From positions 1-58,483 of the forward strand of contig NZ_SSOM01000066.1 in assembly GCF_029871235.1 (NCBI RefSeq): a stretch of 58,483 nucleotides of DNA. The letters run 5' to 3'. The notes beneath the pieces were generated by a model. That model did no database searches. It was given only the letters and a program-made list of their open reading frames with translations, and was not told the DNA's origin. The position numbers and the translations under genes were made by a program. Positions 1 through 58,483 of this stretch are shown here, piece by piece; position 1 is the first letter of the stretch, and each line of letters starts with the position of its first letter. The stretch is from Pseudomonas sp. BN411. Lineage in GTDB: Bacteria > Pseudomonadota > Gammaproteobacteria > Pseudomonadales > Pseudomonadaceae.

Positions 1-1
1 C

Positions 2-262
2 CGCACTGGCGCCAACCGCGTTGCCGAAGGTGGTGCCGACCGCACTGGCGCCAACCGCGTTGCTGAAGGTGGTGCCGACCGCACTGGTGCCAACCGTGTC
101 GCCGAAGGTGGTGCTGACCGCACTGGTGCCAACCGCATCGCCGAAGGTGGTGCTGACCGTACCGGTGCCAACCGTGTCGCTGAAGGCGGTGCCGATCGCA
201 CTGGTGCCAACCGTATCGCCGAAGGCGGTGCTGACCGTACTGGCGCCAACCGCATCAGCTGA
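2..262 (+). CDS. C-terminal part of a protein made of 13-residue tandem repeats
   Basis: The window opens inside this gene, so its start and any signal peptide are missing. The 86 visible residues are six full copies and one partial copy of a 13-residue unit reading RTGANR(V/I)AEGGAD, ending RTGANRIS and a TGA stop. At DNA level the unit is 39 bp and third-position changes between copies preserve the amino acids, which supports this frame as coding. A strong terminator follows at 320. The GGAD-RT core resembles the GGAERT stretch after the signal peptide of the small secreted protein at 17034, a pattern I associate with Pseudomonas proteins annotated as PtrA-N-like or 'phage infection protein'. 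Function unknown; probably exported, by inference. Confidence 0.75.
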   Translation, partial: RTGANRVAEGGADRTGANRVAEGGADRTGANRVAEGGADRTGANRIAEGGADRTGANRVAEGGADRTGANRIAEGGADRTGANRIS

Positions 263-319
263 TCCCGGAGCACCGTTCAGAGGCAGGCAATCACGATGTA
301 TGCAATCCCTCGAAAGGCA

Positions 320-352
320 GAAGGCGCCACTTGTGGCGCCTTCTTCATTTTT
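320..352 (+). terminator. Rho-independent terminator of the repeat-protein gene
   Basis: An 11-bp perfect stem, GAAGGCGCCAC with a 2-nt loop and GTGGCGCCTTC, is followed by a T-rich tract. It lies 57 bp after the stop codon of the upstream gene. Confidence 0.85.
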
Positions 353-374
353 GCGGAACGAAAAACCGATCTAC

Positions 375-522
375 CTGTGGGGGCGATTTCAATCGCCAGG
401 CGGACCGCAGGTGACCTCGGCGACGTAGGATGGGTGGAGCTTGCGATACCCATCAGCCTTGTCCGCATGGGTATCGCTCCGCTCGCGGAGCGCCGCCCTT
501 AGCGAATGAATTCGCCCCCAAC
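375..522. repeat. Palindromic GGGGGCGA intergenic element split by a second repeat
   Basis: The left arm starts TGTGGGGGCGATTTCAATCG at 375 and the right arm ends in AGCGAATGAATTCGCCCCC near 521, which is the palindromic element found about a dozen times in this window. Between the arms lies a different repeat (425-484) not present in most copies. No gene is seen in 263-583 apart from the terminator and these repeats. Confidence 0.7.
425..484. repeat. GTAGGATGGGTGGAGC-type repeat nested in a palindromic element
   Basis: This 60-bp unit contains a 9-bp inverted repeat, GATACCCAT at 445-453 and ATGGGTATC at 467-475. The same unit occurs at the very end of the window (58425-58483), with its central part in inverted order. 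A related degenerate form is near 58112-58147. Confidence 0.7.
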
Positions 523-583
523 AATCGATAGCCCGCGCTGGGTGATAAGCACTCTCCACCCGGCCGCACCGAATACATCGCCC

Positions 584-874
584 CTACTTCACCAGGCTCA
601 GGCGCTTGTCAGTGAACACGCAGATCACCCCCGCCTCGTTGTACATGACCGGGTGATTGAAGTCGCAATACGCCGCCGCCACGCTCAGCGGCAGGGACTG
701 GTTGACCGCCTTGCCCGCCTTGAACCAGGACATCTGTCCGGACTTGCACAGCTTGGCCTCGGCATCGGTGCTGTAAGTGCAGAGCACCGCCTGGTCGATG
801 GGTTCCTCTTTCATGCAACCAACCAGCGGCAAGGCCACCAGGCCAACGAGCGCGAGTTTTTTCAAAGGGGTCAT
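584..874 (-). CDS. Small putative lipoprotein
   Basis: A 96-residue protein with a lipoprotein signal: positive N-terminus (MTPLKK), hydrophobic stretch, then lipobox LVGC with the acylated Cys at about residue 20. The mature part is short and has four further cysteines (two in the first half, two towards the end), so it may be disulphide-bonded in the periplasm. A GGAG ribosome site lies 8 nt before the ATG. It sits 85 bp downstream of a membrane-protein gene on the same strand and could share its transcript. I do not recognise a family; expected location is the periplasmic face of inner or outer membrane. Confidence 0.75.
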   Translation of the reverse strand: MTPLKKLALVGLVALPLVGCMKEEPIDQAVLCTYSTDAEAKLCKSGQMSWFKAGKAVNQSLPLSVAAAYCDFNHPVMYNEAGVICVFTDKRLSLVK

Positions 875-959
875 GGATAGCTCCGTAGTGGGATGATCCG
901 CCGAATCTGCGGACCCAGGGCCTTTGATCCATGGCCCCGTGCCAGGTTCCGCGGCAGGA

Positions 960-1283
960 TCAGGTATAGCCGGTGTACAGCAGCATTCCCCAGGACATCA
1001 GGAAGATCGCTGCCAGTCCAACCAGATAATAGACACCCGCCAGCAACAGCCTGGTGGCGAGTGGGCGGGGTGAGTCGTGGATCAGCGGAAGCGCCGAAAT
1101 GGCCGGCACCAGGAACATGCCGAAGGTGCTCAGACTGGAGTTGAACAACCAGTTGATCTGGAAGAATTCGTGAAGCAACTGGGCGAGGAAGATGAACAGC
1201 ACAGGGGACCAGACCGGAGCGACCAGCAACAGGGCCTCCACCGGATCCCGAAAAGGATGTTTCTGCTCGCTATGGACGCCCAT
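960..1283 (-). CDS. Small inner-membrane protein, function unknown
   Basis: A 107-residue protein with three likely membrane spans (about residues 17-38, 50-70 and 78-104) and a short charged N-terminus rich in His, Glu and Lys. The strongly hydrophobic pattern and a G-rich ribosome site before the ATG support a real gene. It lies upstream of the lipoprotein gene ending at 584 on the same strand. I do not recognise a named family. Confidence 0.65.
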   Translation of the reverse strand: MGVHSEQKHPFRDPVEALLLVAPVWSPVLFIFLAQLLHEFFQINWLFNSSLSTFGMFLVPAISALPLIHDSPRPLATRLLLAGVYYLVGLAAIFLMSWGMLLYTGYT

Positions 1284-1470
1284 TTCGCCCCCTGTTCAGG
1301 TGGCCCAAGGTTCTTTTGAAACATTTTGTGTGAGGCTAGCCAAGCCTGCTACCAGTGCAAGCCCGCGCCGGTCGTAGCCGACATGCTGCCGCCCGGCGGT
1401 CATGGTCGGTACAGGGTCTATAGTCGTTGGAGGTCTTTTTTCCCGTTCAACGCCCTACCGGAGCCCCGCC

Positions 1471-1701
1471 ATGGATACCAGCCATCATTCCCTCAGCGCC
1501 CTCTTCGACCAGCTCGGCCTGCCTTCCGACAAGAGCGGGATAGAGCGTTTCGTCGCGAACCACCGCCTGGCGGTGGGACAGCCCCTGCCGGATGCGCCGT
1601 TCTGGAACAAGTCCCAATCCGCCTTCCTGCGTGATGCCCTCGTGGAGGATTCCGACTGGACCGAGGAAGCCGACGAACTGGCGGTGCTCCTGAGCAAATG
1701 A
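1471..1701 (+). CDS. DUF2789 family protein
   Basis: A 76-residue protein resembling the DUF2789 family common in Pseudomonas: an N-terminal LFDQLGLPS segment, a central APFWNKSQSAFLRDA motif and an acidic DWTEEADEL tail. The ATG at 1471 gives the family's usual length; an in-frame ATG at 1402 would add a stretch unlike the family. Soluble and predicted cytoplasmic; role unknown. It stands alone and is followed directly by a strong terminator. Confidence 0.8.
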   Translation: MDTSHHSLSALFDQLGLPSDKSGIERFVANHRLAVGQPLPDAPFWNKSQSAFLRDALVEDSDWTEEADELAVLLSK

Positions 1702-1709
1702 GCGGAACG

Positions 1710-1739
1710 AAAAAAGGCGGCCACAGGGGCCGCCTTTTT
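1710..1739 (+). terminator. Rho-independent terminator
   Basis: Runs of A and T flank a stem GGCGGCC / GGCCGCC with a short loop (AAAAAAGGCGGCC, ACAG, GGCCGCCTTTTT). The A/T symmetry means it can work in both directions, serving the DUF2789 gene and the convergent SDR gene that ends at 1751. Confidence 0.85.
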
Positions 1740-1750
1740 CATGCCGCAGA

Positions 1751-2494
1751 TCAGAAGTCCTGGAGCGTGGGTCGCAGTACCACTTCGCTGATGTCCACGT
1801 CGGCCGGCTGTTCGATGGCGTAGGCGATGGCCCGCGCCACGGACTCGGCCGGAATGGCCATCTTGTAGAACTCGCCCAGGGCCTGGCTGCTTTCCTCGTG
1901 GGAGCTGCCGTGCTTCAGCTCGGAGTCCACCGCGCCGGGGGAGATCACCGTGGTGCGGATGCTGCCACCGACCTCATGGCGCAAACCTTCGCTGATGGCG
2001 CGTACCGCGAACTTGGTGGCGCTGTAGACCGTGCCACCCGGGCTGAACACCTTGATGCCGGCCACGGAGGCGACGTTGATGAAGTGCCCGCTACCCTGCT
2101 TGCGGAACAGCGGCAGCGCCGACGCCACGCCGTGGAGTACGCCCATGACGTTGATATCGAACATGCGCGACCACTCGTCGACCTTGACCTCGTCCATGGG
2201 CGCGATGGCCATCAGACCGGCGTTGTTCACCAGCACATCGACACGGCCGAAGCGCTGGACCGCGCCTTCGATCAGCGCGGCCACCTGCCTGGCGGAGGTG
2301 ACGTCGGTGGCGATGGCCAGGGCTTCGCCGCCAGCGGCTTCGATTTCGGCGACCAGGCCCTGCAGGCGCTCGACCCGACGCGCACCGAGTACCACCTTGG
2401 CGCCCAGGGATGCCAGGTGGCGGGCGGTGGCTTCACCCAGACCGCTGCTGGCACCGGTAATGACCACGACCTTGGTGGAAATGTTGTTGCTCAT
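1751..2494 (-). CDS. Short-chain dehydrogenase/reductase (classical SDR)
   Basis: A 247-residue classical SDR. The cofactor motif TGASSGLG is at residues 13-20, NNAG at 90-93, and the catalytic set is Ser about 143, Tyr157 and Lys161 (YSATK). An Arg pair after strand 2 (GARRVERL) suggests NADP(H). The ATG at 2494 places the glycine motif at the family's normal position; the frame stays open upstream but that extension runs into the divergent LysR gene. It probably reduces or oxidises a small carbonyl or alcohol substrate. Divergence from a LysR regulator suggests control by it. Confidence 0.85.
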   Translation of the reverse strand: MSNNISTKVVVITGASSGLGEATARHLASLGAKVVLGARRVERLQGLVAEIEAAGGEALAIATDVTSARQVAALIEGAVQRFGRVDVLVNNAGLMAIAPMDEVKVDEWSRMFDINVMGVLHGVASALPLFRKQGSGHFINVASVAGIKVFSPGGTVYSATKFAVRAISEGLRHEVGGSIRTTVISPGAVDSELKHGSSHEESSQALGEFYKMAIPAESVARAIAYAIEQPADVDISEVVLRPTLQDF

Positions 2495-2597
2495 GAGGGC
2501 ACTCCCAGGAAGCCCGGAGTCGGGATGAATCCGGTAACTGGGCGCCAGTATCGGGAAGGTCTTGCCGTCACTGAATGGAATAGTCAGGATTTTGAAA

Positions 2598-2612
2598 TTC
2601 CACAAAATGGAA
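2598..2612. promoter_or_regulatory. Candidate operator for the divergent LysR/SDR pair
   Basis: The AT-rich gap between the SDR start (2494) and LysR start (2621) holds the perfect dyad TTCCA-N5-TGGAA. It lies 9-23 nt before the LysR ATG, where binding could mediate autorepression. Assignment to this regulator is by position only. Confidence 0.4.
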
Positions 2613-2620
2613 CACCGAAC

Positions 2621-3532
2621 ATGTTCAATCGCATCGAACTGCTGCGCATCCTCTGTGTCGCCGCCGAAACCCCGAGCTTCCGCGAAGCCGCTACCCGCCT
2701 GGGTGCCTCGCCGCAAACCGTGACCCGCGCCATCAAGGACCTCGAAGACCAGTTCGGCGAACCGCTGTTCCACCGCAGCACCCGCCACGTGCAGATCACC
2801 GCCTTCGGCGAGCGTCTCGCCAGCCAGGCCCGCGAAGCCCTGGCCGGCCTGGATCAGCTGTTCCAGCAACATGGCGGCAAGCGCGAAGAGGAGCTGGCCG
2901 GGCGCGTGGGCATCGCCGCCCCCCGTTCAGTCGGGCGGCGCTTCCTGCTTCCCGTGCTGGCGCAGATCGCCCGCGAGCATCCGCGCATCCATTTCGACAT
3001 GCGCCTGTCCGACCAGCTCACCGATTCGGTCGAGCAGCAGATCGACCTCGGCGTACGCATCGGCTTCATCCGCGACCGTCGCTACATCGCGCGGGCGGTT
3101 GCGCAGATTCCGCTGCTGGTGGTGGGCACTCCGGAACTACTGCAGCGCCATGGCGCGCCGAAATCGCTGGACGATCTGCACCAACTGCCCACCACCGCGC
3201 TGATCGACAACAACACCGGCCGTGTCTGGCCCTGGATGTTCGCCGACGGACAACAGATCCAGCCGGCCAACGCCGCGTTCTGCACCGACGACCAGGAAAA
3301 CGAAGTGGAGGCCGTACTGGCCGGCATCGGCTTCGGCCAGTTACCCATCTACCTGGCCGAACCGCACCTGCGTGCGGGCCGTCTGGTGCCCGTGTTGCAG
3401 GACCAGGCGCCGCCGCCCTGGGAGATGTTCATCTACCGCCCGCAGCAGGGCCCCGTACCGTCCCGGGTGAGGCTGGTGCACGACCTGCTGGTGCAGCACC
3501 TGTCCGATCCGAACTTCGTGCCGCAGGGCTGA
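2621..3532 (+). CDS. LysR-family transcriptional regulator
   Basis: A 303-residue LysR regulator. The N-terminal winged helix-turn-helix covers residues 1-60, with FREAATRLGASPQTVTRAI as the helix-turn-helix; TVTRAI is less common than the usual AVSRAI. The periplasmic-binding-like effector domain follows from about residue 90. The ATG at 2621 puts the DNA-binding helix at the standard position. It faces the SDR gene across 126 bp and most likely regulates it and itself. The inducer is unknown. Confidence 0.88.
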   Translation: MFNRIELLRILCVAAETPSFREAATRLGASPQTVTRAIKDLEDQFGEPLFHRSTRHVQITAFGERLASQAREALAGLDQLFQQHGGKREEELAGRVGIAAPRSVGRRFLLPVLAQIAREHPRIHFDMRLSDQLTDSVEQQIDLGVRIGFIRDRRYIARAVAQIPLLVVGTPELLQRHGAPKSLDDLHQLPTTALIDNNTGRVWPWMFADGQQIQPANAAFCTDDQENEVEAVLAGIGFGQLPIYLAEPHLRAGRLVPVLQDQAPPPWEMFIYRPQQGPVPSRVRLVHDLLVQHLSDPNFVPQG

Positions 3533-3545
3533 CTTCCGTTAGCGC

Positions 3546-3601
3546 GTAGGGTGGGCTTCAGCCCACCATCGCAGGTCAGCGTGGGCTAAAGCCCACCCTA
3601 C
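3546..3601. repeat. GTAGGGTGGGC inverted-repeat hairpin
   Basis: The arms GTAGGGTGGGCTTCAGCCCAC and GTGGGCTAAAGCCCACCCTAC are near-perfect inverses around 14 nt. Each arm also has its own small hairpin (GTGGGC-N-GCCCAC). It sits just after the LysR stop and may act as an RNA hairpin. This kind of repeat is common between Pseudomonas genes. Confidence 0.8.
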
Positions 3602-3722
3602 AAGGCTCCGGGCCATCGACGGGAATGATGTTCACCATCACCCCCTTTCAATTCCGCGCTGGATGCACCGGCATCACTATCGCTCCATCGGCCTTGCGGC
3701 CAACCGGAACGAGATCAACGCC

Positions 3723-3917
3723 ATGTCTGCCGACCCTCGAATCAGCGACAGCCTGTACCAGGTCACCCACGTGACCCTCGATGAACTCCGCCTGCACTTC
3801 GAAACCGAAGTGGTGGTCAGCCTGGATGACGGCCGCCTGGCCGTGCGCGAGGCCCCGACTCCAGTGGCGGAGCGCAAGGCCCTGCGCGAACTGATCTACG
3901 CCAGCCAAGCCGCCTGA
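3723..3917 (+). CDS. Small conserved-looking protein, unknown function
   Basis: A 64-residue acidic protein (MSADPRISDSLYQ...). It has no signal peptide or membrane span and looks like an alpha/beta fold with a VTHVTLDELRLHFETEVVVSL core. The ATG at 3723 has an upstream GGAACGAG as a weak ribosome site; an in-frame ATG at 3663 would add 20 His/Arg-rich residues and is less likely. It stands alone between a hairpin repeat and the convergent molybdenum hydroxylase gene. I do not recognise the family. Confidence 0.5.
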   Translation: MSADPRISDSLYQVTHVTLDELRLHFETEVVVSLDDGRLAVREAPTPVAERKALRELIYASQAA

Positions 3918-3935
3918 TTCCTTCGGCAGCCTGTA

Positions 3936-6179
3936 TCAGGCCTGCTGCACCTGCCGAGGCAGCGGCAGCTTGTAGATGCGCTGCCCCACGGCCGCATAGA
4001 TCGCATTGGCCACCGCCGGCGCGATCGGTGGTACCCCCGGCTCCCCTACTCCGGTCGGCGCTTGCGCCGATGGCACGATGTGCACCTCCACCACCGGCAT
4101 CTCGTTGATCCGCAGCACCTGGAAGTCGTGGAAATTGGATTGCTCGACCACACCTTCCTTCAGGGTGATGGCGCCGTGCAGCGCAGCCGCCAGGCCGTAG
4201 CCGATCCCGCCTTCCATCTGCGCGCGGATCACATCCGGATTGACCGCCAGGCCGCAATCCACCGCACAGACCACCCGGTCCACCTTGAAGCTTCCGTCCG
4301 CCTTGACCGTCACCTCCGCGACCTGGGCGACGAAGGAGCCGAAGGACTCGTGCACGGCAATGCCGCGACCACGTTTTTCACCCTCCGCTCCCGGCTTCAG
4401 CGGCTGGTCCCAGCCGGCTTTCTGCGCGGCCAGCTCCAGCGCGCCGAGATGGCGTGGCTTCTTGCCCAGCAAGTCGTGGCGGTACGTGTAAGGGTCCTTG
4501 CCGGCAATAGTGGCCGCCTGGTCGATCAGGGTTTCCACCGCGTAGGCGGTATGGGTATGACCCACCGAGCGCCACCATTGCACCGGGACGCTGATGTCGT
4601 CCGGCGTATGCAGCTCCACCTGCAGGTTGGGCACCGCGTAGGACAGGTTGGCCGCTCCCTCGACCGAGGTGTGGTCGATGCCTTCCTTCACCATCGCTCC
4701 CTCGAAGGCCGTGCCCTTGAGGATGGACTGGCCCACCACGCGCTGGTGCCAGCCCTGCAACTTGCCTTCGCTATCCAGCGCCAGGCGGGCACGGTGCAGG
4801 TAGGCAGGGCGGAAGAAACCGCCGTGGGTGTCATCCTCGCGGGTCCAGACCAGTTTCACCGGCACCTCGTGCCCCTTGGCTCGGGCCGCCTTGGCGATGG
4901 CCACGGCCTCCAGCAGGTAATCCGACTGCGGATTGGCACGACGGCCGAAACTGCCTCCGGCGTAGAGCTGGGTCAGGCTGACCTTCTCCACCGGAATGCC
5001 CAGGTACTTGGCAATGGCCAGTTGGTCCACCGTCTGGAACTGCTCGCCGTTCCACACATCGCATTGGCCGGCGGAAATCTTCACCAGGCAGTTCATCGGT
5101 TCCATGGCGGCGTGGGCCAGATAGGGGAACTCGTAGTCGGCCTCGATCAACTTGGCCGGCTGGGCCAGGGCTGCCGCGATGTCGCCCTGCTTGCCAGCGA
5201 TAAGCCCTTCCTTGCTCGCTGCCTCGCGGTAACGGGCGAAGATCTCTTCGCTGCCGAGCTTGAATGCCTTGCTTTCGTCCCACTCCACCACCAGGGCGTC
5301 ACGGCCCTGGCGCGCGGCCCAGGTGTTCTTCGCCAGCACGGCCACACCGGCCCGGCCGTGGGGCGTGTCCTTGAACTCCACCACCTCGACTACGCCGGAT
5401 ACAGCCTTGGCCTTGCTCGCATCGACAGACTTCGGCACGCCACCGAAACGCGGCGGATAGGCGACCACCGCCACCAGCATGCCGGGCAGCTTGAAGTCCT
5501 GGGTGAAGGTGGCGCTGCCGTCGGTCTTGTCGGCGCTGTCCTTGCGGGACAAGCGCTCCTGGCCGATCAGCGTGAATTCCTTGGGCGATTTGAGCTTCAC
5601 CTCGCTCGGCAGCGGTTGGCGCGCCGCGGCTTCGGCCAATTCGCCGAATCCGGCCTGCTTGCCGGATGCGGCATGGCTGACCACGCCCTTGCTCACGCTG
5701 ATCTCTGCAGCCGACACCTTCCATTGCTCGGCGGCAGCGGCCACCAGCATGGCGCGGGCACTGGCACCCGCCTTGCGCATCTGCTCGAAGGAGTTGGCGA
5801 TGGCCGAGCTGCCGCCGGTGCCCTGCATCGGGCCGAAGGCTAGGTTGTTGTAGAGCGCGGCGTTGGCTGGTGCGCCCTCGACGCGCACCTGGCTCCAGTC
5901 GGCATCCAATTCCTCGGCCAGCAGGGTGGCCAGACCCGTGTAGGTGCCCTGCCCCATCTCCACATGCTTGGCGAGGATGGTCACGCTGCCATCTCCGGCG
6001 ATACGGACGAAGGCGTTGGGCGCAAAGGGTTCGGCGGTGGCAGCCAGCGCTTCGCCACCCCGCAGCAGCGGTGCGAAGGCAATGCCGAGGGCGAAGCCGC
6101 CGCTGCCCTTGAGGAAGGTGCGCCGGCTGACATTGAGAATGCCGCTGGCCGCCCGGGTTTCGGTTTCGAAGGTGCCCAT
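3936..6179 (-). CDS. Tat-exported molybdenum hydroxylase large subunit (IorB type)
   Basis: A 747-residue molybdopterin-binding subunit of the xanthine oxidase family, resembling isoquinoline 1-oxidoreductase beta subunit and periplasmic aldehyde oxidases. A twin-arginine signal, SRRTFLK at residues 18-24 before a hydrophobic stretch, indicates folded export with its partner. Later segments typical of the family include [21 protein letters not shown] and the C-terminal [17 protein letters not shown], where the Glu fits the active-site base. It would hydroxylate an aldehyde or N-heterocycle and pass electrons to the [2Fe-2S] subunit encoded 11 bp upstream. GAGGAG precedes the ATG at 6179. No cytochrome subunit gene is adjacent. 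Substrate unknown. Confidence 0.88.
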
Positions 6180-6190
6180 GTCGATTCTCC

Positions 6191-6649
6191 TCAAGCCAGC
6201 GTGCCGGCGGCTTCATGGATGGCGGCGCGAATCCGCACGTAGGTGGCGCAGCGGCAGATATTGCCGCTCATGGCCGCATCGATATCGGCATCGCTCGGTT
6301 TTGGATTGCCCCGCAACAGCGCAGTGGCGGACATGATCTGCCCGGACTGGCAGTAACCGCACTGCACCACGTCGAGCTTGCGCCAGGCGGCCTGCACGGC
6401 CTTGCCCACCGGGTCTTCGCTCACGGCCTCGACCGTGGTGATCTTCTTGCCCACCACCGCCGAAACCGGCGTGACGCAGGAGCGGGTCGCCTGGCCGTCG
6501 ATATGCACGGTGCAGGCGCCGCACAGGGCCATGCCGCAGCCGTACTTGGTGCCGGTCAGGTTGGCGACGTCGCGCAGGGCCCATAGCAGGGGCATGTCCG
6601 CAGGCACGTCGAGTTCGTGGTCCTTGCCGTTCAGGTTGAGAGTAATCAT
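6191..6649 (-). CDS. [2Fe-2S] subunit of molybdenum hydroxylase (IorA type)
   Basis: A 152-residue ferredoxin-like subunit carrying both family clusters. The plant-type N-terminal cluster uses Cys38, Cys43, Cys46 and Cys58 ([10 protein letters not shown] and RSC); the helical C-terminal cluster uses Cys97, Cys100, Cys132 and Cys134 (CGYC and CRC). It has no signal peptide, so it would cross the membrane with the Tat-targeted large subunit. The ATG at 6649 follows a GGTGAG ribosome site; GTG codons at 6658 and 6661 are alternatives. First gene of a two-gene operon. Confidence 0.9.
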
Positions 6650-6750
6650 CAGGCTCACCACCTCTGTCTGGATGGTTCAGGAAAAGCCGCTCGGCAACGC
6701 CGAGGGCATTCAGGATAAGGATGGTCCAGGGCGCCCCTGCCGGGGCGGTT

Positions 6751-7680
6751 TCACGCCGACTGGCGCAGGCGCGCGATGTCCCGCACGGGCGGTGCGCCGA
6801 ACAGCCGGCTGTATTCGCGGCTGAACTGCGATGGGCTTTCGTAGCCCACCCGGCCGCCGGCGCTGGCGGCGTCCAGGGCTTCCACCAGCATCAGCCGGCG
6901 CGCCTCCTGCAGGCGCAACTGCTTCTGGAACTGCAGCGGGCTCATGGCCGTCATCGCCTTGAAGTGGTGATGCAGCGCCGAAGCGCTCATGTTCACCTCG
7001 CTGGCCAGGCGCTCGATCTGCAGCGGCTGGTGAAAGTTCTTCCGCAACCAGTTCACCGCCCGGCCGATGCGGTGGCCCTGGGTGCCGCTGCTGGCGATCT
7101 GGCGCAGCTGCGCGCACTGCTCGCCGCGCAGCAGGCGGTAGAGAATCTCGCGGCGCACCAGCGGCGCCAGCGCGGGGATGTCTTCGGGGGTATCCAGCAG
7201 CCGCACCAGGCGCAGCACGGCGTCCTGCAACGAATCGCCCAATCCGCTGACCGACAGGCAGCGCGGACAGGATTGCGGCGCGGGCGTGGGAATCGGCAGC
7301 TCCATCAGCAGGGTGCTGATTTCCTTCGGGTCGAGTTCCAGACGCAGGCTGAGGAACGGCACTTCGGGGCTGGCTTCGGTGACCTGACCGATCACCGGTA
7401 GGTCGACGGACACCACCAGGTACTCCGACGGCCCGTAGTAATAGGTTTCGTCACCCAGCAACACTTTCTTGCGCCCCTGTACCACCAGGCCGAGGGCCGG
7501 CTCGTAAAGGCAGTGCAGCGGCTCGCTGGGCTGGGTGGCGCGATACAGGATGAGGCCCGGAATGGCAGTTTCCAACAGGCCGCCCTGGCGGGTGAATCGT
7601 TCAATGATCCGCACCAGTTCCTGCTGCTGGCGCGCGACGGAATCGGATTCCTGAGTGGCGAGGAATGCATGTGCATTCAT
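6751..7680 (-). CDS. AraC-family transcriptional regulator
   Basis: A 309-residue regulator with an AraC-type N-terminal ligand/dimer domain (YRATQPSEPLHCLYEPALGL and VVQGRKKVLLGD are typical) and a C-terminal pair of helix-turn-helix motifs from about residue 205, including IERLASEVNMSASALHHHFK and VGYESPSQFSREYSRLFG. A GAGGG ribosome site lies before the ATG at 7680; an ATG at 7719 is possible. It is upstream of and co-oriented with the molybdenum hydroxylase genes, with about 100 bp between, so it is a candidate regulator of them. The ligand is unknown but small aldehydes are plausible for this subfamily. Confidence 0.88.
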   Translation of the reverse strand: MNAHAFLATQESDSVARQQQELVRIIERFTRQGGLLETAIPGLILYRATQPSEPLHCLYEPALGLVVQGRKKVLLGDETYYYGPSEYLVVSVDLPVIGQVTEASPEVPFLSLRLELDPKEISTLLMELPIPTPAPQSCPRCLSVSGLGDSLQDAVLRLVRLLDTPEDIPALAPLVRREILYRLLRGEQCAQLRQIASSGTQGHRIGRAVNWLRKNFHQPLQIERLASEVNMSASALHHHFKAMTAMSPLQFQKQLRLQEARRLMLVEALDAASAGGRVGYESPSQFSREYSRLFGAPPVRDIARLRQSA

Positions 7681-7877
7681 GGTTTGGACCCTCGGGGAAG
7701 ATGGGCCAACTCTACCCATGGCTTGCAGGCTCGTCTCGCGCCTGGCAGTGGTTCAGGAGGATCAGGCAATAATCCAGCAGGATTCGGCTATCGACCCGGC
7801 CGCCTCGCGCGGCACACTGCCCAACATTCCACAACAAGACAGATTCGGGGCGGACCCAACGGCCCGCCCCGCCTTCC

Positions 7878-8900
7878 TCAGTCGGCAACCTTCATCACCA
7901 CACGCCCACCTGCTGGGCAGGTTTCCATGTGACGGTTGGCCTCAACGAAGTCCTCGAACGCGAATACGCGATCAATCGGAGGCTTCAACAGATGATCACG
8001 GGTCATCTGGTTGATATGGTCCAGCGCCCGCTTGACCGAAGCCTCATTAGCCTCGATGCCCAACTCCGGAGAACCGGTGAAGTCGAGTACGCAATGACGA
8101 TAGAACTGCAGATGTTTCTTGAACGCGGCGCAGGCCGGGAACGCGGTGTCGTTGCCGCCGTTGCAGCCATAGACCACCAGCTTGCCGCGCTGCGCGGCGA
8201 CGTCGCCCAGAAGCTTCATCTGCTGGCCGGCGCACTGGTCCAGGACCACTTCGACGCCTTTGCCCTGGGTGAAGCGCTCGACTTCCAGGACCAGGTCCTG
8301 CTCCTCGGTGACGATGATCTTGTCGGCACCCAATTGCTTGAGGAAGGCACGGCTTTCCGGGTAGCTGGTGGAGGCGATGACCTTGGCACCCAGCGCCTTC
8401 GCCAACTGGACGGTCTGCGGCGCCAGACAGTGCCCAGCCTCGGTGACCAGGACGTGCTGACCAGGCTTCACGCCGCCCAAGTCGACCAGGGCGAAATAGG
8501 CCATCAGCAGTGCCGTGTAATGAATGCTGGCTTCCTCCGGCGTCAGCGCGTCGGGATAGGCAACCAGGCCGCTACGCGGCATCAGGACCAGGTCGCCCCA
8601 GGCCGGATGCTGGCTCGGCGTGCTGGCCGGGAAACTGGCAACGGGCGTACCGACAGCCAGGTCTTCAACGCCCTCGCCAACGGCTTCCACGATGCCGGCC
8701 ATCTCGGAACCAAGGCCGGAAGGTAATTTCGCCGCCTGTTCGGCCGCCAGGTTCTGCCGCCAGAGCACGTCCCTCCAGCCCACACCCAGGGCCTGGGTAC
8801 GCACCAGCACTTCACCCGGCCCCGGAACGGGGGTCGGCAGCTCATCCAGTTGGAGGACTTCGGGGCCTCCGAACTGATGGAAACGGATCATGCGGGACAT
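7878..8900 (-). CDS. mexS: MexS-like zinc-type quinone/alcohol oxidoreductase
   Basis: A 340-residue medium-chain dehydrogenase/reductase. The N-terminal GroES-like part has PGPGEVLVRTQALGVGWRD and the Rossmann part has GQHVLVTEAGHCLAPQTVQLAKALGAKVIA in two segments. The zinc ligands of classical alcohol dehydrogenases are absent, as in quinone-oxidoreductase members. Identification rests on context: it is divergent from mexT exactly as PA2491 (mexS) is in P. aeruginosa, where loss of MexS raises MexEF-OprN through MexT, probably because an electrophilic metabolite accumulates. GAGG precedes the ATG at 8900; upstream in-frame ATGs exist but lack the family's start. Confidence 0.85.
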   Translation of the reverse strand: MSRMIRFHQFGGPEVLQLDELPTPVPGPGEVLVRTQALGVGWRDVLWRQNLAAEQAAKLPSGLGSEMAGIVEAVGEGVEDLAVGTPVASFPASTPSQHPAWGDLVLMPRSGLVAYPDALTPEEASIHYTALLMAYFALVDLGGVKPGQHVLVTEAGHCLAPQTVQLAKALGAKVIASTSYPESRAFLKQLGADKIIVTEEQDLVLEVERFTQGKGVEVVLDQCAGQQMKLLGDVAAQRGKLVVYGCNGGNDTAFPACAAFKKHLQFYRHCVLDFTGSPELGIEANEASVKRALDHINQMTRDHLLKPPIDRVFAFEDFVEANRHMETCPAGGRVVMKVAD

Positions 8901-8977
8901 CACATACCTCGCCTGTTGACTCTTCATAGCCACGGACTCTATCCGGGCTTTATCCACAAAACCACCCGCAGCCATTG

Positions 8978-9001
8978 ATAGTTGTCATAAACGGCGATGA
9001 T
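8978..9001 (-). promoter_or_regulatory. MexT box in the mexS promoter
   Basis: Read on the minus strand this is ATCA-N5-GTTTAT-N4-ACTAT, against the MexT consensus I recall, ATCA-N5-GTCGAT-N4-ACYAT. Both outer motifs match fully and the middle one at four of six positions. It lies 78 bp before the mexS start and 62 bp before mexT. Confidence 0.7.
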
Positions 9002-9062
9002 GTGAGCCTTGACGACCGGACCGGGGAATTGCACCTTTCACACATTAATTACGGATGATTCC

Positions 9063-9980
9063 ATGAACCGGAACGACCTGCGAAGAGTTGACCTCAACCT
9101 TCTTATAGTGTTCGAGACGCTCATGCATGAGCGCAGCGTGACACGAGCAGCGGAAAAGCTCTTCCTCGGCCAGCCGGCGATCAGCGCGGCGCTGGCGCGA
9201 CTGCGCACCCTGTTCGACGACCCGCTGTTCGTCCGTACCGGCCGCAGCATGGAGCCCTCGGCGCGGGCCGTGGAAATCTTCGCCCTGCTCTCCCCGGCCC
9301 TGGACTCTATCTCCACCGCCGTCAGCCGCGCCGCCGACTTCGACCCGGCCACCAGCAACGCGGTTTTCCGCATTGGCCTGTCGGATGATGTGGAATTCGG
9401 CCTGCTCCCCGCCCTGCTGCGCCGCATGCGCGCCGAAGCGCCCGGCGTGGTGCTGGTGGTGCGGCGCACCAACTATCTGTTGATGCCCAACCTGCTGGCA
9501 TCTGGCGAAATATCAGTCGGCGTCGCCTACACCGATGAGTTGCCGGCGAACGCCAAGCGCAAGACCCTGCGTCGCTCCAAGTCCAAGGTGCTGCGCGCCG
9601 ACTCGGTGCCCGGCCCCCTGAGCCTCGACGACTACTGCACTCGCCCCCACGCCCTTGTGTCCTTCGCCGGTGATCTGGGTGGCTTCGTCGATGAGGAACT
9701 GGCCAAGGTAGGCAAGACCCGCAAGGTGGTGCTCGCCGTGCCGCAGTTCAATGGCCTCGGCACCCTGCTCGCCGGCACCGATCTGGTGGCCATGGTGCCG
9801 GACTACACCGCCGCCGCCCTGACCGCTGCTGGCGGCTTGCGCGCCGAAGACCCGCCGCTACCGGTGCAGTCCTTCGAGCTGTCCATGGCCTGGCGCGGCG
9901 CCCAGGACAACGACCCCGCCGAGCGCTGGCTGCGTTCGCGTATCCAGATGTACTGCGGCGATCCGGATAGCCTGGAATAG
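9063..9980 (+). CDS. mexT: MexT, LysR-type activator of mexEF-oprN
   Basis: A 305-residue LysR protein whose N-terminus (MNRNDLRRVDLNLLIVFETL), helix-turn-helix region (SVTRAAEKLFLGQPAISAAL) and effector domain (LPANAKRKTLRRSKSKVL) match P. aeruginosa MexT as I know it. It activates mexEF-oprN and mexS in response to redox or electrophile stress. The 8-bp element CGGCCAGC at 9177-9184, whose tandem duplication disables mexT in some PAO1 lines, is present once, so the frame is intact. Unlike the compact P. aeruginosa layout, about 1 kb of repeats separates it from mexE. Confidence 0.95.
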   Translation: MNRNDLRRVDLNLLIVFETLMHERSVTRAAEKLFLGQPAISAALARLRTLFDDPLFVRTGRSMEPSARAVEIFALLSPALDSISTAVSRAADFDPATSNAVFRIGLSDDVEFGLLPALLRRMRAEAPGVVLVVRRTNYLLMPNLLASGEISVGVAYTDELPANAKRKTLRRSKSKVLRADSVPGPLSLDDYCTRPHALVSFAGDLGGFVDEELAKVGKTRKVVLAVPQFNGLGTLLAGTDLVAMVPDYTAAALTAAGGLRAEDPPLPVQSFELSMAWRGAQDNDPAERWLRSRIQMYCGDPDSLE

Positions 9981-10008
9981 CCCCCGCCTGCACTTCTGTT
10001 GCTTTTCC

Positions 10009-10818
10009 TGTGGGGGCGAATTCATTCGCCAAGCAGGCCGAAGGTATGCCCATCAGACTCTCAGGGGATGCTCCGCATCCCTTGGCGATTGAAATCGCCC
10101 CCACAAGGTTCGTGCCGGGGATTGACCCCCAGCAACGTCGCCGCTTATCCCTGTAGGGGCGAATTCATTCGCCAAGCAGGCCGGAGGTCTGCCCATCAGA
10201 CGCTCAGGGGATGCTGCGCATCCCTTGGCGATTGAAATGGCCCCTACAAGGTTCGTACCTGGGATTGGCCTCGAGCAACCGCGCAGCTTTCCTGTAGGGG
10301 CGAATTCATTCGCCAAGCAGGCCGAAGGGCTGCCCATCAGACTCTCAGGGGATGCTGCGCATCCCTTGGCGATTGAAATCGCCCCCACAAGGTTCGTGCC
10401 TGGGATTGGCCTCGAGCAACCGCGCCGCTTTTCCCTGTAGGGGCGAATTCATTCGCCAAGCAGGCCGAAGGTCTGCCCATCAGACCCTCAGGGGACGCTG
10501 CGCATCCCTTGGCGATTGAAATCGCCCCCACAAGGTTCGTGCCGGGGATTGACCCCCAGCAACGTCGCCGCTTATCCCTGTAGGGGCGAATTCATTCGCC
10601 AAGCAGACGGAGGGGCTGCCCATCAACCATCCAGGGGGATGCTGCGCATCCCTTGGCGATTGAAATCGCCCCTACAAGGTTCGTGCCGGGGATTGGCCCC
10701 GAGCAACCGCGCCGCTTTTCCTGTAGGGGCGAATTCATTCGCCAAGCAGGCCGAAGGTCTGCCCATCAACCATCCAGGGGGCTGCTGCGCAGCCCTTAGC
10801 GAATGAATTCGCCCCCAC
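10009..10818. repeat. Six-copy tandem array of palindromic elements between mexT and mexE
   Basis: Six units begin at 10009, 10151, 10293, 10436, 10579 and 10722, a period of 142-143 bp. Each has a left arm TG(T)(A/G)GGGGCGAATTCATTCGCC, two inner small hairpins (GCAGG...CTGC and GGGATGC-TGC-GCATCCC) and a right arm GGCGATTGAAATCGCCCC(C/T)ACA. Units are joined by about 45 bp of conserved linker containing GGTTCGTGCC and GAGCAACCGCGCCGC. The last unit has a different right arm (AGCGAATGAATTCGCCCCC). No credible gene is inside. Confidence 0.9.
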
Positions 10819-10880
10819 AATATTCCCCGGCCGCCTTACCGCCCCGCATCATCAACGAATCCATAACTCCCCCCTGATCA

Positions 10881-10932
10881 ATCACTTCCAGTGATATTCA
10901 TCTTCAGGGCATTCGATTCGTCTGGTCGAATC
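10881..10932 (+). promoter_or_regulatory. Candidate MexT control region of mexEF-oprN
   Basis: Two perfect dyads lie 50-100 bp before the mexE start: ATCAC-N5-GTGAT at 10881-10895 and GATTCG-N6-CGAATC at 10915-10932. The first resembles the ATCA...GAT part of the MexT box but no full consensus match is present. Being past the last repeat unit, this is where the promoter must lie. Confidence 0.45.
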
Positions 10933-10982
10933 CCAGCTTGCAGACTCCGCCCATTCATAAAACCAATTGGCGGAGCTGTCCC

Positions 10983-12227
10983 ATGGAAGCACTTCACAAG
11001 AATCTCTGGCGTTACCCACTTACCCTTGCGGCAGCAGTGGTACTGGTCGCCTGTGGCAAGGCACCGGAAGCCAACCTCAACCACGCAGCCCCCAAAGTCT
11101 CCGTTGCCGAGGTGATCGAGCAGCCCCTCAACGAGTGGGATGAGTTCACCGGTCGCCTGGAAGCCCCGGAATCCGTCGAAATCCGTCCGCGCGTCTCCGG
11201 CTACATCGACCGCGTGGCCTTCGACGAAGGCAGCCTGGTGAAGAAAGGCGACCTGCTGTTCCAGATCGACCCGCGCCCCTTCGAGGCCGAGGTCAAGCGC
11301 CTGGAGGCCCAGCTGCAACAGGCCCGCGCCAACCAGGGCCGTGCCGCCAACGAAGCCCGCCGCGGCGAGCGCCTGCGCCAGACCAACGCCATCTCCGCCG
11401 AACTGGCCGACGCCCGCACCACTGCCGCTGTCGAAGCCCAAGCCGCCGTTGCCGCCACCCAGGCCGAACTCGACAACGCCAAGCTCAACCTCAGCTTCAC
11501 CCGCGTGACCGCGCCCATCGATGGCCGCGTCAGCCGTGCCGAAATCACCGAAGGCAACCTGGTCAACGCCAGCCAGTCGCTGCTCACCTCGGTGGTGTCC
11601 ACCGACAAGGTCTACGCCTACTTCGACGCCGACGAGCGCGCCTTCCTCAAGTACGTGGAACTGGCCCGCAAGACCGGCTCCGACACCCGCGCCGCCAGCC
11701 CCGTCTACATGGGCCTGTCCAGCGAAACCGGCAACCCGCACCTGGGCCAGCTGGACTTCCTCGACAACCAGGTCAACCCGCGCACCGGCACCATCCGTGG
11801 CCGCGCCGTGTTCGACAACAAGGATGGCCGCTTCACCCCCGGCCTCTACGCCCGCATCAAGCTGGTGGGCAGCGAGACCTACCCCGCCGCACTGATCAAG
11901 GACGAAGCCATCGGCACTGACCTCGGCAAGAAATTCGTCCTGGTGCTCGGTGACGACAACAAGGTGAATTACCGCTCCATCGAGCTGGGTCCGAAGCTGG
12001 AAGGCCTGCGCATCGTCCGCAACGGCCTGGCCAAGGGCGAGACGATCGTCGTCAACGGCCTGCAGCGCGCCATGCCGGGTGCCCCGGTGGAACCGGAAGC
12101 CGTGCCCATGGCCGACGAAGCCACCCTCGACCAGTTGGCCCGCCTGCGCCAGTCCGTGGAAGAGCGCGACGCCCCGCGCGTTGCCGAGCAGAACGCCACC
12201 AAACCTTCCGTCGGTCCGCGCGGCTGA
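10983..12227 (+). CDS. mexE: MexE, periplasmic adaptor of RND efflux pump
   Basis: A 414-residue membrane-fusion protein. The N-terminus has a lipoprotein signal with lipobox LVAC and acylated Cys24. Then come a beta-barrel/lipoyl segment (VSVAEVIEQPLNEWDEFTGR), a coiled-coil hairpin rich in Ala, Gln and Arg (about residues 95-170), the second lipoyl half (TAPIDGRVSRAEITEGNLV) and a C-terminal membrane-proximal domain. It links MexF to OprN across the periplasm. A GGAG site precedes the ATG at 10983; upstream in-frame ATG at 10938 lacks a signal-like start. First gene of the three-gene operon, 11 bp before mexF. The near-identity of core motifs to P. aeruginosa MexE supports the name. Confidence 0.95.
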   Translation: MEALHKNLWRYPLTLAAAVVLVACGKAPEANLNHAAPKVSVAEVIEQPLNEWDEFTGRLEAPESVEIRPRVSGYIDRVAFDEGSLVKKGDLLFQIDPRPFEAEVKRLEAQLQQARANQGRAANEARRGERLRQTNAISAELADARTTAAVEAQAAVAATQAELDNAKLNLSFTRVTAPIDGRVSRAEITEGNLVNASQSLLTSVVSTDKVYAYFDADERAFLKYVELARKTGSDTRAASPVYMGLSSETGNPHLGQLDFLDNQVNPRTGTIRGRAVFDNKDGRFTPGLYARIKLVGSETYPAALIKDEAIGTDLGKKFVLVLGDDNKVNYRSIELGPKLEGLRIVRNGLAKGETIVVNGLQRAMPGAPVEPEAVPMADEATLDQLARLRQSVEERDAPRVAEQNATKPSVGPRG

Positions 12228-12238
12228 GGTAGCACGAC

Positions 12239-15200
12239 ATGAATTTTTCCCAGTTCTTCATCCAGCGGCCGATCTTCGCCGCCGTGCTGTCGCTGCTGAT
12301 CCTGATCGGCGGCGCCATCTCGCTGTTCCAGCTGCCCATCAGCGAATACCCCGAAGTGGTTCCGCCGACGGTAGTGGTACGCGCCACCTTCCCCGGCGCC
12401 AACCCCAAGGTGATCGGTGAAACCGTCGCCTCGCCATTGGAGCAGGCCATCGTCGGCGTGGAAGGCATGCTCTACATGTCCTCCCAGGCCACCGCGGACG
12501 GCAAGCTGACCCTGACCATCACCTTCGCCCTGGGTACCGACCTGGACAACGCGCAGGTGCAGGTACAGAACCGCGTGACCCGTACCGAGCCCAAGTTGCC
12601 GGAGGAAGTCACCCGGATCGGCATCACGGTCGACAAGGCCTCGCCCGACCTGACCATGGTCGTGCACCTGACCTCGCCCGATAACCGCTACGACATGCTC
12701 TACCTGTCCAACTACGCCGCGCTCAACGTCAAGGACGAGCTGGCGCGCCTGGACGGCGTGGGTGACGTGCAGCTGTTCGGCATGGGCGACTACTCCCTGC
12801 GTGTGTGGCTGGACCCGAACAAGGTGGCCTCACGCAACCTGACCGCCACTGACGTGGTCAACGCCATCCGCGAACAGAACCGCCAGGTGGCCGCAGGCGC
12901 CCTCGGTGCACCGCCATCCAACGCCGGCAACAGCTTCCAGCTCTCGATCAACACTCAAGGCCGCCTGGTCACCGAGGAAGAGTTCGAGAACATCATCATC
13001 CGTTCCGGTGAAGACGGCGAAATCACTCGCCTGAAGGACATCGCCCGTGTCGAGCTGGGCTCCAGCCAGTACGCCCTGCGTTCGCTGCTGAACAACCAGC
13101 CGGCCGTAGCCATTCCGGTATTCCAGCGCCCCGGTTCCAACGCCATCGAGATTTCCGATGCCGTCCGGGCACGCATGGCCGAGCTGAAGCAGAACTTCCC
13201 CCAGGGCATGGACTACGAAATCGTCTATGACCCGACCATCTTCGTGCGCGGCTCCATCGAGGCGGTGGTCCACACCCTGCTCGAAGCCATCGTGCTGGTG
13301 GTGCTGGTGGTGATCCTGTTCCTGCAGACCTGGCGCGCCTCGATCATCCCGCTGGCCGCCGTGCCGGTATCGCTGATCGGTACCTTCGCGGTGATGCACC
13401 TGTTCGGCTTCTCGTTGAACGCCCTGTCGCTGTTCGGCCTGGTGCTGGCCATCGGCATCGTGGTGGACGACGCCATTGTTGTGGTGGAGAACGTCGAGCG
13501 GAACATCGGCCTCGGCAAATCCCCCATCGACGCCACCCGTCAGGCCATGAAGGAAGTGACCGGCCCGATCATCGCCACCGCCCTCGTGCTGTGCGCCGTG
13601 TTCGTGCCCACCGCCTTCATCTCCGGCCTCACCGGGCAGTTCTACCAGCAGTTCGCGCTGACCATCGCCATTTCCACGGTGATCTCGGCCTTCAACTCGC
13701 TGACCCTGTCGCCGGCCCTGGCCGCCGTGCTGCTGAAAGACCACCACGCACCGAAGGACCGCTTCTCCCGCGTGCTCGACAAGCTGTTCGGCGGCTGGCT
13801 GTTCGGCCCGTTCAACCGCATGTTCGAACGCGCAGGCGGTGGCTATGTCGGCACCGTGCGCCGTGTGCTGCGCGGCAGCAGCATCGCCCTGGTGGTGTAC
13901 GGCGGCCTGCTGGTGCTCGGCTACCTGGGCTTCTCCAGCACCCCGACCGGCTTCGTACCGCAGCAGGACAAGCAGTACCTGGTGGCCTTCGCCCAACTGC
14001 CGGACGCCGCCACCCTGGACCGCACCGAGGCCGTGATCAAGCGCATGTCGGAGATCGCCTCCAAGCATCCGGGGGTGGAGAACACCGTGGCCTTCCCGGG
14101 CCTGTCCATCAACGGTTTCACCAACAGCCCGAACAGCGGCATCGTGTTCACCCCGCTCAAGCCCTTCGATGAGCGCAAGGACCCGTCCATGTCCGCCGGT
14201 GCCATCGCGGCCGAGCTGAACAAGCAGTTCGCCGACATCCAGGACGCCTACATCGCGATCTTCCCGCCGCCCCCGGTACAGGGCCTCGGCACCATCGGCG
14301 GCTTCCGCCTGCAGGTCGAGGACCGCGGCAACCTGGGCTACGAGGAGCTGTACAAGCAGACCCAGAACATCATCGCCAAGGCGCGCCAACTGCCGGAGCT
14401 GAACCCCATGTCGGTGTTCACTAGCTACCAGGTCAACGTGCCCCAGGTGGATGCTGCCATCGACCGCGAGAAGGCCAAGACCCACGGCGTGGCCATCAGC
14501 GACATATTCGACACCATGCAGGTGTACCTGGGTTCGCTGTACGCCAACGACTTCAACCGCTTCGGCCGCACCTACCAGGTCAACGTCCAGGCAGAGCAGC
14601 AATTCCGCCTGGAGCCCGAGCAGATCGGCCAACTGAAGGTGCGCAACAACCGTGGCGAGATGATCCCGCTGTCCACCTTCGTCAAGGTGGAGAACAGCGC
14701 AGGTCCTGACCGCGTGATGCACTACAACGGCTTCATCACCGCCGAGATCAACGGCGCTGCGGCCCCCGGCTACAGCTCCGGCCAGGCCGAAGCGGCGATC
14801 GCCAAGCTGCTGGACGAAGAACTGCCCAACGGCATGACCTACGAGTGGACGGACCTGACCTTCCAGCAAATCCTCGCCGGAAATACCGCGGTGTTCATCT
14901 TCCCGCTCTGCGTGCTGCTGGCCTTCCTGGTGCTGGCCGCCCAGTACGAGAGCTGGAGCCTGCCGCTGGCGGTGATCCTGATCGTGCCGACCGTGCTGTT
15001 TTCCGCCATCACCGGGGTGATCCTGGCCGGTAGCGACAACAACATCTTCACCCAGATCGGCCTGATCGTACTGGTGGGCCTGGCGTGCAAGAACGCCATC
15101 CTCATCGTCGAGTTCGCCAAGGAGAAACAGGAAGAAGGCCTGGACCGCATCGCTGCCGTCCTGGAAGCCTGCCGCCTGCGTCTGCGCCCGATCCTGATGA

Positions 15201-15427
15201 CCTCCATCGCCTTCATCATGGGTGTGGTGCCCCTGGTGATCTCCTCCGGCGCCGGCGCGGAAATGCGCCATGCCATGGGTGTAGCGGTGTTCAGCGGGAT
15301 GATCGGCGTGACCTTCTTCGGCCTGCTGCTGACCCCGGTGTTCTATGTCCTGATCCGTGGCTTCGTCGAAAAAGGCGAAGCCCGCAAGGCCGCCCGCGCC
15401 CAGAAACTGAAGGAAGCCCACGCATGA
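12239..15427 (+). CDS. mexF: MexF, RND inner-membrane drug/proton antiporter
   Basis: A 1062-residue HAE1-family RND pump of full length. It starts with FFIQRPIFAAVLSLLILIGG, has twelve predicted membrane helices in the usual 1+5+1+5 layout and two large periplasmic loops. The proton-relay pair Asp410-Asp411 in GIVVDDAIVVVENVERN corresponds to AcrB D407/D408. In P. aeruginosa the pump exports chloramphenicol, fluoroquinolones, trimethoprim and quinolone-signal precursors. The last four bases overlap the oprN start (ATGA), which implies translational coupling. Confidence 0.97.
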   Translation: MNFSQFFIQRPIFAAVLSLLILIGGAISLFQLPISEYPEVVPPTVVVRATFPGANPKVIGETVASPLEQAIVGVEGMLYMSSQATADGKLTLTITFALGTDLDNAQVQVQNRVTRTEPKLPEEVTRIGITVDKASPDLTMVVHLTSPDNRYDMLYLSNYAALNVKDELARLDGVGDVQLFGMGDYSLRVWLDPNKVASRNLTATDVVNAIREQNRQVAAGALGAPPSNAGNSFQLSINTQGRLVTEEEFENIIIRSGEDGEITRLKDIARVELGSSQYALRSLLNNQPAVAIPVFQRPGSNAIEISDAVRARMAELKQNFPQGMDYEIVYDPTIFVRGSIEAVVHTLLEAIVLVVLVVILFLQTWRASIIPLAAVPVSLIGTFAVMHLFGFSLNALSLFGLVLAIGIVVDDAIVVVENVERNIGLGKSPIDATRQAMKEVTGPIIATALVLCAVFVPTAFISGLTGQFYQQFALTIAISTVISAFNSLTLSPALAAVLLKDHHAPKDRFSRVLDKLFGGWLFGPFNRMFERAGGGYVGTVRRVLRGSSIALVVYGGLLVLGYLGFSSTPTGFVPQQDKQYLVAFAQLPDAATLDRTEAVIKRMSEIASKHPGVENTVAFPGLSINGFTNSPNSGIVFTPLKPFDERKDPSMSAGAIAAELNKQFADIQDAYIAIFPPPPVQGLGTIGGFRLQVEDRGNLGYEELYKQTQNIIAKARQLPELNPMSVFTSYQVNVPQVDAAIDREKAKTHGVAISDIFDTMQVYLGSLYANDFNRFGRTYQVNVQAEQQFRLEPEQIGQLKVRNNRGEMIPLSTFVKVENSAGPDRVMHYNGFITAEINGAAAPGYSSGQAEAAIAKLLDEELPNGMTYEWTDLTFQQILAGNTAVFIFPLCVLLAFLVLAAQYESWSLPLAVILIVPTVLFSAITGVILAGSDNNIFTQIGLIVLVGLACKNAILIVEFAKEKQEEGLDRIAAVLEACRLRLRPILMTSIAFIMGVVPLVISSGAGAEMRHAMGVAVFSGMIGVTFFGLLLTPVFYVLIRGFVEKGEARKAARAQKLKEAHA

Positions 15428-16818
15428 TGTACAAGGCTTTTGCCCCTGCCCTGCTGGCACTGGCGCTCTCCGCCTGTGCCGTAGGCCCGGACTACAAGGC
15501 CCCTGAAAGCGAGCCCGCGCGGCTCGCCTCGGCGGACGCCGTGAAAGTCGACCGTTCACGCTTCGAGAGCCTCTGGTGGCAGCAGTTCGACGACCCGACG
15601 CTGAACCAGCTGGTGCAACAGTCGCTCCAGGAAAACCGTGAGCTGCGCGTGGCGTTCGCCCGCCTCAAGGCCGCCCGCGCCATCCGCGATGACGTCGGCA
15701 ACGACCAGTTCCCGGTGGTCACCGCCGGTGCCAGCGCCGAGATCGGCAAGGGCCAGCAACCCGGCCTCACTGAAGAGCGGGTCAACAACGAGCGTTACGA
15801 CCTGGGCCTGAACATGGCCTGGGAACTGGACCTGTTCGGTCGCATCCAGCGGCAGATCGAAGCCAGTGAAGCGGAATCCGACGCGGCCCAGGCCGACCTG
15901 CAACAGCTGCAGGTGAGCCTGATCGCCGAGCTGGTGGACGCCTACGGCAACCTGCGCGGCGCCCAACTGCGTGAACGGATCGCTCGCGACAACCTGGAGA
16001 ACCAGCGCGAATCCCGAGCCCTGACCGAGCAGCTGCGCGATGCCGGCGTCGGCAGCGAACTGGATGTGCTGCGTGCCGATGGCCGCCTGGCCGCCACCGA
16101 AGCCAGCGTGCCGCAACTGCAGGCCGAGGAAGCCCGCGCCCGCAACCGCATCGCCACCCTGCTTGGCCAGCGCCCGGAGCAGCTGACCGTGGACCTGTCG
16201 CCCAAGCCGCTGCCGGTGATTGCCAAGGAACTGCCCATCGGCGACCCGGCCGAGTTGCTGCGTCGCCGTCCGGATGTCCGCTCCGCCGAGCGCCAGTTGG
16301 CCGCCGCCACCGCTGGTGTGGGCGTGGCTACTGCCGACCTGTTCCCCCGCGTAAGCCTTTCCGGCTTCCTCGGCTTCACCGCCGGGCGCGGTTCGCAGAT
16401 CGGTTCCTCCGCCGCCCGCGCCTGGGCCGTGGCGCCGACCATTTCCTGGGCGGCCTTCGACCTCGGCAGCGTCCGGGCTCAGATCCGCGCCTCCGAAGCC
16501 GACGCCGAGGGCGCGCTGGCCAGCTACGAGCAGCAGGTGCTGCTGGCCCTGGAAGAGTCGGAGAACGCCTTCAGCGACTACGGCAAGCGCCAGGAGCGGC
16601 TGGTGTCCCTGGTTCGCCAGTCGGAAGCCACCCGCGCCGCCGCCGAACAGGCTGCAACGCGTTATCGCGAAGGCACCGTGGACTTCCTCGTGCTGCTGGA
16701 CGCCGAACGCGAGCGGCTGGCCGCCGAAGACGCCCAGGCCCAGGCCGAAACGGATGTCTATCGCGGCATCGTCGCCATCTACAAGGCCCTCGGCGGCGGC
16801 TGGCAGCCGCAGGCCTGA
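15424..16818 (+). CDS. oprN: OprN, outer-membrane efflux channel
   Basis: A 464-residue TolC/NodT-family channel lipoprotein. The signal ends in lipobox LSAC with Cys18, followed by AVGPDYKAPES. The two structural repeats are visible, with RFESLWWQQFDDPTLNQLV and GELDVLRADGRLAATEAS-like helical segments and the RRRPDVRSAERQLAAATAGV hallmark of the family. The ATG at 15424 overlaps the mexF stop by four bases; an ATG at 15427 directly after it is equally possible. A terminator follows. Completes the tripartite MexEF-OprN pump. Confidence 0.96.
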   Translation: MMYKAFAPALLALALSACAVGPDYKAPESEPARLASADAVKVDRSRFESLWWQQFDDPTLNQLVQQSLQENRELRVAFARLKAARAIRDDVGNDQFPVVTAGASAEIGKGQQPGLTEERVNNERYDLGLNMAWELDLFGRIQRQIEASEAESDAAQADLQQLQVSLIAELVDAYGNLRGAQLRERIARDNLENQRESRALTEQLRDAGVGSELDVLRADGRLAATEASVPQLQAEEARARNRIATLLGQRPEQLTVDLSPKPLPVIAKELPIGDPAELLRRRPDVRSAERQLAAATAGVGVATADLFPRVSLSGFLGFTAGRGSQIGSSAARAWAVAPTISWAAFDLGSVRAQIRASEADAEGALASYEQQVLLALEESENAFSDYGKRQERLVSLVRQSEATRAAAEQAATRYREGTVDFLVLLDAERERLAAEDAQAQAETDVYRGIVAIYKALGGGWQPQA

Positions 16819-16860
16819 CCCTTTCCTCCCTTGCCCGGCCTCCCCCGGCCGGCAACTTCA

Positions 16861-16897
16861 CCCCGCGGAGTCGAGCTCCTCACCGTGGGGCTTTTTA
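16861..16897 (+). terminator. Terminator of mexEF-oprN
   Basis: The stem CCCCGCGG / CCGTGGGG encloses a loop with an inner GAGCTC palindrome and is followed by CTTTTTAT. It lies 43 bp after the oprN stop. Confidence 0.8.
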
Positions 16898-17033
16898 TTC
16901 AGGTCCGCGTGGGCATCCGCGGGCGACCGGCAACGCCGGCCACCCAGGCCCACGGACCGTTTCAAGGACGGATGCAACGAATTCGGAGATTGCTCTGGAT
17001 ACCCCAACCCTTGATCTCGACAGGAGACCAACC

Positions 17034-17225
17034 ATGAAAACCCTGATCACTACCGCCACCCTGCTTGCCGTAGCCCTTTCCACCGGTAGCGCAATGGCCT
17101 CGGGCGGCGCCGAGCGCACCACGGCCCGCATCGAGAAACGTCTCGCGCAGATCGAGCAGAAGCGCAAGGCACAGGAAGAAGTCGCGCAGCAGAAAGAACT
17201 CGCTGAAAAAGCCAAACGCAGCTGA
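17034..17225 (+). CDS. Small secreted protein with GGAERT motif (PtrA-N-like)
   Basis: A 63-residue protein with a clear signal peptide (MKTLITTATLLAVALSTGSAMA, likely cleaved after AMA) and a 40-residue charged mature part (SGGAERTTARIEKRLAQ onward) that is probably one long helix rich in Lys, Glu and Gln. The (E/S)GG(A/S)(E/D)R start of the mature chain resembles small periplasmic proteins annotated as PtrA-N-like in Pseudomonas, and the repeats of the protein at 2-262. A GGAG site precedes the ATG. Possible periplasmic chaperone-like or metal-responsive role; not proven. Confidence 0.75.
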   Translation: MKTLITTATLLAVALSTGSAMASGGAERTTARIEKRLAQIEQKRKAQEEVAQQKELAEKAKRS

Positions 17226-17233
17226 GCTGCTGG

Positions 17234-17260
17234 GAAGGGACAGGGTCGCCTGTCCCTTCT
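17234..17260 (+). terminator. Probable terminator hairpin
   Basis: An 11-bp perfect stem GAAGGGACAGG / CCTGTCCCTTC with a 4-nt loop lies just after the small secreted protein gene. The T-tract is weak (TTCTCG), so termination strength is uncertain. Confidence 0.65.
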
Positions 17261-17371
17261 CGCCTGTTGCACGAGCGCCTGGTCCCACCTCCACGACCGT
17301 CGGCGCCACCCCTCTTGCCCGTGCGGCTTCCGCCGGCTAGCGTCATCCCGACTTCAGACGACGCCAGCGCC

Positions 17372-17827
17372 ATGCCCACCGACGCCCAGATCCTCGCCAG
17401 CATCGATGCCGCCTTCGGCGACAGTCCGCGCCCAGAGCACTTCACCCATTACCGTCACTGCTGCGAATGCGCCGAGCATGACGAGCTGTTGCGCAGCCGC
17501 AACCGCGACACCCTGCAGCATGCCGATGTCGGCAACGCCGGCTGGGACCCGATCTGCTTCTGCTCGCCCGAAGGCATCGCCTATTACTTCCCTGCCCTGG
17601 CGCGCTTCGCCCTGGCCGAGCCGGTACCAGAACTGGACTGGTACGGCTGGCAGATGGTCTTCCACCTCGACTACGGCGGCGCGGAAAACGCCTTCTTCCA
17701 GCACTGTGCCCCTGACCAGCGCCAGGCGGTCGCCGGACTGCTGGCGCACCTTCTGGAAAGCCGTACCGGATTGCTGGAAATGGACGCCGACAGCGCCTTG
17801 CGCGCCCACGGCGTCTGGGGTGGCTGA
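17372..17827 (+). CDS. Conserved hypothetical soluble protein
   Basis: A 151-residue protein, probably cytoplasmic. It has a Cys/His-rich stretch near residues 28-35 (HYRHCCECAEHDEL), a WDPICFCSPEGIAYYFPALARFAL segment split by aromatic residues, and an acidic C-terminus. The fold resembles small immunity or SUKH/DUF6714-like proteins in size and composition, but I cannot assign a family. The ATG at 17372 was chosen because upstream residues are Pro-rich and compositionally unlike the rest. Convergent with the next gene, 6 bp apart. Confidence 0.6.
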   Translation: MPTDAQILASIDAAFGDSPRPEHFTHYRHCCECAEHDELLRSRNRDTLQHADVGNAGWDPICFCSPEGIAYYFPALARFALAEPVPELDWYGWQMVFHLDYGGAENAFFQHCAPDQRQAVAGLLAHLLESRTGLLEMDADSALRAHGVWGG

Positions 17828-17833
17828 CGCTCC

Positions 17834-18196
17834 TCAGGTCGCCTGCGTCCGGCGACGCTGCTGCTCCAGAGCTTCCTTGCGCCGAGTCACCAGGGTCTTG
17901 GCTGCCGTCAGGTGAACGGGGCCACCCTGATAGGTCGGCAAATCGCGGGACACCCAATCGATGCCCTTGTCGTGCCAGTGCACTTCTCCGGCTTCCAGTT
18001 TCAGGTCCCGTTGCAGCTCGTGAATCACCTGGCGTACGCGCTCATCGCTGTAAAAGGCCTCGCTGTCGATCGCCTTGCGCACGGGCTTGCCATCCTGCCC
18101 CACCAGGGTGAGCAGCAGCGAACCATCAGGGCGCGGCTGGACAGTTACCTGGTGCTGCGGGAAGGCATCGTAAAAGGCGGTGAATGGCAGCTTCAT
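17834..18196 (-). CDS. DUF3509-type small protein
   Basis: A 120-residue soluble protein with the pattern FPQHQVTVQPRPDGSLLLTL followed by a basic segment and an RVRQVIHELQRDLKLEAGEV helix, which I recognise as similar to the Pseudomonas DUF3509 family. The C-terminal 30 residues are strongly basic (TRRKEALEQQRRRTQAT), hinting at nucleic-acid or ribosome contact. GAGGGTCC sits before the ATG. Function unknown. Confidence 0.65.
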   Translation of the reverse strand: MKLPFTAFYDAFPQHQVTVQPRPDGSLLLTLVGQDGKPVRKAIDSEAFYSDERVRQVIHELQRDLKLEAGEVHWHDKGIDWVSRDLPTYQGGPVHLTAAKTLVTRRKEALEQQRRRTQAT

Positions 18197-18582
18197 CGGG
18201 GACCCTCCTGTCTGGTGGTCACATCCCTGTACCTAGCGAGGGCCGTGCCCGAACCCATATTTCAGGTGATTTCATTGGAAATCAGCCACATGGCCCCGAG
18301 CTTCCAGAATGAGTAGCGGGAAAGTTGCACGATTGCCCCGTATCGCGTCATGCAGGATGCATGAAACCGGATTGCGAAAAGCATGGAGGCCCTGAGCCCA
18401 CCTGTTGCCAGCACGTCCGATTCCTGCGAAAAGGCTGCCCGCGAATGGCCACACGCAACCAACGAATCCTGGTTCACGATCGTAGGGTGCGCCGCGCGCA
18501 CCGGCACATTGCGGCAATGCCGGAGACTAATGACCACGTCCACAGGGGGTGGTTTTCCACGTTCAAATCAAGGAGCACACCC
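18197..18582. other. Non-coding gap before the FKBP gene
   Basis: No convincing gene. It contains a single half-copy of the GTAGGGTGCGCC-type repeat near 18482-18505 (full inverted form at 38519) and a short palindromic GCCGGCAC/GTGCCGGC-like patch. The FKBP ribosome site (AAGGAG) is at its right end. Confidence 0.5.
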
Positions 18583-18924
18583 ATGGGTGACGAACTGCAG
18601 ATAACCGATATTCAGCTGGGCGACGGCAAGGAAGTGGTCAAGGGCGCCCTGATCACCACCCAGTACCGGGGCACGCTGGAGGACGGCACCGAGTTCGACT
18701 CCTCCTACAGCCGCGGCAAACCCTTCCAGTGCGTGATCGGCACCGGCCGCGTGATCAAGGGTTGGGACATCGGCCTGATGGGCATGAAAGTCGGCGGTAA
18801 GCGCAAGCTCTACGTCCCCGCGCACCTGGCCTATGGCGAGCGCCAGATGGGTGCCCATATCAAGCCCAACTCCAACCTGCTGTTCGAGATCGAGCTGCTG
18901 GAAGTCCTGACCCGGGACGATTGA
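18583..18924 (+). CDS. FKBP-type peptidyl-prolyl cis-trans isomerase
   Basis: A 113-residue single-domain FKBP without a signal peptide, so cytoplasmic. Family signatures are present: VKGALITTQYRGTLEDGTEFDSSYSRGKPF in pieces, the GRVIKGWDIGLMGMKVGGKRKL core and the AYGERQMGAHIKPNSNLLFEIELL end. It should catalyse proline isomerisation in protein folding. The ATG at 18583 follows AAGGAG at good spacing. Stands alone. Confidence 0.92.
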   Translation: MGDELQITDIQLGDGKEVVKGALITTQYRGTLEDGTEFDSSYSRGKPFQCVIGTGRVIKGWDIGLMGMKVGGKRKLYVPAHLAYGERQMGAHIKPNSNLLFEIELLEVLTRDD

Positions 18925-19227
18925 GCCGCGTGCGGCAACCGTGAAGGCCTTCGCGCCTGCGGGCGGCCGGTTACAGGCTTGTGGCCTGGAACCGCCGCCG
19001 AACCGCATAGGAAGGGAGAGCATGCCCAGCAATCGTGTCACCGGACGGCGGCAGGATACCGGGCATTTCTGTCAGCAAGCTGTCAGCTACCCTGCAATGC
19101 ATCTCTGCGTACGAGCGGCTGGTCGAGCCGAACGTCGGGCAGTTCCAGCTCGACGGTGGAACGGCAGTCGATTTCGTTGCGCGACAATCGACCAGTCAGC
19201 GAATCCGAACCTTCACAGGAGTCGCCC
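18925..19227. other. Non-coding gap before the first GST gene
   Basis: No gene is supported. A direct repeat CTGTCAGCAAG / CTGTCAGCTAC near 19070-19092 is the only visible structure; the promoter of the downstream gene is presumably within this stretch. Confidence 0.4.
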
Positions 19228-19887
19228 ATGTCACTGCAACTGTTCGCCCACCCCTTCTCTTCCTACTGCCAGAAGGTGCTGATTGCGCTCTACGAGAACG
19301 ACATTCCGTTCCGCATGCGCCTGCTTTCCCCGGACGACCCGGCCACCTTCGAACAATTCCAGCGACTCTGGCCGATGCAGCGCTTCCCCCTGCTGCTTGA
19401 CGGCGAGCGGGCGGTGATGGAGTCGAGCATCATCATCGAGTACCTGCAGCAGCATCATGCCGGGCCGGTGAAGCTGATTCCCGAAGCAGCGGACGCGGCG
19501 CTGGAGGTGCGGATGCTCGATCGTTTCTTCGACTGGTACGTGATGACGCCGATGCAGAAACCGGTGCTGAACAGCCTGCGCCCGGAAGACCAGCGCGACG
19601 CGTGCGGCGTGGAAGATGCCAAGCGCCTGCTGGAACGCAGCTACGCCTGGCTCGACGAAAAGCTCGCGGGCCGCACCTGGGCCGCCGGCGAGTCCTTCAG
19701 CCTGGCCGACTGTGCGGCGGCGCCATCGCTGTTCTATGCCGACTGGGTGCATCCGATCGACGGGGTCTTCGGCAATCTGCGCGCTTATCGGCAACGCCTG
19801 CTGGCCCGCCCTTCCGTCGTCCGCGCGGTGGACGAAGCGCGCCCCTACCGGCCGCTGTTCCCGCTGGGTGCACCAGATCGCGACTGA
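19228..19887 (+). CDS. Glutathione S-transferase family protein
   Basis: A 219-residue GST. The thioredoxin-like N-domain (residues 1-80) has HPFSSYCQKVLIALYEN with Ser/Cys14 at the glutathione-activating position, then the cis-proline region QRFPLLLDGE and MESSIIIEYL. The all-alpha C-domain has GESFSLADCAAAPSLFYADW. Such enzymes conjugate or reduce electrophiles with glutathione. GGAG before the ATG at 19228. Its 3' end overlaps the remnant of a LysR gene on the other strand. Confidence 0.88.
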   Translation: MSLQLFAHPFSSYCQKVLIALYENDIPFRMRLLSPDDPATFEQFQRLWPMQRFPLLLDGERAVMESSIIIEYLQQHHAGPVKLIPEAADAALEVRMLDRFFDWYVMTPMQKPVLNSLRPEDQRDACGVEDAKRLLERSYAWLDEKLAGRTWAAGESFSLADCAAAPSLFYADWVHPIDGVFGNLRAYRQRLLARPSVVRAVDEARPYRPLFPLGAPDRD

Positions 19888-20090
19888 GCCAACCCTTCCA
19901 GGGCTTCCACCACCTTGCGCAACCCGGTCTCCACGGGTTTGTCCTGACGCAGCACCAGCCCCAGTGTGCGCGACAGTTCCGGGGCCAGCGGACGCACCTC
20001 CAGGCCGCGCCGATGGTGCGCGGCCTTGACCGCCATGCTCGGCACGATGCTGCAGCCGAGGGCCGAACTCGCGGAGCAGTGAACCGCCAT
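19884..20090 (-). pseudogene. C-terminal remnant of a LysR-family regulator gene
   Basis: Minus-strand reading gives about 69 residues typical of a LysR effector-domain end: CSIVPSMAVKAAHHRRGLEV, then RPLAPELSRTLGLVLRQDKP and VETGLRKVVEALEGLAQ. There is no helix-turn-helix or remaining effector domain upstream: a second GST gene starts at 20201. The original stop also seems lost, as the frame runs on into the opposite strand of the first GST gene. A LysR gene divergent from a GST gene is a common arrangement, so this looks like a deletion product. Confidence 0.7.
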
Positions 20091-20200
20091 GAATCGCCGC
20101 GTCAGTGGGAAGGACTGTTCCGCCATTGGAGCCTTTCGCCAGGTGGCCGCTGGCGAGTAAGGTGGCCCATCCGCTCCTCGATCTGAACAGGATGTCCCCC

Positions 20201-20905
20201 ATGAGTGATCTGTCGGCTTTCACCATTACCCGCAAATGGCCCGCGACCCAACCGGATCGCCTGCAGCTCTATTCCCTGCCGACGCCCAACGGCGTCAAGG
20301 TTTCGATCATGCTGGAGGAGACCGGCCTGCCCTACGAGCCGCACCTGGTCAGCTTCGAGCGCAACGACCAGATGTCGCCGGAGTTCCTCTCCCTCAACCC
20401 GAACAACAAGATTCCCGCGATCATCGACCCCAACGGGCCGGATGGCCGCTCGCTGCCGCTGTTCGAGTCCGGTGCCATCCTCATCTACCTGGCGGACAAG
20501 ACCGGCCAGTTGATCCCGCAGGACGCCGCCGGCCGCTATGAATGCATCCAGTGGCTGATGTTCCAGATGGGCGGCATCGGCCCGATGTTCGGCCAACTCG
20601 GTTTCTTCAATAAATTCGCTGGCAAGGACTACGAGGACAAGCGCCCCCGCGACCGCTACGTGCAGGAATCCGCGCGCCTGCTGGCGGTGCTCGACCAGCG
20701 CCTGGAAGGCCGCAACTGGATCATGGGCGAGCAGTACAGCATTGCCGACATCGCCACCTTCCCCTGGGTGCGCAACCTGATCGGTTTCTACGAAGCGGGC
20801 GATCTCGTGCAGTTCGAGCGTTTCACCAATGTGCAGCGCGTGCTGGACGCCTTCCTGTCGCGCCCGGCAGTGATACGCGGCCTGGGGATTCCGAAGCGGG
20901 ATTGA
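20201..20905 (+). CDS. Glutathione S-transferase, Nu/YghU-like
   Basis: A 234-residue GST. The N-domain has LYSLPTPNGVKVSIMLEETG, where the TPNG motif is typical of disulphide-reductase Nu-class or YfcG/YghU-type enzymes, then NPNNKIPAIIDPNGPDG and ESGAILIYLADKTG. The C-domain has GEQYSIADIATFPWV. Likely acts on glutathione-linked disulphides or peroxides. The ATG at 20201 follows an AGGA site; an ATG at 20192 is an alternative. Any former divergent LysR regulator survives only as a fragment. Confidence 0.9.
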   Translation: MSDLSAFTITRKWPATQPDRLQLYSLPTPNGVKVSIMLEETGLPYEPHLVSFERNDQMSPEFLSLNPNNKIPAIIDPNGPDGRSLPLFESGAILIYLADKTGQLIPQDAAGRYECIQWLMFQMGGIGPMFGQLGFFNKFAGKDYEDKRPRDRYVQESARLLAVLDQRLEGRNWIMGEQYSIADIATFPWVRNLIGFYEAGDLVQFERFTNVQRVLDAFLSRPAVIRGLGIPKRD

Positions 20906-20935
20906 GTTGCACAAGCACCGGCAAGCGGGTTTCCC

Positions 20936-21031
20936 GTGGGGGCGAATTCATTCGCTAAACAGTCCGAAGGACTGCCCGTCGATCTTGCAGGGGGCTGCTG
21001 CGCAGCCCTTCGCGATTGAAATCGCCCCCAC
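20936..21031. repeat. Palindromic GGGGGCGA element, single copy
   Basis: The left arm GTGGGGGCGAATTCATTCGC and right arm GCGATTGAAATCGCCCCCAC flank the inner hairpins (CAGTCCGAAGGACTG and GGGCTGC-TGC-GCAGCCC). It lies between a GST gene and a convergent gene and could form a bidirectional terminator-like RNA structure. Confidence 0.85.
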
Positions 21032-21042
21032 AAGAGCGGCAC

Positions 21043-21645
21043 TCAGTCCAAGTACGCGCCATTACTCGCCCCCCGCAAGTCCTTCGTCACCCTGGACTGC
21101 ATCTCGTAGGCCGGTTCCTCCACCGCGTCGGCGTCCTCGGTATAGCGCCTGGCGAACTCCTCCACACCCCATTCCCGGTACTGCTGCACGTGCTTGAGCT
21201 CGTGGGCCCAGAGCGCCACGTCGTGCAGCGCGCCTTCCTCGTTACGGAAGAGAATGATGTCCACCAGGGTGACGGCCTTGGTATCCGGGTCATTGAGCAT
21301 GGCGCCGGCGGCACCCAGCTCGCTGCGATCCCCTACGCGATAGCGCACCGCATCCAGCACGGCGGCATCGTAGTAGCGCGTCAGTTGCCGACGGATGTCG
21401 GGCGGTATCGGTTGTACACCCGCAGCTTCGGCATCGGCGCGGGCCTGCACCAGCCAATGCTGCATGGCCCCGGCGGCCACGCGGGTCACTTCACCCGGCA
21501 ATGGGCCCAGCACTTCACGGGTGTCCGGCAGGCAGATGCAGGCGCTCACGCAGACCTCGTACTGACCGGGCGGGCACGCCTGGGCCGCAGCCCCCAGGCA
21601 GCAAACCCCCAACGCCACCATCACCCTCGAAGCCCGGCTGGCCAT
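21043..21645 (-). CDS. Exported HExxH protein (DUF4157-like putative metalloprotease)
   Basis: A 200-residue protein with a signal peptide (MASRASRVMVALGVCCLGAA, cleaved near AQA) and a Cys-rich start of the mature chain (six Cys by residue 38). The zinc motif HELKH is at residues 148-152 in ALWAHELKHVQQYREWG, followed by an acidic EDADAVEEPAYE region that could supply the third ligand. This matches DUF4157-type domains, which are peptidase-like and often found in toxins or housekeeping proteins. Probably periplasmic. Catalytic activity is not proven. Confidence 0.78.
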   Translation of the reverse strand: MASRASRVMVALGVCCLGAAAQACPPGQYEVCVSACICLPDTREVLGPLPGEVTRVAAGAMQHWLVQARADAEAAGVQPIPPDIRRQLTRYYDAAVLDAVRYRVGDRSELGAAGAMLNDPDTKAVTLVDIILFRNEEGALHDVALWAHELKHVQQYREWGVEEFARRYTEDADAVEEPAYEMQSRVTKDLRGASNGAYLD

Positions 21646-21789
21646 TCGACCCTCCCCTGCAGGCTCGTCCCTGCAATGAATCAGACCCCGCGCCAGGGCG
21701 GATGTCGCCAGCCACCCGGCGGACGGCCCCGTATCAGACGCCCCGGCGCTCTGCTAACGTGATGCAGGCTCACTCGCGGAAGGGAATTC

Positions 21790-23217
21790 ATGCTCGCATT
21801 CATTCAGAACCACCCCCTGGTGTTCGGCGTCGTCCTGATCCTGCTCGACCTCACGGTCTGGCGCTTCATTCCGGCCGAGCAGCGGACCTTGAGGGTGCTC
21901 TGCCGCCTGGCGCTGTTCCTTCTATTCAGTACCGTGATCATCGAGGCGGGCATGAGCCCCCTGCAGCCGCCGCCCTGGCCGGAGCCCACCCTCAACCTGG
22001 TGGCCACCGCGATGGAAATCGGCTGGTGGCTGTACGGCGCCCGCACGGCCACCGTGGTACTGGGTCTGCTGATGCCGCGTATCGGCCATGCGGGCCGGCT
22101 GCTGCAGGACGTGATGGGTGCGGTGATCTTCCTGGTGGCGATAGTGGCTGCGGCGGCCTACGTGATGCAGCTGCCGGTGAAGGGGCTGCTGGCCACCTCC
22201 GGGGTCATGGCCATCGTCATCGGCCTCGCCTTGCAGAGCACCCTGAGCGACGTGTTCTCCGGCATCGTCCTCAACACCACCAAGCCCTACCAGCTGGATG
22301 ACTGGATCTCCATCGACGGCACCGAAGGCAAGGTGGTGGAAATCGACTGGCGCGCCACTCACCTGCTCACCAACAAAGGCAGCACGGTGGTGATCCCCAA
22401 CTCGGTGGCGGCCAAGACCAAGGTGCACAACTTCAGCCGCCCCTACGAGCTGACCAACGTCGCCATCAGCCTGCGGGTATCCACCCAGGTGCGCCCGCGC
22501 CGGGTGCTGGATGCGCTGGAGAAGACAGTGCAGGGCATCAGCGCCCTGCTAGCCGATCCCAAGCCCAAGGTCGCGATCAAGGAGTCGGACCTGGAATCCA
22601 TGGAGTACGAGGCCAGTGGCTTCATCCGCACCGGCCAGAACAAGACCGAAGTCCGCAACCTGATGTTCGACCTGGCGCACCGCCACCTGGAAGCCGCCGG
22701 CATCGCCTTCAGCAGCGAGGCCGCTCCGCAGCCCTGGTCACGACCGCGTCTGCTGCTGGAAGACGTGAAGATCTTCCGTGCCCTGAGCAGCGAAGAGAAA
22801 GACACACTCAGCCAGGTCATGGCACCCCTGGCGTTCTCCGCCGGCCAGGTGGTGTTGGAGCTGGGCGAGGTCGCCGATGGCCTGCTGGTGATAGGCACCG
22901 GCGTCGTCTCGGCGTCGGTACCCGACGGCACCGGCATGCTCGAAGCCGGACGCATGGGGCCGGGGGAAATCCTCGGCGAGGAAGGCATCGCCAACGATGC
23001 GCCGTCCCAGGCGCGGTTCACCGCCCTCTCCTCTTGCGTGCTCTACCGTATTGAACGAGACGCCATCCGCAACTGCCTGGATGCGCGCGTCGAAGTCCGC
23101 GCCGCCATCACCCGACTGCGCACCTTCCGCGAACAGGCCAGCCGCAACCTGCTCCTGCAGAAACCTCAGGCAATCAAGAAAGGCGGCTTCCTCAGCTGGC
23201 TGCAGAAAAGACAGTAG
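21790..23217 (+). CDS. MscS-type channel with C-terminal cyclic-nucleotide-binding domain
   Basis: A 475-residue fusion. The N-half has about five membrane spans, the last (TSGVMAIVIGLALQSTLSDV) being the pore-lining helix that leads into the MscS beta domain (TKPYQLDDWISIDGTEGKVV). From about residue 335 a cNMP-binding fold follows, with FSAGQVVLELGEVADGLLVI, GPGEILGEEGIANDAP and QARFTALSSCVLYRI; the phosphate-binding cassette Arg position is only partly conserved, so ligand binding is uncertain. The family is known as bCNG, thought to be ligand-gated and poorly mechanosensitive. Stands alone. Confidence 0.88.
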   Translation: MLAFIQNHPLVFGVVLILLDLTVWRFIPAEQRTLRVLCRLALFLLFSTVIIEAGMSPLQPPPWPEPTLNLVATAMEIGWWLYGARTATVVLGLLMPRIGHAGRLLQDVMGAVIFLVAIVAAAAYVMQLPVKGLLATSGVMAIVIGLALQSTLSDVFSGIVLNTTKPYQLDDWISIDGTEGKVVEIDWRATHLLTNKGSTVVIPNSVAAKTKVHNFSRPYELTNVAISLRVSTQVRPRRVLDALEKTVQGISALLADPKPKVAIKESDLESMEYEASGFIRTGQNKTEVRNLMFDLAHRHLEAAGIAFSSEAAPQPWSRPRLLLEDVKIFRALSSEEKDTLSQVMAPLAFSAGQVVLELGEVADGLLVIGTGVVSASVPDGTGMLEAGRMGPGEILGEEGIANDAPSQARFTALSSCVLYRIERDAIRNCLDARVEVRAAITRLRTFREQASRNLLLQKPQAIKKGGFLSWLQKRQ

Positions 23218-23254
23218 CCCACACCGTTCGGCGGATTTCCTGGCAAAACCAATA

Positions 23255-23283
23255 ATGGCATTTTTTTATGCTTTAATTGTTTT
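23255..23283 (+). promoter_or_regulatory. Candidate extended -10 promoter
   Basis: In an AT-rich island unusual for this GC-rich window, TG-C-TTTAAT at 23269-23277 matches an extended -10 element at five of six -10 positions. It would start transcription about 30 nt before the gene at 23316. No good -35 is seen. Confidence 0.4.
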
Positions 23284-23315
23284 TGTAGGACAATCCGCAA
23301 TCCGAGGAGCCCGTC

Positions 23316-23948
23316 ATGAAATTCAGGACACTGGCCTTACTGCTACTTGTCACGCTTGCCCAACCCCTCTGGACCCAGGCCGCCCAGGAGCCGGCCAAGG
23401 TCACCGGCGACAGCCCCTCACTGACCACCCGCCTGGCCCTGCGCGACCTCTGGGTGGAACACATCTTCTGGACCAGGAACTACGCCTTCGCCAACCAGCA
23501 GCACCAGAAGAAGGAAGCCGAGGCAGCCGCCACTGAAGTGGTCGCCAACGCCAAGTCCATCGCCAACAGCATCGCCCCGCTCTACGGCCAGCCGGCGGCT
23601 GACCAGTTGCTGGAACTGCTGGCCGGCCACTGGAGCGCCGTGAAGCATTACAGCGATGCCAGCGTGGCCAAGGATGCCGACGGCAAGAAGGCCGCCGTCA
23701 ACGACATGACCCGCAATGCCCAGGGCATCGCCAAATTCCTCTCCAGCGCCAACCCCAACCTGCCGGAGGATGCGCTTGTGAGCATGCTGGGCGCCCACGG
23801 CGGGCACCACGTGGCCCAGATGGATGCCCTGGCCAAAGGTGACTTCGCGGGCGAAGCCAAGAACTGGGCGGCGATGCGCCAGCACATGCTGGTCTTAGCC
23901 GACACACTGACGGCGGCACTGGTCAAGCAGTTCCCGGACAAGTTCTGA
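23316..23948 (+). CDS. Exported helical protein of unknown function
   Basis: A 210-residue protein with a signal peptide (MKFRTLALLLLVTLAQPLWT, cleaved near QAA). The mature part is mostly helical and rich in Ala, with WVEHIFWTRNYAFAN near the start, a HWSAVKHYSD patch and GAHGGHHVAQM near residue 160; these His residues could bind a metal or haem. Likely periplasmic. GAGG before the ATG. It precedes a SufR-like regulator by 22 bp and may be cotranscribed with it. I do not recognise a family name. Confidence 0.72.
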   Translation: MKFRTLALLLLVTLAQPLWTQAAQEPAKVTGDSPSLTTRLALRDLWVEHIFWTRNYAFANQQHQKKEAEAAATEVVANAKSIANSIAPLYGQPAADQLLELLAGHWSAVKHYSDASVAKDADGKKAAVNDMTRNAQGIAKFLSSANPNLPEDALVSMLGAHGGHHVAQMDALAKGDFAGEAKNWAAMRQHMLVLADTLTAALVKQFPDKF

Positions 23949-23970
23949 GATAGGCCAAGGGGGGAGTCGA

Positions 23971-24582
23971 ATGCTGCAAGGAATGGGACGTACACAACAG
24001 GACCTGCTCGGTGCCCTGCTCTACCAGCCGGGCGGCATGAGCATCGACGAACTCGCCAACCACCTGGCGGTGACCCGCACGGCGATCCGCCAGCACCTGG
24101 CCGCGCTGGAGCGCGACGGGCTGATCCTGCGGGGTGAAACGCGACCCACCGGCCGCCGCCCGGAGCAGCTCTACCTGCTCAGCCCGCGCGGCCGGGAGCT
24201 TTTTCCCCGCCAGTACCAGCTGCTGGCCGACCTGCTGATCGGCGAAGTGGCCGGACTCATCGGGCGCGACGCCCTGATAGGGCTGATGCGTGGGCTGGGC
24301 CGCAAGCTGGCGGCCGAAGTGGAACAGCAAGTCGTGGACGAGGCCCACATCGCCCAGCATATGAACCAGGCCGGCTACGAAGCCGAGATCATCCTGCGCA
24401 GCTCAGGCGAGCCGGAGATCGTCGCCCACAACTGCGTCTTCCATCACCTGGCGGCCGCCCACCCGGAAGTCTGCGAACTGGACCTGGCGCTCATCGGCAC
24501 CCTGGGCGGTGGCGAGGTGGACCACACCGAATGCATGGTCCGCCAAGGCCAGGTCTGCCGTTTCCGCATCCGGCGCAAGTGA
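23971..24582 (+). CDS. SufR-like helix-turn-helix regulator with C-terminal cysteines
   Basis: A 203-residue regulator. An N-terminal winged helix (MSIDELANHLAVTRTAIRQH, then LAALERDGLILRGETR) of the ArsR/DeoR type is followed by a helical linker and a C-terminal domain with cysteines in NCVFHHLAAAHPEVCELD, ECMV and GQVCRF. This spacing resembles the [4Fe-4S]-ligating region of SufR-type regulators, so an iron-sulphur or redox sensor is a reasonable inference. GGGGAG before the ATG. Its targets could be the exported protein gene upstream or mqo downstream. Confidence 0.75.
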   Translation: MLQGMGRTQQDLLGALLYQPGGMSIDELANHLAVTRTAIRQHLAALERDGLILRGETRPTGRRPEQLYLLSPRGRELFPRQYQLLADLLIGEVAGLIGRDALIGLMRGLGRKLAAEVEQQVVDEAHIAQHMNQAGYEAEIILRSSGEPEIVAHNCVFHHLAAAHPEVCELDLALIGTLGGGEVDHTECMVRQGQVCRFRIRRK

Positions 24583-24730
24583 CCGCCTAGCCCGCCTGAC
24601 CAGCCAATGGCGGGTTTCCGCCCCATCCACAGCCAAAAGCCGGTCGATCCGGGCGGATTCCCGCCACCTCCCGCCCGCTCGAAGGCCTTGAAAGCCGTGC
24701 AGTGAATCGTTTCACAGCGTTTTTCCAATT

Positions 24731-24748
24731 CCGGCACGCCCTTTGCCT
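24731..24748 (+). promoter_or_regulatory. Candidate sigma-54 promoter of mqo
   Basis: The sequence CGGCACG-N4-TTGCC matches the sigma-54 consensus TGGCACG-N4-TTGCW except at the outermost bases, with the invariant GG-N10-GC spacing (GG 24733-24734, GC 24745-24746). Transcription would begin near 24758, about 32 nt before the mqo start. Confidence 0.5.
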
Positions 24749-24789
24749 ACGCACCGCCCTTTTCGAGAAAAGCAAAGGGAACCTCCCCC

Positions 24790-26367
24790 ATGAAAAAAGT
24801 CCTCATAGGACTCCTGTGCCTTGCGACACTCGGTTGCGCCCAGCAACCGGAACCGGAGAAAACCGTCGACGTGCTGCTGATCGGCGCCGGCATCATGAGT
24901 GCCAGCCTCGGCACCTACCTCCACGAGTTGGAACCGGACTGGACCATCGACATCTACGAACGCATGGACCAGGTCGCCGCGGAAAGCTCCAACCCCTGGA
25001 ACAACGCCGGCACCGGCCACTCCGCCTTCTGCGAGCTGAACTACACCCCGGAAACTGTCGACGGCAGCATCGACATCAGCAAGGCAGTGGCGATCAACGA
25101 ATCCTTCGAGATTTCCAAGCAGTTCTGGGCCTACCAGGTCGAGCGCAATGTGCTGAGCAACCCGAAGTCCTTCATCAACGGCGTGCCGCACATGAGCTTC
25201 GTCTGGGGCGATGACAACATCGCCTTCCTCAAGAAGCGCCACGCCGCCCTGCAGCACAGCTCGCTGTTCCGCGGCATGGAGTACTCCGAGGATCACGAAC
25301 AGATCAGCAAATGGGTTCCGCTGGTGATGGAAGGCCGCCCGGCCGAGCAGAAGGTCGCCGCGACCCGCATGGCCATCGGCACCGACGTGAACTTCGGCGA
25401 GATCACCCGCCAGCTCATCGACTCCCTGGCCAAGAGCGACAAGGTCTCGCTGAACCTCAAGCACGAGGTACGCGACATCAAGCGTAACGACGACGGCACC
25501 TGGACCGTGGTAGTCGCCGATCTCGGCAACAGCGAGGCGGTAACCAGCGTCAAGGCCAAGTTCGTCTTCATCGGCGCCGGCGGTGGCGCCCTGAAACTGC
25601 TGCAGAAATCCGGCATTCCGGAGGCCGAAGGCTATGCCGGCTTCCCGGTGGGCGGCCAGTTCCTGATGACCCGCAACCCTGAAGTGGTGGCCCAGCACCA
25701 GGCCAAGCTCTATGGCAAAGCCTCCGTGGGCTCGCCGCCCATGTCGGTGCCGCACCTGGACACCCGCGTGATCGATGGCCAGAAAGTGCTGCTGTTCGGA
25801 CCTTTCGCCACCTTCTCCACCAAGTTCCTGAAGAACGGCTCGCTGCTGGACATGTTCAGCGCCCTGACCACCGACAACATCGGCCCGATGACCAACGCCG
25901 GTCTGGATAACATTCCGCTCAGCACCTACCTCATGGGTCAGCTGATGCTGAGCCAGGCCGACCGCATGCACGAGCTGCGCGAATACTTCCCGGACGCCAG
26001 GGACGAGGACTGGGAACTGCTGACCGCCGGCCAGCGCGTTCAGGTAATCAAGAAGGACGCCGAGAAAGGCGGCATCCTGCAATTCGGCACCGAAGTCGTC
26101 AGCTCCGCCGACGGCAGCATCGCCGCCCTGCTGGGCGCCTCGCCGGGCGCTTCCACCGCAGCGCCGATCATGCTGACCGTGCTGGAGAAGACCTTCAAGG
26201 ACGAGGTCCAGACCCCGGAATGGCAGGCCCGCCTGAAGGAGATCATCCCCTCCTACGGCCGCAAGCTGAACAACGACCTGGAGCTGACCAACCAGGTCCG
26301 CGCCTGGAGCAGCGAACGCCTGCAGCTGGAACACGTTCCGGTGCTGCCTGAAGTAGCTGCGCAGTAA
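24790..26367 (+). CDS. mqo: Malate:quinone oxidoreductase with lipoprotein-type signal
   Basis: A 525-residue FAD enzyme that oxidises malate to oxaloacetate and reduces quinone, bypassing soluble malate dehydrogenase. The FAD-binding motif [20 protein letters not shown] starts near residue 30, and [20 protein letters not shown], then [13 protein letters not shown], are Mqo hallmarks, as is the end [15 protein letters not shown]. The N-terminus [19 protein letters not shown] has a lipobox (TLGC, Cys17), implying export and lipid anchoring; other Pseudomonas Mqo proteins I know carry cleavable signals, while the classical enzyme is cytoplasmic-peripheral. No other TCA gene is adjacent. Confidence 0.93.
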
Positions 26368-26370
26368 AGG

Positions 26371-26690
26371 CCCTCACCCCCGGCCCCCGCCCTGCGCCCC
26401 AGCCTGAGCGCTTCGCGCTCAGGCGTTCATCGGCACCAGAAGCGGTGCTTCCAAAAGCGTGCCTCTTCACCCCTGAAGAGGAGAGGGGTGACTCGCGCCG
26501 GCACCTCCGCACCATCCGGCTGGCCCCCCATTCCTGTGGCGGCGATCCTGTGGGGGCGATTTCAATCGCCAAGCAGGACGCAGTCCTGCCCAACGGACTC
26601 ACTGCCCAGCCAGACAACCCTCACCCCCGGCCCCTCTCCCAGAGGTAGAGGGGTGACTCGCGCCGGCGGCTCCGTGTGATCCGGCCGGCC
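26371..26690. repeat. CCCTCACCCCCGGCCCC repeats and half palindromic element
   Basis: Two units beginning CCCTCACCCCCGGCCCC (26371 and 26618) and ending GGGGTGACTCGCGCCGGC flank a left-arm-only copy of the palindromic element (26549-26590) with its inner hairpin GCAGGAC-GCA-GTCCTGC. The longer unit has a tail (CTGAGCGCTTCGCGCTCAGG) that recurs nearly unchanged at 40638-40761. No gene is seen in 26368-26809. Confidence 0.75.
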
Positions 26691-26729
26691 TCAACACACC
26701 CTTCACAAACCCAACATTTTCCCAAGGTT

Positions 26730-26748
26730 TTCTTCACGAATTCTTGAT
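26730..26748 (+). promoter_or_regulatory. ColR-type direct-repeat box before eptA
   Basis: TTCTTCAC (26730-26737) and TTCTTGAT (26741-26748) form a direct repeat with an 11-bp period, as OmpR-family regulators bind. The end of the first half-site is 73 nt before the eptA ATG, close to the spacing at two other genes of the island. Confidence 0.5.
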
Positions 26749-26809
26749 TCCGCCGTTCCTAAGCTCCTCGCCATATCCATGAGGGATATGTCGTCACAGC
26801 GAGCGGATC

Positions 26810-28453
26810 ATGTTCAAAAGCATCTCGATACGCCCCGAAGCCCTGGCCTTCCTGGCCAGCCTCCTGCTTCTCTCGATCTACAACCTTCCGCTCTGGCAGC
26901 ACCTCTTCTCCATCATCCCGGCGGATGCCGGCGGACTGGGAATGGGCGCGGCGTTCGGTGTCATGGTGCTGGCCGTGTTCAACCTGGTGCTGGCGCTGGT
27001 GTCGTTCCGCTGGGTGTTCAAGCCGGTCCTCATCTTCCTGTTCCTCGCCAGCTCCGGCGTCGCCTACTTCATGAGCCAGTACGGCGTGCTCATCGACGCC
27101 AACATGCTGCGCAACGTCGCGGAAACCGACGTCAACGAAGTGCGCGACCTGCTCTCGTTCAAGCTCGTGCTGTTCATCCTGATCCTCGGCGTGCTGCCCA
27201 GCTGGCTGCTGTGGAAGCTGCCGGTGCGCCACCAGCCGCTGCGCCGCGCGCTGTTCGACAAGCTGATCCTGGCCCTGGCTTCGGTAGCGGTACTCGGCGC
27301 CGTCGCGCTGGCCAACTACCAGGGGCTGGCGTCGCTGCTGCGCAATCACCACGAACTGCGCCTTCTGGTGGTGCCGAGCAACTACCTGAATGCCTCCTAC
27401 GGCTACCTCAAGGAGCAACTGGTGGTGGCTGGAGCTCCGCTGCAACAGATCGGCACCGACGCACGCAAGGCGCCCGCCTGGCAGGCCCACCAGCGCAAGT
27501 CGCTAACGGTCCTGGTGATCGGCGAAAGCGCGCGGGCGGACAATTTCGGCATCCTCGGCTACGGCCGCGACACCACGCCGCTGCTCAAGGGCCAGCCGGG
27601 CGTCACCGCATTCGGCAACGTGCGCTCCTGCGGCACCGAAACCGCGGTTTCCGTACCCTGCATGTTCTCCAACATGGGCCGCCACGACTACGACGCCGCC
27701 CGCGCCCGCAGCCAGGAAGGCCTGCTGGATGTCCTCAAGCATGCGGGGATTGCGGTGACCTGGCGCGACAACCAGTCCGGCTGCAAGGGCACCTGCGACC
27801 GGGTCACCCAGGACAATCTCAGCCATCGAAAAGACGCGGCCTTCTGCACCGGCGGCGAATGCCACGATGAAATCCTGCTGAAGGACCTGCAGGCCTACAT
27901 CGACCAGCTCAAGGACGACTCCGTGCTGGTCCTGCACCAGATGGGCAGCCACGGCCCGGACTACGCCAGGCGTTATCCCAAGCGCTTCGAGAAATTCACC
28001 CCGGTGTGCACCAGCAACGCGCTCAACCAGTGCAGCGAGCAAAGCATCGTCAACGCCTACGACAACACCCTGGTGTACACCGACTACGTGCTGTCGAACC
28101 TGATCGACCTGCTGCGCAAGAACCAGGACAAGGTCGACACCGCCATGCTCTACATCGCCGACCACGGCGAGTCGCTCGGCGAATACAACCTCTTCCTGCA
28201 TGGCACGCCCTACCTGCTGGCCCCCGACCAGCAGAAGCATGTGCCCCTGCTCACCTGGTTCTCCGACAGCTACCGCAAGGACTTCGCCCTCGACACGGCC
28301 TGCCTGGGCAAGGAACGGGACAAGCCGCTGAGCCAGGACAACCTCTTCCACTCCGTGCTGGGCCTGCTGCAGGTGCAGACCGGGGAATACAAGGAAGGAC
28401 TGGACCTGTTCGCCCCCTGCCGCGCCGGGACTACGGCCGTGACCAGCATCTAG
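26810..28453 (+). CDS. eptA: Lipid A phosphoethanolamine transferase (EptA/PmrC)
   Basis: A 547-residue inner-membrane enzyme of the alkaline-phosphatase fold. Five N-terminal membrane spans (to about residue 170) precede the periplasmic catalytic domain. Hallmarks are VIGESARADNFGILGYGRDT (metal-binding Glu), SCGTETAVSVPCMFS with the Thr nucleophile, several Cys for structural disulphides, HQMGSHGPDY and the DHGESLGEYNLFLHG metal motif. It moves phosphoethanolamine from phosphatidylethanolamine to lipid A phosphate, lowering negative charge and polymyxin binding. In P. aeruginosa the homologue answers to ColRS and zinc, consistent with the box upstream and the ColR-like gene at 37808. Confidence 0.93.
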   Translation: MFKSISIRPEALAFLASLLLLSIYNLPLWQHLFSIIPADAGGLGMGAAFGVMVLAVFNLVLALVSFRWVFKPVLIFLFLASSGVAYFMSQYGVLIDANMLRNVAETDVNEVRDLLSFKLVLFILILGVLPSWLLWKLPVRHQPLRRALFDKLILALASVAVLGAVALANYQGLASLLRNHHELRLLVVPSNYLNASYGYLKEQLVVAGAPLQQIGTDARKAPAWQAHQRKSLTVLVIGESARADNFGILGYGRDTTPLLKGQPGVTAFGNVRSCGTETAVSVPCMFSNMGRHDYDAARARSQEGLLDVLKHAGIAVTWRDNQSGCKGTCDRVTQDNLSHRKDAAFCTGGECHDEILLKDLQAYIDQLKDDSVLVLHQMGSHGPDYARRYPKRFEKFTPVCTSNALNQCSEQSIVNAYDNTLVYTDYVLSNLIDLLRKNQDKVDTAMLYIADHGESLGEYNLFLHGTPYLLAPDQQKHVPLLTWFSDSYRKDFALDTACLGKERDKPLSQDNLFHSVLGLLQVQTGEYKEGLDLFAPCRAGTTAVTSI

Positions 28454-28487
28454 TATTTGTCGGTCACCATGCGTGGGCGTCATGACA

Positions 28488-28508
28488 TTTTTTTCACGGG
28501 CTTTTGAC
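28488..28508 (+). promoter_or_regulatory. ColR-type direct-repeat box before the methyltransferase operon
   Basis: TTTTCAC (28491-28497) and TTTTGAC (28502-28508) form an 11-bp-period direct repeat. The first half-site ends 71 nt before the ATG at 28568. A possible -10-like TAGATT lies about 25 nt downstream of the second half-site. Confidence 0.6.
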
Positions 28509-28567
28509 CTCGCCACAACAGCCCGCCCTCTAGATTGAATAGATTCCTACACGGACCCGGTGCATAC

Positions 28568-29263
28568 ATGCCCCAACCTCGGCCGAAGCCTTTCGAGATG
28601 GAAAACTCAGGCGCCCCCGACGACGAATACGTCGAACTTCCGTCGCAGCCACGCCGCGAGGGCCTGGCCCGGCGCCTGGCCAACTGGCGTGAAGACCTCA
28701 TGACGCGGCAAGCCATGCGTATCGCCGGCGAGCCGAATCTGGTGCTCGACCTGCCCTGCGGCAGCGGCCGCTTTTGGCCGACCCTGACTCGTCACCCCAA
28801 TCGCCTGGTGCTGGCAGCCGATGAACCGGCGCCGCCGCTCGTCCGCCCCCACGCCAGCCGACGCGTGGAGATCGCCGAGCGCATCTGCGCGCTGCACACC
28901 CCGGTTTTTGCCATCGACCTCGGCGAGAACGCCGTGGACGCCATCTTCTGCATGCGTTTCCTGCACCGGCTGGACGGCGCTGACCGGCGCCTGGAAGTGC
29001 TGCGGGAATTTCACCGGGTCACCCGCGACACCCTGATCGTCTCCCTCTGGGTGGACGGCAACTACCAGTCCTGGAAGCGCAAACGCATGGAGCGGCGACG
29101 CAACCCCGATGGCTTCAGCGGGCGCCGGCCCGGCCGCTTCGTGGTGCCACGCGCACAGATCGAAAGCGAGTTTCACAGCGTCGGCTTCGACATCCTTTCC
29201 CATCTGGACCTGTTGCCAGGTTTAGCCATGTGGCGGGTCTACGTCCTGCGCAAGGCGTCCTGA
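28568..29263 (+). CDS. SAM-dependent methyltransferase
   Basis: A 231-residue class I methyltransferase. Motif I is LVLDLPCGSGRFW (residues about 58-70), followed by the acidic AADEPAPPL at the end of strand 2, NAVDAIFCMRFLHRLDGADR (motif IV and post-motif helix) and a strongly basic KRKRMERRRNPDGFSGRRPG patch that may contact phosphate-rich lipids. No signal or membrane span. The ATG at 28568 is preferred over 28535 because it follows the shared promoter spacing. It starts a unit with the beta-propeller gene 15 bp downstream. Substrate unknown; an envelope glycolipid or its precursor is suggested by context. Confidence 0.8.
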   Translation: MPQPRPKPFEMENSGAPDDEYVELPSQPRREGLARRLANWREDLMTRQAMRIAGEPNLVLDLPCGSGRFWPTLTRHPNRLVLAADEPAPPLVRPHASRRVEIAERICALHTPVFAIDLGENAVDAIFCMRFLHRLDGADRRLEVLREFHRVTRDTLIVSLWVDGNYQSWKRKRMERRRNPDGFSGRRPGRFVVPRAQIESEFHSVGFDILSHLDLLPGLAMWRVYVLRKAS

Positions 29264-29278
29264 GCGAAGGAGCTTTTC

Positions 29279-30223
29279 ATGTCTGCAGATTCCGCCTCGA
29301 TACCCTACCGCCGCTCCCCCATCGGCAAACGGCCACGCTCCGGGACACAACTGCTGATGCTGCTGCTCGACCGGCGCGCCGCGCGCTGGTTGTTGGCGGG
29401 TGTCGCCCTGCTCCTGCTGGTGGGTGCCGGAATACCCGCCTGGCACCACCTCTACCCGGCCACCGCCGCGGAGGGCTGGCGCTACAAGGTGCAACTGGAT
29501 GCCATCGAACGGGTCAGCGCGCTGCTGCCGGACGGCCAGGGCGGTCTGTACCTCAGCCAGGAGATTCAGGATGGCAAGGGACGGATTCTCCGCACCGGGC
29601 CGGGTGATCAGCGGCGCGTGGTGGAAACGGGCCTATCCAAGCCCGACGGCATGGTGCGCTATCGCGGCGGCGTCGCCTTCAGCCAGGAACAGGGAGAACA
29701 CCCGGTAATGTGGCTGAACGACCAGGGCACCCGGCAGCTGTTCAGCGGCGACAGCGTCGAAGGCCTGGCCACCGACGGCCACTACCTCTACGCCATCGAG
29801 GATCTCCACAAGAATGGCCGGCTGCTGCGCTACGACCCGGAAACCGACAGCGTGACCACCCTGCGCAGCGGGCTGGACGAGGCCGAGGCGATCGCCTCCT
29901 GCCCCGATGGCCGGCTGTTCTACACCGAAAAGAACTTTGGCCACGTGCGCCAGCTTCGCGCCGACGGTAACGACCCCGTGGTCCTCGACGGCCTGCGTGA
30001 ACCCGGCTTCCTGCTCTGCAACCGCGAAGGCCTGTGGATCACTGAAGACGCCACCCACATGGCGCGCGTCCTGCTGCTGGACGGCCAGGGCGGCCTGAAT
30101 GTCGTGCTGTCCCACCTGCGCTCGCCGCAGACCATCGTCGAAACCGCTCCGGGCCGTTACCTGGTCGCCGAACAAGGGCGCAACCGGGTGCTGGAACTGG
30201 CGAGACAGGACGATCACCCCTGA
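29279..30223 (+). CDS. Membrane-anchored SMP-30/strictosidine-synthase-like beta-propeller
   Basis: A 314-residue protein with a cytoplasmic basic tail, one membrane anchor (about residues 38-58) and a periplasmic six-bladed-propeller-type domain whose repeats read LLPDGQGGLYLSQEIQDGKG, LSKPDGMVRYRGGVAFSQ and CPDGRLFYTEKNFGHVRQL. Families with this fold include lactonases and sugar-lactone esterases. GAAGGAG before the ATG at 29279; 15 bp after the methyltransferase stop, so cotranscribed. It may hydrolyse or bind a modified sugar or lipid at the envelope; no catalytic residues can be assigned. Confidence 0.72.
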   Translation: MSADSASIPYRRSPIGKRPRSGTQLLMLLLDRRAARWLLAGVALLLLVGAGIPAWHHLYPATAAEGWRYKVQLDAIERVSALLPDGQGGLYLSQEIQDGKGRILRTGPGDQRRVVETGLSKPDGMVRYRGGVAFSQEQGEHPVMWLNDQGTRQLFSGDSVEGLATDGHYLYAIEDLHKNGRLLRYDPETDSVTTLRSGLDEAEAIASCPDGRLFYTEKNFGHVRQLRADGNDPVVLDGLREPGFLLCNREGLWITEDATHMARVLLLDGQGGLNVVLSHLRSPQTIVETAPGRYLVAEQGRNRVLELARQDDHP

Positions 30224-30301
30224 AGTCCGCGCTCCCGAGAAGGGCCTGCGCGCGAAACAAAAGCGCGAGCGAATTCAACGATTTGAAACATCAGTACACA
30301 A

Positions 30302-30319
30302 TTTTCACATTTATCTTGC
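30302..30319 (+). promoter_or_regulatory. Weaker ColR-type site before ugd
   Basis: TTTTCAC occurs at 30302-30308 in an AT-rich patch, with a poor second half (ATCTTGC at 30313-30319). It is 116 nt from the ugd start rather than 71-73, so a longer leader or a chance match is possible. Confidence 0.35.
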
Positions 30320-30423
30320 TACGTTAGTCCTAACGCCCGCTTGCCGGGTCGGCCGGGAGGGGCCGGGACCGGCGCACCACAAGGTCGCCAGACGGGCCAG
30401 AGATAACAACAAACAGGCGCTGA

Positions 30424-31767
30424 ATGAACATCACCATATTCGGAACGGGCTATGTCGGCCTGACCCAGGCAGCCTGCCTGGCAGAAGTAGGCCATACCGT
30501 GTGCTGCGTCGATATCGACGAACGCCGAATCGCCCAGCTCAGACAGGGCCTGTCACCGATCTACGAGCCTGGCCTGGAGACGCTCCTGCGGGGCAACCTC
30601 GCCGCCGGACGCCTGACCTTCACCACCAGCGCCGCTGACGGCGTGGCATTTGCCAAGGTCATCTTCATCGCCGTCGGCACGCCGCCTGACGAAGACGGCA
30701 GCGCTGATCTGCGGCACGTCTTCACCGTCGCCGACACCATCGCTACACACGCCACCGAGGCCAAGGTGGTGATCAACAAATCGACCTCCCCCGTGGGCAC
30801 CGCGCAGCGCCTGAAGGCTCACTTGAACGAAGCCCTGACACAACGCGGTCATGCGTTTGACATGCAGGTCGTGTCCAATCCCGAGTTTCTCAAGGAAGGC
30901 TCGGCGGTGGAGGACTGCATGCGTCCCGAGCGCATCATCATCGGCGTTGACGGCGCACAGGACATCGACCTGTTCCGCGAACTTTACAAACCCTTCAGTC
31001 GCAATCATGAAAAGCTGATCGTCATGGACAGCCGCAGCGCCGAGCTGACCAAGTACGCGGCCAACAGCATGCTTGCCACCAAGATCTCCTTCATCAACGA
31101 GATGGCCAACCTCGCCGAGCGGCTGGGCGCGGACATCGAAATGGTGCGCAAGGGCATCGGCTCCGATTCGCGAATCGGCTACGACTTCATCTACGCCGGC
31201 TGCGGCTACGGCGGGTCCTGCTTCCCGAAAGACATTCAAGCGCTGCGACGCACCGCCGCCGAGGTGGGCTACCACCCGCAACTGCTGGAGGCTGTGGAAT
31301 CGGTCAACCACCGGCAGAAGCACAAGGTATTCGAGAACATCCACCGTCACTACGACGGCAACCTCAGCGGCAAGACCTTCGCCCTCTGGGGCCTGTCCTT
31401 CAAACCCAATACCGACGACATGCGCGAAGCGCCGAGCCGGGTCCTGCTGGAAGCCTTGTGGGCGGCCGGTGCACGCGTCCGCGCCTTCGACCCCGAGGCC
31501 ATGACGGAGGCCAGGCGCCTGTATGGCGACCACCCCGACCTGCGCCTGGTCGACTCCAAGGAAGAAGCCCTGGACGACGCCCACGCCCTGGTGATCCTCA
31601 CCGAGTGGTTGAACTTCCGCGTCGCCGACTTCGGCCTGATCCACCAGCGTCTGGGCGACAAGGTGGTGTTCGATGGCCGCAACATCTTCGAACCCGCCCA
31701 CCTGGTCCGCGAAGGCCTGGCCTACTACCCAATCGGCCGTGCCGCCGTAGGAATCACCCCGCGATGA
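30424..31767 (+). CDS. ugd: UDP-glucose 6-dehydrogenase
   Basis: A 447-residue UDP-glucose/GDP-mannose dehydrogenase. The NAD motif GTGYVGLTQAACLAEVGHTV opens the protein; the catalytic Cys266 lies in GCGYGGSCFPKDIQAL; the C-terminal domain has LWGLSFKPNTDDMREAPS. It oxidises UDP-glucose to UDP-glucuronate in two NAD-linked steps. The leader has an AACAACAA stretch 11 nt before the start. Its stop overlaps the next gene's start by four bases, coupling production of UDP-glucuronate to the epimerase. Confidence 0.94.
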   Translation: MNITIFGTGYVGLTQAACLAEVGHTVCCVDIDERRIAQLRQGLSPIYEPGLETLLRGNLAAGRLTFTTSAADGVAFAKVIFIAVGTPPDEDGSADLRHVFTVADTIATHATEAKVVINKSTSPVGTAQRLKAHLNEALTQRGHAFDMQVVSNPEFLKEGSAVEDCMRPERIIIGVDGAQDIDLFRELYKPFSRNHEKLIVMDSRSAELTKYAANSMLATKISFINEMANLAERLGADIEMVRKGIGSDSRIGYDFIYAGCGYGGSCFPKDIQALRRTAAEVGYHPQLLEAVESVNHRQKHKVFENIHRHYDGNLSGKTFALWGLSFKPNTDDMREAPSRVLLEALWAAGARVRAFDPEAMTEARRLYGDHPDLRLVDSKEEALDDAHALVILTEWLNFRVADFGLIHQRLGDKVVFDGRNIFEPAHLVREGLAYYPIGRAAVGITPR

Positions 31768-32756
31768 AGATCCTGGTCACCGGCGCTGCCGGGTTCATCG
31801 GCTTCCACACTGCGCTGCGCCTGTGCAATGCGGGGCACCAGGTAACAGGCATCGACAACCTCAACGACTACTACAGCGTCGACCTCAAGCTCGCCCGACT
31901 GGAGCGGCTGCGTGCGCTTCCCGGCTTCGCCTTCCACAAGCTGGATATCGCCGACCGCGAGGCTGTGCAGGCGCTGTTCCACGAGCAGGGCTTCGAGCGT
32001 GTCATCCACCTCGCGGCCCAGGCCGGGGTGCGCTATTCGCTGGACAATCCGCATGCCTACGCCGAAGCCAACCTCACCGGCTTCGTCAACGTGCTCGAAG
32101 GCTGCCGCCGGAGCGGTGTCCAGCATCTGGTCTACGCCTCCAGCAGCTCGGTTTACGGAACCAACGCCAAGGTGCCCTTCGCCATCGAGGATGCCGTCGA
32201 CAACCCGATCTCGCTCTACGCCGCCACCAAGCGCGCCAACGAGCTGATGGCCCACACCTACGCCCACCTCTACCGGCTGCCCACCACCGGCCTGCGCTTT
32301 TTCACCGTGTACGGTCCCTGGGGCCGTCCGGACATGGCGCCATTCAAGTTCACCAAGGCGATCCTCGAAGGCCAGCCGATCGAGATCTACAACGAAGGCG
32401 ACATGTCGCGGGACTTCACCTACATCGACGACGTCGTCGAAGGCATCGTCCGCATCCAGGACTGCCCGCCGCCCTATGCCGACGAGTCGGAACAGGCTCG
32501 CCTGGGTGCGCCCGCACGGCTGTTCAACATCGGGCTGGGCTCACCGGTACGCCTGCTGGATTTCGTCGGCTGCATCGAGTCGGCCACCGGCGTCGAGGCG
32601 ATCAAGCAGATGAAGCCCATGCAGCCCGGCGACGTGCCACAGACCTGGGCCGACGTCAGCGCGCTGGCCAAGCGCACGGGCTTTCGTCCCGGCACACCAC
32701 TGCGCGAAGGCGTCGGTCGCTTCGTCGACTGGTACCGGACCTTCTACGGAGTCTGA
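31764..32756 (+). CDS. UDP-glucuronate 4-epimerase (GAE type)
   Basis: A 330-residue extended SDR. It shows GAAGFIGFHTALRL, DNLNDYYSVDLKLARLERL, the Ser cluster SSSSVYGTNAKVPF, catalytic Tyr152 and Lys156 (YAATK), MSRDFTYIDDVVEGI and the C-terminal MQPGDVPQTWADV, all typical of UDP-glucuronate 4-epimerases rather than GalE. It should convert UDP-glucuronate to UDP-galacturonate. The ATGA overlap with ugd and the downstream transferases argue that the end product is a galacturonic-acid donor. Confidence 0.9.
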   Translation: MKILVTGAAGFIGFHTALRLCNAGHQVTGIDNLNDYYSVDLKLARLERLRALPGFAFHKLDIADREAVQALFHEQGFERVIHLAAQAGVRYSLDNPHAYAEANLTGFVNVLEGCRRSGVQHLVYASSSSVYGTNAKVPFAIEDAVDNPISLYAATKRANELMAHTYAHLYRLPTTGLRFFTVYGPWGRPDMAPFKFTKAILEGQPIEIYNEGDMSRDFTYIDDVVEGIVRIQDCPPPYADESEQARLGAPARLFNIGLGSPVRLLDFVGCIESATGVEAIKQMKPMQPGDVPQTWADVSALAKRTGFRPGTPLREGVGRFVDWYRTFYGV

Positions 32757-32762
32757 CGGCAT

Positions 32763-33545
32763 ATGGGCAACGAACCGCGCCAGCTGACCGAGATCCAGCG
32801 CACCCGCCCCCAGCCGGAAGGCACCCGGCCCCATCAGGCGGCGGCCTTCGCGGCGCCACGGGCGATGCTCAAGGGCCTGGGACTGATCCTCAGCCTGGCG
32901 CTGATCGGCTACCTGTTCGACAGCAGTGACCTGGGCAACGCGGTCAACGAAGCCTGGATCGACGCCCACATTCGCGGCCACGGCGTCGAGGGTACCCTGC
33001 TCTTCCTCGCCGTGGGCATGCTGTTCACCGCACTCGGCCTGCCCCGGCAGATCATCGCCTTCCTTGCCGGCTACGCCTTCGGGCTGCTGCCCGGCACCCT
33101 GATCGCCACCCTGGCGACCCTGTGCGGTTGCCTCGTCACCTTTCTCTATGCCCGGCTGTTCGGCCGGAGCCTGCTGCGCGACCGCCTTGGTGCTCGCGCC
33201 GCGCGCTTCGACCGTTTCATCCACGAGCACCCGTTCTCGATGACGCTGCTGATCCGCCTGTTGCCGGTGGGCAGCAACGTGCTGACCAACCTCGCCGCCG
33301 GCATCTCCAGCGCGCGGCTCGCGCCCTTCCTGGCCGCCAGCTTCATCGGCTTCCTGCCGCAGTCCCTGGTGTTCGCGCTGGTGGGCAGTGGCATCTCGGT
33401 CGCACCGACGCTGCGCATCGGCACGGCAGCCGTGCTGTTCCTGATCTCCGGCATGCTCGGCGCCTGGCTGTACCACCGCCATCGCCATGGCCTGGGTATC
33501 GATGACAAGGTCGACGCCGCACTGGGCGAAGCGGAGCAGCCATGA
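32763..33545 (+). CDS. TVP38/TMEM64 (DedA-like) membrane protein
   Basis: A 260-residue inner-membrane protein with five or six hydrophobic segments. The conserved VTT-domain core is visible: LGLPRQIIAFLAGYAFGLLP, the re-entrant GTLIATLATLCGCLVTFLYA and RLLPVGSNVLTNLAAGIS. DedA and related proteins are implicated in lipid scrambling and in recycling of undecaprenyl phosphate. Lying 6 bp after the epimerase and overlapping the glycosyltransferase gene by four bases, it may flip the polyprenyl-linked sugar or recycle the carrier; this is inference from position. Confidence 0.82.
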   Translation: MGNEPRQLTEIQRTRPQPEGTRPHQAAAFAAPRAMLKGLGLILSLALIGYLFDSSDLGNAVNEAWIDAHIRGHGVEGTLLFLAVGMLFTALGLPRQIIAFLAGYAFGLLPGTLIATLATLCGCLVTFLYARLFGRSLLRDRLGARAARFDRFIHEHPFSMTLLIRLLPVGSNVLTNLAAGISSARLAPFLAASFIGFLPQSLVFALVGSGISVAPTLRIGTAAVLFLISGMLGAWLYHRHRHGLGIDDKVDAALGEAEQP

Positions 33546-34372
33546 TGGGTACACAACATGGACAGGCGACGACGGCGTCGCAACCAGGGAACGCAATGAC
33601 TCGTATGAACCCTTCTGAAGACGGACACCGCATGTCGAACAGGCCTTACCTCTCCGTACTGATCCCGGCCAAGAACGAAGCCGAGAACCTGCCCACGCTG
33701 CTGGAAGAGATTCGCCATGCGCTTGTCGGCGAGTCCTTCGAAGTGATCGTGGTCGACGACGGCAGTACGGATAACACCGCCTCGCGCCTGCTCGCCATGA
33801 AGCACGCCGGCTACCCGCAATTGCGCGTCCTCAGCCATGACCGCTCGCTGGGCCAGAGCACCTCGATCTACCACGCGGCGCAGGCCGCCGAAGGCACCTG
33901 GCTGGCGACCCTGGACGGCGACGGGCAGAACGACCCGGCGGATATCCCCGGCATGCTGGCCATCGTCCGCGGCCCGGACGCCCCCATCAATCTCAAGCTG
34001 ATCGCCGGCCACCGGGTGAATCGCCGCGATACCGCCAGCAAGCGCTGGGCTTCGCGCTTCGCCAACCGCCTGCGCGGCCGCCTGCTCAAGGACAACACCC
34101 CGGACACCGGTTGCGGCCTCAAGCTGATCGAGCGGGAAGCCTTCCTCCGCCTGCCCTATTTCGATCACATGCACCGTTTCATCCCGGCGCTGATCCAGCG
34201 CCACCAGGGCGGCATGCTGGTTCACCCGGTGAATCACCGTCCGCGTAGCGCCGGGGTTTCCAAATACGGCAACCTGGACCGCGCCCTGGTGGGCATCCTC
34301 GACCTGTTCGGCGTGTGGTGGCTGATCCGCCGCACCCGCTTCAACACCACGGCCCGCGAACTGGAGGGCTGA
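33542..34372 (+). CDS. GT2 polyprenyl-phosphate sugar transferase (DPM1/RgtE-like)
   Basis: A family-2 glycosyltransferase of 276 residues from this start. The catalytic fold begins at about residue 34: LSVLIPAKNEAENLPTLLEE, then EVIVVDDGSTDNT and ATLDGDGQNDPADIP with the metal-binding Asp pair. A single hydrophobic patch (LVGILDLFGVWWLI) near the C-terminus could be a membrane hook; the two C-terminal spans of ArnC are missing. The ATG at 33542 overlaps the upstream stop; 33596 (good AGGGA site) and 33632 are alternatives. Likely makes polyprenyl-phosphate-galacturonate from UDP-galacturonate, by pathway logic. Confidence 0.83.
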   Translation: MMGTQHGQATTASQPGNAMTRMNPSEDGHRMSNRPYLSVLIPAKNEAENLPTLLEEIRHALVGESFEVIVVDDGSTDNTASRLLAMKHAGYPQLRVLSHDRSLGQSTSIYHAAQAAEGTWLATLDGDGQNDPADIPGMLAIVRGPDAPINLKLIAGHRVNRRDTASKRWASRFANRLRGRLLKDNTPDTGCGLKLIEREAFLRLPYFDHMHRFIPALIQRHQGGMLVHPVNHRPRSAGVSKYGNLDRALVGILDLFGVWWLIRRTRFNTTARELEG

Positions 34373-34374
34373 GC

Positions 34375-35946
34375 ATGGGTCGCCTCTCGCCCACCCTGGA
34401 TGGAACCGCCGAACCCCTGAGCCTGCTGAGCTCCCGGCGCATCTCGCTGCTGCTCCTGCTGTTGCTCGCCGCCGCGATGATCAGCGCGGGCCTCGGCATG
34501 CGCCACCCGTCCAACGTGGACGAGGAGCGCTTCCTCGGCGTGGCCCTGGAGATGCTTCAGGGCGGCGACTGGCTCATTCCCCATCGCGCAGCCGAGATCT
34601 ACCCGGACAAGCCGCCGCTGTTCATGTGGGCCATCGCCAGCCTTACCCGGCTCGGCATTTCGCCGACCATCGCGCTGTTCCTGCCGGCGCTGCTGGCCGG
34701 CCTGGTCACCGTCGCCTGCCTGCACGACCTCGGTGCGCGCCTGTGGAACCGCCGTGTCGGTGTGATCGCCGGCCTGCTGTTCCTCGCCACCTACCAGACC
34801 TACAGCATCCAGCGCGCCGGGCAGATCGACGGTTTCCTGCTCCTGTGGACCGCCCTCGGCCTGTACGGCATGGCCAGGCACTTGCTGCTGGGCCCGGCCT
34901 GGGGCTGGTTCTACGTGGCCTGCGCGGCCATGGGCTTCGGCATCATCAGCAAGGGTGTGGGCTTCCTCCCGGCGCTGATGTTCATTCCCTATGTCTTTGC
35001 CGCCCGCCGTGGCTGGCACGGCGTGGCGCGGATGCCGGGCGAAGGCCGCGCCTGGCTGCTCGGCCTGGTGGTGGCCCTGGCGGCCATCGGTACCTGGCTG
35101 CTGCCGCTGATCATCAAGGTGATGCTGTTTGGCGACGAAGCTAGCCGCGCCTACCTCAACGAAATCCTCCTGCGCCAGACCGCCCACCGCTACGCCAACG
35201 CCTGGCACCACCGCGAACCCTTCTGGTTCTTCTTCACCCATGTGATTCCCAAGTACTGGCTGCCCCTGGTGCTGGCCCTGCCCTGGCTGGTACCGGCCTG
35301 GCGCCGCCAACTGGCCAAGCGCGACGGCCGTTACCTGGTGCTGCTGGGCTGGGTCGTGCTGGTGCTGATCTTCTTCAGTCTCAGCAGCGGCAAGCGCAAG
35401 CTCTACATCTACCCCGCCCTGCCCGGCCTGGTGCTGGCCACTGCGCCCCTGGTGCCCTGGCTGCTGCGCCGCTGGTTCGCCAGCCGTCCGCGCGGCCGGA
35501 AGATTTTCATTGGTCTGGCCCTGTTCTGGTTCTTCGCCTGGTTCGCCCGGGGGTTCGTCGAGCCGATCAAGGAAGGCGTCAATCCGCGCCAGACCCTGAT
35601 GATCGAGGTAGCCGATGTCACCAACGGCACCGAGCTGATGCTCACCCACTGGCGCGAGGGCCACTGGCTGTATGCGCGCCAGCCCCTGGTGCACTTCGGC
35701 ATGGTTGGGCCACAGCAGGTGGAGAAAGCCGCCGAGTGGCTGCGCAGCCACCCCGGTAACTACGCGCTGATCCGGCCTGAAGACCTGCCCCGCTGCTTCA
35801 AGCCGGAACTGGCCAAGCGCGTTGGCGATGGTGACGACGAAGACTGGTACCTGGTGCAGGGCAACGCCGACAACGGCCAGTGCCAGGACGCCACGGCCCG
35901 GCAACAGCAACCCTATCGATTCGCCTGGAAGCAACCACTCGACTGA
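34375..35946 (+). CDS. GT-C (GT39/GT83) glycosyltransferase, ArnT/Rgt-like
   Basis: A 523-residue integral membrane protein with about twelve spans. The first periplasmic loop has the catalytic-type acidic motif SNVDEERFLGVALEMLQGGD, then WLIPHRAAEIYPDKPPLFMW, closely paralleling ArnT (DE..Y and EKP). A FFSLSSGKRKLYIYPALPGL segment and a short soluble C-terminus follow. Such enzymes move a sugar from polyprenyl phosphate to lipid A or core on the periplasmic face. With no arnA/B/D/E genes here and an upstream GAE gene, galacturonic acid is a better donor guess than aminoarabinose. Confidence 0.88.
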   Translation: MGRLSPTLDGTAEPLSLLSSRRISLLLLLLLAAAMISAGLGMRHPSNVDEERFLGVALEMLQGGDWLIPHRAAEIYPDKPPLFMWAIASLTRLGISPTIALFLPALLAGLVTVACLHDLGARLWNRRVGVIAGLLFLATYQTYSIQRAGQIDGFLLLWTALGLYGMARHLLLGPAWGWFYVACAAMGFGIISKGVGFLPALMFIPYVFAARRGWHGVARMPGEGRAWLLGLVVALAAIGTWLLPLIIKVMLFGDEASRAYLNEILLRQTAHRYANAWHHREPFWFFFTHVIPKYWLPLVLALPWLVPAWRRQLAKRDGRYLVLLGWVVLVLIFFSLSSGKRKLYIYPALPGLVLATAPLVPWLLRRWFASRPRGRKIFIGLALFWFFAWFARGFVEPIKEGVNPRQTLMIEVADVTNGTELMLTHWREGHWLYARQPLVHFGMVGPQQVEKAAEWLRSHPGNYALIRPEDLPRCFKPELAKRVGDGDDEDWYLVQGNADNGQCQDATARQQQPYRFAWKQPLD

Positions 35947-36024
35947 TGGACCGATAACGGAGTGCGGCCCCCCCACTGTGAGGGGCTCGCGGTCGGCGCT
36001 CGTCCGAAGTACAGGATAAAAACA

Positions 36025-36984
36025 ATGAACAGTGCAGTTGAACTCAAGCGACACACCACCCGGCCGGGGCCGAACCTTCGCCGGCTCGCCCTCTGCGGAC
36101 TGGGGCTGGCGATCCTGCTCGCCGCCGTGGTCGCCACCGGCAAGTTCCACTGGCACCAGCGGGCCTGGTTCTACGTCACCAGCAACCTGCACGCGGACGC
36201 CTGGGCGGGCCGCAGTGTCTGGCTGCCGGATTACCGCGTCGAGGTCGAGGCGCGTCCGGTGGAAGGGGTGAACGACGACCTGTCCGCCATCGCCTTCGCC
36301 CCGGACCGCAAGGGCCTGCTGGCGGTAACCAACGCACCACCGGTCAAGCTGCTGGAGATGGACCACGAGGGGAAAATCACCGCGCAGTACCCGCTGGAGG
36401 GCTTCGAGGACGTCGAAGCCCTGGCCTACATGGGTGACGGCCAGGTGGTGGTGACCGATGAGCTGCAGCAGCAGTTGGTGTTCTTCCACCTCCCTGAGCA
36501 GCCCGGCCAGGTCATCGACAAGCGCGACAGCCAGACCCTGGCCCTGCCACTGGCCTCCAGTGCTCACAACAAGGGCTTTGAAGGCGTGGCGTACGACGCC
36601 GCCCACGACCGCATTTTCGTCGCCAAGGAGCGTGACCCGCGCCAGCTCTATAGCGTGAGCGGCGTCAAGGCGAGCCTCGGCGGCAAGTTGCAACTCAAGG
36701 TGGAAGACCTCAGCGACTGGATCGATCGCAGCGTCTTTACCAGCGATATTTCCGACCTGCATTTCGACGCCGCGACGGGGCACCTGCTGGTGCTCAGCCA
36801 TGAATCGAGGCTGGTGATCGAACTGGACGAGAACGGCGATCTGGTCAGCTTCCGCACCCTGCTCGGGGGCTTCGGTGACCTGAAGGAAAGCGTGGGCCAG
36901 GCCGAGGGCCTGACCCGGGATGACGCGGGCAATCTGTATGTAGTGAGCGAGCCGAACCTGTTCTACCGCTTCAGGAAGAACTGA
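36025..36984 (+). CDS. SdiA-regulated family beta-propeller, membrane anchored
   Basis: A 319-residue protein with a short basic cytoplasmic tail, one membrane anchor (residues about 23-40) and a periplasmic propeller of the SdiA-regulated family: VNDDLSAIAFAPDRKGLLAV, EGFEDVEALAYMGDGQVVV, KGFEGVAYDAAHDRIFVAKE and EGLTRDDAGNLYVVSEPNLF. The last motif is characteristic of the family, which has a calcium-bound fold and unproven esterase activity. AGGA site before the ATG at 36025. It ends the long unit begun by ugd and overlaps the convergent PAP2 gene by 14 bases. Second propeller of the island. Confidence 0.83.
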   Translation: MNSAVELKRHTTRPGPNLRRLALCGLGLAILLAAVVATGKFHWHQRAWFYVTSNLHADAWAGRSVWLPDYRVEVEARPVEGVNDDLSAIAFAPDRKGLLAVTNAPPVKLLEMDHEGKITAQYPLEGFEDVEALAYMGDGQVVVTDELQQQLVFFHLPEQPGQVIDKRDSQTLALPLASSAHNKGFEGVAYDAAHDRIFVAKERDPRQLYSVSGVKASLGGKLQLKVEDLSDWIDRSVFTSDISDLHFDAATGHLLVLSHESRLVIELDENGDLVSFRTLLGGFGDLKESVGQAEGLTRDDAGNLYVVSEPNLFYRFRKN

Positions 36985-37690
36985 CCGGTAGCGCCTCCCC
37001 GGCCTCCACCGGCGCCGGTCGGTAGAGCACCAGGCGGTAGCAGAGCAGGCTGATCACCCAGTCGAACAACAAGGTCCAGACGTTGTGGGAGAGAAAATGC
37101 GCCCCCTGCATCATCCTCCCCAGGGAGAACACGCTACCAAGGGCCAGGGCGCCCACCAGTGCCACTCGTGCCAGGCGCGGACGGCGGTCACGCAGGGCGA
37201 AGAACAGCGCCAGCAGGGAGAAGCCGGCCGAGGCATGACCACCAGGCCAGCAGCGCCCCGGCTTGTCGACGTAGGGATGGTGGCCCACCAGCGGCGAGTA
37301 CGGCTCGACGCCGCCGAACTCCTCCAGGCTCCAGGGGCATTGCACGGCGGTGACCGCCTTGAGCGGCGTGACGATGGCCGTGGACAGCCCCAGTGCCAAT
37401 ACCAGGTAGCCCAGCGGACGGCGCCACTGGCGCAGCCGGCTGGAGAGCAGGCTGGCGATGAAACCGGCGATGGCCAGCACGCCGAGACCGATCACCGCCT
37501 GCTTGGCGCGGTCGTGCAGCACGTCTTCGAGGAAGGCGCTGTGACGACCAATGAAGCCGGTCTGCGGGTCATAGAAGAGATGGGCAAGGGCAAAGTCGAG
37601 CCGCGGTACGTCAACCAGCAGCAGGAGCGCCATGGCCGCCAGCGGCAGGCCGCTCCAGAGCGCAAAATTGAAGGGGCGCGAGTGGGGCAT
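36971..37690 (-). CDS. PAP2-family phosphatase (lipid A/undecaprenyl-PP type)
   Basis: A 239-residue inner-membrane protein with about six spans. The three PAP2 motifs are recognisable but altered: KAVTAVQCP (Lys kept, usual Arg replaced by Cys), PGGHAS (usual PSGH) and GRMMQGAHFLSH (Arg and His kept, usual Asp replaced by His). Members of this superfamily remove phosphate from lipid A (LpxE/LpxF) or from undecaprenyl pyrophosphate. Divergent from the ColR-like gene, with a TTTTCAC-type box 71 nt before its start. A role in trimming lipid A phosphates fits the island. Confidence 0.85.
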   Translation of the reverse strand: MPHSRPFNFALWSGLPLAAMALLLLVDVPRLDFALAHLFYDPQTGFIGRHSAFLEDVLHDRAKQAVIGLGVLAIAGFIASLLSSRLRQWRRPLGYLVLALGLSTAIVTPLKAVTAVQCPWSLEEFGGVEPYSPLVGHHPYVDKPGRCWPGGHASAGFSLLALFFALRDRRPRLARVALVGALALGSVFSLGRMMQGAHFLSHNVWTLLFDWVISLLCYRLVLYRPAPVEAGEALPVSSS

Positions 37691-37749
37691 AGTGAAGTCC
37701 TGGGTGAGGAAGGTCCGCCGCAGTCTGACCTCCCTCGTGTGAGCAACTG

Positions 37750-37769
37750 GTAAAGGTCTTGTGAAAAAA
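37750..37769 (-). promoter_or_regulatory. ColR-type direct-repeat box between PAP2 and the response regulator
   Basis: On the minus strand TTTTTTCAC is followed after one 11-bp period by CTTTAC. The first half-site ends 71 nt from the PAP2 start and lies about 40 bp from the start of the response-regulator gene, so it could serve autoregulation too. Confidence 0.55.
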
Positions 37770-37807
37770 GCATCAACGGCACCCTGGTGCCGGACAGAGG
37801 GCAGCAC

Positions 37808-38491
37808 GTGCGCATACTGATCATCGAAGACAACCGCGACATCCTCGCCAACGTGCTGGACTACCTCCAGCTCAAGGGCTACGGCGTCGACTGCGCCCAG
37901 GACGGCCTCTCCGGCCTGCACCTGGCGACCACCCAGCACTACGACCTGATCGTGCTGGACATCATGCTGCCCGGCATCGACGGCCTGCAGCTATGCAACC
38001 GACTGCGCCAGGAAGCACGCCGCGATACGCCGATCATCATGCTCACCGCCCGCGACACCCTGGAGGACCGCCTGGCCGGGCTCAGGTCCGGTGCCGACGA
38101 TTACCTGGTCAAGCCCTTCGCCCTGTCCGAACTGGTGGCTCGCATCGAGGCGGTGGTGCGGCGCAGCCACGGCGGACGCAAGCGCCAGCTGCAAGTGGCC
38201 GACCTCAGCTACGACCTCGACACCCTCGAAGCCACCCGCGCGGGCCAGATCATCAAACTCAACCCCCTCGGCCACAAGCTACTCACCACCCTGATGCGCA
38301 GGAGCCCGGCCGTGGTCCGCCGCGAAGTGCTGGAAGAAGCCCTCTGGGGCGACAACTGCCCGGACAGCGACAGCCTGCGCAGTCATATCCACCAGCTGCG
38401 CCAAGCCCTCGACAAACCCTTCCCGCGCCCGCTGCTGCACACCATCCATGGCGTCGGCTACCGGCTGGCGGATCTGGAAGAACGGGACTGA
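37808..38491 (+). CDS. ColR-like OmpR-family response regulator, no adjacent kinase
   Basis: A 227-residue response regulator. Receiver domain: acidic pocket IIEDN, phospho-acceptor Asp51 in LIVLDIMLPGIDG, Thr in MLTARDT and Lys in DDYLVKPFALSEL. The winged-helix domain has LRSHIHQLRQALDKPF and LLHTIHGVGYRL. QDGLSGLHLATTQHYDLIVL, EALWGDNCPDSDSLRSHIHQ and the overall length match ColR as I remember it. The start is GTG at 37808 with a GAGGGC site. A ColS-type sensor gene is not downstream: a hairpin repeat and an unrelated transporter follow. It probably controls the TTTTCAC-type promoters of the island. Confidence 0.88.
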   Translation: MRILIIEDNRDILANVLDYLQLKGYGVDCAQDGLSGLHLATTQHYDLIVLDIMLPGIDGLQLCNRLRQEARRDTPIIMLTARDTLEDRLAGLRSGADDYLVKPFALSELVARIEAVVRRSHGGRKRQLQVADLSYDLDTLEATRAGQIIKLNPLGHKLLTTLMRRSPAVVRREVLEEALWGDNCPDSDSLRSHIHQLRQALDKPFPRPLLHTIHGVGYRLADLEERD

Positions 38492-38518
38492 GGTGGGGCA
38501 GATTCAGAAGCCAATCCG

Positions 38519-38587
38519 GTAGGGTGCGCCGTGCGCACCGGCGGTTTGACGGGGTGCCGAAGCCTCGGTGCGCACAGCGCACCCTAC
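38519..38587. repeat. GTAGGGTGCGC inverted repeat
   Basis: Arms GTAGGGTGCGCCGTGCGCAC and GTGCGCACAGCGCACCCTAC enclose about 28 nt. It follows the response-regulator stop and may act as its terminator or as an mRNA-stabilising hairpin. A half copy is near 18482. Confidence 0.8.
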
Positions 38588-38687
38588 GGTCCAGACTGCG
38601 GCCAGGACGGTGAATGAATTCGTCCTCACAGTTTCTTGCCCCCCTTCTTGCCTAACCTGATAGCAGCCGCACCAACAGGACAGGGAC

Positions 38688-39866
38688 ATGCCCGCTACCA
38701 CAACCACCTCCCGCATCCCGCGCACAGTCTGGGCGCTGGGTTTCGTCAGCCTGTTCATGGACCTTTCCTCCGAACTGGTGCATGGCCTGCTGCCGCTGTA
38801 CCTGGTGGGCAGCCTGGGCGCCAGCATGCTCGCCGTTGGGCTGATCGAAGGCCTGGCCGAAGCCACCGCCCTGGTGGTCAAGGTCTTCTCCGGGGCCATC
38901 AGCGACTACCTGGGCAAGCGCAAGGGCCTGCTGCTGTTCGGCTACGGCCTGGCAGCCCTGACCAAACCCCTCTTCCCCCTCGCCGGTTCCGCCGACCAGG
39001 TGCTGCTCGCCCGCCTGCTGGACCGGGTCGGCAAGGGAATCCGGGGTGCGCCACGGGATGCCCTGGTGGCCGATGTCGCCCCGCCGGAAATACGCGGCGC
39101 CTGTTTCGGCCTGCGTCAGTCCATGGATACCGTCGGCGCCTTTCTCGGGCCACTGCTGGCGATCCTGCTGATGACGCTGCTGGCCGGTGATATCCGCCTG
39201 GTGCTCTGGTTCGCGGTGCTGCCGGCCTTGGTATCCGTGGCCTGCATCCTGGTCGGCGTGAAGGAATCCGAGGCTTCCCGGCCTTCCCGGCACCTGCGTT
39301 CGCCCGTCCGCTTCCGCGCCTGGCGCAGCTTTCCCGCAGCCTACTGGTGGGTGGTGGGCCTGGGCGCCCTGTTCAGCCTGGCCCGCTTCAGCGAAGCCTT
39401 TCTGGTTCTGCGGGCGCAGGACGCCGGTTTTTCCACCACCTGGGTTCCCCTGGTGATGGTGGTGATGGCGGGGTTCTACATGCTGTCGGCCTATCCGGCC
39501 GGCAAGCTCTCAGACCGAATCAGCCCGACGGGGTTGCTGGCGTTTTCCCTGGTACTGCTGATCGTCGCCGACCTGCTGCTGGCCCGTGCCGGCTCCCCTG
39601 CCCTGCTGCTGGCCGGCGTCGCCTTCTGGGGCCTGCACATGGGCTTCAGCCAGGGCATTCTCGCGGCGCTGGTGGCCGAAACCACCCCGACGGACCTCAA
39701 GGGCACCGCGTTCGGCCTGTTCAACCTGGCCAGCGGCGCCGCCCTGCTGGTGGCCAGTGTGCTGGCAGGCTGGCTGTGGCAGAGCCTGGGCGCGGCCAGC
39801 ACCTTCCTTGCCGGTGCGGCTTTCTGCGTGGCGACGCTCCTGCTGCTGGTGCTGCGTCGGCGCTAA
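38688..39866 (+). CDS. MFS transporter
   Basis: A 392-residue transporter with twelve predicted spans. Family motifs include SGAISDYLGKRKGLLLFGYG (loop 2-3 motif), LDRVGKGIRGAPRDALVADV, FGLRQSMDTVGAFLGPLLAI and, in the second half, PAGKLSDRISPTGLLAFSL. The GKGIRGAPRDAL signature is typical of a drug or metal-related MFS subfamily with unknown substrates. ATG at 38688 after an AGG site. Not obviously linked to the lipid A island. Confidence 0.85.
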   Translation: MPATTTTSRIPRTVWALGFVSLFMDLSSELVHGLLPLYLVGSLGASMLAVGLIEGLAEATALVVKVFSGAISDYLGKRKGLLLFGYGLAALTKPLFPLAGSADQVLLARLLDRVGKGIRGAPRDALVADVAPPEIRGACFGLRQSMDTVGAFLGPLLAILLMTLLAGDIRLVLWFAVLPALVSVACILVGVKESEASRPSRHLRSPVRFRAWRSFPAAYWWVVGLGALFSLARFSEAFLVLRAQDAGFSTTWVPLVMVVMAGFYMLSAYPAGKLSDRISPTGLLAFSLVLLIVADLLLARAGSPALLLAGVAFWGLHMGFSQGILAALVAETTPTDLKGTAFGLFNLASGAALLVASVLAGWLWQSLGAASTFLAGAAFCVATLLLLVLRRR

Positions 39867-39972
39867 TCGAAAGTCGGGCTGCCCTCCCTGCCTGCCGGCG
39901 CGAACCTTGGTCCGATGGCCCGGGGCGGCTGCCGTACTCCGGGTCGCATGGGACGACAACAAGGAGAAGAAA

Positions 39973-40482
39973 ATGCCCTGGTACTTCGAAGCGCTGATCA
40001 GCATCCCGGCCGGCCTGTTGCTCGGCAATTTCACCGAATGGTGGTTCCACCGCATCGTGCTGCACGGCATGGGCCGCAAGCGCGGGACCTTCTGGAGCTT
40101 CCATTTTCACGAACACCACCGCAATGCCCGCCAGCACAACTTCTACGACCCCTGCTACCGCCGCCCGCCCCTGGGCTGGCACGCCCAGGGCAAGGAAGCC
40201 TGGGCGCTGGTGGCCGCCAGCGTGCTGGTGGCGCCGCTGTTCCTCTGGGCGCCCTGGCTGTGCCTGACGCTGTGGTACTGCGCCGGCAACTACTACTTCA
40301 CCCACAAGAAGGCGCACGACCATCCCGACTGGGCGCGCAAGCACCTGCCCTGGCACTACGACCACCACATGGGCCCCAACCCGCAGGCCAACTGGTGCGT
40401 GACCAAGCCCTGGTTCGACTGGGTGTTCGGCACGCGGGAGCATTTCGTGGGGAGGGAGCGGGAGGCGGAGGCGGCTTCTTGA
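39973..40482 (+). CDS. Sterol-desaturase/fatty-acid-hydroxylase family protein
   Basis: A 169-residue membrane protein with His-box motifs of di-iron hydroxylases: HRIVLH, HFHEHHRN, HKKAHDHPDWARKH and WHYDHHMGPNPQANWC, ending WFDWVFGT. Two or three hydrophobic segments place the boxes on the cytoplasmic side. It should hydroxylate or desaturate a lipid with oxygen. It is at the short end for the family. AAGGAGAAG before the ATG. Substrate unknown. Confidence 0.83.
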   Translation: MPWYFEALISIPAGLLLGNFTEWWFHRIVLHGMGRKRGTFWSFHFHEHHRNARQHNFYDPCYRRPPLGWHAQGKEAWALVAASVLVAPLFLWAPWLCLTLWYCAGNYYFTHKKAHDHPDWARKHLPWHYDHHMGPNPQANWCVTKPWFDWVFGTREHFVGREREAEAAS

Positions 40483-40508
40483 AACTGAGGGTCCGAGCGG
40501 CCTGAAAC

Positions 40509-40835
40509 ACCCTCACCCCCGGCCCCTCTCCCAATAGGAGAGGGGTGACTCGCGCCGGCCATCTCCGACTTCGGCACATACCCTGTGGGGGCGAATTCAT
40601 TCGCAGAAAGGCTCGAACTCCGGGCTACCCGCAATCACCCTCACCCCCGGCCCCCGCCCTGCGCCCCAGCCTGAGCGCTTCGCGCGCAGGCGTTCATCGG
40701 CACCGGAAGCGGTGCTTCCGAAAGCGTGCCTCTTCACCCCAGAAGGGAGAGGGGTGACTCAGCGCCCACCATCGGCGCAATCCCTGTAGGGGCGAATTCA
40801 TTCGCCAAGCGGGCCGCAGGTCCGCCCCCGCTCCA
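40509..40835. repeat. Mixed intergenic repeats before the permease operon
   Basis: Two CCCTCACCCCCGGCCCC units (40509-40560 and 40638-40761) alternate with two left-arm-only copies of the palindromic element (40584-40603 and 40785-40830). The second long unit is almost identical to 26371-26500. No gene is seen in 40483-40940. Confidence 0.75.
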
Positions 40836-40890
40836 CTTTGCGCATTCCTGATATCGCCACTCCTCCCCCCGCCTTAACGTCTCTCCGGCA

Positions 40891-40928
40891 GGCACGGGGC
40901 TCCCGTGCCCGCTCGACAACAACAATAA
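40891..40928 (+). promoter_or_regulatory. Leader hairpin and Crc/Hfq-type A-rich motif before the permease
   Basis: A hairpin GGCACGGG / CCCGTGCC (40891-40909) is followed by AACAACAATAA (40918-40928), a full match to the AANAANAA catabolite-activity motif. The motif abuts the AAGGA ribosome site, where Hfq-Crc binding would block translation when preferred carbon sources are present. Confidence 0.6.
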
Positions 40929-40940
40929 GGAAACACCGCC

Positions 40941-42263
40941 ATGCTCAAGAAAGCTGTACTCGGCTGGCCCCAGATCGCGGGGCTCGGTATCTCGCTGGTG
41001 ATCGCCGGCCAGTTCTCCGGTTGGAATTTCGGCCTCGCCGACAACGGCTGGGCCAACATGCTCCTGGCCACCCTGCTGATGGCCGCGCTGAGCTGTGGGC
41101 TGGCGCTGTGCATCAGCGAGCTGTCCACCGCCATGCCCCATGCCGGCGGCGTATTCGCTTACGCGCAAAGCGCCTTCGGCCCCTTCGTCGGCTACCTGGT
41201 GGGCTCGGCCTGCGCCCTGGCGCTGACCATCGGCACCGGCGCCGCCGCCACCTTCGTTGCCTCCTACATGGAATCGGTATTCGGCTTCGGCGGCTGGCCC
41301 GTGAAGCTGGCGCTGTTCGCCCTGATCATCGGTGTGCATATCCGTGGCGTCGGCGAGGCCCTGGGGTTCACCCTGCTGGCCGGCGCCATCGCTGCCGCGA
41401 CGCTGCTGGTGTTCGGCGCCGCCATGGTGCCGCACCTGGACGTCGCCAACCTGACCGGCACGACCGGCAGCTTCAGTGACGCCCTCAGCCTGCACGGCAT
41501 CTTCGCCTGCGTACCTTTTGCCATCTGGATGTTCATCTGCATCGAGCAGGTCAGCTCCGCCGCCGAGGAAGCGGCCGATCCGGGCCGCAGCATGTCCCGC
41601 GGCATCATCGCAGCCATCGCCACGCTGTTGCTGACCGCCATCACCGTGCTGATCTGCGCACCGGGCGCAGCGGGCGTGCAGGTGGTGGGTTCAGCAGCAG
41701 ACCCGCTGTACGCCGCCATGACCCACAGCGGCGGCCATGACGAATCGAGCTGGCTGGCCCAACTCGTGGGCATCGGCGCCATCTGCGGCCTGCTGGCCAC
41801 CTTCTTCTCGGTGGTGTATTCGGCGTCCCGCCAGCTCTTCGCCCTCTCCCGCGACGGCTACCTCCCGGCCGCGCTGGCACGCACCAATCGCCGTGGCTCG
41901 CCCTATGTCGCGTTGCTGGCACTGGCAGCCATCGGCCTGCCGCTGACCCTGGTCAGCCCGGAAAAACTGCTGCTGTGCGTGGTGCTGCTGCTCTGCACCT
42001 GCCACCTGTTCCTGTTCGCTGCCTACATCCGCATGCGCCGCACCCATGCCCACCTGGCGCGGCCGTTCCGCCTGCCTGGCGGCCCGGTGATCGCCAGCAT
42101 CGGCATGCTGCTGACGCTGATGGTGATCGCCGCCTGCTTCCAGCTGGAAGTCGAAATGCTCAGCGCCCTCGCCTTGCTGGCCGTCCTGCTGGTCATCAAC
42201 TACCTGGTGCGCGCCTCGCGCGGCGCCAAGCCCATTGCCTCGGAGAATCCCGACCATGTCTGA
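40941..42263 (+). CDS. APC-family amino acid/amine permease
   Basis: A 440-residue permease with twelve predicted spans. The first helix has the APC motif GLGISLVIAGQFSGWNFGLA, and the consensus amphipathic region includes SELSTAMPHAGGVFAYAQSA and VYSASRQLFALSRDGYLP. It resembles amino acid and ethanolamine permeases. It is the first gene of an operon with a class-III PLP enzyme (8-base overlap) and a kinase. The operon content points to an amino alcohol or hydroxy-amino acid as substrate. Confidence 0.88.
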   Translation: MLKKAVLGWPQIAGLGISLVIAGQFSGWNFGLADNGWANMLLATLLMAALSCGLALCISELSTAMPHAGGVFAYAQSAFGPFVGYLVGSACALALTIGTGAAATFVASYMESVFGFGGWPVKLALFALIIGVHIRGVGEALGFTLLAGAIAAATLLVFGAAMVPHLDVANLTGTTGSFSDALSLHGIFACVPFAIWMFICIEQVSSAAEEAADPGRSMSRGIIAAIATLLLTAITVLICAPGAAGVQVVGSAADPLYAAMTHSGGHDESSWLAQLVGIGAICGLLATFFSVVYSASRQLFALSRDGYLPAALARTNRRGSPYVALLALAAIGLPLTLVSPEKLLLCVVLLLCTCHLFLFAAYIRMRRTHAHLARPFRLPGGPVIASIGMLLTLMVIAACFQLEVEMLSALALLAVLLVINYLVRASRGAKPIASENPDHV

Positions 42264-43536
42264 ACTGGACCTTCTGCAACGTCGCCACCGCGCCATGGGC
42301 GACCAGTCACCGCTGTTCTACGACCAGCCACTGCAGCTGGTGAAGGGCCAGGGCGTGTGGCTCTTCGATGAGAGCGGCAAGCGCTACCTGGACGTCTACA
42401 ACAACGTGCCCTGCGTGGGCCATTGCCACCCGCGCGTGGTGGAAGCCATGGCCAGCCAGGCGGCCACCCTGAACATCCACACCCGCTACCTGAACGACCG
42501 CATCGTCAGCTACGCCGAGCGCCTGACCGCCACGTTCGACGCGTCGCTGGATTGCGTGATGTTCACCTGCACCGGCAGCGAGGCCAACGAACTGGCCCTG
42601 CGCATGGCCCGGTTCTGCACCGGCGGCAAGGGGGTGATCGTCAGCAGCTACAACTACCACGGCAACACCACCAGCCTGGCCGAGGTGACTACCGCCCTGC
42701 CGAGCTCCGAGCCCTTCTCGCCCTTCGCCCGTGCGGTGCCGATTCCCTGCCTGTACCGGGCGCCAGCAGGCACCAGCGCGGCCGAACTGGCCGACCAGTA
42801 CGTGGCCCGCGTGGCCGAGGCCATCGACTCGCTCAAGGCTCAGGGCGTCCAGCTCGCGGCGATGCTGATCGATACCCTGTTCGCCAACGAGGGTTTGCCG
42901 CGCCTGCCCGCAGGCTATGTCGAGCGCATCGCCGCGCTGGTCCACGAGGCCGGGGGCCTGTTGATCGTCGACGAAGTGCAGGCCGGTTTCGGCCGCACCG
43001 GCGAGCACATGTGGGGCCACCAGGCCCACGGCGCGGTGCCTGACATCGTCACCCTGGGCAAACCCATGGGCAACGGCTTCCCCCTGGCCGGGCTGGTGGC
43101 CAGCCGCGAGCGCGTGGAGGCCTTCGGCGGGCGCAACCTGTACTTCAACACCTTCGGCGGTTCGCCGGTGGCCGCCGCCGTGGGCAGCGCGGTGCTGGAC
43201 GTGATCGAGGACGAACAGCTGCTGCGCAACGCCCGCGAGGTGGGCGCGCACCTGACCAACGGACTGGAGCGCCTGGCAGGCCAGCACTCGATCATCGGCG
43301 ACGTGCGTGGCAAGGGCCTGTTCTTCGCTGTCGAGCTGGTGCGCGACCGTCATGCCAAGACGCCGGCAGGCGCCGAAGCACGCCGGGTGGTCAACCAGAT
43401 GCGCCAGCGCGGCGTGCTGATCAGCAAGATCGGCCAGGACGACAACCTGCTGAAGATCCGCCCGCCGCTGGTGTTCTCCCGCGCCGATGCGGACCTGTTC
43501 ATCGACACCCTCGACTCTGTCCTTCGCGAACTCTGA
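42256..43536 (+). CDS. Class-III PLP enzyme, predicted amino-alcohol phosphate phospho-lyase
   Basis: A 426-residue fold-type I PLP enzyme of aminotransferase class III. PLP contacts: Asp239 in DEVQAGFGRTGEHMWGH and Schiff-base Lys269 in LGKPMGNGFPLAGLV; TCTGSEANELALRMAR binds the phosphate. It resembles the AGXT2L1/AGXT2L2 branch (ethanolamine-phosphate and phosphohydroxylysine phospho-lyases), which eliminate ammonia and phosphate rather than transaminate. The APH-type kinase gene directly downstream supports this reading. If so, the product is an aldehyde. An ordinary aminotransferase is the alternative. Confidence 0.85.
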   Translation: MSELDLLQRRHRAMGDQSPLFYDQPLQLVKGQGVWLFDESGKRYLDVYNNVPCVGHCHPRVVEAMASQAATLNIHTRYLNDRIVSYAERLTATFDASLDCVMFTCTGSEANELALRMARFCTGGKGVIVSSYNYHGNTTSLAEVTTALPSSEPFSPFARAVPIPCLYRAPAGTSAAELADQYVARVAEAIDSLKAQGVQLAAMLIDTLFANEGLPRLPAGYVERIAALVHEAGGLLIVDEVQAGFGRTGEHMWGHQAHGAVPDIVTLGKPMGNGFPLAGLVASRERVEAFGGRNLYFNTFGGSPVAAAVGSAVLDVIEDEQLLRNAREVGAHLTNGLERLAGQHSIIGDVRGKGLFFAVELVRDRHAKTPAGAEARRVVNQMRQRGVLISKIGQDDNLLKIRPPLVFSRADADLFIDTLDSVLREL

Positions 43537-43546
43537 GGCCAGCGCC

Positions 43547-44569
43547 ATGAGCCGATTCCACACCCTCGACCACGAACAGCAGCTCGCCAGCCTGCAACGC
43601 CTGGCCTTCGACGCCTTGCGCCAATGGGACGGCGACTACGTTCGCCTGGACCTGATCAAGTACCGCGAAAACGCCGTGTTCTGCGCCACCCGCAGCGACG
43701 GTCAGCGCAGCGCCCTGCGCGTGCACCGCGACGGCTACCACTCCGAGGAAGCCCTGCGCTCCGAGCTGCAATGGATGGAAGCCCTGGCGGCGGACGGCAT
43801 CCATGTGCCACAGATCATCCGCACCCGCGACGGCGAACACCTGGCGCAGGTGCACAGCGAGGAGCTGGGCGAGTCGCGCTACATCGACATGCTCGGCTGG
43901 CTCGGTGGCGCCAGCATCGGTTCCGCCGAACATGGCCTGGAGGTGGACGCCGATATCGCCGGGCTGTTCTTCGATGCCGGCGCGGTGGCTGCACGCATCC
44001 ACCTGAGTTCGGCCCGCTGGGAGCAACCCAACGCCTTCAGCCGCCATGCCTGGGACGAGGAAGGCCTGATCGGCCAGCGTCCGTTCTGGGGGCCGTACTG
44101 GCAGCTCGACCTGCTTGACGACCGGCAGCGCGAGCTGTTGCAGGCCACCCGCCAGGCGGCCCGTGCCGACCTGCGCCGCTACGGCCGCAGCCTGGACAAC
44201 TTCGGCATGATCCACGCTGACCTGGTGCCGGAAAACCTGCTGCTGGAAGACGCGCGGCTGCACCTGATCGACTTCGACGACGCCGGCTTCGGCTGGCACA
44301 TGTTCGAACTGGCCACGGCGCTGTACTTCTGCCTGGACGACCCGCGCTTCACCGAAATCCAGGCGGCGCTGCTGTCCGGCTACCACTCGGTGAAGCCGCT
44401 GACCCCGGACGACCGCGCCACCCTGCCGCTGTTCCTGGCGCTGCGTGGTCTGACCTACCTGGGCTGGATCCACACCCGCCGGGAAAGCCGCACCGCCGAG
44501 GAACTGGCGCCCATGCTGATCGAGCGCGCCTGCCGCCTGGCGCAGGACTACCTCGACCAGCGCGGCTGA
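43547..44569 (+). CDS. APH-family kinase, predicted amino-alcohol/hydroxylysine kinase
   Basis: A 340-residue phosphotransferase with the aminoglycoside-phosphotransferase/choline-kinase fold. The catalytic loop is MIHADLVPENLLLED (His223, Asp225, Asn230) and the metal-binding motif is LIDFDDAGFGWH. The N-lobe has LRVHRDGYHSEEALRSELQW. Relatives include hydroxylysine kinase (AGPHD1) and kinases fused to class-III phospho-lyases in some bacteria. It lies 10 bp after the PLP-enzyme gene. It would phosphorylate the substrate so the PLP enzyme can eliminate phosphate. Antibiotic resistance is unlikely in this setting. Confidence 0.85.
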   Translation: MSRFHTLDHEQQLASLQRLAFDALRQWDGDYVRLDLIKYRENAVFCATRSDGQRSALRVHRDGYHSEEALRSELQWMEALAADGIHVPQIIRTRDGEHLAQVHSEELGESRYIDMLGWLGGASIGSAEHGLEVDADIAGLFFDAGAVAARIHLSSARWEQPNAFSRHAWDEEGLIGQRPFWGPYWQLDLLDDRQRELLQATRQAARADLRRYGRSLDNFGMIHADLVPENLLLEDARLHLIDFDDAGFGWHMFELATALYFCLDDPRFTEIQAALLSGYHSVKPLTPDDRATLPLFLALRGLTYLGWIHTRRESRTAEELAPMLIERACRLAQDYLDQRG

Positions 44570-44634
44570 TCCGTCGCGCCGGCACCTGGCAGGGATGCAC
44601 AAGTGCCTGGCGTGCATGGCAATGCCGGTTGTGC

Positions 44635-44663
44635 GACGCTCCGCCATCATGGCCCGGAGCGTC
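44635..44663 (+). terminator. Hairpin after the kinase gene
   Basis: A 9-bp perfect stem GACGCTCCG / CGGAGCGTC with an 11-nt loop lies between the kinase stop and the AraC-type gene. There is no T-tract, so it may attenuate or stabilise rather than fully terminate. Confidence 0.4.
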
Positions 44664-44692
44664 CGCCACCCGCGCTCGACAGGTGAACCGAC

Positions 44693-45646
44693 ATGACAGG
44701 CATAGCCCGACACCAGGCATCCGACTCGGACGAGCTCGCCGGCGCGCTGGCCGGCTGGAGCCAGGACTACACCCAACTGGGACGTGGCCGGCTGCACGCC
44801 GAGTTGCTGCATATCCAGCTCGCCGAGGCGTCGCTGATCTACGAGCACTCCAACCTGCACCTGCACGAAAACATGACGCCGCCGGAGGGCCAGGTGGTGT
44901 TCGGCATTCCCCTGTCGGTTTCCACGGATTCGACCTTCAACGGCGGCACCCTCGCCCGCGACACCCTGCTGGTGCTGGAAGGTGGCCAGGAGATGGAAAT
45001 CTGCGCTCCCGGCGAGATCGGCATGCTCGGGATGACCATCGACCGCCGCCTGCTCAGCCAACTGCTGGGGGCCGAAGAACAGGAGCGCCTGGAGCAGGCC
45101 CTCGACCGCCGCCGACTGGATATTTCACCGCTGGCCGCGCAACGCCTGCGCCAGGACCTCTGCGCCTCGATCAGTGCCTTCGAGCGTGCCGAGTTCGATC
45201 CGCGCTCCGCCGAAGACGGCCTTCGCGCCGTGATGCCGGGGCTGGACGGCGTATTCCAGGGACTGGACGAGGTGCTGCGCGGCCCCACCCTGCACAGCGG
45301 CGTCATGCCCCGCTCGCTGGAACAGCGTCGTCGCCTGGTGCTGGCGGCGGTGGAGATCATGCAGACCCGCCTTGACCTGCCGCTGTCCATGCCGGAACTC
45401 TGCCAGGCGTTGAACACCAGCCACCGCACCCTGCAGTACTGCTTCCGACAGATCTGCCAGGCCACGCCCCAGCAGTTCTTCCTTTCGCTGCGCCTGGCCG
45501 AAGCCCGTCGCCGGCTCAAGCAGGACCCGCTGCAAAGCATCACCACCCTGGCGCTGGACCTGGGTTTCGCCAGTTCCAGCCACTTCTCCTCGCTTTACAA
45601 ACGCCTTTATGGCGAGCAGCCCTCGCTTACCGGCCGGCGAAGTTAG
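44693..45646 (+). CDS. EutR-like AraC-family regulator
   Basis: A 317-residue regulator with an N-terminal sensing domain (GWSQDYTQLGRGRLHAELLH, FGIPLSVSTDSTFNGG) and a C-terminal AraC DNA-binding domain (LSMPELCQALNTSHRTLQYC, then TLALDLGFASSSHFSSLYK). The overall plan, including the WxQxYxQLxxGxxHAE-like start and the RRTLQ-type first helix-turn-helix, parallels EutR, the ethanolamine-sensing activator. It follows the permease-lyase-kinase operon on the same strand and probably controls it. Its stop overlaps the convergent LysR stop by four bases. Confidence 0.85.
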   Translation: MTGIARHQASDSDELAGALAGWSQDYTQLGRGRLHAELLHIQLAEASLIYEHSNLHLHENMTPPEGQVVFGIPLSVSTDSTFNGGTLARDTLLVLEGGQEMEICAPGEIGMLGMTIDRRLLSQLLGAEEQERLEQALDRRRLDISPLAAQRLRQDLCASISAFERAEFDPRSAEDGLRAVMPGLDGVFQGLDEVLRGPTLHSGVMPRSLEQRRRLVLAAVEIMQTRLDLPLSMPELCQALNTSHRTLQYCFRQICQATPQQFFLSLRLAEARRRLKQDPLQSITTLALDLGFASSSHFSSLYKRLYGEQPSLTGRRS

Positions 45647-46572
45647 GGCTGTACCCAGCCTTTTTCGAGGAGTGGCCGGTCCCAGGCGGGTTCGTCGCTG
45701 ATACGTTCAACCAGGAATTCGATCAGGGTGCGCACTTTGAGCGCCCGACGCTGGGTGGCCGGGTATACGGCGGAGAAGTTGAAGGAGGTCAGCGAATAGT
45801 CGGTGAGCACCGGCACCAGGCGGCCGTCCAGCAGGTCGGCGCTGGCTGCGAGGGTGGGCAGGCAGACCACGCAGGAACCGGTGACGGCGTAGTCCCGCAG
45901 CAGGTGCACGGAGTTGGAACGCACCTGCCCGGTGAGATTGAGCTCCACCGGGTCGATGCCGTTGAACACCCACTTGTTGCGCGATGGGTAGCCCTCGTAG
46001 AGCGCCACCTTGTGCGCCTGCAGATCCGCCGGCACGGCAGGTGCGCCATGACGCTCCAGGTACTCCGGGGATGCGCAGAACAGCCGGCGCACGGAGAACA
46101 GCTTGCGCTCGATCAGCGATTCGGCCAGGGGCGGGAACATCTGGAACGCCACGTCGAAACCCTCTTCGATCGGGTCCACCACCCGGTCGTTGACGATCAC
46201 GTCCACCTCGATATCCGGGTACAGCTCGGTGAACTCCGCCAGCAGCGCACCGAAATGGCCGAGGGCGAAGCCCGGCAGCATCTGGATGCGCAGCTTGCCG
46301 GTGGGCTTGGCGCGCAGGTCACGCATGTGCTCGGTGAGGCTGTTGAAGCTGGCCACCATGTCGGCGCATTCCTTGTAGTAGGCCTCCCCTACTTCCGACA
46401 GCCGCACATGGCGGGTGCTGCGGTGGAACAGCGGCGCGCTGATGTACTCCTCCAACTGCTGGATGCGGTGGCTGATGACCGAGCGGGTCACCCCCAGCTG
46501 CTGGGCGGCCCTGGCGAAGTTGCCGGTTTCCGCGACGCGGACGAAGGCTTCGATGCTGAGCAGGCGGTCCAT
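45643..46572 (-). CDS. LysR-family transcriptional regulator
   Basis: A 309-residue LysR protein of the CrgA/DntR-like large subgroup: IEAFVRVAETGNFARAAQQL opens the winged helix, with LGVTRSVISHRIQQLE as the recognition segment and PLFHRSTRHVRLSEVGEAYY after it. The effector domain follows from about residue 90. The ATG at 46572 sets the helix at its normal place. It faces neither neighbour directly: it lies downstream of the ABC transporter operon, separated by a palindromic repeat, and convergent with the EutR-like gene. Target unknown. Confidence 0.88.
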   Translation of the reverse strand: MDRLLSIEAFVRVAETGNFARAAQQLGVTRSVISHRIQQLEEYISAPLFHRSTRHVRLSEVGEAYYKECADMVASFNSLTEHMRDLRAKPTGKLRIQMLPGFALGHFGALLAEFTELYPDIEVDVIVNDRVVDPIEEGFDVAFQMFPPLAESLIERKLFSVRRLFCASPEYLERHGAPAVPADLQAHKVALYEGYPSRNKWVFNGIDPVELNLTGQVRSNSVHLLRDYAVTGSCVVCLPTLAASADLLDGRLVPVLTDYSLTSFNFSAVYPATQRRALKVRTLIEFLVERISDEPAWDRPLLEKGWVQP

Positions 46573-46612
46573 GTTCGATTCCGATCTGGCGATGAGTTGC
46601 AGGATAGAAACA

Positions 46613-46701
46613 TGTGGGGGCGAATTCATTCGCTAAGGGGCGCGAAGCGACCCCAAAACGGCAGTCCTTCGGCCTGCATAGCGAATGAATTCGCCCCCAC
46701 A
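46613..46701. repeat. Palindromic GGGGGCGA element, single copy
   Basis: The arms TGTGGGGGCGAATTCATTCG and CGAATGAATTCGCCCCCACA are perfect inverses. The inner part carries GGGGCGCGAAGCGACCCC and GCAGTCCTTCGGCCTGC hairpins. It lies between the livM-type gene end and the LysR start and could end transcription of the transporter operon. Confidence 0.88.
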
Positions 46702-46724
46702 GGAAGAGCAATTCGCCCCTGACG

Positions 46725-47741
46725 TTAGCCTCCGACCAACCTTCTCTGCATCGGAAACAGCTGCCAGCCCAGCCGCTCGCTCACCAGTCCCCACACGCCC
46801 TGGGGCGCTTTCAGCATCATCACCACCGCCACGCTGCCGAGGATGATCATGTACAGCGCGCCGAACTCGGCGAAGCAGCTGCGCAGCACGAAGTAGATCA
46901 GGGTGCCGATCAACGGGCCCTCCAGGGTGCCGATGCCGCCGATGATGACAATGAAGATCACCGCTGCGGTCCAGTCCTGCACGCTGAAGGCGGCGTCCGG
47001 GGAGATACGCAGCTTCTGCAGGAAGATCAGCGCGCCGACCACGCCGGTACAGCCGGCAGCCAGCACGTAGACCATCATCTTGGTGCGGAACACGTTGATG
47101 CCCAGGCTGCCGGACGCCGGCTCCGAATCGCGGATGGCCGTCAGCGCCAGGCCCTGACGCGAGCGCAGCAGCAGATAAACCACCAGCACCGCGCCGACGG
47201 CAATGGCCAGGGCGCTGAAGTACAGCAGCATCTCGCGACCGTCACGGCTGCTGCCGATCTGCCGCACGATGGACGCCGGCAGGCTCTGTCCGGAGCCGCC
47301 GCCCAGGCTGCCGACCTGCGCCAGGCCCAGGCGGAACACCTCGGCCACTACCCAGGTACCAATGGCGAAGTAGGCGCCGCGCAGGCGAAACAGCACCAGC
47401 GCCGTCGGCACTGCAAGCACGGCCACCACCAGCCCGGAGAGGAACACCGCCGCCAGTGGCGGTACGCCCAGTTGCGAGGCCAGCACGAAGAGCAGGTAGC
47501 CGCCCAGGCCGACGAAGGCCTGCTGACCCACGGAGACCATTCCGGCGTAACCAGCCAGCAGGTTCCACATCTGCGCCAGGGCCAGGTAGTAGGCGAATTC
47601 CACCACCAGGCGCAGCACTGCGCGATCGGCCCAGAACGGCAGGGACGCCAGCAGCAGGACCAGCACACCCAACAGCGCCAGGCCCACCTGGCTACTCCGG
47701 GTGGCGCGCTGGACGAGGTAGGCATTGTTCATCGCATTCAT
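46725..47741 (-). CDS. Branched-chain-type ABC transporter permease (LivM family)
   Basis: A 338-residue permease with about nine or ten hydrophobic segments. Family features: LALAQMWNLLAGYAGMVSVG, QQAFVGLGGYLLFVLA and the EAA-like GLALTAIRDSEPASGSLGIN cytoplasmic loop that contacts the ATPase. It pairs with the LivH-type protein encoded upstream (stop and start share one base, TGATG). Last gene of the six-gene import operon. Substrate cannot be fixed; the family takes up amino acids, amides, urea and aromatic acids. Confidence 0.9.
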   Translation of the reverse strand: MNAMNNAYLVQRATRSSQVGLALLGVLVLLLASLPFWADRAVLRLVVEFAYYLALAQMWNLLAGYAGMVSVGQQAFVGLGGYLLFVLASQLGVPPLAAVFLSGLVVAVLAVPTALVLFRLRGAYFAIGTWVVAEVFRLGLAQVGSLGGGSGQSLPASIVRQIGSSRDGREMLLYFSALAIAVGAVLVVYLLLRSRQGLALTAIRDSEPASGSLGINVFRTKMMVYVLAAGCTGVVGALIFLQKLRISPDAAFSVQDWTAAVIFIVIIGGIGTLEGPLIGTLIYFVLRSCFAEFGALYMIILGSVAVVMMLKAPQGVWGLVSERLGWQLFPMQRRLVGG

Positions 47742-48610
47742 CAGTCGACACTCCGGGGGAACAGGCCGCGTGGGCGGAAAACCAGGATCAGCAGGAACAC
47801 CAGGTGGCCGGCGAGGATCTGCCAGCCCGGGTCGATGCGCGCCCCCACCGCCTGGGCGACACCGAGGATCACGCCGCCCGCCAGGGTGCCCCAGAGACTG
47901 CCGAGGCCGCCGATGATCACCGCCTCGAAACCGTAGAGCAGGCGCGCCGGGCCGACGCTGGGGTCGAAGCTGGTGCGCACCGCGAGGAACACCCCGGCGA
48001 TGGACACCACCGCCATCGCCAGCGCCATGGCCAGGCCGAAGATGTGGCGGTTGTCGATGCCCATCAGCTGGGCGGTGTGCTGGTCATCCGACGTGGCGCG
48101 GAAGGCGCGGCCGAGGCGGGTCTTGTAGAACAGCAGCTGCAAGCCGCCGATCACTGCCAGGGCGCAGCCGAACACCATCAATGGCATCACGCCGAGGCTG
48201 AGGCCGCCCACCGAGAGACTGGCAACTTCCAGATCACCCTGGGACAGCTTCTGGCTATCGGCGCTGAAGAACTCCAGCAGCACGTTCTGCAGGATGATCG
48301 ACAGGCCGAACGTCACCAGCAGCGGCGGCAGGATGTCGTTGCCAAGGGTGCGGTTGAGCAGTTGCCGTTGCAGGCAGTAGCCGACCACGAACATCACCGG
48401 CACCACCAGCACCAGGCTGGCCAGGGGCGACAGGCCGAGCACTTCCACCACCACCAGGGCCAGGTAGGACGCCAGCACGATGAAGTCGCCATGGGCAATA
48501 TTGACCAGGCGCATGATGCCGAACATCAGCGACAGGCCGACCGCGAACATGGCGTAGAGGCCGCCGAGCAGCACGCCCTGCACCAGGGTATTGAGCCATT
48601 CCATCGTCAT
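47741..48610 (-). CDS. Branched-chain-type ABC transporter permease (LivH family)
   Basis: A 289-residue permease with about eight spans. Typical segments are GGLYAMFAVGLSLMFGIMRL, VNIAHGDFIVLASYLAL and the EAA-like RLGRAFRATSDDQHTAQLMG loop; GARLLYGFEAVIIGGLGSLW-type sequence near the C-terminus is also characteristic. Overlaps the ATPase gene upstream by four bases (ATGA) and shares a base with the LivM-type gene downstream, so translation is coupled along the operon. Confidence 0.9.
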   Translation of the reverse strand: MTMEWLNTLVQGVLLGGLYAMFAVGLSLMFGIMRLVNIAHGDFIVLASYLALVVVEVLGLSPLASLVLVVPVMFVVGYCLQRQLLNRTLGNDILPPLLVTFGLSIILQNVLLEFFSADSQKLSQGDLEVASLSVGGLSLGVMPLMVFGCALAVIGGLQLLFYKTRLGRAFRATSDDQHTAQLMGIDNRHIFGLAMALAMAVVSIAGVFLAVRTSFDPSVGPARLLYGFEAVIIGGLGSLWGTLAGGVILGVAQAVGARIDPGWQILAGHLVFLLILVFRPRGLFPRSVD

Positions 48611-49308
48611 GCCTCCGCCAGGCCGAAATAGGCCGCCTTGATCTGTTCCTTGCTCACCTCACCGGGCTTGCCGGACAGGGAAATGCGCCCCTCCTGGAAG
48701 CAGTAGAAGCGGTCGGCGACGCTGAGGGCCTGGTTGATGTCCTGCTCCACCAGGATCACCGCCGTGCCGTCGGCCTTGATCGATGGCAGCGCGGCATAGA
48801 TGTCCTTGATGGTGGTGGGCGCGAGACCGAGGCTGATCTCGTCGCAGAGCAGCAGGCTCGGGCTCGACATCAGCGCGCGGCCGATGGCGACCATCTGCTG
48901 CTGGCCGCCGGACAGTGCGGTACCGGGGCGCTTGCGCAGCTTCTCCAGAACCGGGAACAGGCCGTAGATGCGCTCCAGGTTCCAGGCGCCCTGGCGCTTG
49001 CTGTAGGCACCGATCAGCAGGTTCTCCTCGACGCTCAGCGAGGGGAACAGCTTGCGGCCCTCCGGCACCAGTGCGATGCCGCGTTCCAGCACCCGGTTGG
49101 CCGGCAGGCTGCCGATGTATTCGTCCTTGAAGCGGATGGCGCCGGGATCGTTGCGGATCAACCCGGCGAGCGAGCGCAGGAAGGTGGATTTGCCGGCACC
49201 ATTGGAACCGATGATGGCGACGGTTTCCCCTGCCGCCAGTTCCAGGTCGATGCCGAACAACGCCTGGAAGTCGCCGTAGCCGGCGCGCAGTTTGCGGATC
49301 GTCAGCAT
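48607..49308 (-). CDS. ABC transporter ATPase (LivF family)
   Basis: A 233-residue ATPase. Walker A is GSNGAGKST at residues 34-42, the signature is LSGGQQQM, Walker B is LLLCDEIS, with the LivF-type GLAPTTIKDIYAAL segment after it. It powers uptake with the LivG-type partner encoded just upstream (4 bp apart, with the GGAG ribosome site inside the end of that gene). Confidence 0.92.
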   Translation of the reverse strand: MLTIRKLRAGYGDFQALFGIDLELAAGETVAIIGSNGAGKSTFLRSLAGLIRNDPGAIRFKDEYIGSLPANRVLERGIALVPEGRKLFPSLSVEENLLIGAYSKRQGAWNLERIYGLFPVLEKLRKRPGTALSGGQQQMVAIGRALMSSPSLLLCDEISLGLAPTTIKDIYAALPSIKADGTAVILVEQDINQALSVADRFYCFQEGRISLSGKPGEVSKEQIKAAYFGLAEA

Positions 49309-49312
49309 GAAT

Positions 49313-50035
49313 TCAGCTCCCGATGCCCATGTAGATTTCCTGCACCTTCGGATTGGCCATCACCGCATGGGGCTCGCCTTCGTCCAGCTTGCGGCCGAAG
49401 TTGATCACCGCCAGGCGGCTTACCACCGCCAGCAGCGCGTGGACGATGTGCTCGATCCAGATGATCGCGGTGCCGGAACGGTGAATGCCCTGGATGGTGC
49501 CCACCAGCTCCAGGCACTCAGGCTCGGTAAGGCCGCCGGCGATCTCGTCCAGCAGCAACAGTTGCGGCCGGGTGGCCAGGGCGCGGGCCATTTCCAGGCG
49601 CTTGCGCTCCAGCAGGGTCAGGGAGCCGGCCAGGGCGTTGGCCTTCTTCATCAAGCCGGTGAGTTCGAGGATGTGCGCGCACCAGGCGTAGCCGTCCTTC
49701 TCCGACTGGCCGGCGCCGAACGTGGCGCCCACCAGCAGGTTCTCGAACACCGTCATCTTCACGAAGGGATGGGGAATCTGGTGCGAACGGCCAATGCCAC
49801 GCTGGCAGCGCTTGAACACCGGCTCGCGGGTGACGTCTTCACCCTGAAAGCTGATGCGCCCGCTGTCAGCGGCGACGCCCCCGGCGATGAGGTTGAACAG
49901 CGTGCTCTTGCCCGCGCCATTGGGTCCGATGATGCCCAACGCCTCTCCCGGCGCCAGGGCCAGGCTGAGATCGTCGGTCACCTTCACCGAGCCGTAGCTC
50001 TTGTGCATCTGCTCCAGTACGAGGAGTTGTTGCAT
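49313..50035 (-). CDS. ABC transporter ATPase (LivG family)
   Basis: A 240-residue ATPase with Walker A GPNGAGKST at residues 37-45, the degenerate LivG-type signature SLTLLERKRLEMARAL, Walker B LLLLDEIAGGLTEPE and the family's GRSHQIPHPFVKMTVFENLL Q-loop region. The ATG at 50035 has an AGGT ribosome site; in-frame ATG further upstream lies inside the leader hairpin. It follows the binding-protein gene after a strong hairpin. Confidence 0.92.
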   Translation of the reverse strand: MQQLLVLEQMHKSYGSVKVTDDLSLALAPGEALGIIGPNGAGKSTLFNLIAGGVAADSGRISFQGEDVTREPVFKRCQRGIGRSHQIPHPFVKMTVFENLLVGATFGAGQSEKDGYAWCAHILELTGLMKKANALAGSLTLLERKRLEMARALATRPQLLLLDEIAGGLTEPECLELVGTIQGIHRSGTAIIWIEHIVHALLAVVSRLAVINFGRKLDEGEPHAVMANPKVQEIYMGIGS

Positions 50036-50060
50036 GTGTTGATACCTGCTGCATACCGCT

Positions 50061-50084
50061 CCCTCTCCCCCGTGGGGGAGAGGG
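50061..50084 (-). promoter_or_regulatory. Intercistronic hairpin between binding-protein and ATPase genes
   Basis: An 11-bp perfect stem, CCCTCTCCCCC / GGGGGAGAGGG with a 2-nt loop, lies between the binding-protein stop and the LivG-type start. Without a T-tract on the coding strand it is more likely an mRNA-end stabiliser, a common way to keep binding protein in excess over the transporter. Confidence 0.6.
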
Positions 50085-50105
50085 CTGGGGAGAGGGGGTA
50101 AGAAA

Positions 50106-51416
50106 TCAACCGCCGTAAGTGATCGCCTGCATCTCCCCACCAACGGGAATCTGCGGCGCGGTCTGGTTGCTGGTGATCACCAGGTCGTAGGTGAAGGGCC
50201 CGCCCAGGCGCCACTGGCCGGACACCAGCGGGGTCTTGGCGACGTTCTTCACCGGACCGTTCTTCCAGCTCACCGGGCCGACCACGGTGTTCAGTTCGGT
50301 CTTCAGCAGCGCATCGCGGGTGGCCTCGGGATTACCCACTTCCTCGGTGCGCTGGAGGATGTCCACCGCCAGCTCGAACAGCGCATGGACGAAGCCCAGC
50401 GGCTGGGTCCACTGCTTGCCGGTGGCCTTGGTGTAACGCTCGGCGAGCTGCCCGGCAGTGAGGCCGTTGAGGGACGAGCTGAAGGGATGGCTCGGGCTCC
50501 ACCAGATTTCCGTGGAGAGGTTGTGCCCGGCCTTGCCCAGGGCCTCCACTGCCGAGGGGAACAGTAGCGCCTTGCCCACCGACATGGCCTTGGGCTGGAA
50601 GCCCTGCTGGCGCGCCTGGGTCCAGAAGGTCGTGAGGTCCGGCGGGATGACCACGCCCGTGACGATCTCGGCTTCGGCCTTCTTGAAGGCGGAAATCTGC
50701 GCGGAGAAGTCGTCGGTCAGGCTCTGGAAGCGACCCGGGTCCACCAGCTGGAAGCCCTTCTGCGAGAGCACCGGCGGGAAGCCCAGCTTGCTGTCGCCCC
50801 AGGCATTGCCGTCGCCGTCGTTGGGGAACAGTCCACCGATTACCTTGTTGCTGCCCATGCCGCCCCACATGGCGGTGTAGGTGGCGATCACATCTTCCAG
50901 GCCCCAGAAGAAGTGATAGGTCCACTGGAAGCCTTCGTCCGGCTTGCCGCCACGGGTGAAGAACCAGGGCTGCCAGGGCGCCACGGTGGAGATGCAGGGG
51001 ATTTCGTTGATCTCGCACTGGTCCGACACCGGGTTGGTGGTCTCCGGGGTGGAAGACACCAGCATCAGGTCGATGCCGTCGGAAAGGATCAGCTCGTTGG
51101 CCACTTCGGCGGCGCGGTTGGGGTTGGACTGGCTGTCCTTGACGATCACCTCCAGGCGGCAGCGCTGGCCGCCCACTGTGATGCTGTTCTTCAGCACCGA
51201 GGCCAGGCTCTCGATGATGTAGGCATCCGCTGCGGCGAAGGGGGCCAGCGGCCCGGTCTGCGGGCTGACGTAGCCGATGCGGATGACCTTTTCCGCCGCG
51301 AACAGCGGTCCTGAAGAAAAGCCTGCGAGCAGCGAGCCGCCAGCCACGACGCCGCTGGCCCGCAGGAAATCACGCCGGGAAAGCCCGGCACCGAGGAGTT
51401 TCTTGTTGTTGTCCAT
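50106..51416 (-). CDS. Tat-exported branched-chain-type ABC substrate-binding protein
   Basis: A 436-residue type I periplasmic binding protein. The signal is twin-arginine (SRRDFLRASG at residues 13-22, then VVAGGSLLAGFSSG), so it is exported folded. The mature chain begins near AAEKVIRIGYVSPQTGPLAP, and LILSDGIDLMLVSSTPETTN and WNDG-like loops are typical of the family. It captures the substrate for the LivHMGF-type permease encoded downstream. ATG at 51416; 81 bp after the porin gene. Longer than classical LivJ (about 370 residues), nearer to the amide/urea/aromatic-acid-binding subgroup. Confidence 0.9.
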   Translation of the reverse strand: MDNNKKLLGAGLSRRDFLRASGVVAGGSLLAGFSSGPLFAAEKVIRIGYVSPQTGPLAPFAAADAYIIESLASVLKNSITVGGQRCRLEVIVKDSQSNPNRAAEVANELILSDGIDLMLVSSTPETTNPVSDQCEINEIPCISTVAPWQPWFFTRGGKPDEGFQWTYHFFWGLEDVIATYTAMWGGMGSNKVIGGLFPNDGDGNAWGDSKLGFPPVLSQKGFQLVDPGRFQSLTDDFSAQISAFKKAEAEIVTGVVIPPDLTTFWTQARQQGFQPKAMSVGKALLFPSAVEALGKAGHNLSTEIWWSPSHPFSSSLNGLTAGQLAERYTKATGKQWTQPLGFVHALFELAVDILQRTEEVGNPEATRDALLKTELNTVVGPVSWKNGPVKNVAKTPLVSGQWRLGGPFTYDLVITSNQTAPQIPVGGEMQAITYGG

Positions 51417-51497
51417 GACGGATACCTCGACTGGAGAATGTGACCCGGCGCGGACGCGCAAAGAGGCCCGGCCGGGAAGGCAGTAGGTGCGGATGGA

Positions 51498-52847
51498 TCA
51501 GAAGAAGACGGTGATGTCGAAAGAGCCCACCAGTTGGCTGTCTTCGCGGCCGTCGCCGAAGGCGTCGCGACCGTTGCCGCTGTGGATGTCGTAGCGCAAT
51601 TCGGGGCGCAGACGGACGTTGGGCACCGGCGTCCAGGCCAGGTTGGTGGTGAAGCCGTAGAAGCTGCCCCAGCTCGGATCGGGGATGCCGGTTTGCGGGT
51701 CGATGTTGGCCATCACCACGTGTACCGGCGCGTCGGTGTAGAACCACTCGGCACGGCTGTTCCACATCAGGTTGTCGCCCAGGCGGTGGTACCAGTTGAC
51801 GTCGGTGCCGTACCAGTGGGCGTTGTCCTTGTTGGCGAAGGCGGCGAAGGCCGCGCCCTCCTGCTGGCCGTAGTTGAACTCGACGGCGACGCGGTTGCGC
51901 TCGTCGAGCACATGGGAAACCGTCAGGTAGGAGGCGTAGCGGGTCAGGTCCTGGTCATCGGTCCCGGCCGGGATCGGCGAGCCGCAGGCGCACTCGGCGA
52001 AGCTGTCGCCCGCGCCGTTGCCGTAGATGTTTTCCCAATCGACCCAGGTGCGGAAGTCCGCCGAGCGCCAGCGCAGGTTGGCGATCACGTCCGGGTCGCC
52101 GTTGGGGTCCTGCATGTTGTTCCAGCCCTGCACCAGGCCCAGCTCGAAGCCGAGCATGCTGCCGCCCTCTTCCTGGGGCAGCTTGAAGGAATACAGCGCG
52201 CCGGTGTGCTTGGCTGGGCCGTGCATGAAGGAATAGGTGTGGCTGTAGAAGTCCGCCGGGGCCGGGCTCCCCAGGGCGAAGCCGATCTCGTTCTCCAGCG
52301 GGGTGTGGAAGACGCCGAGCATCAGGTTGGAGCCGCCGAGTACCGGGATGTAGAAGTCCAGGTAGGCCTGGGCGATGTTGAAGTTCTCGTCGTTGGCGTC
52401 GGCGCTGCGGTTGACGCCGAAGTCTTCGTCGAAGCCGTAGGTCTTGAAGAAGCGCGCATCCTTGCCATACAGCGCGGTGACGTTGAAACCCCAGTCGGCT
52501 TCCTGCGGCATCGGCCCCGGGAACGGACCGACACGGCCCACCACGTTGCCCTTGGGCGTCTTCTCGATGGCCAGGGCGAACTGGTTGAGGTTGAAGCCTT
52601 CGTCGTTGTTGAAGAAGGCCTGCTTGCTCACGTCGTCACTGCCGTTGTCGTTGTAGATCCAGCCGGCCTGGGCCCAGCCATGGACCTTGATGCCGTAATC
52701 CTTTTCCAGGCCATCACCGAAGGCGCTGCGGAACAGCGAACCGGACGGACCCGGCTCGGCGGCCTGGGTGAATACGGGAAACAGCGCGGCGGCCGCCAGG
52801 ACCGGAGCGAACAGGGAGGATGCGGAACGATGCTTGCGAGGAATCAT
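51498..52847 (-). CDS. Outer-membrane beta-barrel porin (BBP2/OmpL-like)
   Basis: A 449-residue protein with a signal peptide (MIPRKHRSASSLFAPVLAAA, cleaved near TQA) and a mature part rich in alternating aromatic strands, for example VHGWAQAGWIYNDNG, LMLGVFHTPLENEIGFALGS and NLMWNSRAEWFYTDAP; it ends in a typical barrel strand with terminal Phe (LVGSFDITVFF). This matches the beta-barrel porin-2 family. First gene of the import operon, so it likely admits the same substrate across the outer membrane. An A-rich motif lies in its leader. Confidence 0.87.
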   Translation of the reverse strand: MIPRKHRSASSLFAPVLAAAALFPVFTQAAEPGPSGSLFRSAFGDGLEKDYGIKVHGWAQAGWIYNDNGSDDVSKQAFFNNDEGFNLNQFALAIEKTPKGNVVGRVGPFPGPMPQEADWGFNVTALYGKDARFFKTYGFDEDFGVNRSADANDENFNIAQAYLDFYIPVLGGSNLMLGVFHTPLENEIGFALGSPAPADFYSHTYSFMHGPAKHTGALYSFKLPQEEGGSMLGFELGLVQGWNNMQDPNGDPDVIANLRWRSADFRTWVDWENIYGNGAGDSFAECACGSPIPAGTDDQDLTRYASYLTVSHVLDERNRVAVEFNYGQQEGAAFAAFANKDNAHWYGTDVNWYHRLGDNLMWNSRAEWFYTDAPVHVVMANIDPQTGIPDPSWGSFYGFTTNLAWTPVPNVRLRPELRYDIHSGNGRDAFGDGREDSQLVGSFDITVFF

Positions 52848-52857
52848 GGCAGCTACC

Positions 52858-52868
52858 TTGTTTTTATT
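52858..52868 (-). promoter_or_regulatory. Crc/Hfq-type A-rich motif in the porin leader
   Basis: On the minus strand AATAAAAACAA, a full AANAANAANAA match, directly precedes the AAGG ribosome site of the porin gene. Hfq-Crc binding here would repress the first gene of the import operon during growth on preferred carbon sources. Confidence 0.55.
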
Positions 52869-53099
52869 AGTCAGCCTGATGCGGACAACTCCCACTGGCA
52901 GTGCGGGTCTGGATGTCCGGTTGGGGCGCAAGCTACAAGCGGCCCTCACCTCCAACAATTCCGGTTTCAGCGATATGAGTGTTTGCGAATCGAGAACAAT
53001 GGCGCCTGCCCTGAGCTAGAGCGGCTGATGGGGGGATGGGGTACGGCGGAGTGGGCGGTTATCGGACGGAATTGGCACACGTGCCGGAAAAGAAAACCT

Positions 53100-53243
53100 T
53101 GTGGGGGCGATTTCAATCGCTCATCGGTCCAGACGCCTTGTAGGAGCTAGCTTGCTAGCGAAAGGGAGCCATTCGCTGGCAAGCCAGCTCCTACGGGCAA
53201 TGCAGCGACTTGCACAGACATAGCCGATGAATTCGCCCCCACA
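53100..53243. repeat. Palindromic GGGGGCGA element split by a GTAGGAGC repeat
   Basis: Left arm TGTGGGGGCGATTTCAATCG and right arm GATGAATTCGCCCCCACA enclose an unrelated inverted repeat at 53150-53194 (GTAGGAGCTAGCTTGCTAGC ... GCTGGCAAGCCAGCTCCTAC). No gene is seen between the porin start and 53267; the porin promoter must lie in 52869-53100. Confidence 0.75.
53150..53194. repeat. GTAGGAGC inverted repeat nested in the element above
   Basis: A 45-bp inverted repeat of the widespread Pseudomonas GTAGGAGC...GCTCCTAC type, located where other copies of the outer element have their short inner hairpins. Confidence 0.75.
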
Positions 53244-53266
53244 GAGAAAGCGGGCCGTGGGCTGCT

Positions 53267-53482
53267 TCAACGCTTCCTGCGCAACGGCTCCAGCAACGGC
53301 TTCAGCCCGTTGTGGTCGATCTCCTGCATGAGCATCAGCAGCCGTCCGATCTCGCCTTTGGGGAAGCCTTCGCGGGCGAACCAGTTGAGGTAGTGCCCGG
53401 GCAGGTCGGCAATCAGGCGGCCCTTGTACTTGCCGTACGGCATCTCACGGGTGACCAGGAGCAGCAGGTCTTCGGGGTTCAT
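53267..53482 (-). CDS. DUF3820 family protein
   Basis: A 71-residue soluble protein with the family pattern MPYGKYKGRLIADLPGHYLN and WFAREGFPKGEIGRLLMLM. The ATG at 53482 has an AAGG site and gives the family's usual start; an ATG at 53539 overlapping the upstream gene's stop is an alternative. Members have been linked to quorum-controlled virulence in P. aeruginosa; the molecular role is unknown. Downstream of and cotranscribed with the DUF190 gene. Confidence 0.83.
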   Translation of the reverse strand: MNPEDLLLLVTREMPYGKYKGRLIADLPGHYLNWFAREGFPKGEIGRLLMLMQEIDHNGLKPLLEPLRRKR

Positions 53483-53531
53483 CAGGCGGCCTTGCGGGTG
53501 GAGGAAGCGGCGATTGTCGCAGAGCCGCAGC

Positions 53532-53858
53532 TCAGGCATCCACCGGCGCGCCCAGCAGGCCGAATTCCGCTGGCACCTTCACGTAGAACAGGGTCACGCC
53601 CTCCTCTTCCATGCGCTTGAGCAGGGCGTCGCACTCCGCCTCGCTGAGGGCCATGAGGATCAGCATGGGCTGGTCGGCCATCTCGAAGAAGTGATGGGAA
53701 TGGAAGTGTTTGGTATGCCCAAACCCTTCGATACCGGAAACCAGGGTGGCCCCGCGCAGGCCCATTTCCATGGCCAGGGCGACGATCCAGTCGGCGAGCA
53801 TCTTGCCCTCGTGACGGCGGTTCTGCTGGGTGTAGAGGGTGAGTTGATAGCCGTTCAT
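53532..53858 (-). CDS. DUF190 family protein
   Basis: A 108-residue protein of the PII-like DUF190 family: QLTLYTQQNRRHEGKMLADW, then GLRGATLVSGIEGFGHTKHF with the FGxHxxxH-type loop, HSHHFFEMADQPMLILMAL and a C-terminal VTLFYVKVP strand. The fold resembles PII signalling proteins and members often sit beside fluoride exporter crcB, but no crcB is here. AGGAGG site before the ATG at 53858. Role unknown; small-molecule or metal binding is plausible. Confidence 0.85.
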   Translation of the reverse strand: MNGYQLTLYTQQNRRHEGKMLADWIVALAMEMGLRGATLVSGIEGFGHTKHFHSHHFFEMADQPMLILMALSEAECDALLKRMEEEGVTLFYVKVPAEFGLLGAPVDA

Positions 53859-53878
53859 GCAACCTCCTCGTGGAGCGT

Positions 53879-53960
53879 GCTCACGATCGCGCGAGCTGTA
53901 AATGAGCAAGCCCGAAGCCATTCGCAACGCAGTTATTCCGACGCGCAGCCGATCGTGAGC
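53879..53960. repeat. Spaced 11-bp perfect inverted repeat
   Basis: GCTCACGATCG at 53879-53889 and CGATCGTGAGC at 53950-53960 are exact inverses separated by 60 nt. They fill the gap between the SDR stop (53967) and the DUF190 start (53858), so transcripts reading from the SDR gene could fold here. Confidence 0.6.
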
Positions 53961-53966
53961 AGGCTC

Positions 53967-54710
53967 TCAGATGATGCCGCCGTTGACGCGCAGTGTCTGG
54001 CCATTGACCCAGGCACCCTCCGGGCCAACCAGGAAGGCCACCAGGTTGGCGATGTCCTCGGGGTTCCCGAGGCGTTCCAGCGGGGCCTGCTTGGTCAGGC
54101 GCTCCACCAACTCCGGGGGCTTGCCGTCGAGGAACAGGTTGGTGGCCGTGGGCCCCGGCGCCACGCAGTTGACCGAAATGCAGCGGCCACGCAATTCGCG
54201 GGCGAAGATCGCGCTCATGGTTTCCACCGCCGCCTTGGACGCCGCGTAGATGGCGTAGCCCGGCAGCCCCATCCCCACCACGCTGCTGGACAGGTTGACG
54301 ATGCGCCCGCCGCTGCGCAGGCGCGAGGCAGCCATCTTGAGGGTGTTGAAGGTCCCGCGCGTGTTGATGGCGAACATCCGGTCATAGAGCGCCATTTCGG
54401 TATCGGCCAGCGGCACCAGGCCAGGCTGGATCACCCCGGCGTTGTTCACCAGGATGTCGACGGCGCCGAACTCCATTTCCGTCTGGTCGAACAGCACTGC
54501 GACCGCTACGGGGTCGCTGACATCGGCCAGCACCGGATAAGCCCTGCCACCCGCCCGTCTGATTTCGTCCACTACCCGCTCGGCGGCTTCCGGCCGCGTG
54601 GCGTAATTGACGACTACCTGGATGCCATCGGCTGCGAGACGGCGAGCGATGGCGGCGCCGATGCCCCGGGACGCTCCGGTGACGATTGCGGTTCTGGCAG
54701 TTTCTGGCAT
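53967..54710 (-). CDS. Short-chain dehydrogenase/reductase (FabG-like)
   Basis: A 247-residue classical SDR: cofactor motif TGASRGIG at residues 11-18, VNYATRPEAAER after strand 2 (NADP-type), NNAG, LSSSVVGMGLPGYAIYAASK with catalytic Ser, Tyr and Lys, and ending NGQTLRVNGGII. ATG at 54710 with GGGAGA site. It resembles 3-oxoacyl-ACP reductase-like enzymes of unknown substrate. Stands alone; an 11-bp inverted repeat lies downstream. Confidence 0.88.
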   Translation of the reverse strand: MPETARTAIVTGASRGIGAAIARRLAADGIQVVVNYATRPEAAERVVDEIRRAGGRAYPVLADVSDPVAVAVLFDQTEMEFGAVDILVNNAGVIQPGLVPLADTEMALYDRMFAINTRGTFNTLKMAASRLRSGGRIVNLSSSVVGMGLPGYAIYAASKAAVETMSAIFARELRGRCISVNCVAPGPTATNLFLDGKPPELVERLTKQAPLERLGNPEDIANLVAFLVGPEGAWVNGQTLRVNGGII

Positions 54711-54817
54711 GCGGCTCTCCCGAATGGCCCTCAAAGCCACGGCTGGTGCCGCTTGCGGGGGCCTTTTCAGTGGTATAGCCGCAGATGGCGCACTGTGCGG
54801 GACCGGCTATCCGGCGC

Positions 54818-56014
54818 CTACAAAGTGCCGGCTACCGGCGCTGTGGTTGCCGCCGGCCGATAGCTGGCCGGGCTGAACAACCGGGTCACCCCCAGCATCA
54901 GCAGCACGCCGACCACCAGCACCAGCCAGGCGGCGGTGAAGCCGCCGGTGACCTCCCGCAGCCAACCGCTGAGCCAGGGCGACACAGCGTTGATCAGGAA
55001 GCCCACGCCCTGCACGAAGGCGGCCAATTGGCCCGCCTCACGCGGATCGCGGCGATGGTCGAGGGTGAGGATCAGGCTGAGGGCGAAGCACGCCCCCAGG
55101 CCGAAGCCGATCAGGGCGATCCACAGGGCGAACAGTTCCAGGGGCGCCCAGATCAATCCGGCGAAGCCCACCGCCTGGGCGATCAGGCTCACCGACAGCA
55201 GCGGCCGACGGTCCGTGCCGCGTTGCGCCAGGGCGGGCATGCCCAGGGCCGCGATCACCTGGAAGATGGTCATGAAGGCCAGCAGCGAACCGCTGCGGGT
55301 CGGGCTCCAGCCGAGTTGCTGATAGTAGGCCGGCAGCCAGGCGACCATGCTCATGTAGCCGCAGTTGACCAGGCCGAAATACAGGGCGAGCAGCCAGGCG
55401 CGACGATTGCCCATGAAGCTCACGGACCGGCCGCCAGCTAGGGGCGCAGGGCTCGGCAGGGGCCGCGACAGCCAAAGCGCCAGGGCCAGCACCGCCGGTA
55501 CCAGCCAGAGCCCCAACCCCACCTGCCAGTGCTCGAAGTGATGGGCCAACAACGGGCTGGTCAGCGCTGCCATGCCACCACCGCCCATCAGGGAGGCGGA
55601 ATACACGCCCATGGCCAACGCCACCCGGCCCTCGAACCGGCGCTTGATCACCGCTGGCAGCAGTGCCTGGATCAGCGCCACACCGGCGCCACCCAGCAAG
55701 GCGGTCGCCAGCAGCGGGCCGGCCTGGCCACACAGCAGCCGCGCCAGGCAGGCACCGGCGATCAGCGCGAGCCCTAGGCCGATGCCACGCCGTTCGCCCA
55801 GGCCACCCAGTTTGTTGCTCAGCAGTGCCACCAGCCCCATGCAGATGACCGGCAGCGTGGTCAGCAGCGCGGCGGTCTGGAAGCCCATGCCGGTGGCGCT
55901 GCGAATGTCGGCCAGAAGCGGACTCACCGACGCGAGGATGGGTCTCAGGTTCAGCCCGACGACGACCAGCAACGCCCAGGCAGCGAGATTGTCGAGACGG
56001 TCAGCGCGCGGCAT
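54818..56014 (-). CDS. MFS transporter, CynX/NimT family
   Basis: A 398-residue transporter with twelve predicted spans. GLNLRPILASVSPLLADIRS and GLGERRGIGLGLALIAGACL, together with YYQQLGWSPTRSGSLLAFMT, are typical of the cyanate/2-nitroimidazole (CynX/NimT) family. Overlaps the deaminase gene upstream by 14 bases, so the two are translated from one message. The substrate may be a nitrogen heterocycle related to the deaminase reaction. Confidence 0.88.
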   Translation of the reverse strand: MPRADRLDNLAAWALLVVVGLNLRPILASVSPLLADIRSATGMGFQTAALLTTLPVICMGLVALLSNKLGGLGERRGIGLGLALIAGACLARLLCGQAGPLLATALLGGAGVALIQALLPAVIKRRFEGRVALAMGVYSASLMGGGGMAALTSPLLAHHFEHWQVGLGLWLVPAVLALALWLSRPLPSPAPLAGGRSVSFMGNRRAWLLALYFGLVNCGYMSMVAWLPAYYQQLGWSPTRSGSLLAFMTIFQVIAALGMPALAQRGTDRRPLLSVSLIAQAVGFAGLIWAPLELFALWIALIGFGLGACFALSLILTLDHRRDPREAGQLAAFVQGVGFLINAVSPWLSGWLREVTGGFTAAWLVLVVGVLLMLGVTRLFSPASYRPAATTAPVAGTL

Positions 56015-56462
56015 GCAGGGCCTGCCAGCGCGCATAGATTTCACTCATGGCCGGTTGCGGCAGGTGCTGGATGTCCAGCTTCTGTGCGTCCAGGGGCAGC
56101 GCCATCTGCTGGTAGACAGCCGCAGTGGACAAACCGAAGGGTTCGCCCACGGCATTGGCCGCAGCGAACACCACGCGGCTCACGCCGCACATATGCATGG
56201 CGGCCAGGCACATGGGGCACGGCTGGCCGCTGGCGTAGATCACGCAGCCGTCCAGGCGCGGGCCCAACTGCCGGCTGGCGGCGCGGATGGCCTGGAGTTC
56301 AGCGTGGCAGGTGGGGTCCTGGGTCAGGTGGATTTCATTCACTGCGCGGGCCAGCACCTGGCCGTCACGCACCAGCAGCGCGCCGAACGGGCGGCCGCCC
56401 TGCTCCACATTCTGCCGCGCCAGTTCCACGGCCTGTTCCAGGTAGTTGCGATCTTCAGACAT
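56001..56462 (-). CDS. Nucleoside/nucleobase deaminase (CMP/dCMP deaminase fold)
   Basis: A 153-residue zinc deaminase. Zinc ligands and proton shuttle: CHAELQAIR with His53 and Glu55, and PCPMC with Cys82 and Cys85. It resembles guanine/cytosine-type or tRNA-adenosine-type deaminases; chromosomal TadA is usually longer and located elsewhere, so a free-base or small-heterocycle substrate is more likely. ATG at 56462 with a GGAG site. Middle gene of the ankyrin-deaminase-transporter operon. Confidence 0.88.
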   Translation of the reverse strand: MSEDRNYLEQAVELARQNVEQGGRPFGALLVRDGQVLARAVNEIHLTQDPTCHAELQAIRAASRQLGPRLDGCVIYASGQPCPMCLAAMHMCGVSRVVFAAANAVGEPFGLSTAAVYQQMALPLDAQKLDIQHLPQPAMSEIYARWQALHAAR

Positions 56463-56477
56463 GGGGTGCTCCATCAA

Positions 56478-57146
56478 TCAGCGGGCGCCGGCGGCGCGCA
56501 GCTTGGCGGCGATGGCCCGCTGTCCGCGCTGTTCGGCATGTTGCAAGGGGGTGACGCCTTCGTTGTCGGCCAGGTCGAGGTCAGCATCGGCGGCGATCAG
56601 CAGCTCGACGATGCGCTGGTGAGCCGGTCCGCCGTCACCCAGCAACACGGCCTCCAGCAAGCAGGTCCAGCCGAGCTTGTTGACGTGGTCGAGGTCGACG
56701 CCGGCAGCGATGAGGGTGCGCACGGTGTCCACGTGACCACGTTCGCAGGCGGGGATCAGCGCGGTGCCGCCGAAACGGTTGGTGCTGCGCAGGTTGGCGC
56801 CGTGGGCCAGGGTCAGTTCGAGGATCTGCTGGTGGCCGCTGGCGCCCGCCAGCAAGTAGGCGCTGTCCTGCATACGGTTCTGCAGGTTGACGTCGGCGCC
56901 GGCTTCGATCAGCCGGCGGGCCACATCCACCCGATTGGCAGCGGTGGCGAGCAGCAGGGGCGTGTTGCCCTGGCCATCGCGCACGTCCACCGGTACGCCC
57001 TGTTGCAGCAGGTTTTCTACCCCGCCCAGGTCGCCCGCTCCGGCAGCTTGCAACAGGCGTTGAGCTGCACTGTCATCCGCCTTGGCTTGCGCTGCCAACA
57101 GCAGGCCGCTGGCCAGGAACAGGCACTGAATGAGTCCGGCTTTCAT
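56478..57146 (-). CDS. Exported ankyrin-repeat protein
   Basis: A 222-residue protein with a signal peptide (MKAGLIQCLFLASGLLLAAQ, cleaved near AKA) and about five ankyrin repeats, for example NTPLLLATAANRVDVARRLI, GTALIPACERGHVDTVRTLI and VTPLQHAEQRGQRAIAAKL. Periplasmic protein-protein contact is the expected role. First gene of a three-gene operon (15 bp before the deaminase gene), divergent from a LysR regulator. A periplasmic ankyrin protein paired with a cytoplasmic deaminase is unusual. Confidence 0.85.
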   Translation of the reverse strand: MKAGLIQCLFLASGLLLAAQAKADDSAAQRLLQAAGAGDLGGVENLLQQGVPVDVRDGQGNTPLLLATAANRVDVARRLIEAGADVNLQNRMQDSAYLLAGASGHQQILELTLAHGANLRSTNRFGGTALIPACERGHVDTVRTLIAAGVDLDHVNKLGWTCLLEAVLLGDGGPAHQRIVELLIAADADLDLADNEGVTPLQHAEQRGQRAIAAKLRAAGAR

Positions 57147-57250
57147 GGTTCGCCTCCGCACTTGGTCGAATGCGCGAAATTATGTCCGGCTGGTCAAGTA
57201 TTCTGAAATTAAATATAACCATGCCTATCAGTGGCACCTGGAATACATCC
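57147..57250. promoter_or_regulatory. Divergent promoter region of the ankyrin operon and LysR gene
   Basis: A 104-bp AT-rich gap with GAAATTATG and GAAATTAAATATAACC patches. An ATA-N8-TAT dyad-like site (57216-57232) fits the loose T-N11-A LysR pattern. No clear -35/-10 pair is visible. Confidence 0.4.
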
Positions 57251-58093
57251 ATGTTCGATCCCCTTCTCCTGCGCAGTTTCGTCGCCGTTGCCGATTGCGG
57301 GAACTTCACCCGCGCTGCCGAACGCCTGCACCTCACCCAGTCCACCGTCAGCCAGCAGTTGCGCCGGTTGGAGGAAAGCCTTGGCTGCCGCCTGCTCGAT
57401 CGCAGTCAGCGCCAGGTGGTGGCAACCGCCGAAGGCGAACAGTTGCTTGGCTACGCCCGGCGCATCCTCGCCCTGCAGGACGAAGCCGCCGAGGTGCTGC
57501 GCCACCAGCCCGGCAGTGGTGTGCTGCGCCTGGGTGTCCCCGAGGATTTCGCCGCCGAACGCCTGATGCCGGTACTCGCGGAATTCTCCGCCGCCTGGCC
57601 CGGCGTGCGTCTGGAGGTGACCAGCGGCCTCAGCCCGGAACTGCTGCGCCTGTACCAGGGCGGCGAGTTCGACCTGCTGCTGGTCAAGCGCATGGGCGAT
57701 GGCGGCGACAGCCTGGCCTCCTGGCCGGAACCACTGGGCTGGGTGGACAGCGTCAGCTCCCCGGCGTTTGGGCGCGAGCCGTTGCCCCTGGTTGTGTTTC
57801 CGGCCGGAGGGCTCTATCGCAATGAGATGCTCCACGGCCTCGATGTGCAGGGCCGGCGCTGGCGCATCGCCTACTCCAGCGCCAGCCTGGCCAGCGTGCG
57901 CGCGGCGGTGGCGGCGGGATTGGGCGTGAGTCTGCTGCCATTGCGTGTGCTGGGGCCGGAGCATCGGCTGCTCGGCAAGGTTGAGGATCTGCCAGAGATT
58001 CAGGGACTGCGACTGGCGCTCTATGGGCGGACGGGGTTGGGACGGGCGGAAGAGGAGTTGGTGGGAAGGTTGAAGGCGTTGTGTGGTGGTTGA
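57251..58093 (+). CDS. LysR-family transcriptional regulator
   Basis: A 280-residue LysR regulator. Winged helix: MFDPLLLRSFVAVADCGNFT, RAAERLHLTQSTVSQQLRRL. The effector domain is short, and FDLLLVKRMGDGGDSLASWP lies in its hinge region. The ATG at 57251 is placed at the family's standard start. Divergent from the ankyrin-deaminase-transporter operon and most likely its regulator, perhaps responding to the transported heterocycle. Confidence 0.88.
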   Translation: MFDPLLLRSFVAVADCGNFTRAAERLHLTQSTVSQQLRRLEESLGCRLLDRSQRQVVATAEGEQLLGYARRILALQDEAAEVLRHQPGSGVLRLGVPEDFAAERLMPVLAEFSAAWPGVRLEVTSGLSPELLRLYQGGEFDLLLVKRMGDGGDSLASWPEPLGWVDSVSSPAFGREPLPLVVFPAGGLYRNEMLHGLDVQGRRWRIAYSSASLASVRAAVAAGLGVSLLPLRVLGPEHRLLGKVEDLPEIQGLRLALYGRTGLGRAEEELVGRLKALCGG

Positions 58094-58111
58094 ATACGGC
58101 AGCTGGCCGGC

Positions 58112-58483
58112 TATCGATGGGTTTCGCTTCGCTCTACGCCATCCTACGAATGCGTACCGGGTTGGGCAGAGGCGATGGTTCTTGTGGGGGCGAATTCATT
58201 CGCTAAGCGGGCCGCAGGCTCGCCCTGGACGTCCAATGGGACAGCTGCGCTGTCCTTCGCGAGTAAACATCCACGTTCGTAGAACGTGGACTTACTTTTG
58301 CCCCCCTACAAGGGGGCATTTCGGAGCAGTCTGACCAATCGTAGCTCGCCTGCAATCCGGGAGCGGCGGTGGGATAGCCCCGGATTTCATCCAGGCTACG
58401 GACTGCTGGCTACCGCATAACCTCCGTAGGATGGGTGGAGCGGAGCGATACCCATGCGGACAGAGCTGATGGGTATCGCAAGC
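58112..58483. repeat. Terminal cluster of intergenic repeats
   Basis: No gene is seen after 58093. In order: a degenerate GTAGGATGGG-type repeat (58112-58147), a palindromic-element left arm (58183) with a degenerate right arm (to 58266), a CCACGTTC-GTA-GAACGTGG hairpin (58271-58289), a GCCCCC...GGGGGC hairpin (58300-58317) with flanking T-runs that could terminate transcription, and the GTAGGATGGGTGGAGC repeat (58425 to the window end). Confidence 0.65.

Follow-up and report, generated by a model that had tools for sequence, protein, structure and literature searches.

A predicted ColR-controlled island for galacturonate modification of LPS phosphates in Pseudomonas sp. BN411

Results

Gene content of the island

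The window analysed here is a whole stretch of 58,483 nt from Pseudomonas sp. BN411 (GCF_029871235.1, contig NZ_SSOM01000066.1), and all coordinates refer to it. The genes and sites of interest are collected in Table 1. The set named by the initial annotation (Ugd, epimerase, DedA, GT2, GT-C, PAP2, EptA and a regulator) was recovered in full by profile searches, and a check of the junctions bore out the overlaps. Thus, ugd, gae, dedA, gt2 and gtC are consecutive on the same strand, with overlaps of 4 bp at ugd/gae and dedA/gt2 and spacings of 6 bp between gae and dedA and of 2 bp between gt2 and gtC. EptA passes the general transferase model but misses the narrower PRK11598 equivalog in the profile search (604.5 vs 660 bits).

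Table 1. Genes and predicted ColR-type sites of the island (window coordinates).
Feature	Coordinates	Strand	Evidence or position
ColR-type box (16-mer, 1 mismatch) with a second, weaker site 11 bp on	26722..26748	+	Upstream of eptA
EptA-type phosphoethanolamine transferase	26810..28453	+	NF028537 674 bits (cut-off 500); PF08019, PF00884
Tandem ColR-type box, sites 28482 and 28493	28482..28508	+	Best PWM hit of the window; upstream of methyltransferase
WarA-like methyltransferase	28535..29263	+	PF13649/PF08241
Beta-propeller-like protein (strictosidine synthase/NHL type)	29279..30223	+	PF03088, weak (22.2 bits; cut-off 25)
Weak ColR-like sites in ugd leader	30295..30319	+	9th and 15th PWM hits in the window; leaders of relatives compared
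Ugd, UDP-glucose 6-dehydrogenase	30424..31767	+	TIGR03026 456 bits (cut-off 189.8)
GAE, predicted UDP-glucuronate 4-epimerase	31764..32756	+	5u4q best solved relative; UDP-GlcA epimerase residues
DedA/VTT membrane protein	32763..33545	+	PF09335 84.4 bits (cut-off 33.9)
GT2, ArnC-like catalytic domain	33542..34372	+	PF00535
GT-C, ArnT-like periplasmic transferase (predicted)	34375..35946	+	
SdiA-regulated-domain protein	36025..36984	+	PF06977, 301 bits
PAP2 phosphatase, LpxE-like	36971..37690	-	PF01569
ColR-type box, 1 mismatch	37761..37776	-	Upstream of PAP2, between PAP2 and regulator
ColR paralogue (ColR-prime), GTG start	37808..38491	+	76% identity to the genome's other ColR-like regulator

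Three further genes on the core strand, encoding the methyltransferase, the beta-propeller-like protein and the SdiA-domain protein, had escaped the initial annotation. The methyltransferase, for which no second copy was found in the genome, is called WarA-like on the basis of its neighbourhood and its ColR box; a passage of PMC8805031 places warA in an operon adjoining colRS. The SdiA-domain gene adjoins GT-C again in several relatives.

The absence of genes for aminoarabinose synthesis, claimed earlier, is upheld for ArnA, the one arn gene searched for singly: across the genome, which is rated 100% complete, no match to its model reaches the cut-off, while the same search reached it in all 14 control genomes.

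Assignment of the enzymes

The best solved relative of GAE is 5u4q (E 3e-141), followed by 6zl6, presumably BcUGAepi, with MoeE5 lower down. The PDB name of 5u4q, dTDP-glucose 4,6-dehydratase, is taken here as a mislabel. Y152, K156, S127-S129 and T181 of GAE match Y149, K153, T126-S128 and T178 of 6zl6, a numbering that agrees with PMC7984243. The protein therefore carries the Tyr and Lys, the Thr/Ser-Ser-Ser stretch and the Thr178 equivalent of UDP-glucuronate epimerases, and no decarboxylase-type Glu, whereas on the GalE model it scores 154 bits against a cut-off of 262. GAE is thus a predicted UDP-glucuronate 4-epimerase.

ArnC consists of a GT2 domain and C-terminal transmembrane helices. 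The GT2 protein of the island has the former and lacks the latter (peak 19-residue hydropathy 1.23); it resembles the ArnC structure 9hwj (E 6e-22) and reaches 81 bits on the ArnC model NF007986, far below the cut-off of 529. Its donor sugar is predicted to be galacturonate (GalA), which would make GT2 a polyprenyl-phosphate GalA synthase. The GT-C protein shares sequence, active-site residues and predicted fold with ArnT, including those reported to position the phosphate of the acceptor. It scores 71.9 bits against 567 on NF009784 and is found in a genome without an ArnA match, so that it does not classify as a true ArnT; as judged from sequence and model, it is ArnT-like. Of the description "ArnT/Rgt-like" given initially, the ArnT half therefore stands, the comparison having covered that side.

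Other ArnC/ArnT-like matches occur in the genome. Two GT2 matches on contig C43 (29 and 31%) lie in an apparent core LPS cluster with a carbamoyltransferase and an O-antigen-ligase-like gene, and were set aside. The match on C40 (27%) contains a stop, and C50 carries a GT-C of 29%, a PMT_2 protein whose flanks were read in part.

The PAP2 protein, scored on a stretch beginning 25 codons upstream, has the PF01569 domain and reaches 94.6 bits on NF028538 (cut-off 275). The PAP2 assignment of the initial annotation is thus borne out, and LpxE activity is only suggested. PAP2 relatives lie near colRS or eptA in other genomes.

The ColR paralogue and its predicted sites

In P. putida, ColRS answers to excess zinc and iron; the system is known for its part in tolerance of these two metals and in root colonisation. 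The regulator of the island falls among ColR-like regulators in the tree and keeps Asp51 and the recognition-helix stretch; by sequence it belongs to the ColR clade, and its name rests on layout and boxes. It had been described as an orphan ColR-like regulator. No sensor gene adjoins it, as the description requires, but it is not the only ColR-like gene of the genome: the 76% identical copy (G000:C37:124212), on another contig, is overlapped at its end by a histidine kinase gene. No colS lies beside ColR-prime in the window, and tblastn found none, remnants included; a remnant of the regulator suggested by eye in locus L023 was likewise not found by tblastn. Comparison with sister species suggests that a dedicated ColS was formerly part of the island. 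ColR-prime seems to be what is left of a second ColRS pair of the island, and its partner is probably a ColS from another part of the genome.

Genome-wide, matches to the ColR box do not outnumber those to its reversed control, whether perfect (2 vs 4) or with at most one mismatch (80 vs 120). Since the pattern alone proves nothing at this scale, only clustering and recurrence in place count. Three boxes fall within 11.2 kb, where the density in the genome predicts 0.14. At least three such sites also arise in 2 of 40 Markov versions of the window and, with up to two mismatches, the 14 sites observed are equalled or exceeded in 6 of 100 shuffles. As to recurrence, the box before eptA has counterparts in place in L022 (0 mismatches) and L023 (1), the one before the methyltransferase is matched in both of these loci by a perfect box, again in place, and the PAP2 box is present at its place in L022, L023, L171, L173 and L174. 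The order box-methyltransferase-ugd is found in L170, and in a related genus (g10) colR-colS, a ColR box and ugd-gae-gt2-LAB_N-gtC stand in a row. The link to ColR, already drawn in the initial annotation, is well supported by these boxes, their recurrence in sister species and the colRS genes beside the operon in g10.

A direct ColR box before ugd was considered and rejected, the leader holding weak sites only. Control of the core therefore rests on read-through from 28482 across a 200-bp gap, and the tandem box at this position is probably the upstream box of the whole run to 36984 too. A scan of 26300-39000 for sigma-70 promoters found none.

Association of gae with gt2 and the LAB_N/DedA alternation

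Among the other Pseudomonadaceae genomes with GT2, gae and gt2 occur together in 29 of 30 (L133-L161). The lone exception (G033, locus L164) has gt2-LAB_N-gtC near colRS, with neither gae nor ugd in the 19.5 kb read. Of 20 named Pseudomonas/Stutzerimonas loci (L022-L040, L093), 17 have the pair as well. In the other three (L028-L030), a 76-77% identical GT2 is accompanied by LAB_N, without gae or a close GT-C nearby (families read in L029 only). These four loci leave room for a GT2 that serves other pathways, or for a GAE encoded at a distance.

The alternation of LAB_N and DedA next to GT2 is new here. Of 31 Pseudomonadaceae genomes with GT2, 16 have LAB_N only, 14 DedA only, one both and none neither; no LAB_N was found in the BN411 genome. 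A first pass near GT2 detected neither gene in 12 of 80 loci and in 9 of 29. A wider look (4 kb) at the 12 revealed LAB_N in L025 and DedA in L081, leaving ten, several of which by eye have a parB-like gene before GT2. In the nine, all of genus g9, LAB_N lies 2-3 kb downstream; two copies of LAB_N are fused in this genus. DedA is predicted to replace the LAB_N of relatives, either as a flippase or as a partner for docking. Given the faint resemblance of LAB_N to SemiSWEETs, the two proteins may be alternative means of flipping the lipid-linked sugar. We suggest, tentatively and with some doubt, that LAB_N, as a SWEET-type half-transporter, and this DedA subgroup could be interchangeable flippases or flippase-docking subunits for undecaprenyl-phosphate-galacturonate, a TVP38-like DedA having taken over in several lineages.

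Alternatively, DedA might only recycle undecaprenyl phosphate, the role of UptA, and the alternation would then reflect lineage history, a reading to which we give somewhat less than an even chance. Excerpts of PMC12893004 present the P. aeruginosa DedA PA4029 as a C55-P flippase supporting Ara4N addition, and DedA is present in all 11 same-genus genomes with GT2, so that much of the pattern is one lineage. However, genus g5 shows both states (DedA in G046, G168 and G172, LAB_N in G090), and DedA adjoins GT2 in other Proteobacteria. Moreover, UndP-flippase DedAs (COG0586) are described, in a part of PMC10127716, with acidic residues at the tip of the first re-entrant helix and basic ones in the second; the protein of the island, read by eye rather than aligned to YghB, seems to lack the acid in the first region (GLPRQ) and has one Arg in the second.

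Discussion

The genes, their order, the ColR-type boxes and their recurrence in relatives are the observations behind our reading of this locus as a ColR-controlled island that adds GalA to LPS phosphates, which we consider probable. Ugd would make UDP-glucuronate, which GAE would turn into UDP-GalA, and GT2 would load GalA on polyprenyl phosphate. DedA (LAB_N in most relatives) would carry the lipid-linked sugar across or hold GT2 at the membrane. In the periplasm, GT-C would take GalA from the carrier and attach it to a phosphate of LPS, in lipid A or the inner core, while EptA and the LpxE-like PAP2 would act alongside on lipid A phosphates. ColRS would switch on eptA and PAP2, and the box at 28482 probably serves it to turn on the whole run from the methyltransferase to the SdiA-domain gene. 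Supply of UDP-GalA, loading and periplasmic transfer, as proposed initially, remain the best reading of the sequences, with machinery that resembles ArnC/ArnT. Since GalA adds negative charge, Ara4N-like protection against cations would not be expected.

The best precedent appears to be Xanthomonas, closer than the Rhizobium system invoked initially. A lipid-linked galacturonide and galacturonyl-phosphate on the LPS core are reported there, as is an arnT next to the colRS-like raxRH; passages of PMC8306577 and PMC8042644 place ColRS-type regulators beside arnT, lpxE and eptA. The Xanthomonas GT2 is 55-58% identical (three loci, L060, L070 and L083), with gae and LAB_N adjacent. A transfer like the one predicted here, onto an LPS phosphate, has been suggested for the galacturonyl-phosphates of the Xanthomonas core. 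However, the Xanthomonas genes occupy several separate loci, and PMC8306577 leaves the sugar of ArnT unassigned, whereas here a single island includes ugd and has DedA for LAB_N. The P. putida ColR regulon, as described in PMC2689224 and PMC4074579, comprises PP0035-33, the PAP2 gene PP0900, PP0903-905 and the phosphoethanolamine transferase CptA; shared features are a PAP2 gene and colR that diverge from an interval holding a ColR box, a box before PP0903 beside colRS, and such a transferase. It differs in that PP0035-33 encode GtrA, ArnC-like and ArnT-like proteins without ugd or gae, whereas here there is a UDP-GalA operon and colS is missing. With enterobacterial arn, the island shares an ArnC-like GT2, an ArnT-like GT-C with conserved site residues and a regulated LPS-phosphate modification; it differs by the ArnA not found, a sugar acid in place of a cationic amino sugar, a GT2 without helices and DedA in the place that ArnEF have in the arn pathway. 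The DedA protein shares the VTT domain with the DedA family (UptA; COG0398/TVP38 group) and is set apart by its position within a sugar-transfer operon and its alternation with LAB_N.

The Rgt system of Rhizobium combines polyprenyl-linked GalA with a periplasmic GT-C, a layout that RgtE/RgtA-D with LpxE share with the one predicted here. GalA could therefore go, as in Rhizobium, to sugar hydroxyls of Kdo or of lipid A dephosphorylated by PAP2. PAP2 relatives recur beside the locus, GT-C enzymes of such fold can use hydroxyl acceptors, and GalA has been reported on the lipid A backbone of Oligotropha and at C-1 in Phyllobacterium. This route is nevertheless unlikely, as GT-C matches ArnT (Rgt being compared by description only) and keeps the residues for an acceptor phosphate, and PAP2 scores far under the lipid A phosphatase cut-off.

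The acceptors of PMT_2-type GT-C enzymes are varied and two proteins of unknown role lie within the run, so the carrier-linked sugar might reach a surface glycoprotein, exopolysaccharide or periplasmic glycan instead of LPS. We regard this as improbable: ColRS-type regulators, eptA, the LpxE-like PAP2 or the WarA-like methyltransferase recur at the locus in more than one genus of Pseudomonadaceae, and some of this company is also seen in Xanthomonadales and Halomonas. Quite improbable, too, is that the epimerase supplies UDP-GalA or UDP-galactose for general polysaccharide while GT2 and GT-C use another nucleotide sugar and the neighbourhood is only regulatory. The four loci with GT2 and LAB_N but no gae nearby would fit such a division, yet gae adjoins gt2 in nearly all other loci counted above, and GAE pairs UDP-glucuronate epimerase residues with a poor GalE score.

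In a search of open-licence papers, neither GalA in the LPS of Pseudomonas nor a UDP-GalA operon controlled by ColR came to light. If the LPS-phosphate reading is true, galacturonate would join the LPS modifications of pseudomonads, under ColRS, and the island would offer genes to account for the galacturonyl-phosphates and the lipid-linked galacturonide reported in Xanthomonas. If the proposed exchange of LAB_N and DedA is true, it would give DedA a second job, moving lipid-linked sugar outward, and LAB_N a function; the alternation makes two questions testable together, the role of LAB_N and that of DedA proteins outside the undecaprenyl-phosphate recyclers.

Organization of the island

The initial annotation had predicted a galacturonic-acid (GalA) LPS/lipid A remodelling island under an orphan ColR-like regulator. 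The observed gene set was confirmed, its interpretation was supported in part, and the gene calls proved correct in a host genome of 6.37 Mb (86 contigs, rated 100% complete).

Features of the island and its surroundings in the window
Feature	Position	Strand	Remark
ColR-type box	26722		upstream of eptA; 1 mismatch
ColR-like site	26733		11-bp repeat spacing beyond consensus box
eptA	26810–28453	core	
ColR-type box	28482		upstream of methyltransferase; 1 mismatch
ColR-like site	28493		11-bp repeat spacing beyond consensus box
methyltransferase	28535–29263	core	
beta-propeller-like ORF	29279–30223	core	between methyltransferase and ugd
ugd	30424–31767	core	
gae	31764–32756	core	
dedA	32763–33545	core	
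gt2	33542–34372	core	
gtC	34375–35946	core	
SdiA-regulated-domain gene (PF06977)	36025–36984	core	
PAP2	36971–37690	opposite to core	
ColR-type box	37761	minus	upstream of PAP2; 1 mismatch
response regulator	37808–38491	divergent from PAP2	GTG start
ethanolamine-permease-like transporter, class III aminotransferase-like and kinase-like genes	40941–44569		consecutive; fairly near eptA

The beta-propeller-like ORF is found in sister species and matches no Pfam family above cut-off, while the SdiA-regulated-domain gene after GT-C is also present in the Pseudomonas-type loci L022–L025, L038, L093, and L165. The nearest protein-database match of GT-C (97% identical) is named from Metapseudomonas lalkuanensis. 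The transporter–aminotransferase–kinase row is possibly an amine route.

ColR-type boxes and the probable origin of the regulator

Using the ColR consensus from an excerpt of PMC2689224, three sites with one mismatch were found in the window, all of them in leaders. Markov versions of the window (n = 40) contained on average 0.45 such sites, and three were reached in 2 of 40; at up to two mismatches the window holds 14 sites, a number reached by 6 of 100 shuffles. A matrix built from seven footprinted sites was scanned over the 58 kb on both strands, and its five top scores were the three leader boxes and, for two of these, a neighbour 11 bp further downstream; 25 Markov sequences averaged 0.08 sites at the third-best score. 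These 11-bp repeats look as if two dimers bound in tandem. Against the boxes stands the lack of genome-wide enrichment of the one-mismatch pattern (80 sites versus 120 for the reversed control); at that density 0.14 boxes would be expected in 11.2 kb, compared to the three observed. The relatives' loci L022 and L023 carry boxes at all three equivalent places, four of the six being perfect. The ugd leader gave only weak ColR-like sites in the matrix scan, and a search upstream of ugd found no terminator-like site.

The other ColR-like copy of the host genome is 76% identical to the window regulator; its end is overlapped by a histidine kinase gene, and searches of its neighbourhood turned up no PAP2 and no methyltransferase. 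In the ColR tree, where long branches were flagged, the window regulator forms a fully supported clade with those of L022, L105, and L173 (L174 is identical). This clade joins ColRs of Stutzerimonas, genera g5 and g17, and others at moderate support (88/91), and the second host copy falls outside this grouping. L022 retains both the window-type regulator and a second ColS, located between eptA and the methyltransferase; L171 retains the second ColS without the regulator, and the window the regulator without the second ColS. Therefore, the island probably once had its own ColRS pair, of which different halves were lost in different strains.

The link to ColR, already claimed initially, is strengthened by the relatives. 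L162 (genus g10) carries on one strand colR and colS, next a perfect box accompanied by a tandem partner, and then ugd-gae-gt2-LAB_N-gtC; L163, L167, and L170 (g10) share this order, with a methyltransferase-like match upstream of ugd. In Stutzerimonas (L024), colR, colS, a box, and the methyltransferase are followed 3.4 kb beyond by ugd-gae-dedA-gt2-gtC, and in L168 (g5) a DedA-type operon lies 3.7 kb from colRS, with PAP2 in between. Among 39 genomes searched for ColR, eight carry GT2; the two genes are <5 kb apart in five of these, far apart in G028 and G024, and on separate contigs in G030. Outside the family, the locus in L052, L071, L075, and L086 is bordered by RaxR-like regulators with ColS-like kinases (28–31% identity to ColS), and in L086 (Pseudoxanthomonas) and L055 (Halomonas) gtC is followed by relatives of PAP2 and eptA. 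Among the named loci, most Pseudomonas ones of the LAB_N type have no ColR box at the operon; the link is therefore not general. Divergent from colR in L162, and with a perfect ColR box upstream, is a 660-aa sulfatase-domain protein (13877–15945), perhaps phosphoethanolamine-transferase-like.

Predicted sugar and acceptor

In Xanthomonas, the LPS core bears GalA attached via phosphate, a lipid-carrier-linked galacturonide was detected, and an Ara4N-like manner of transfer was suggested (PMC8042644, in excerpt). A short ArnC-like gene is flanked there by an epimerase and a LAB_N-type gene, and arnT stands beside raxRH, the sugar moved by it being described as not known (excerpt of PMC8306577). 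The GT2 of the three Xanthomonas loci compared (L060, L070, and L083) is 55–58% identical to ours and adjoins gae and LAB_N. Given this core chemistry, gene order, and identity, transfer of GalA onto an LPS phosphate is, by analogy, the most likely predicted reaction. Against this route, L028–L030 have GT2 (76–77% identical to the window's) and LAB_N with a different, not closely related GT-C and no gae, and in L164 (G033) neither gae nor ugd accompanies gt2-LAB_N-gtC, which lies near colRS. In L029, the one of L028–L030 read gene by gene, acyl-CoA dehydrogenase genes come next. Overall, the predicted GalA route gained strength, while the parallel drawn initially with Rhizobium yields to Xanthomonas/Arn, which is the nearer model.

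Alternation of DedA and LAB_N

The most surprising element of the island is that the DedA position is occupied in most relatives by the small protein LAB_N (PF07578). Near GT2 in 80 named loci, LAB_N was found in 58, DedA in 10, both in none, and neither in 12 (two of these later resolved). GT2 is present in 31 of 198 Pseudomonadaceae genomes; counting window-type DedA at E up to 1e-30, 16 have LAB_N without it, 14 DedA without LAB_N, one both, and none neither (Fisher p 6e-8, with shared ancestry ignored and 11 of the 14 DedA-only genomes belonging to one genus). Genus g5 holds both states. The DedA of the sole genome with both, G100, lies on a different contig from its GT2 (C19, 72383–73111).

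LAB_N is predicted to form three helices (pLDDT 95). The first five rows of its profile search of the PDB are SemiSWEET sugar transporters (best E 0.008), which top its weak Foldseek list and are not ranked first by VIA. Two LAB_N matches occur in all nine g9 genomes, as two domains of one fused gene where read (L165, 12654–13355, minus strand, downstream of the SdiA-domain gene), reminiscent of the step from SemiSWEET to SWEET. From the alternation, the SemiSWEET likeness, and this fusion we therefore propose, tentatively and with the balance leaning somewhat against it, that LAB_N and window-type DedA may share one job for the lipid-linked sugar, either as its flippase or as a docking partner for the soluble GT2.
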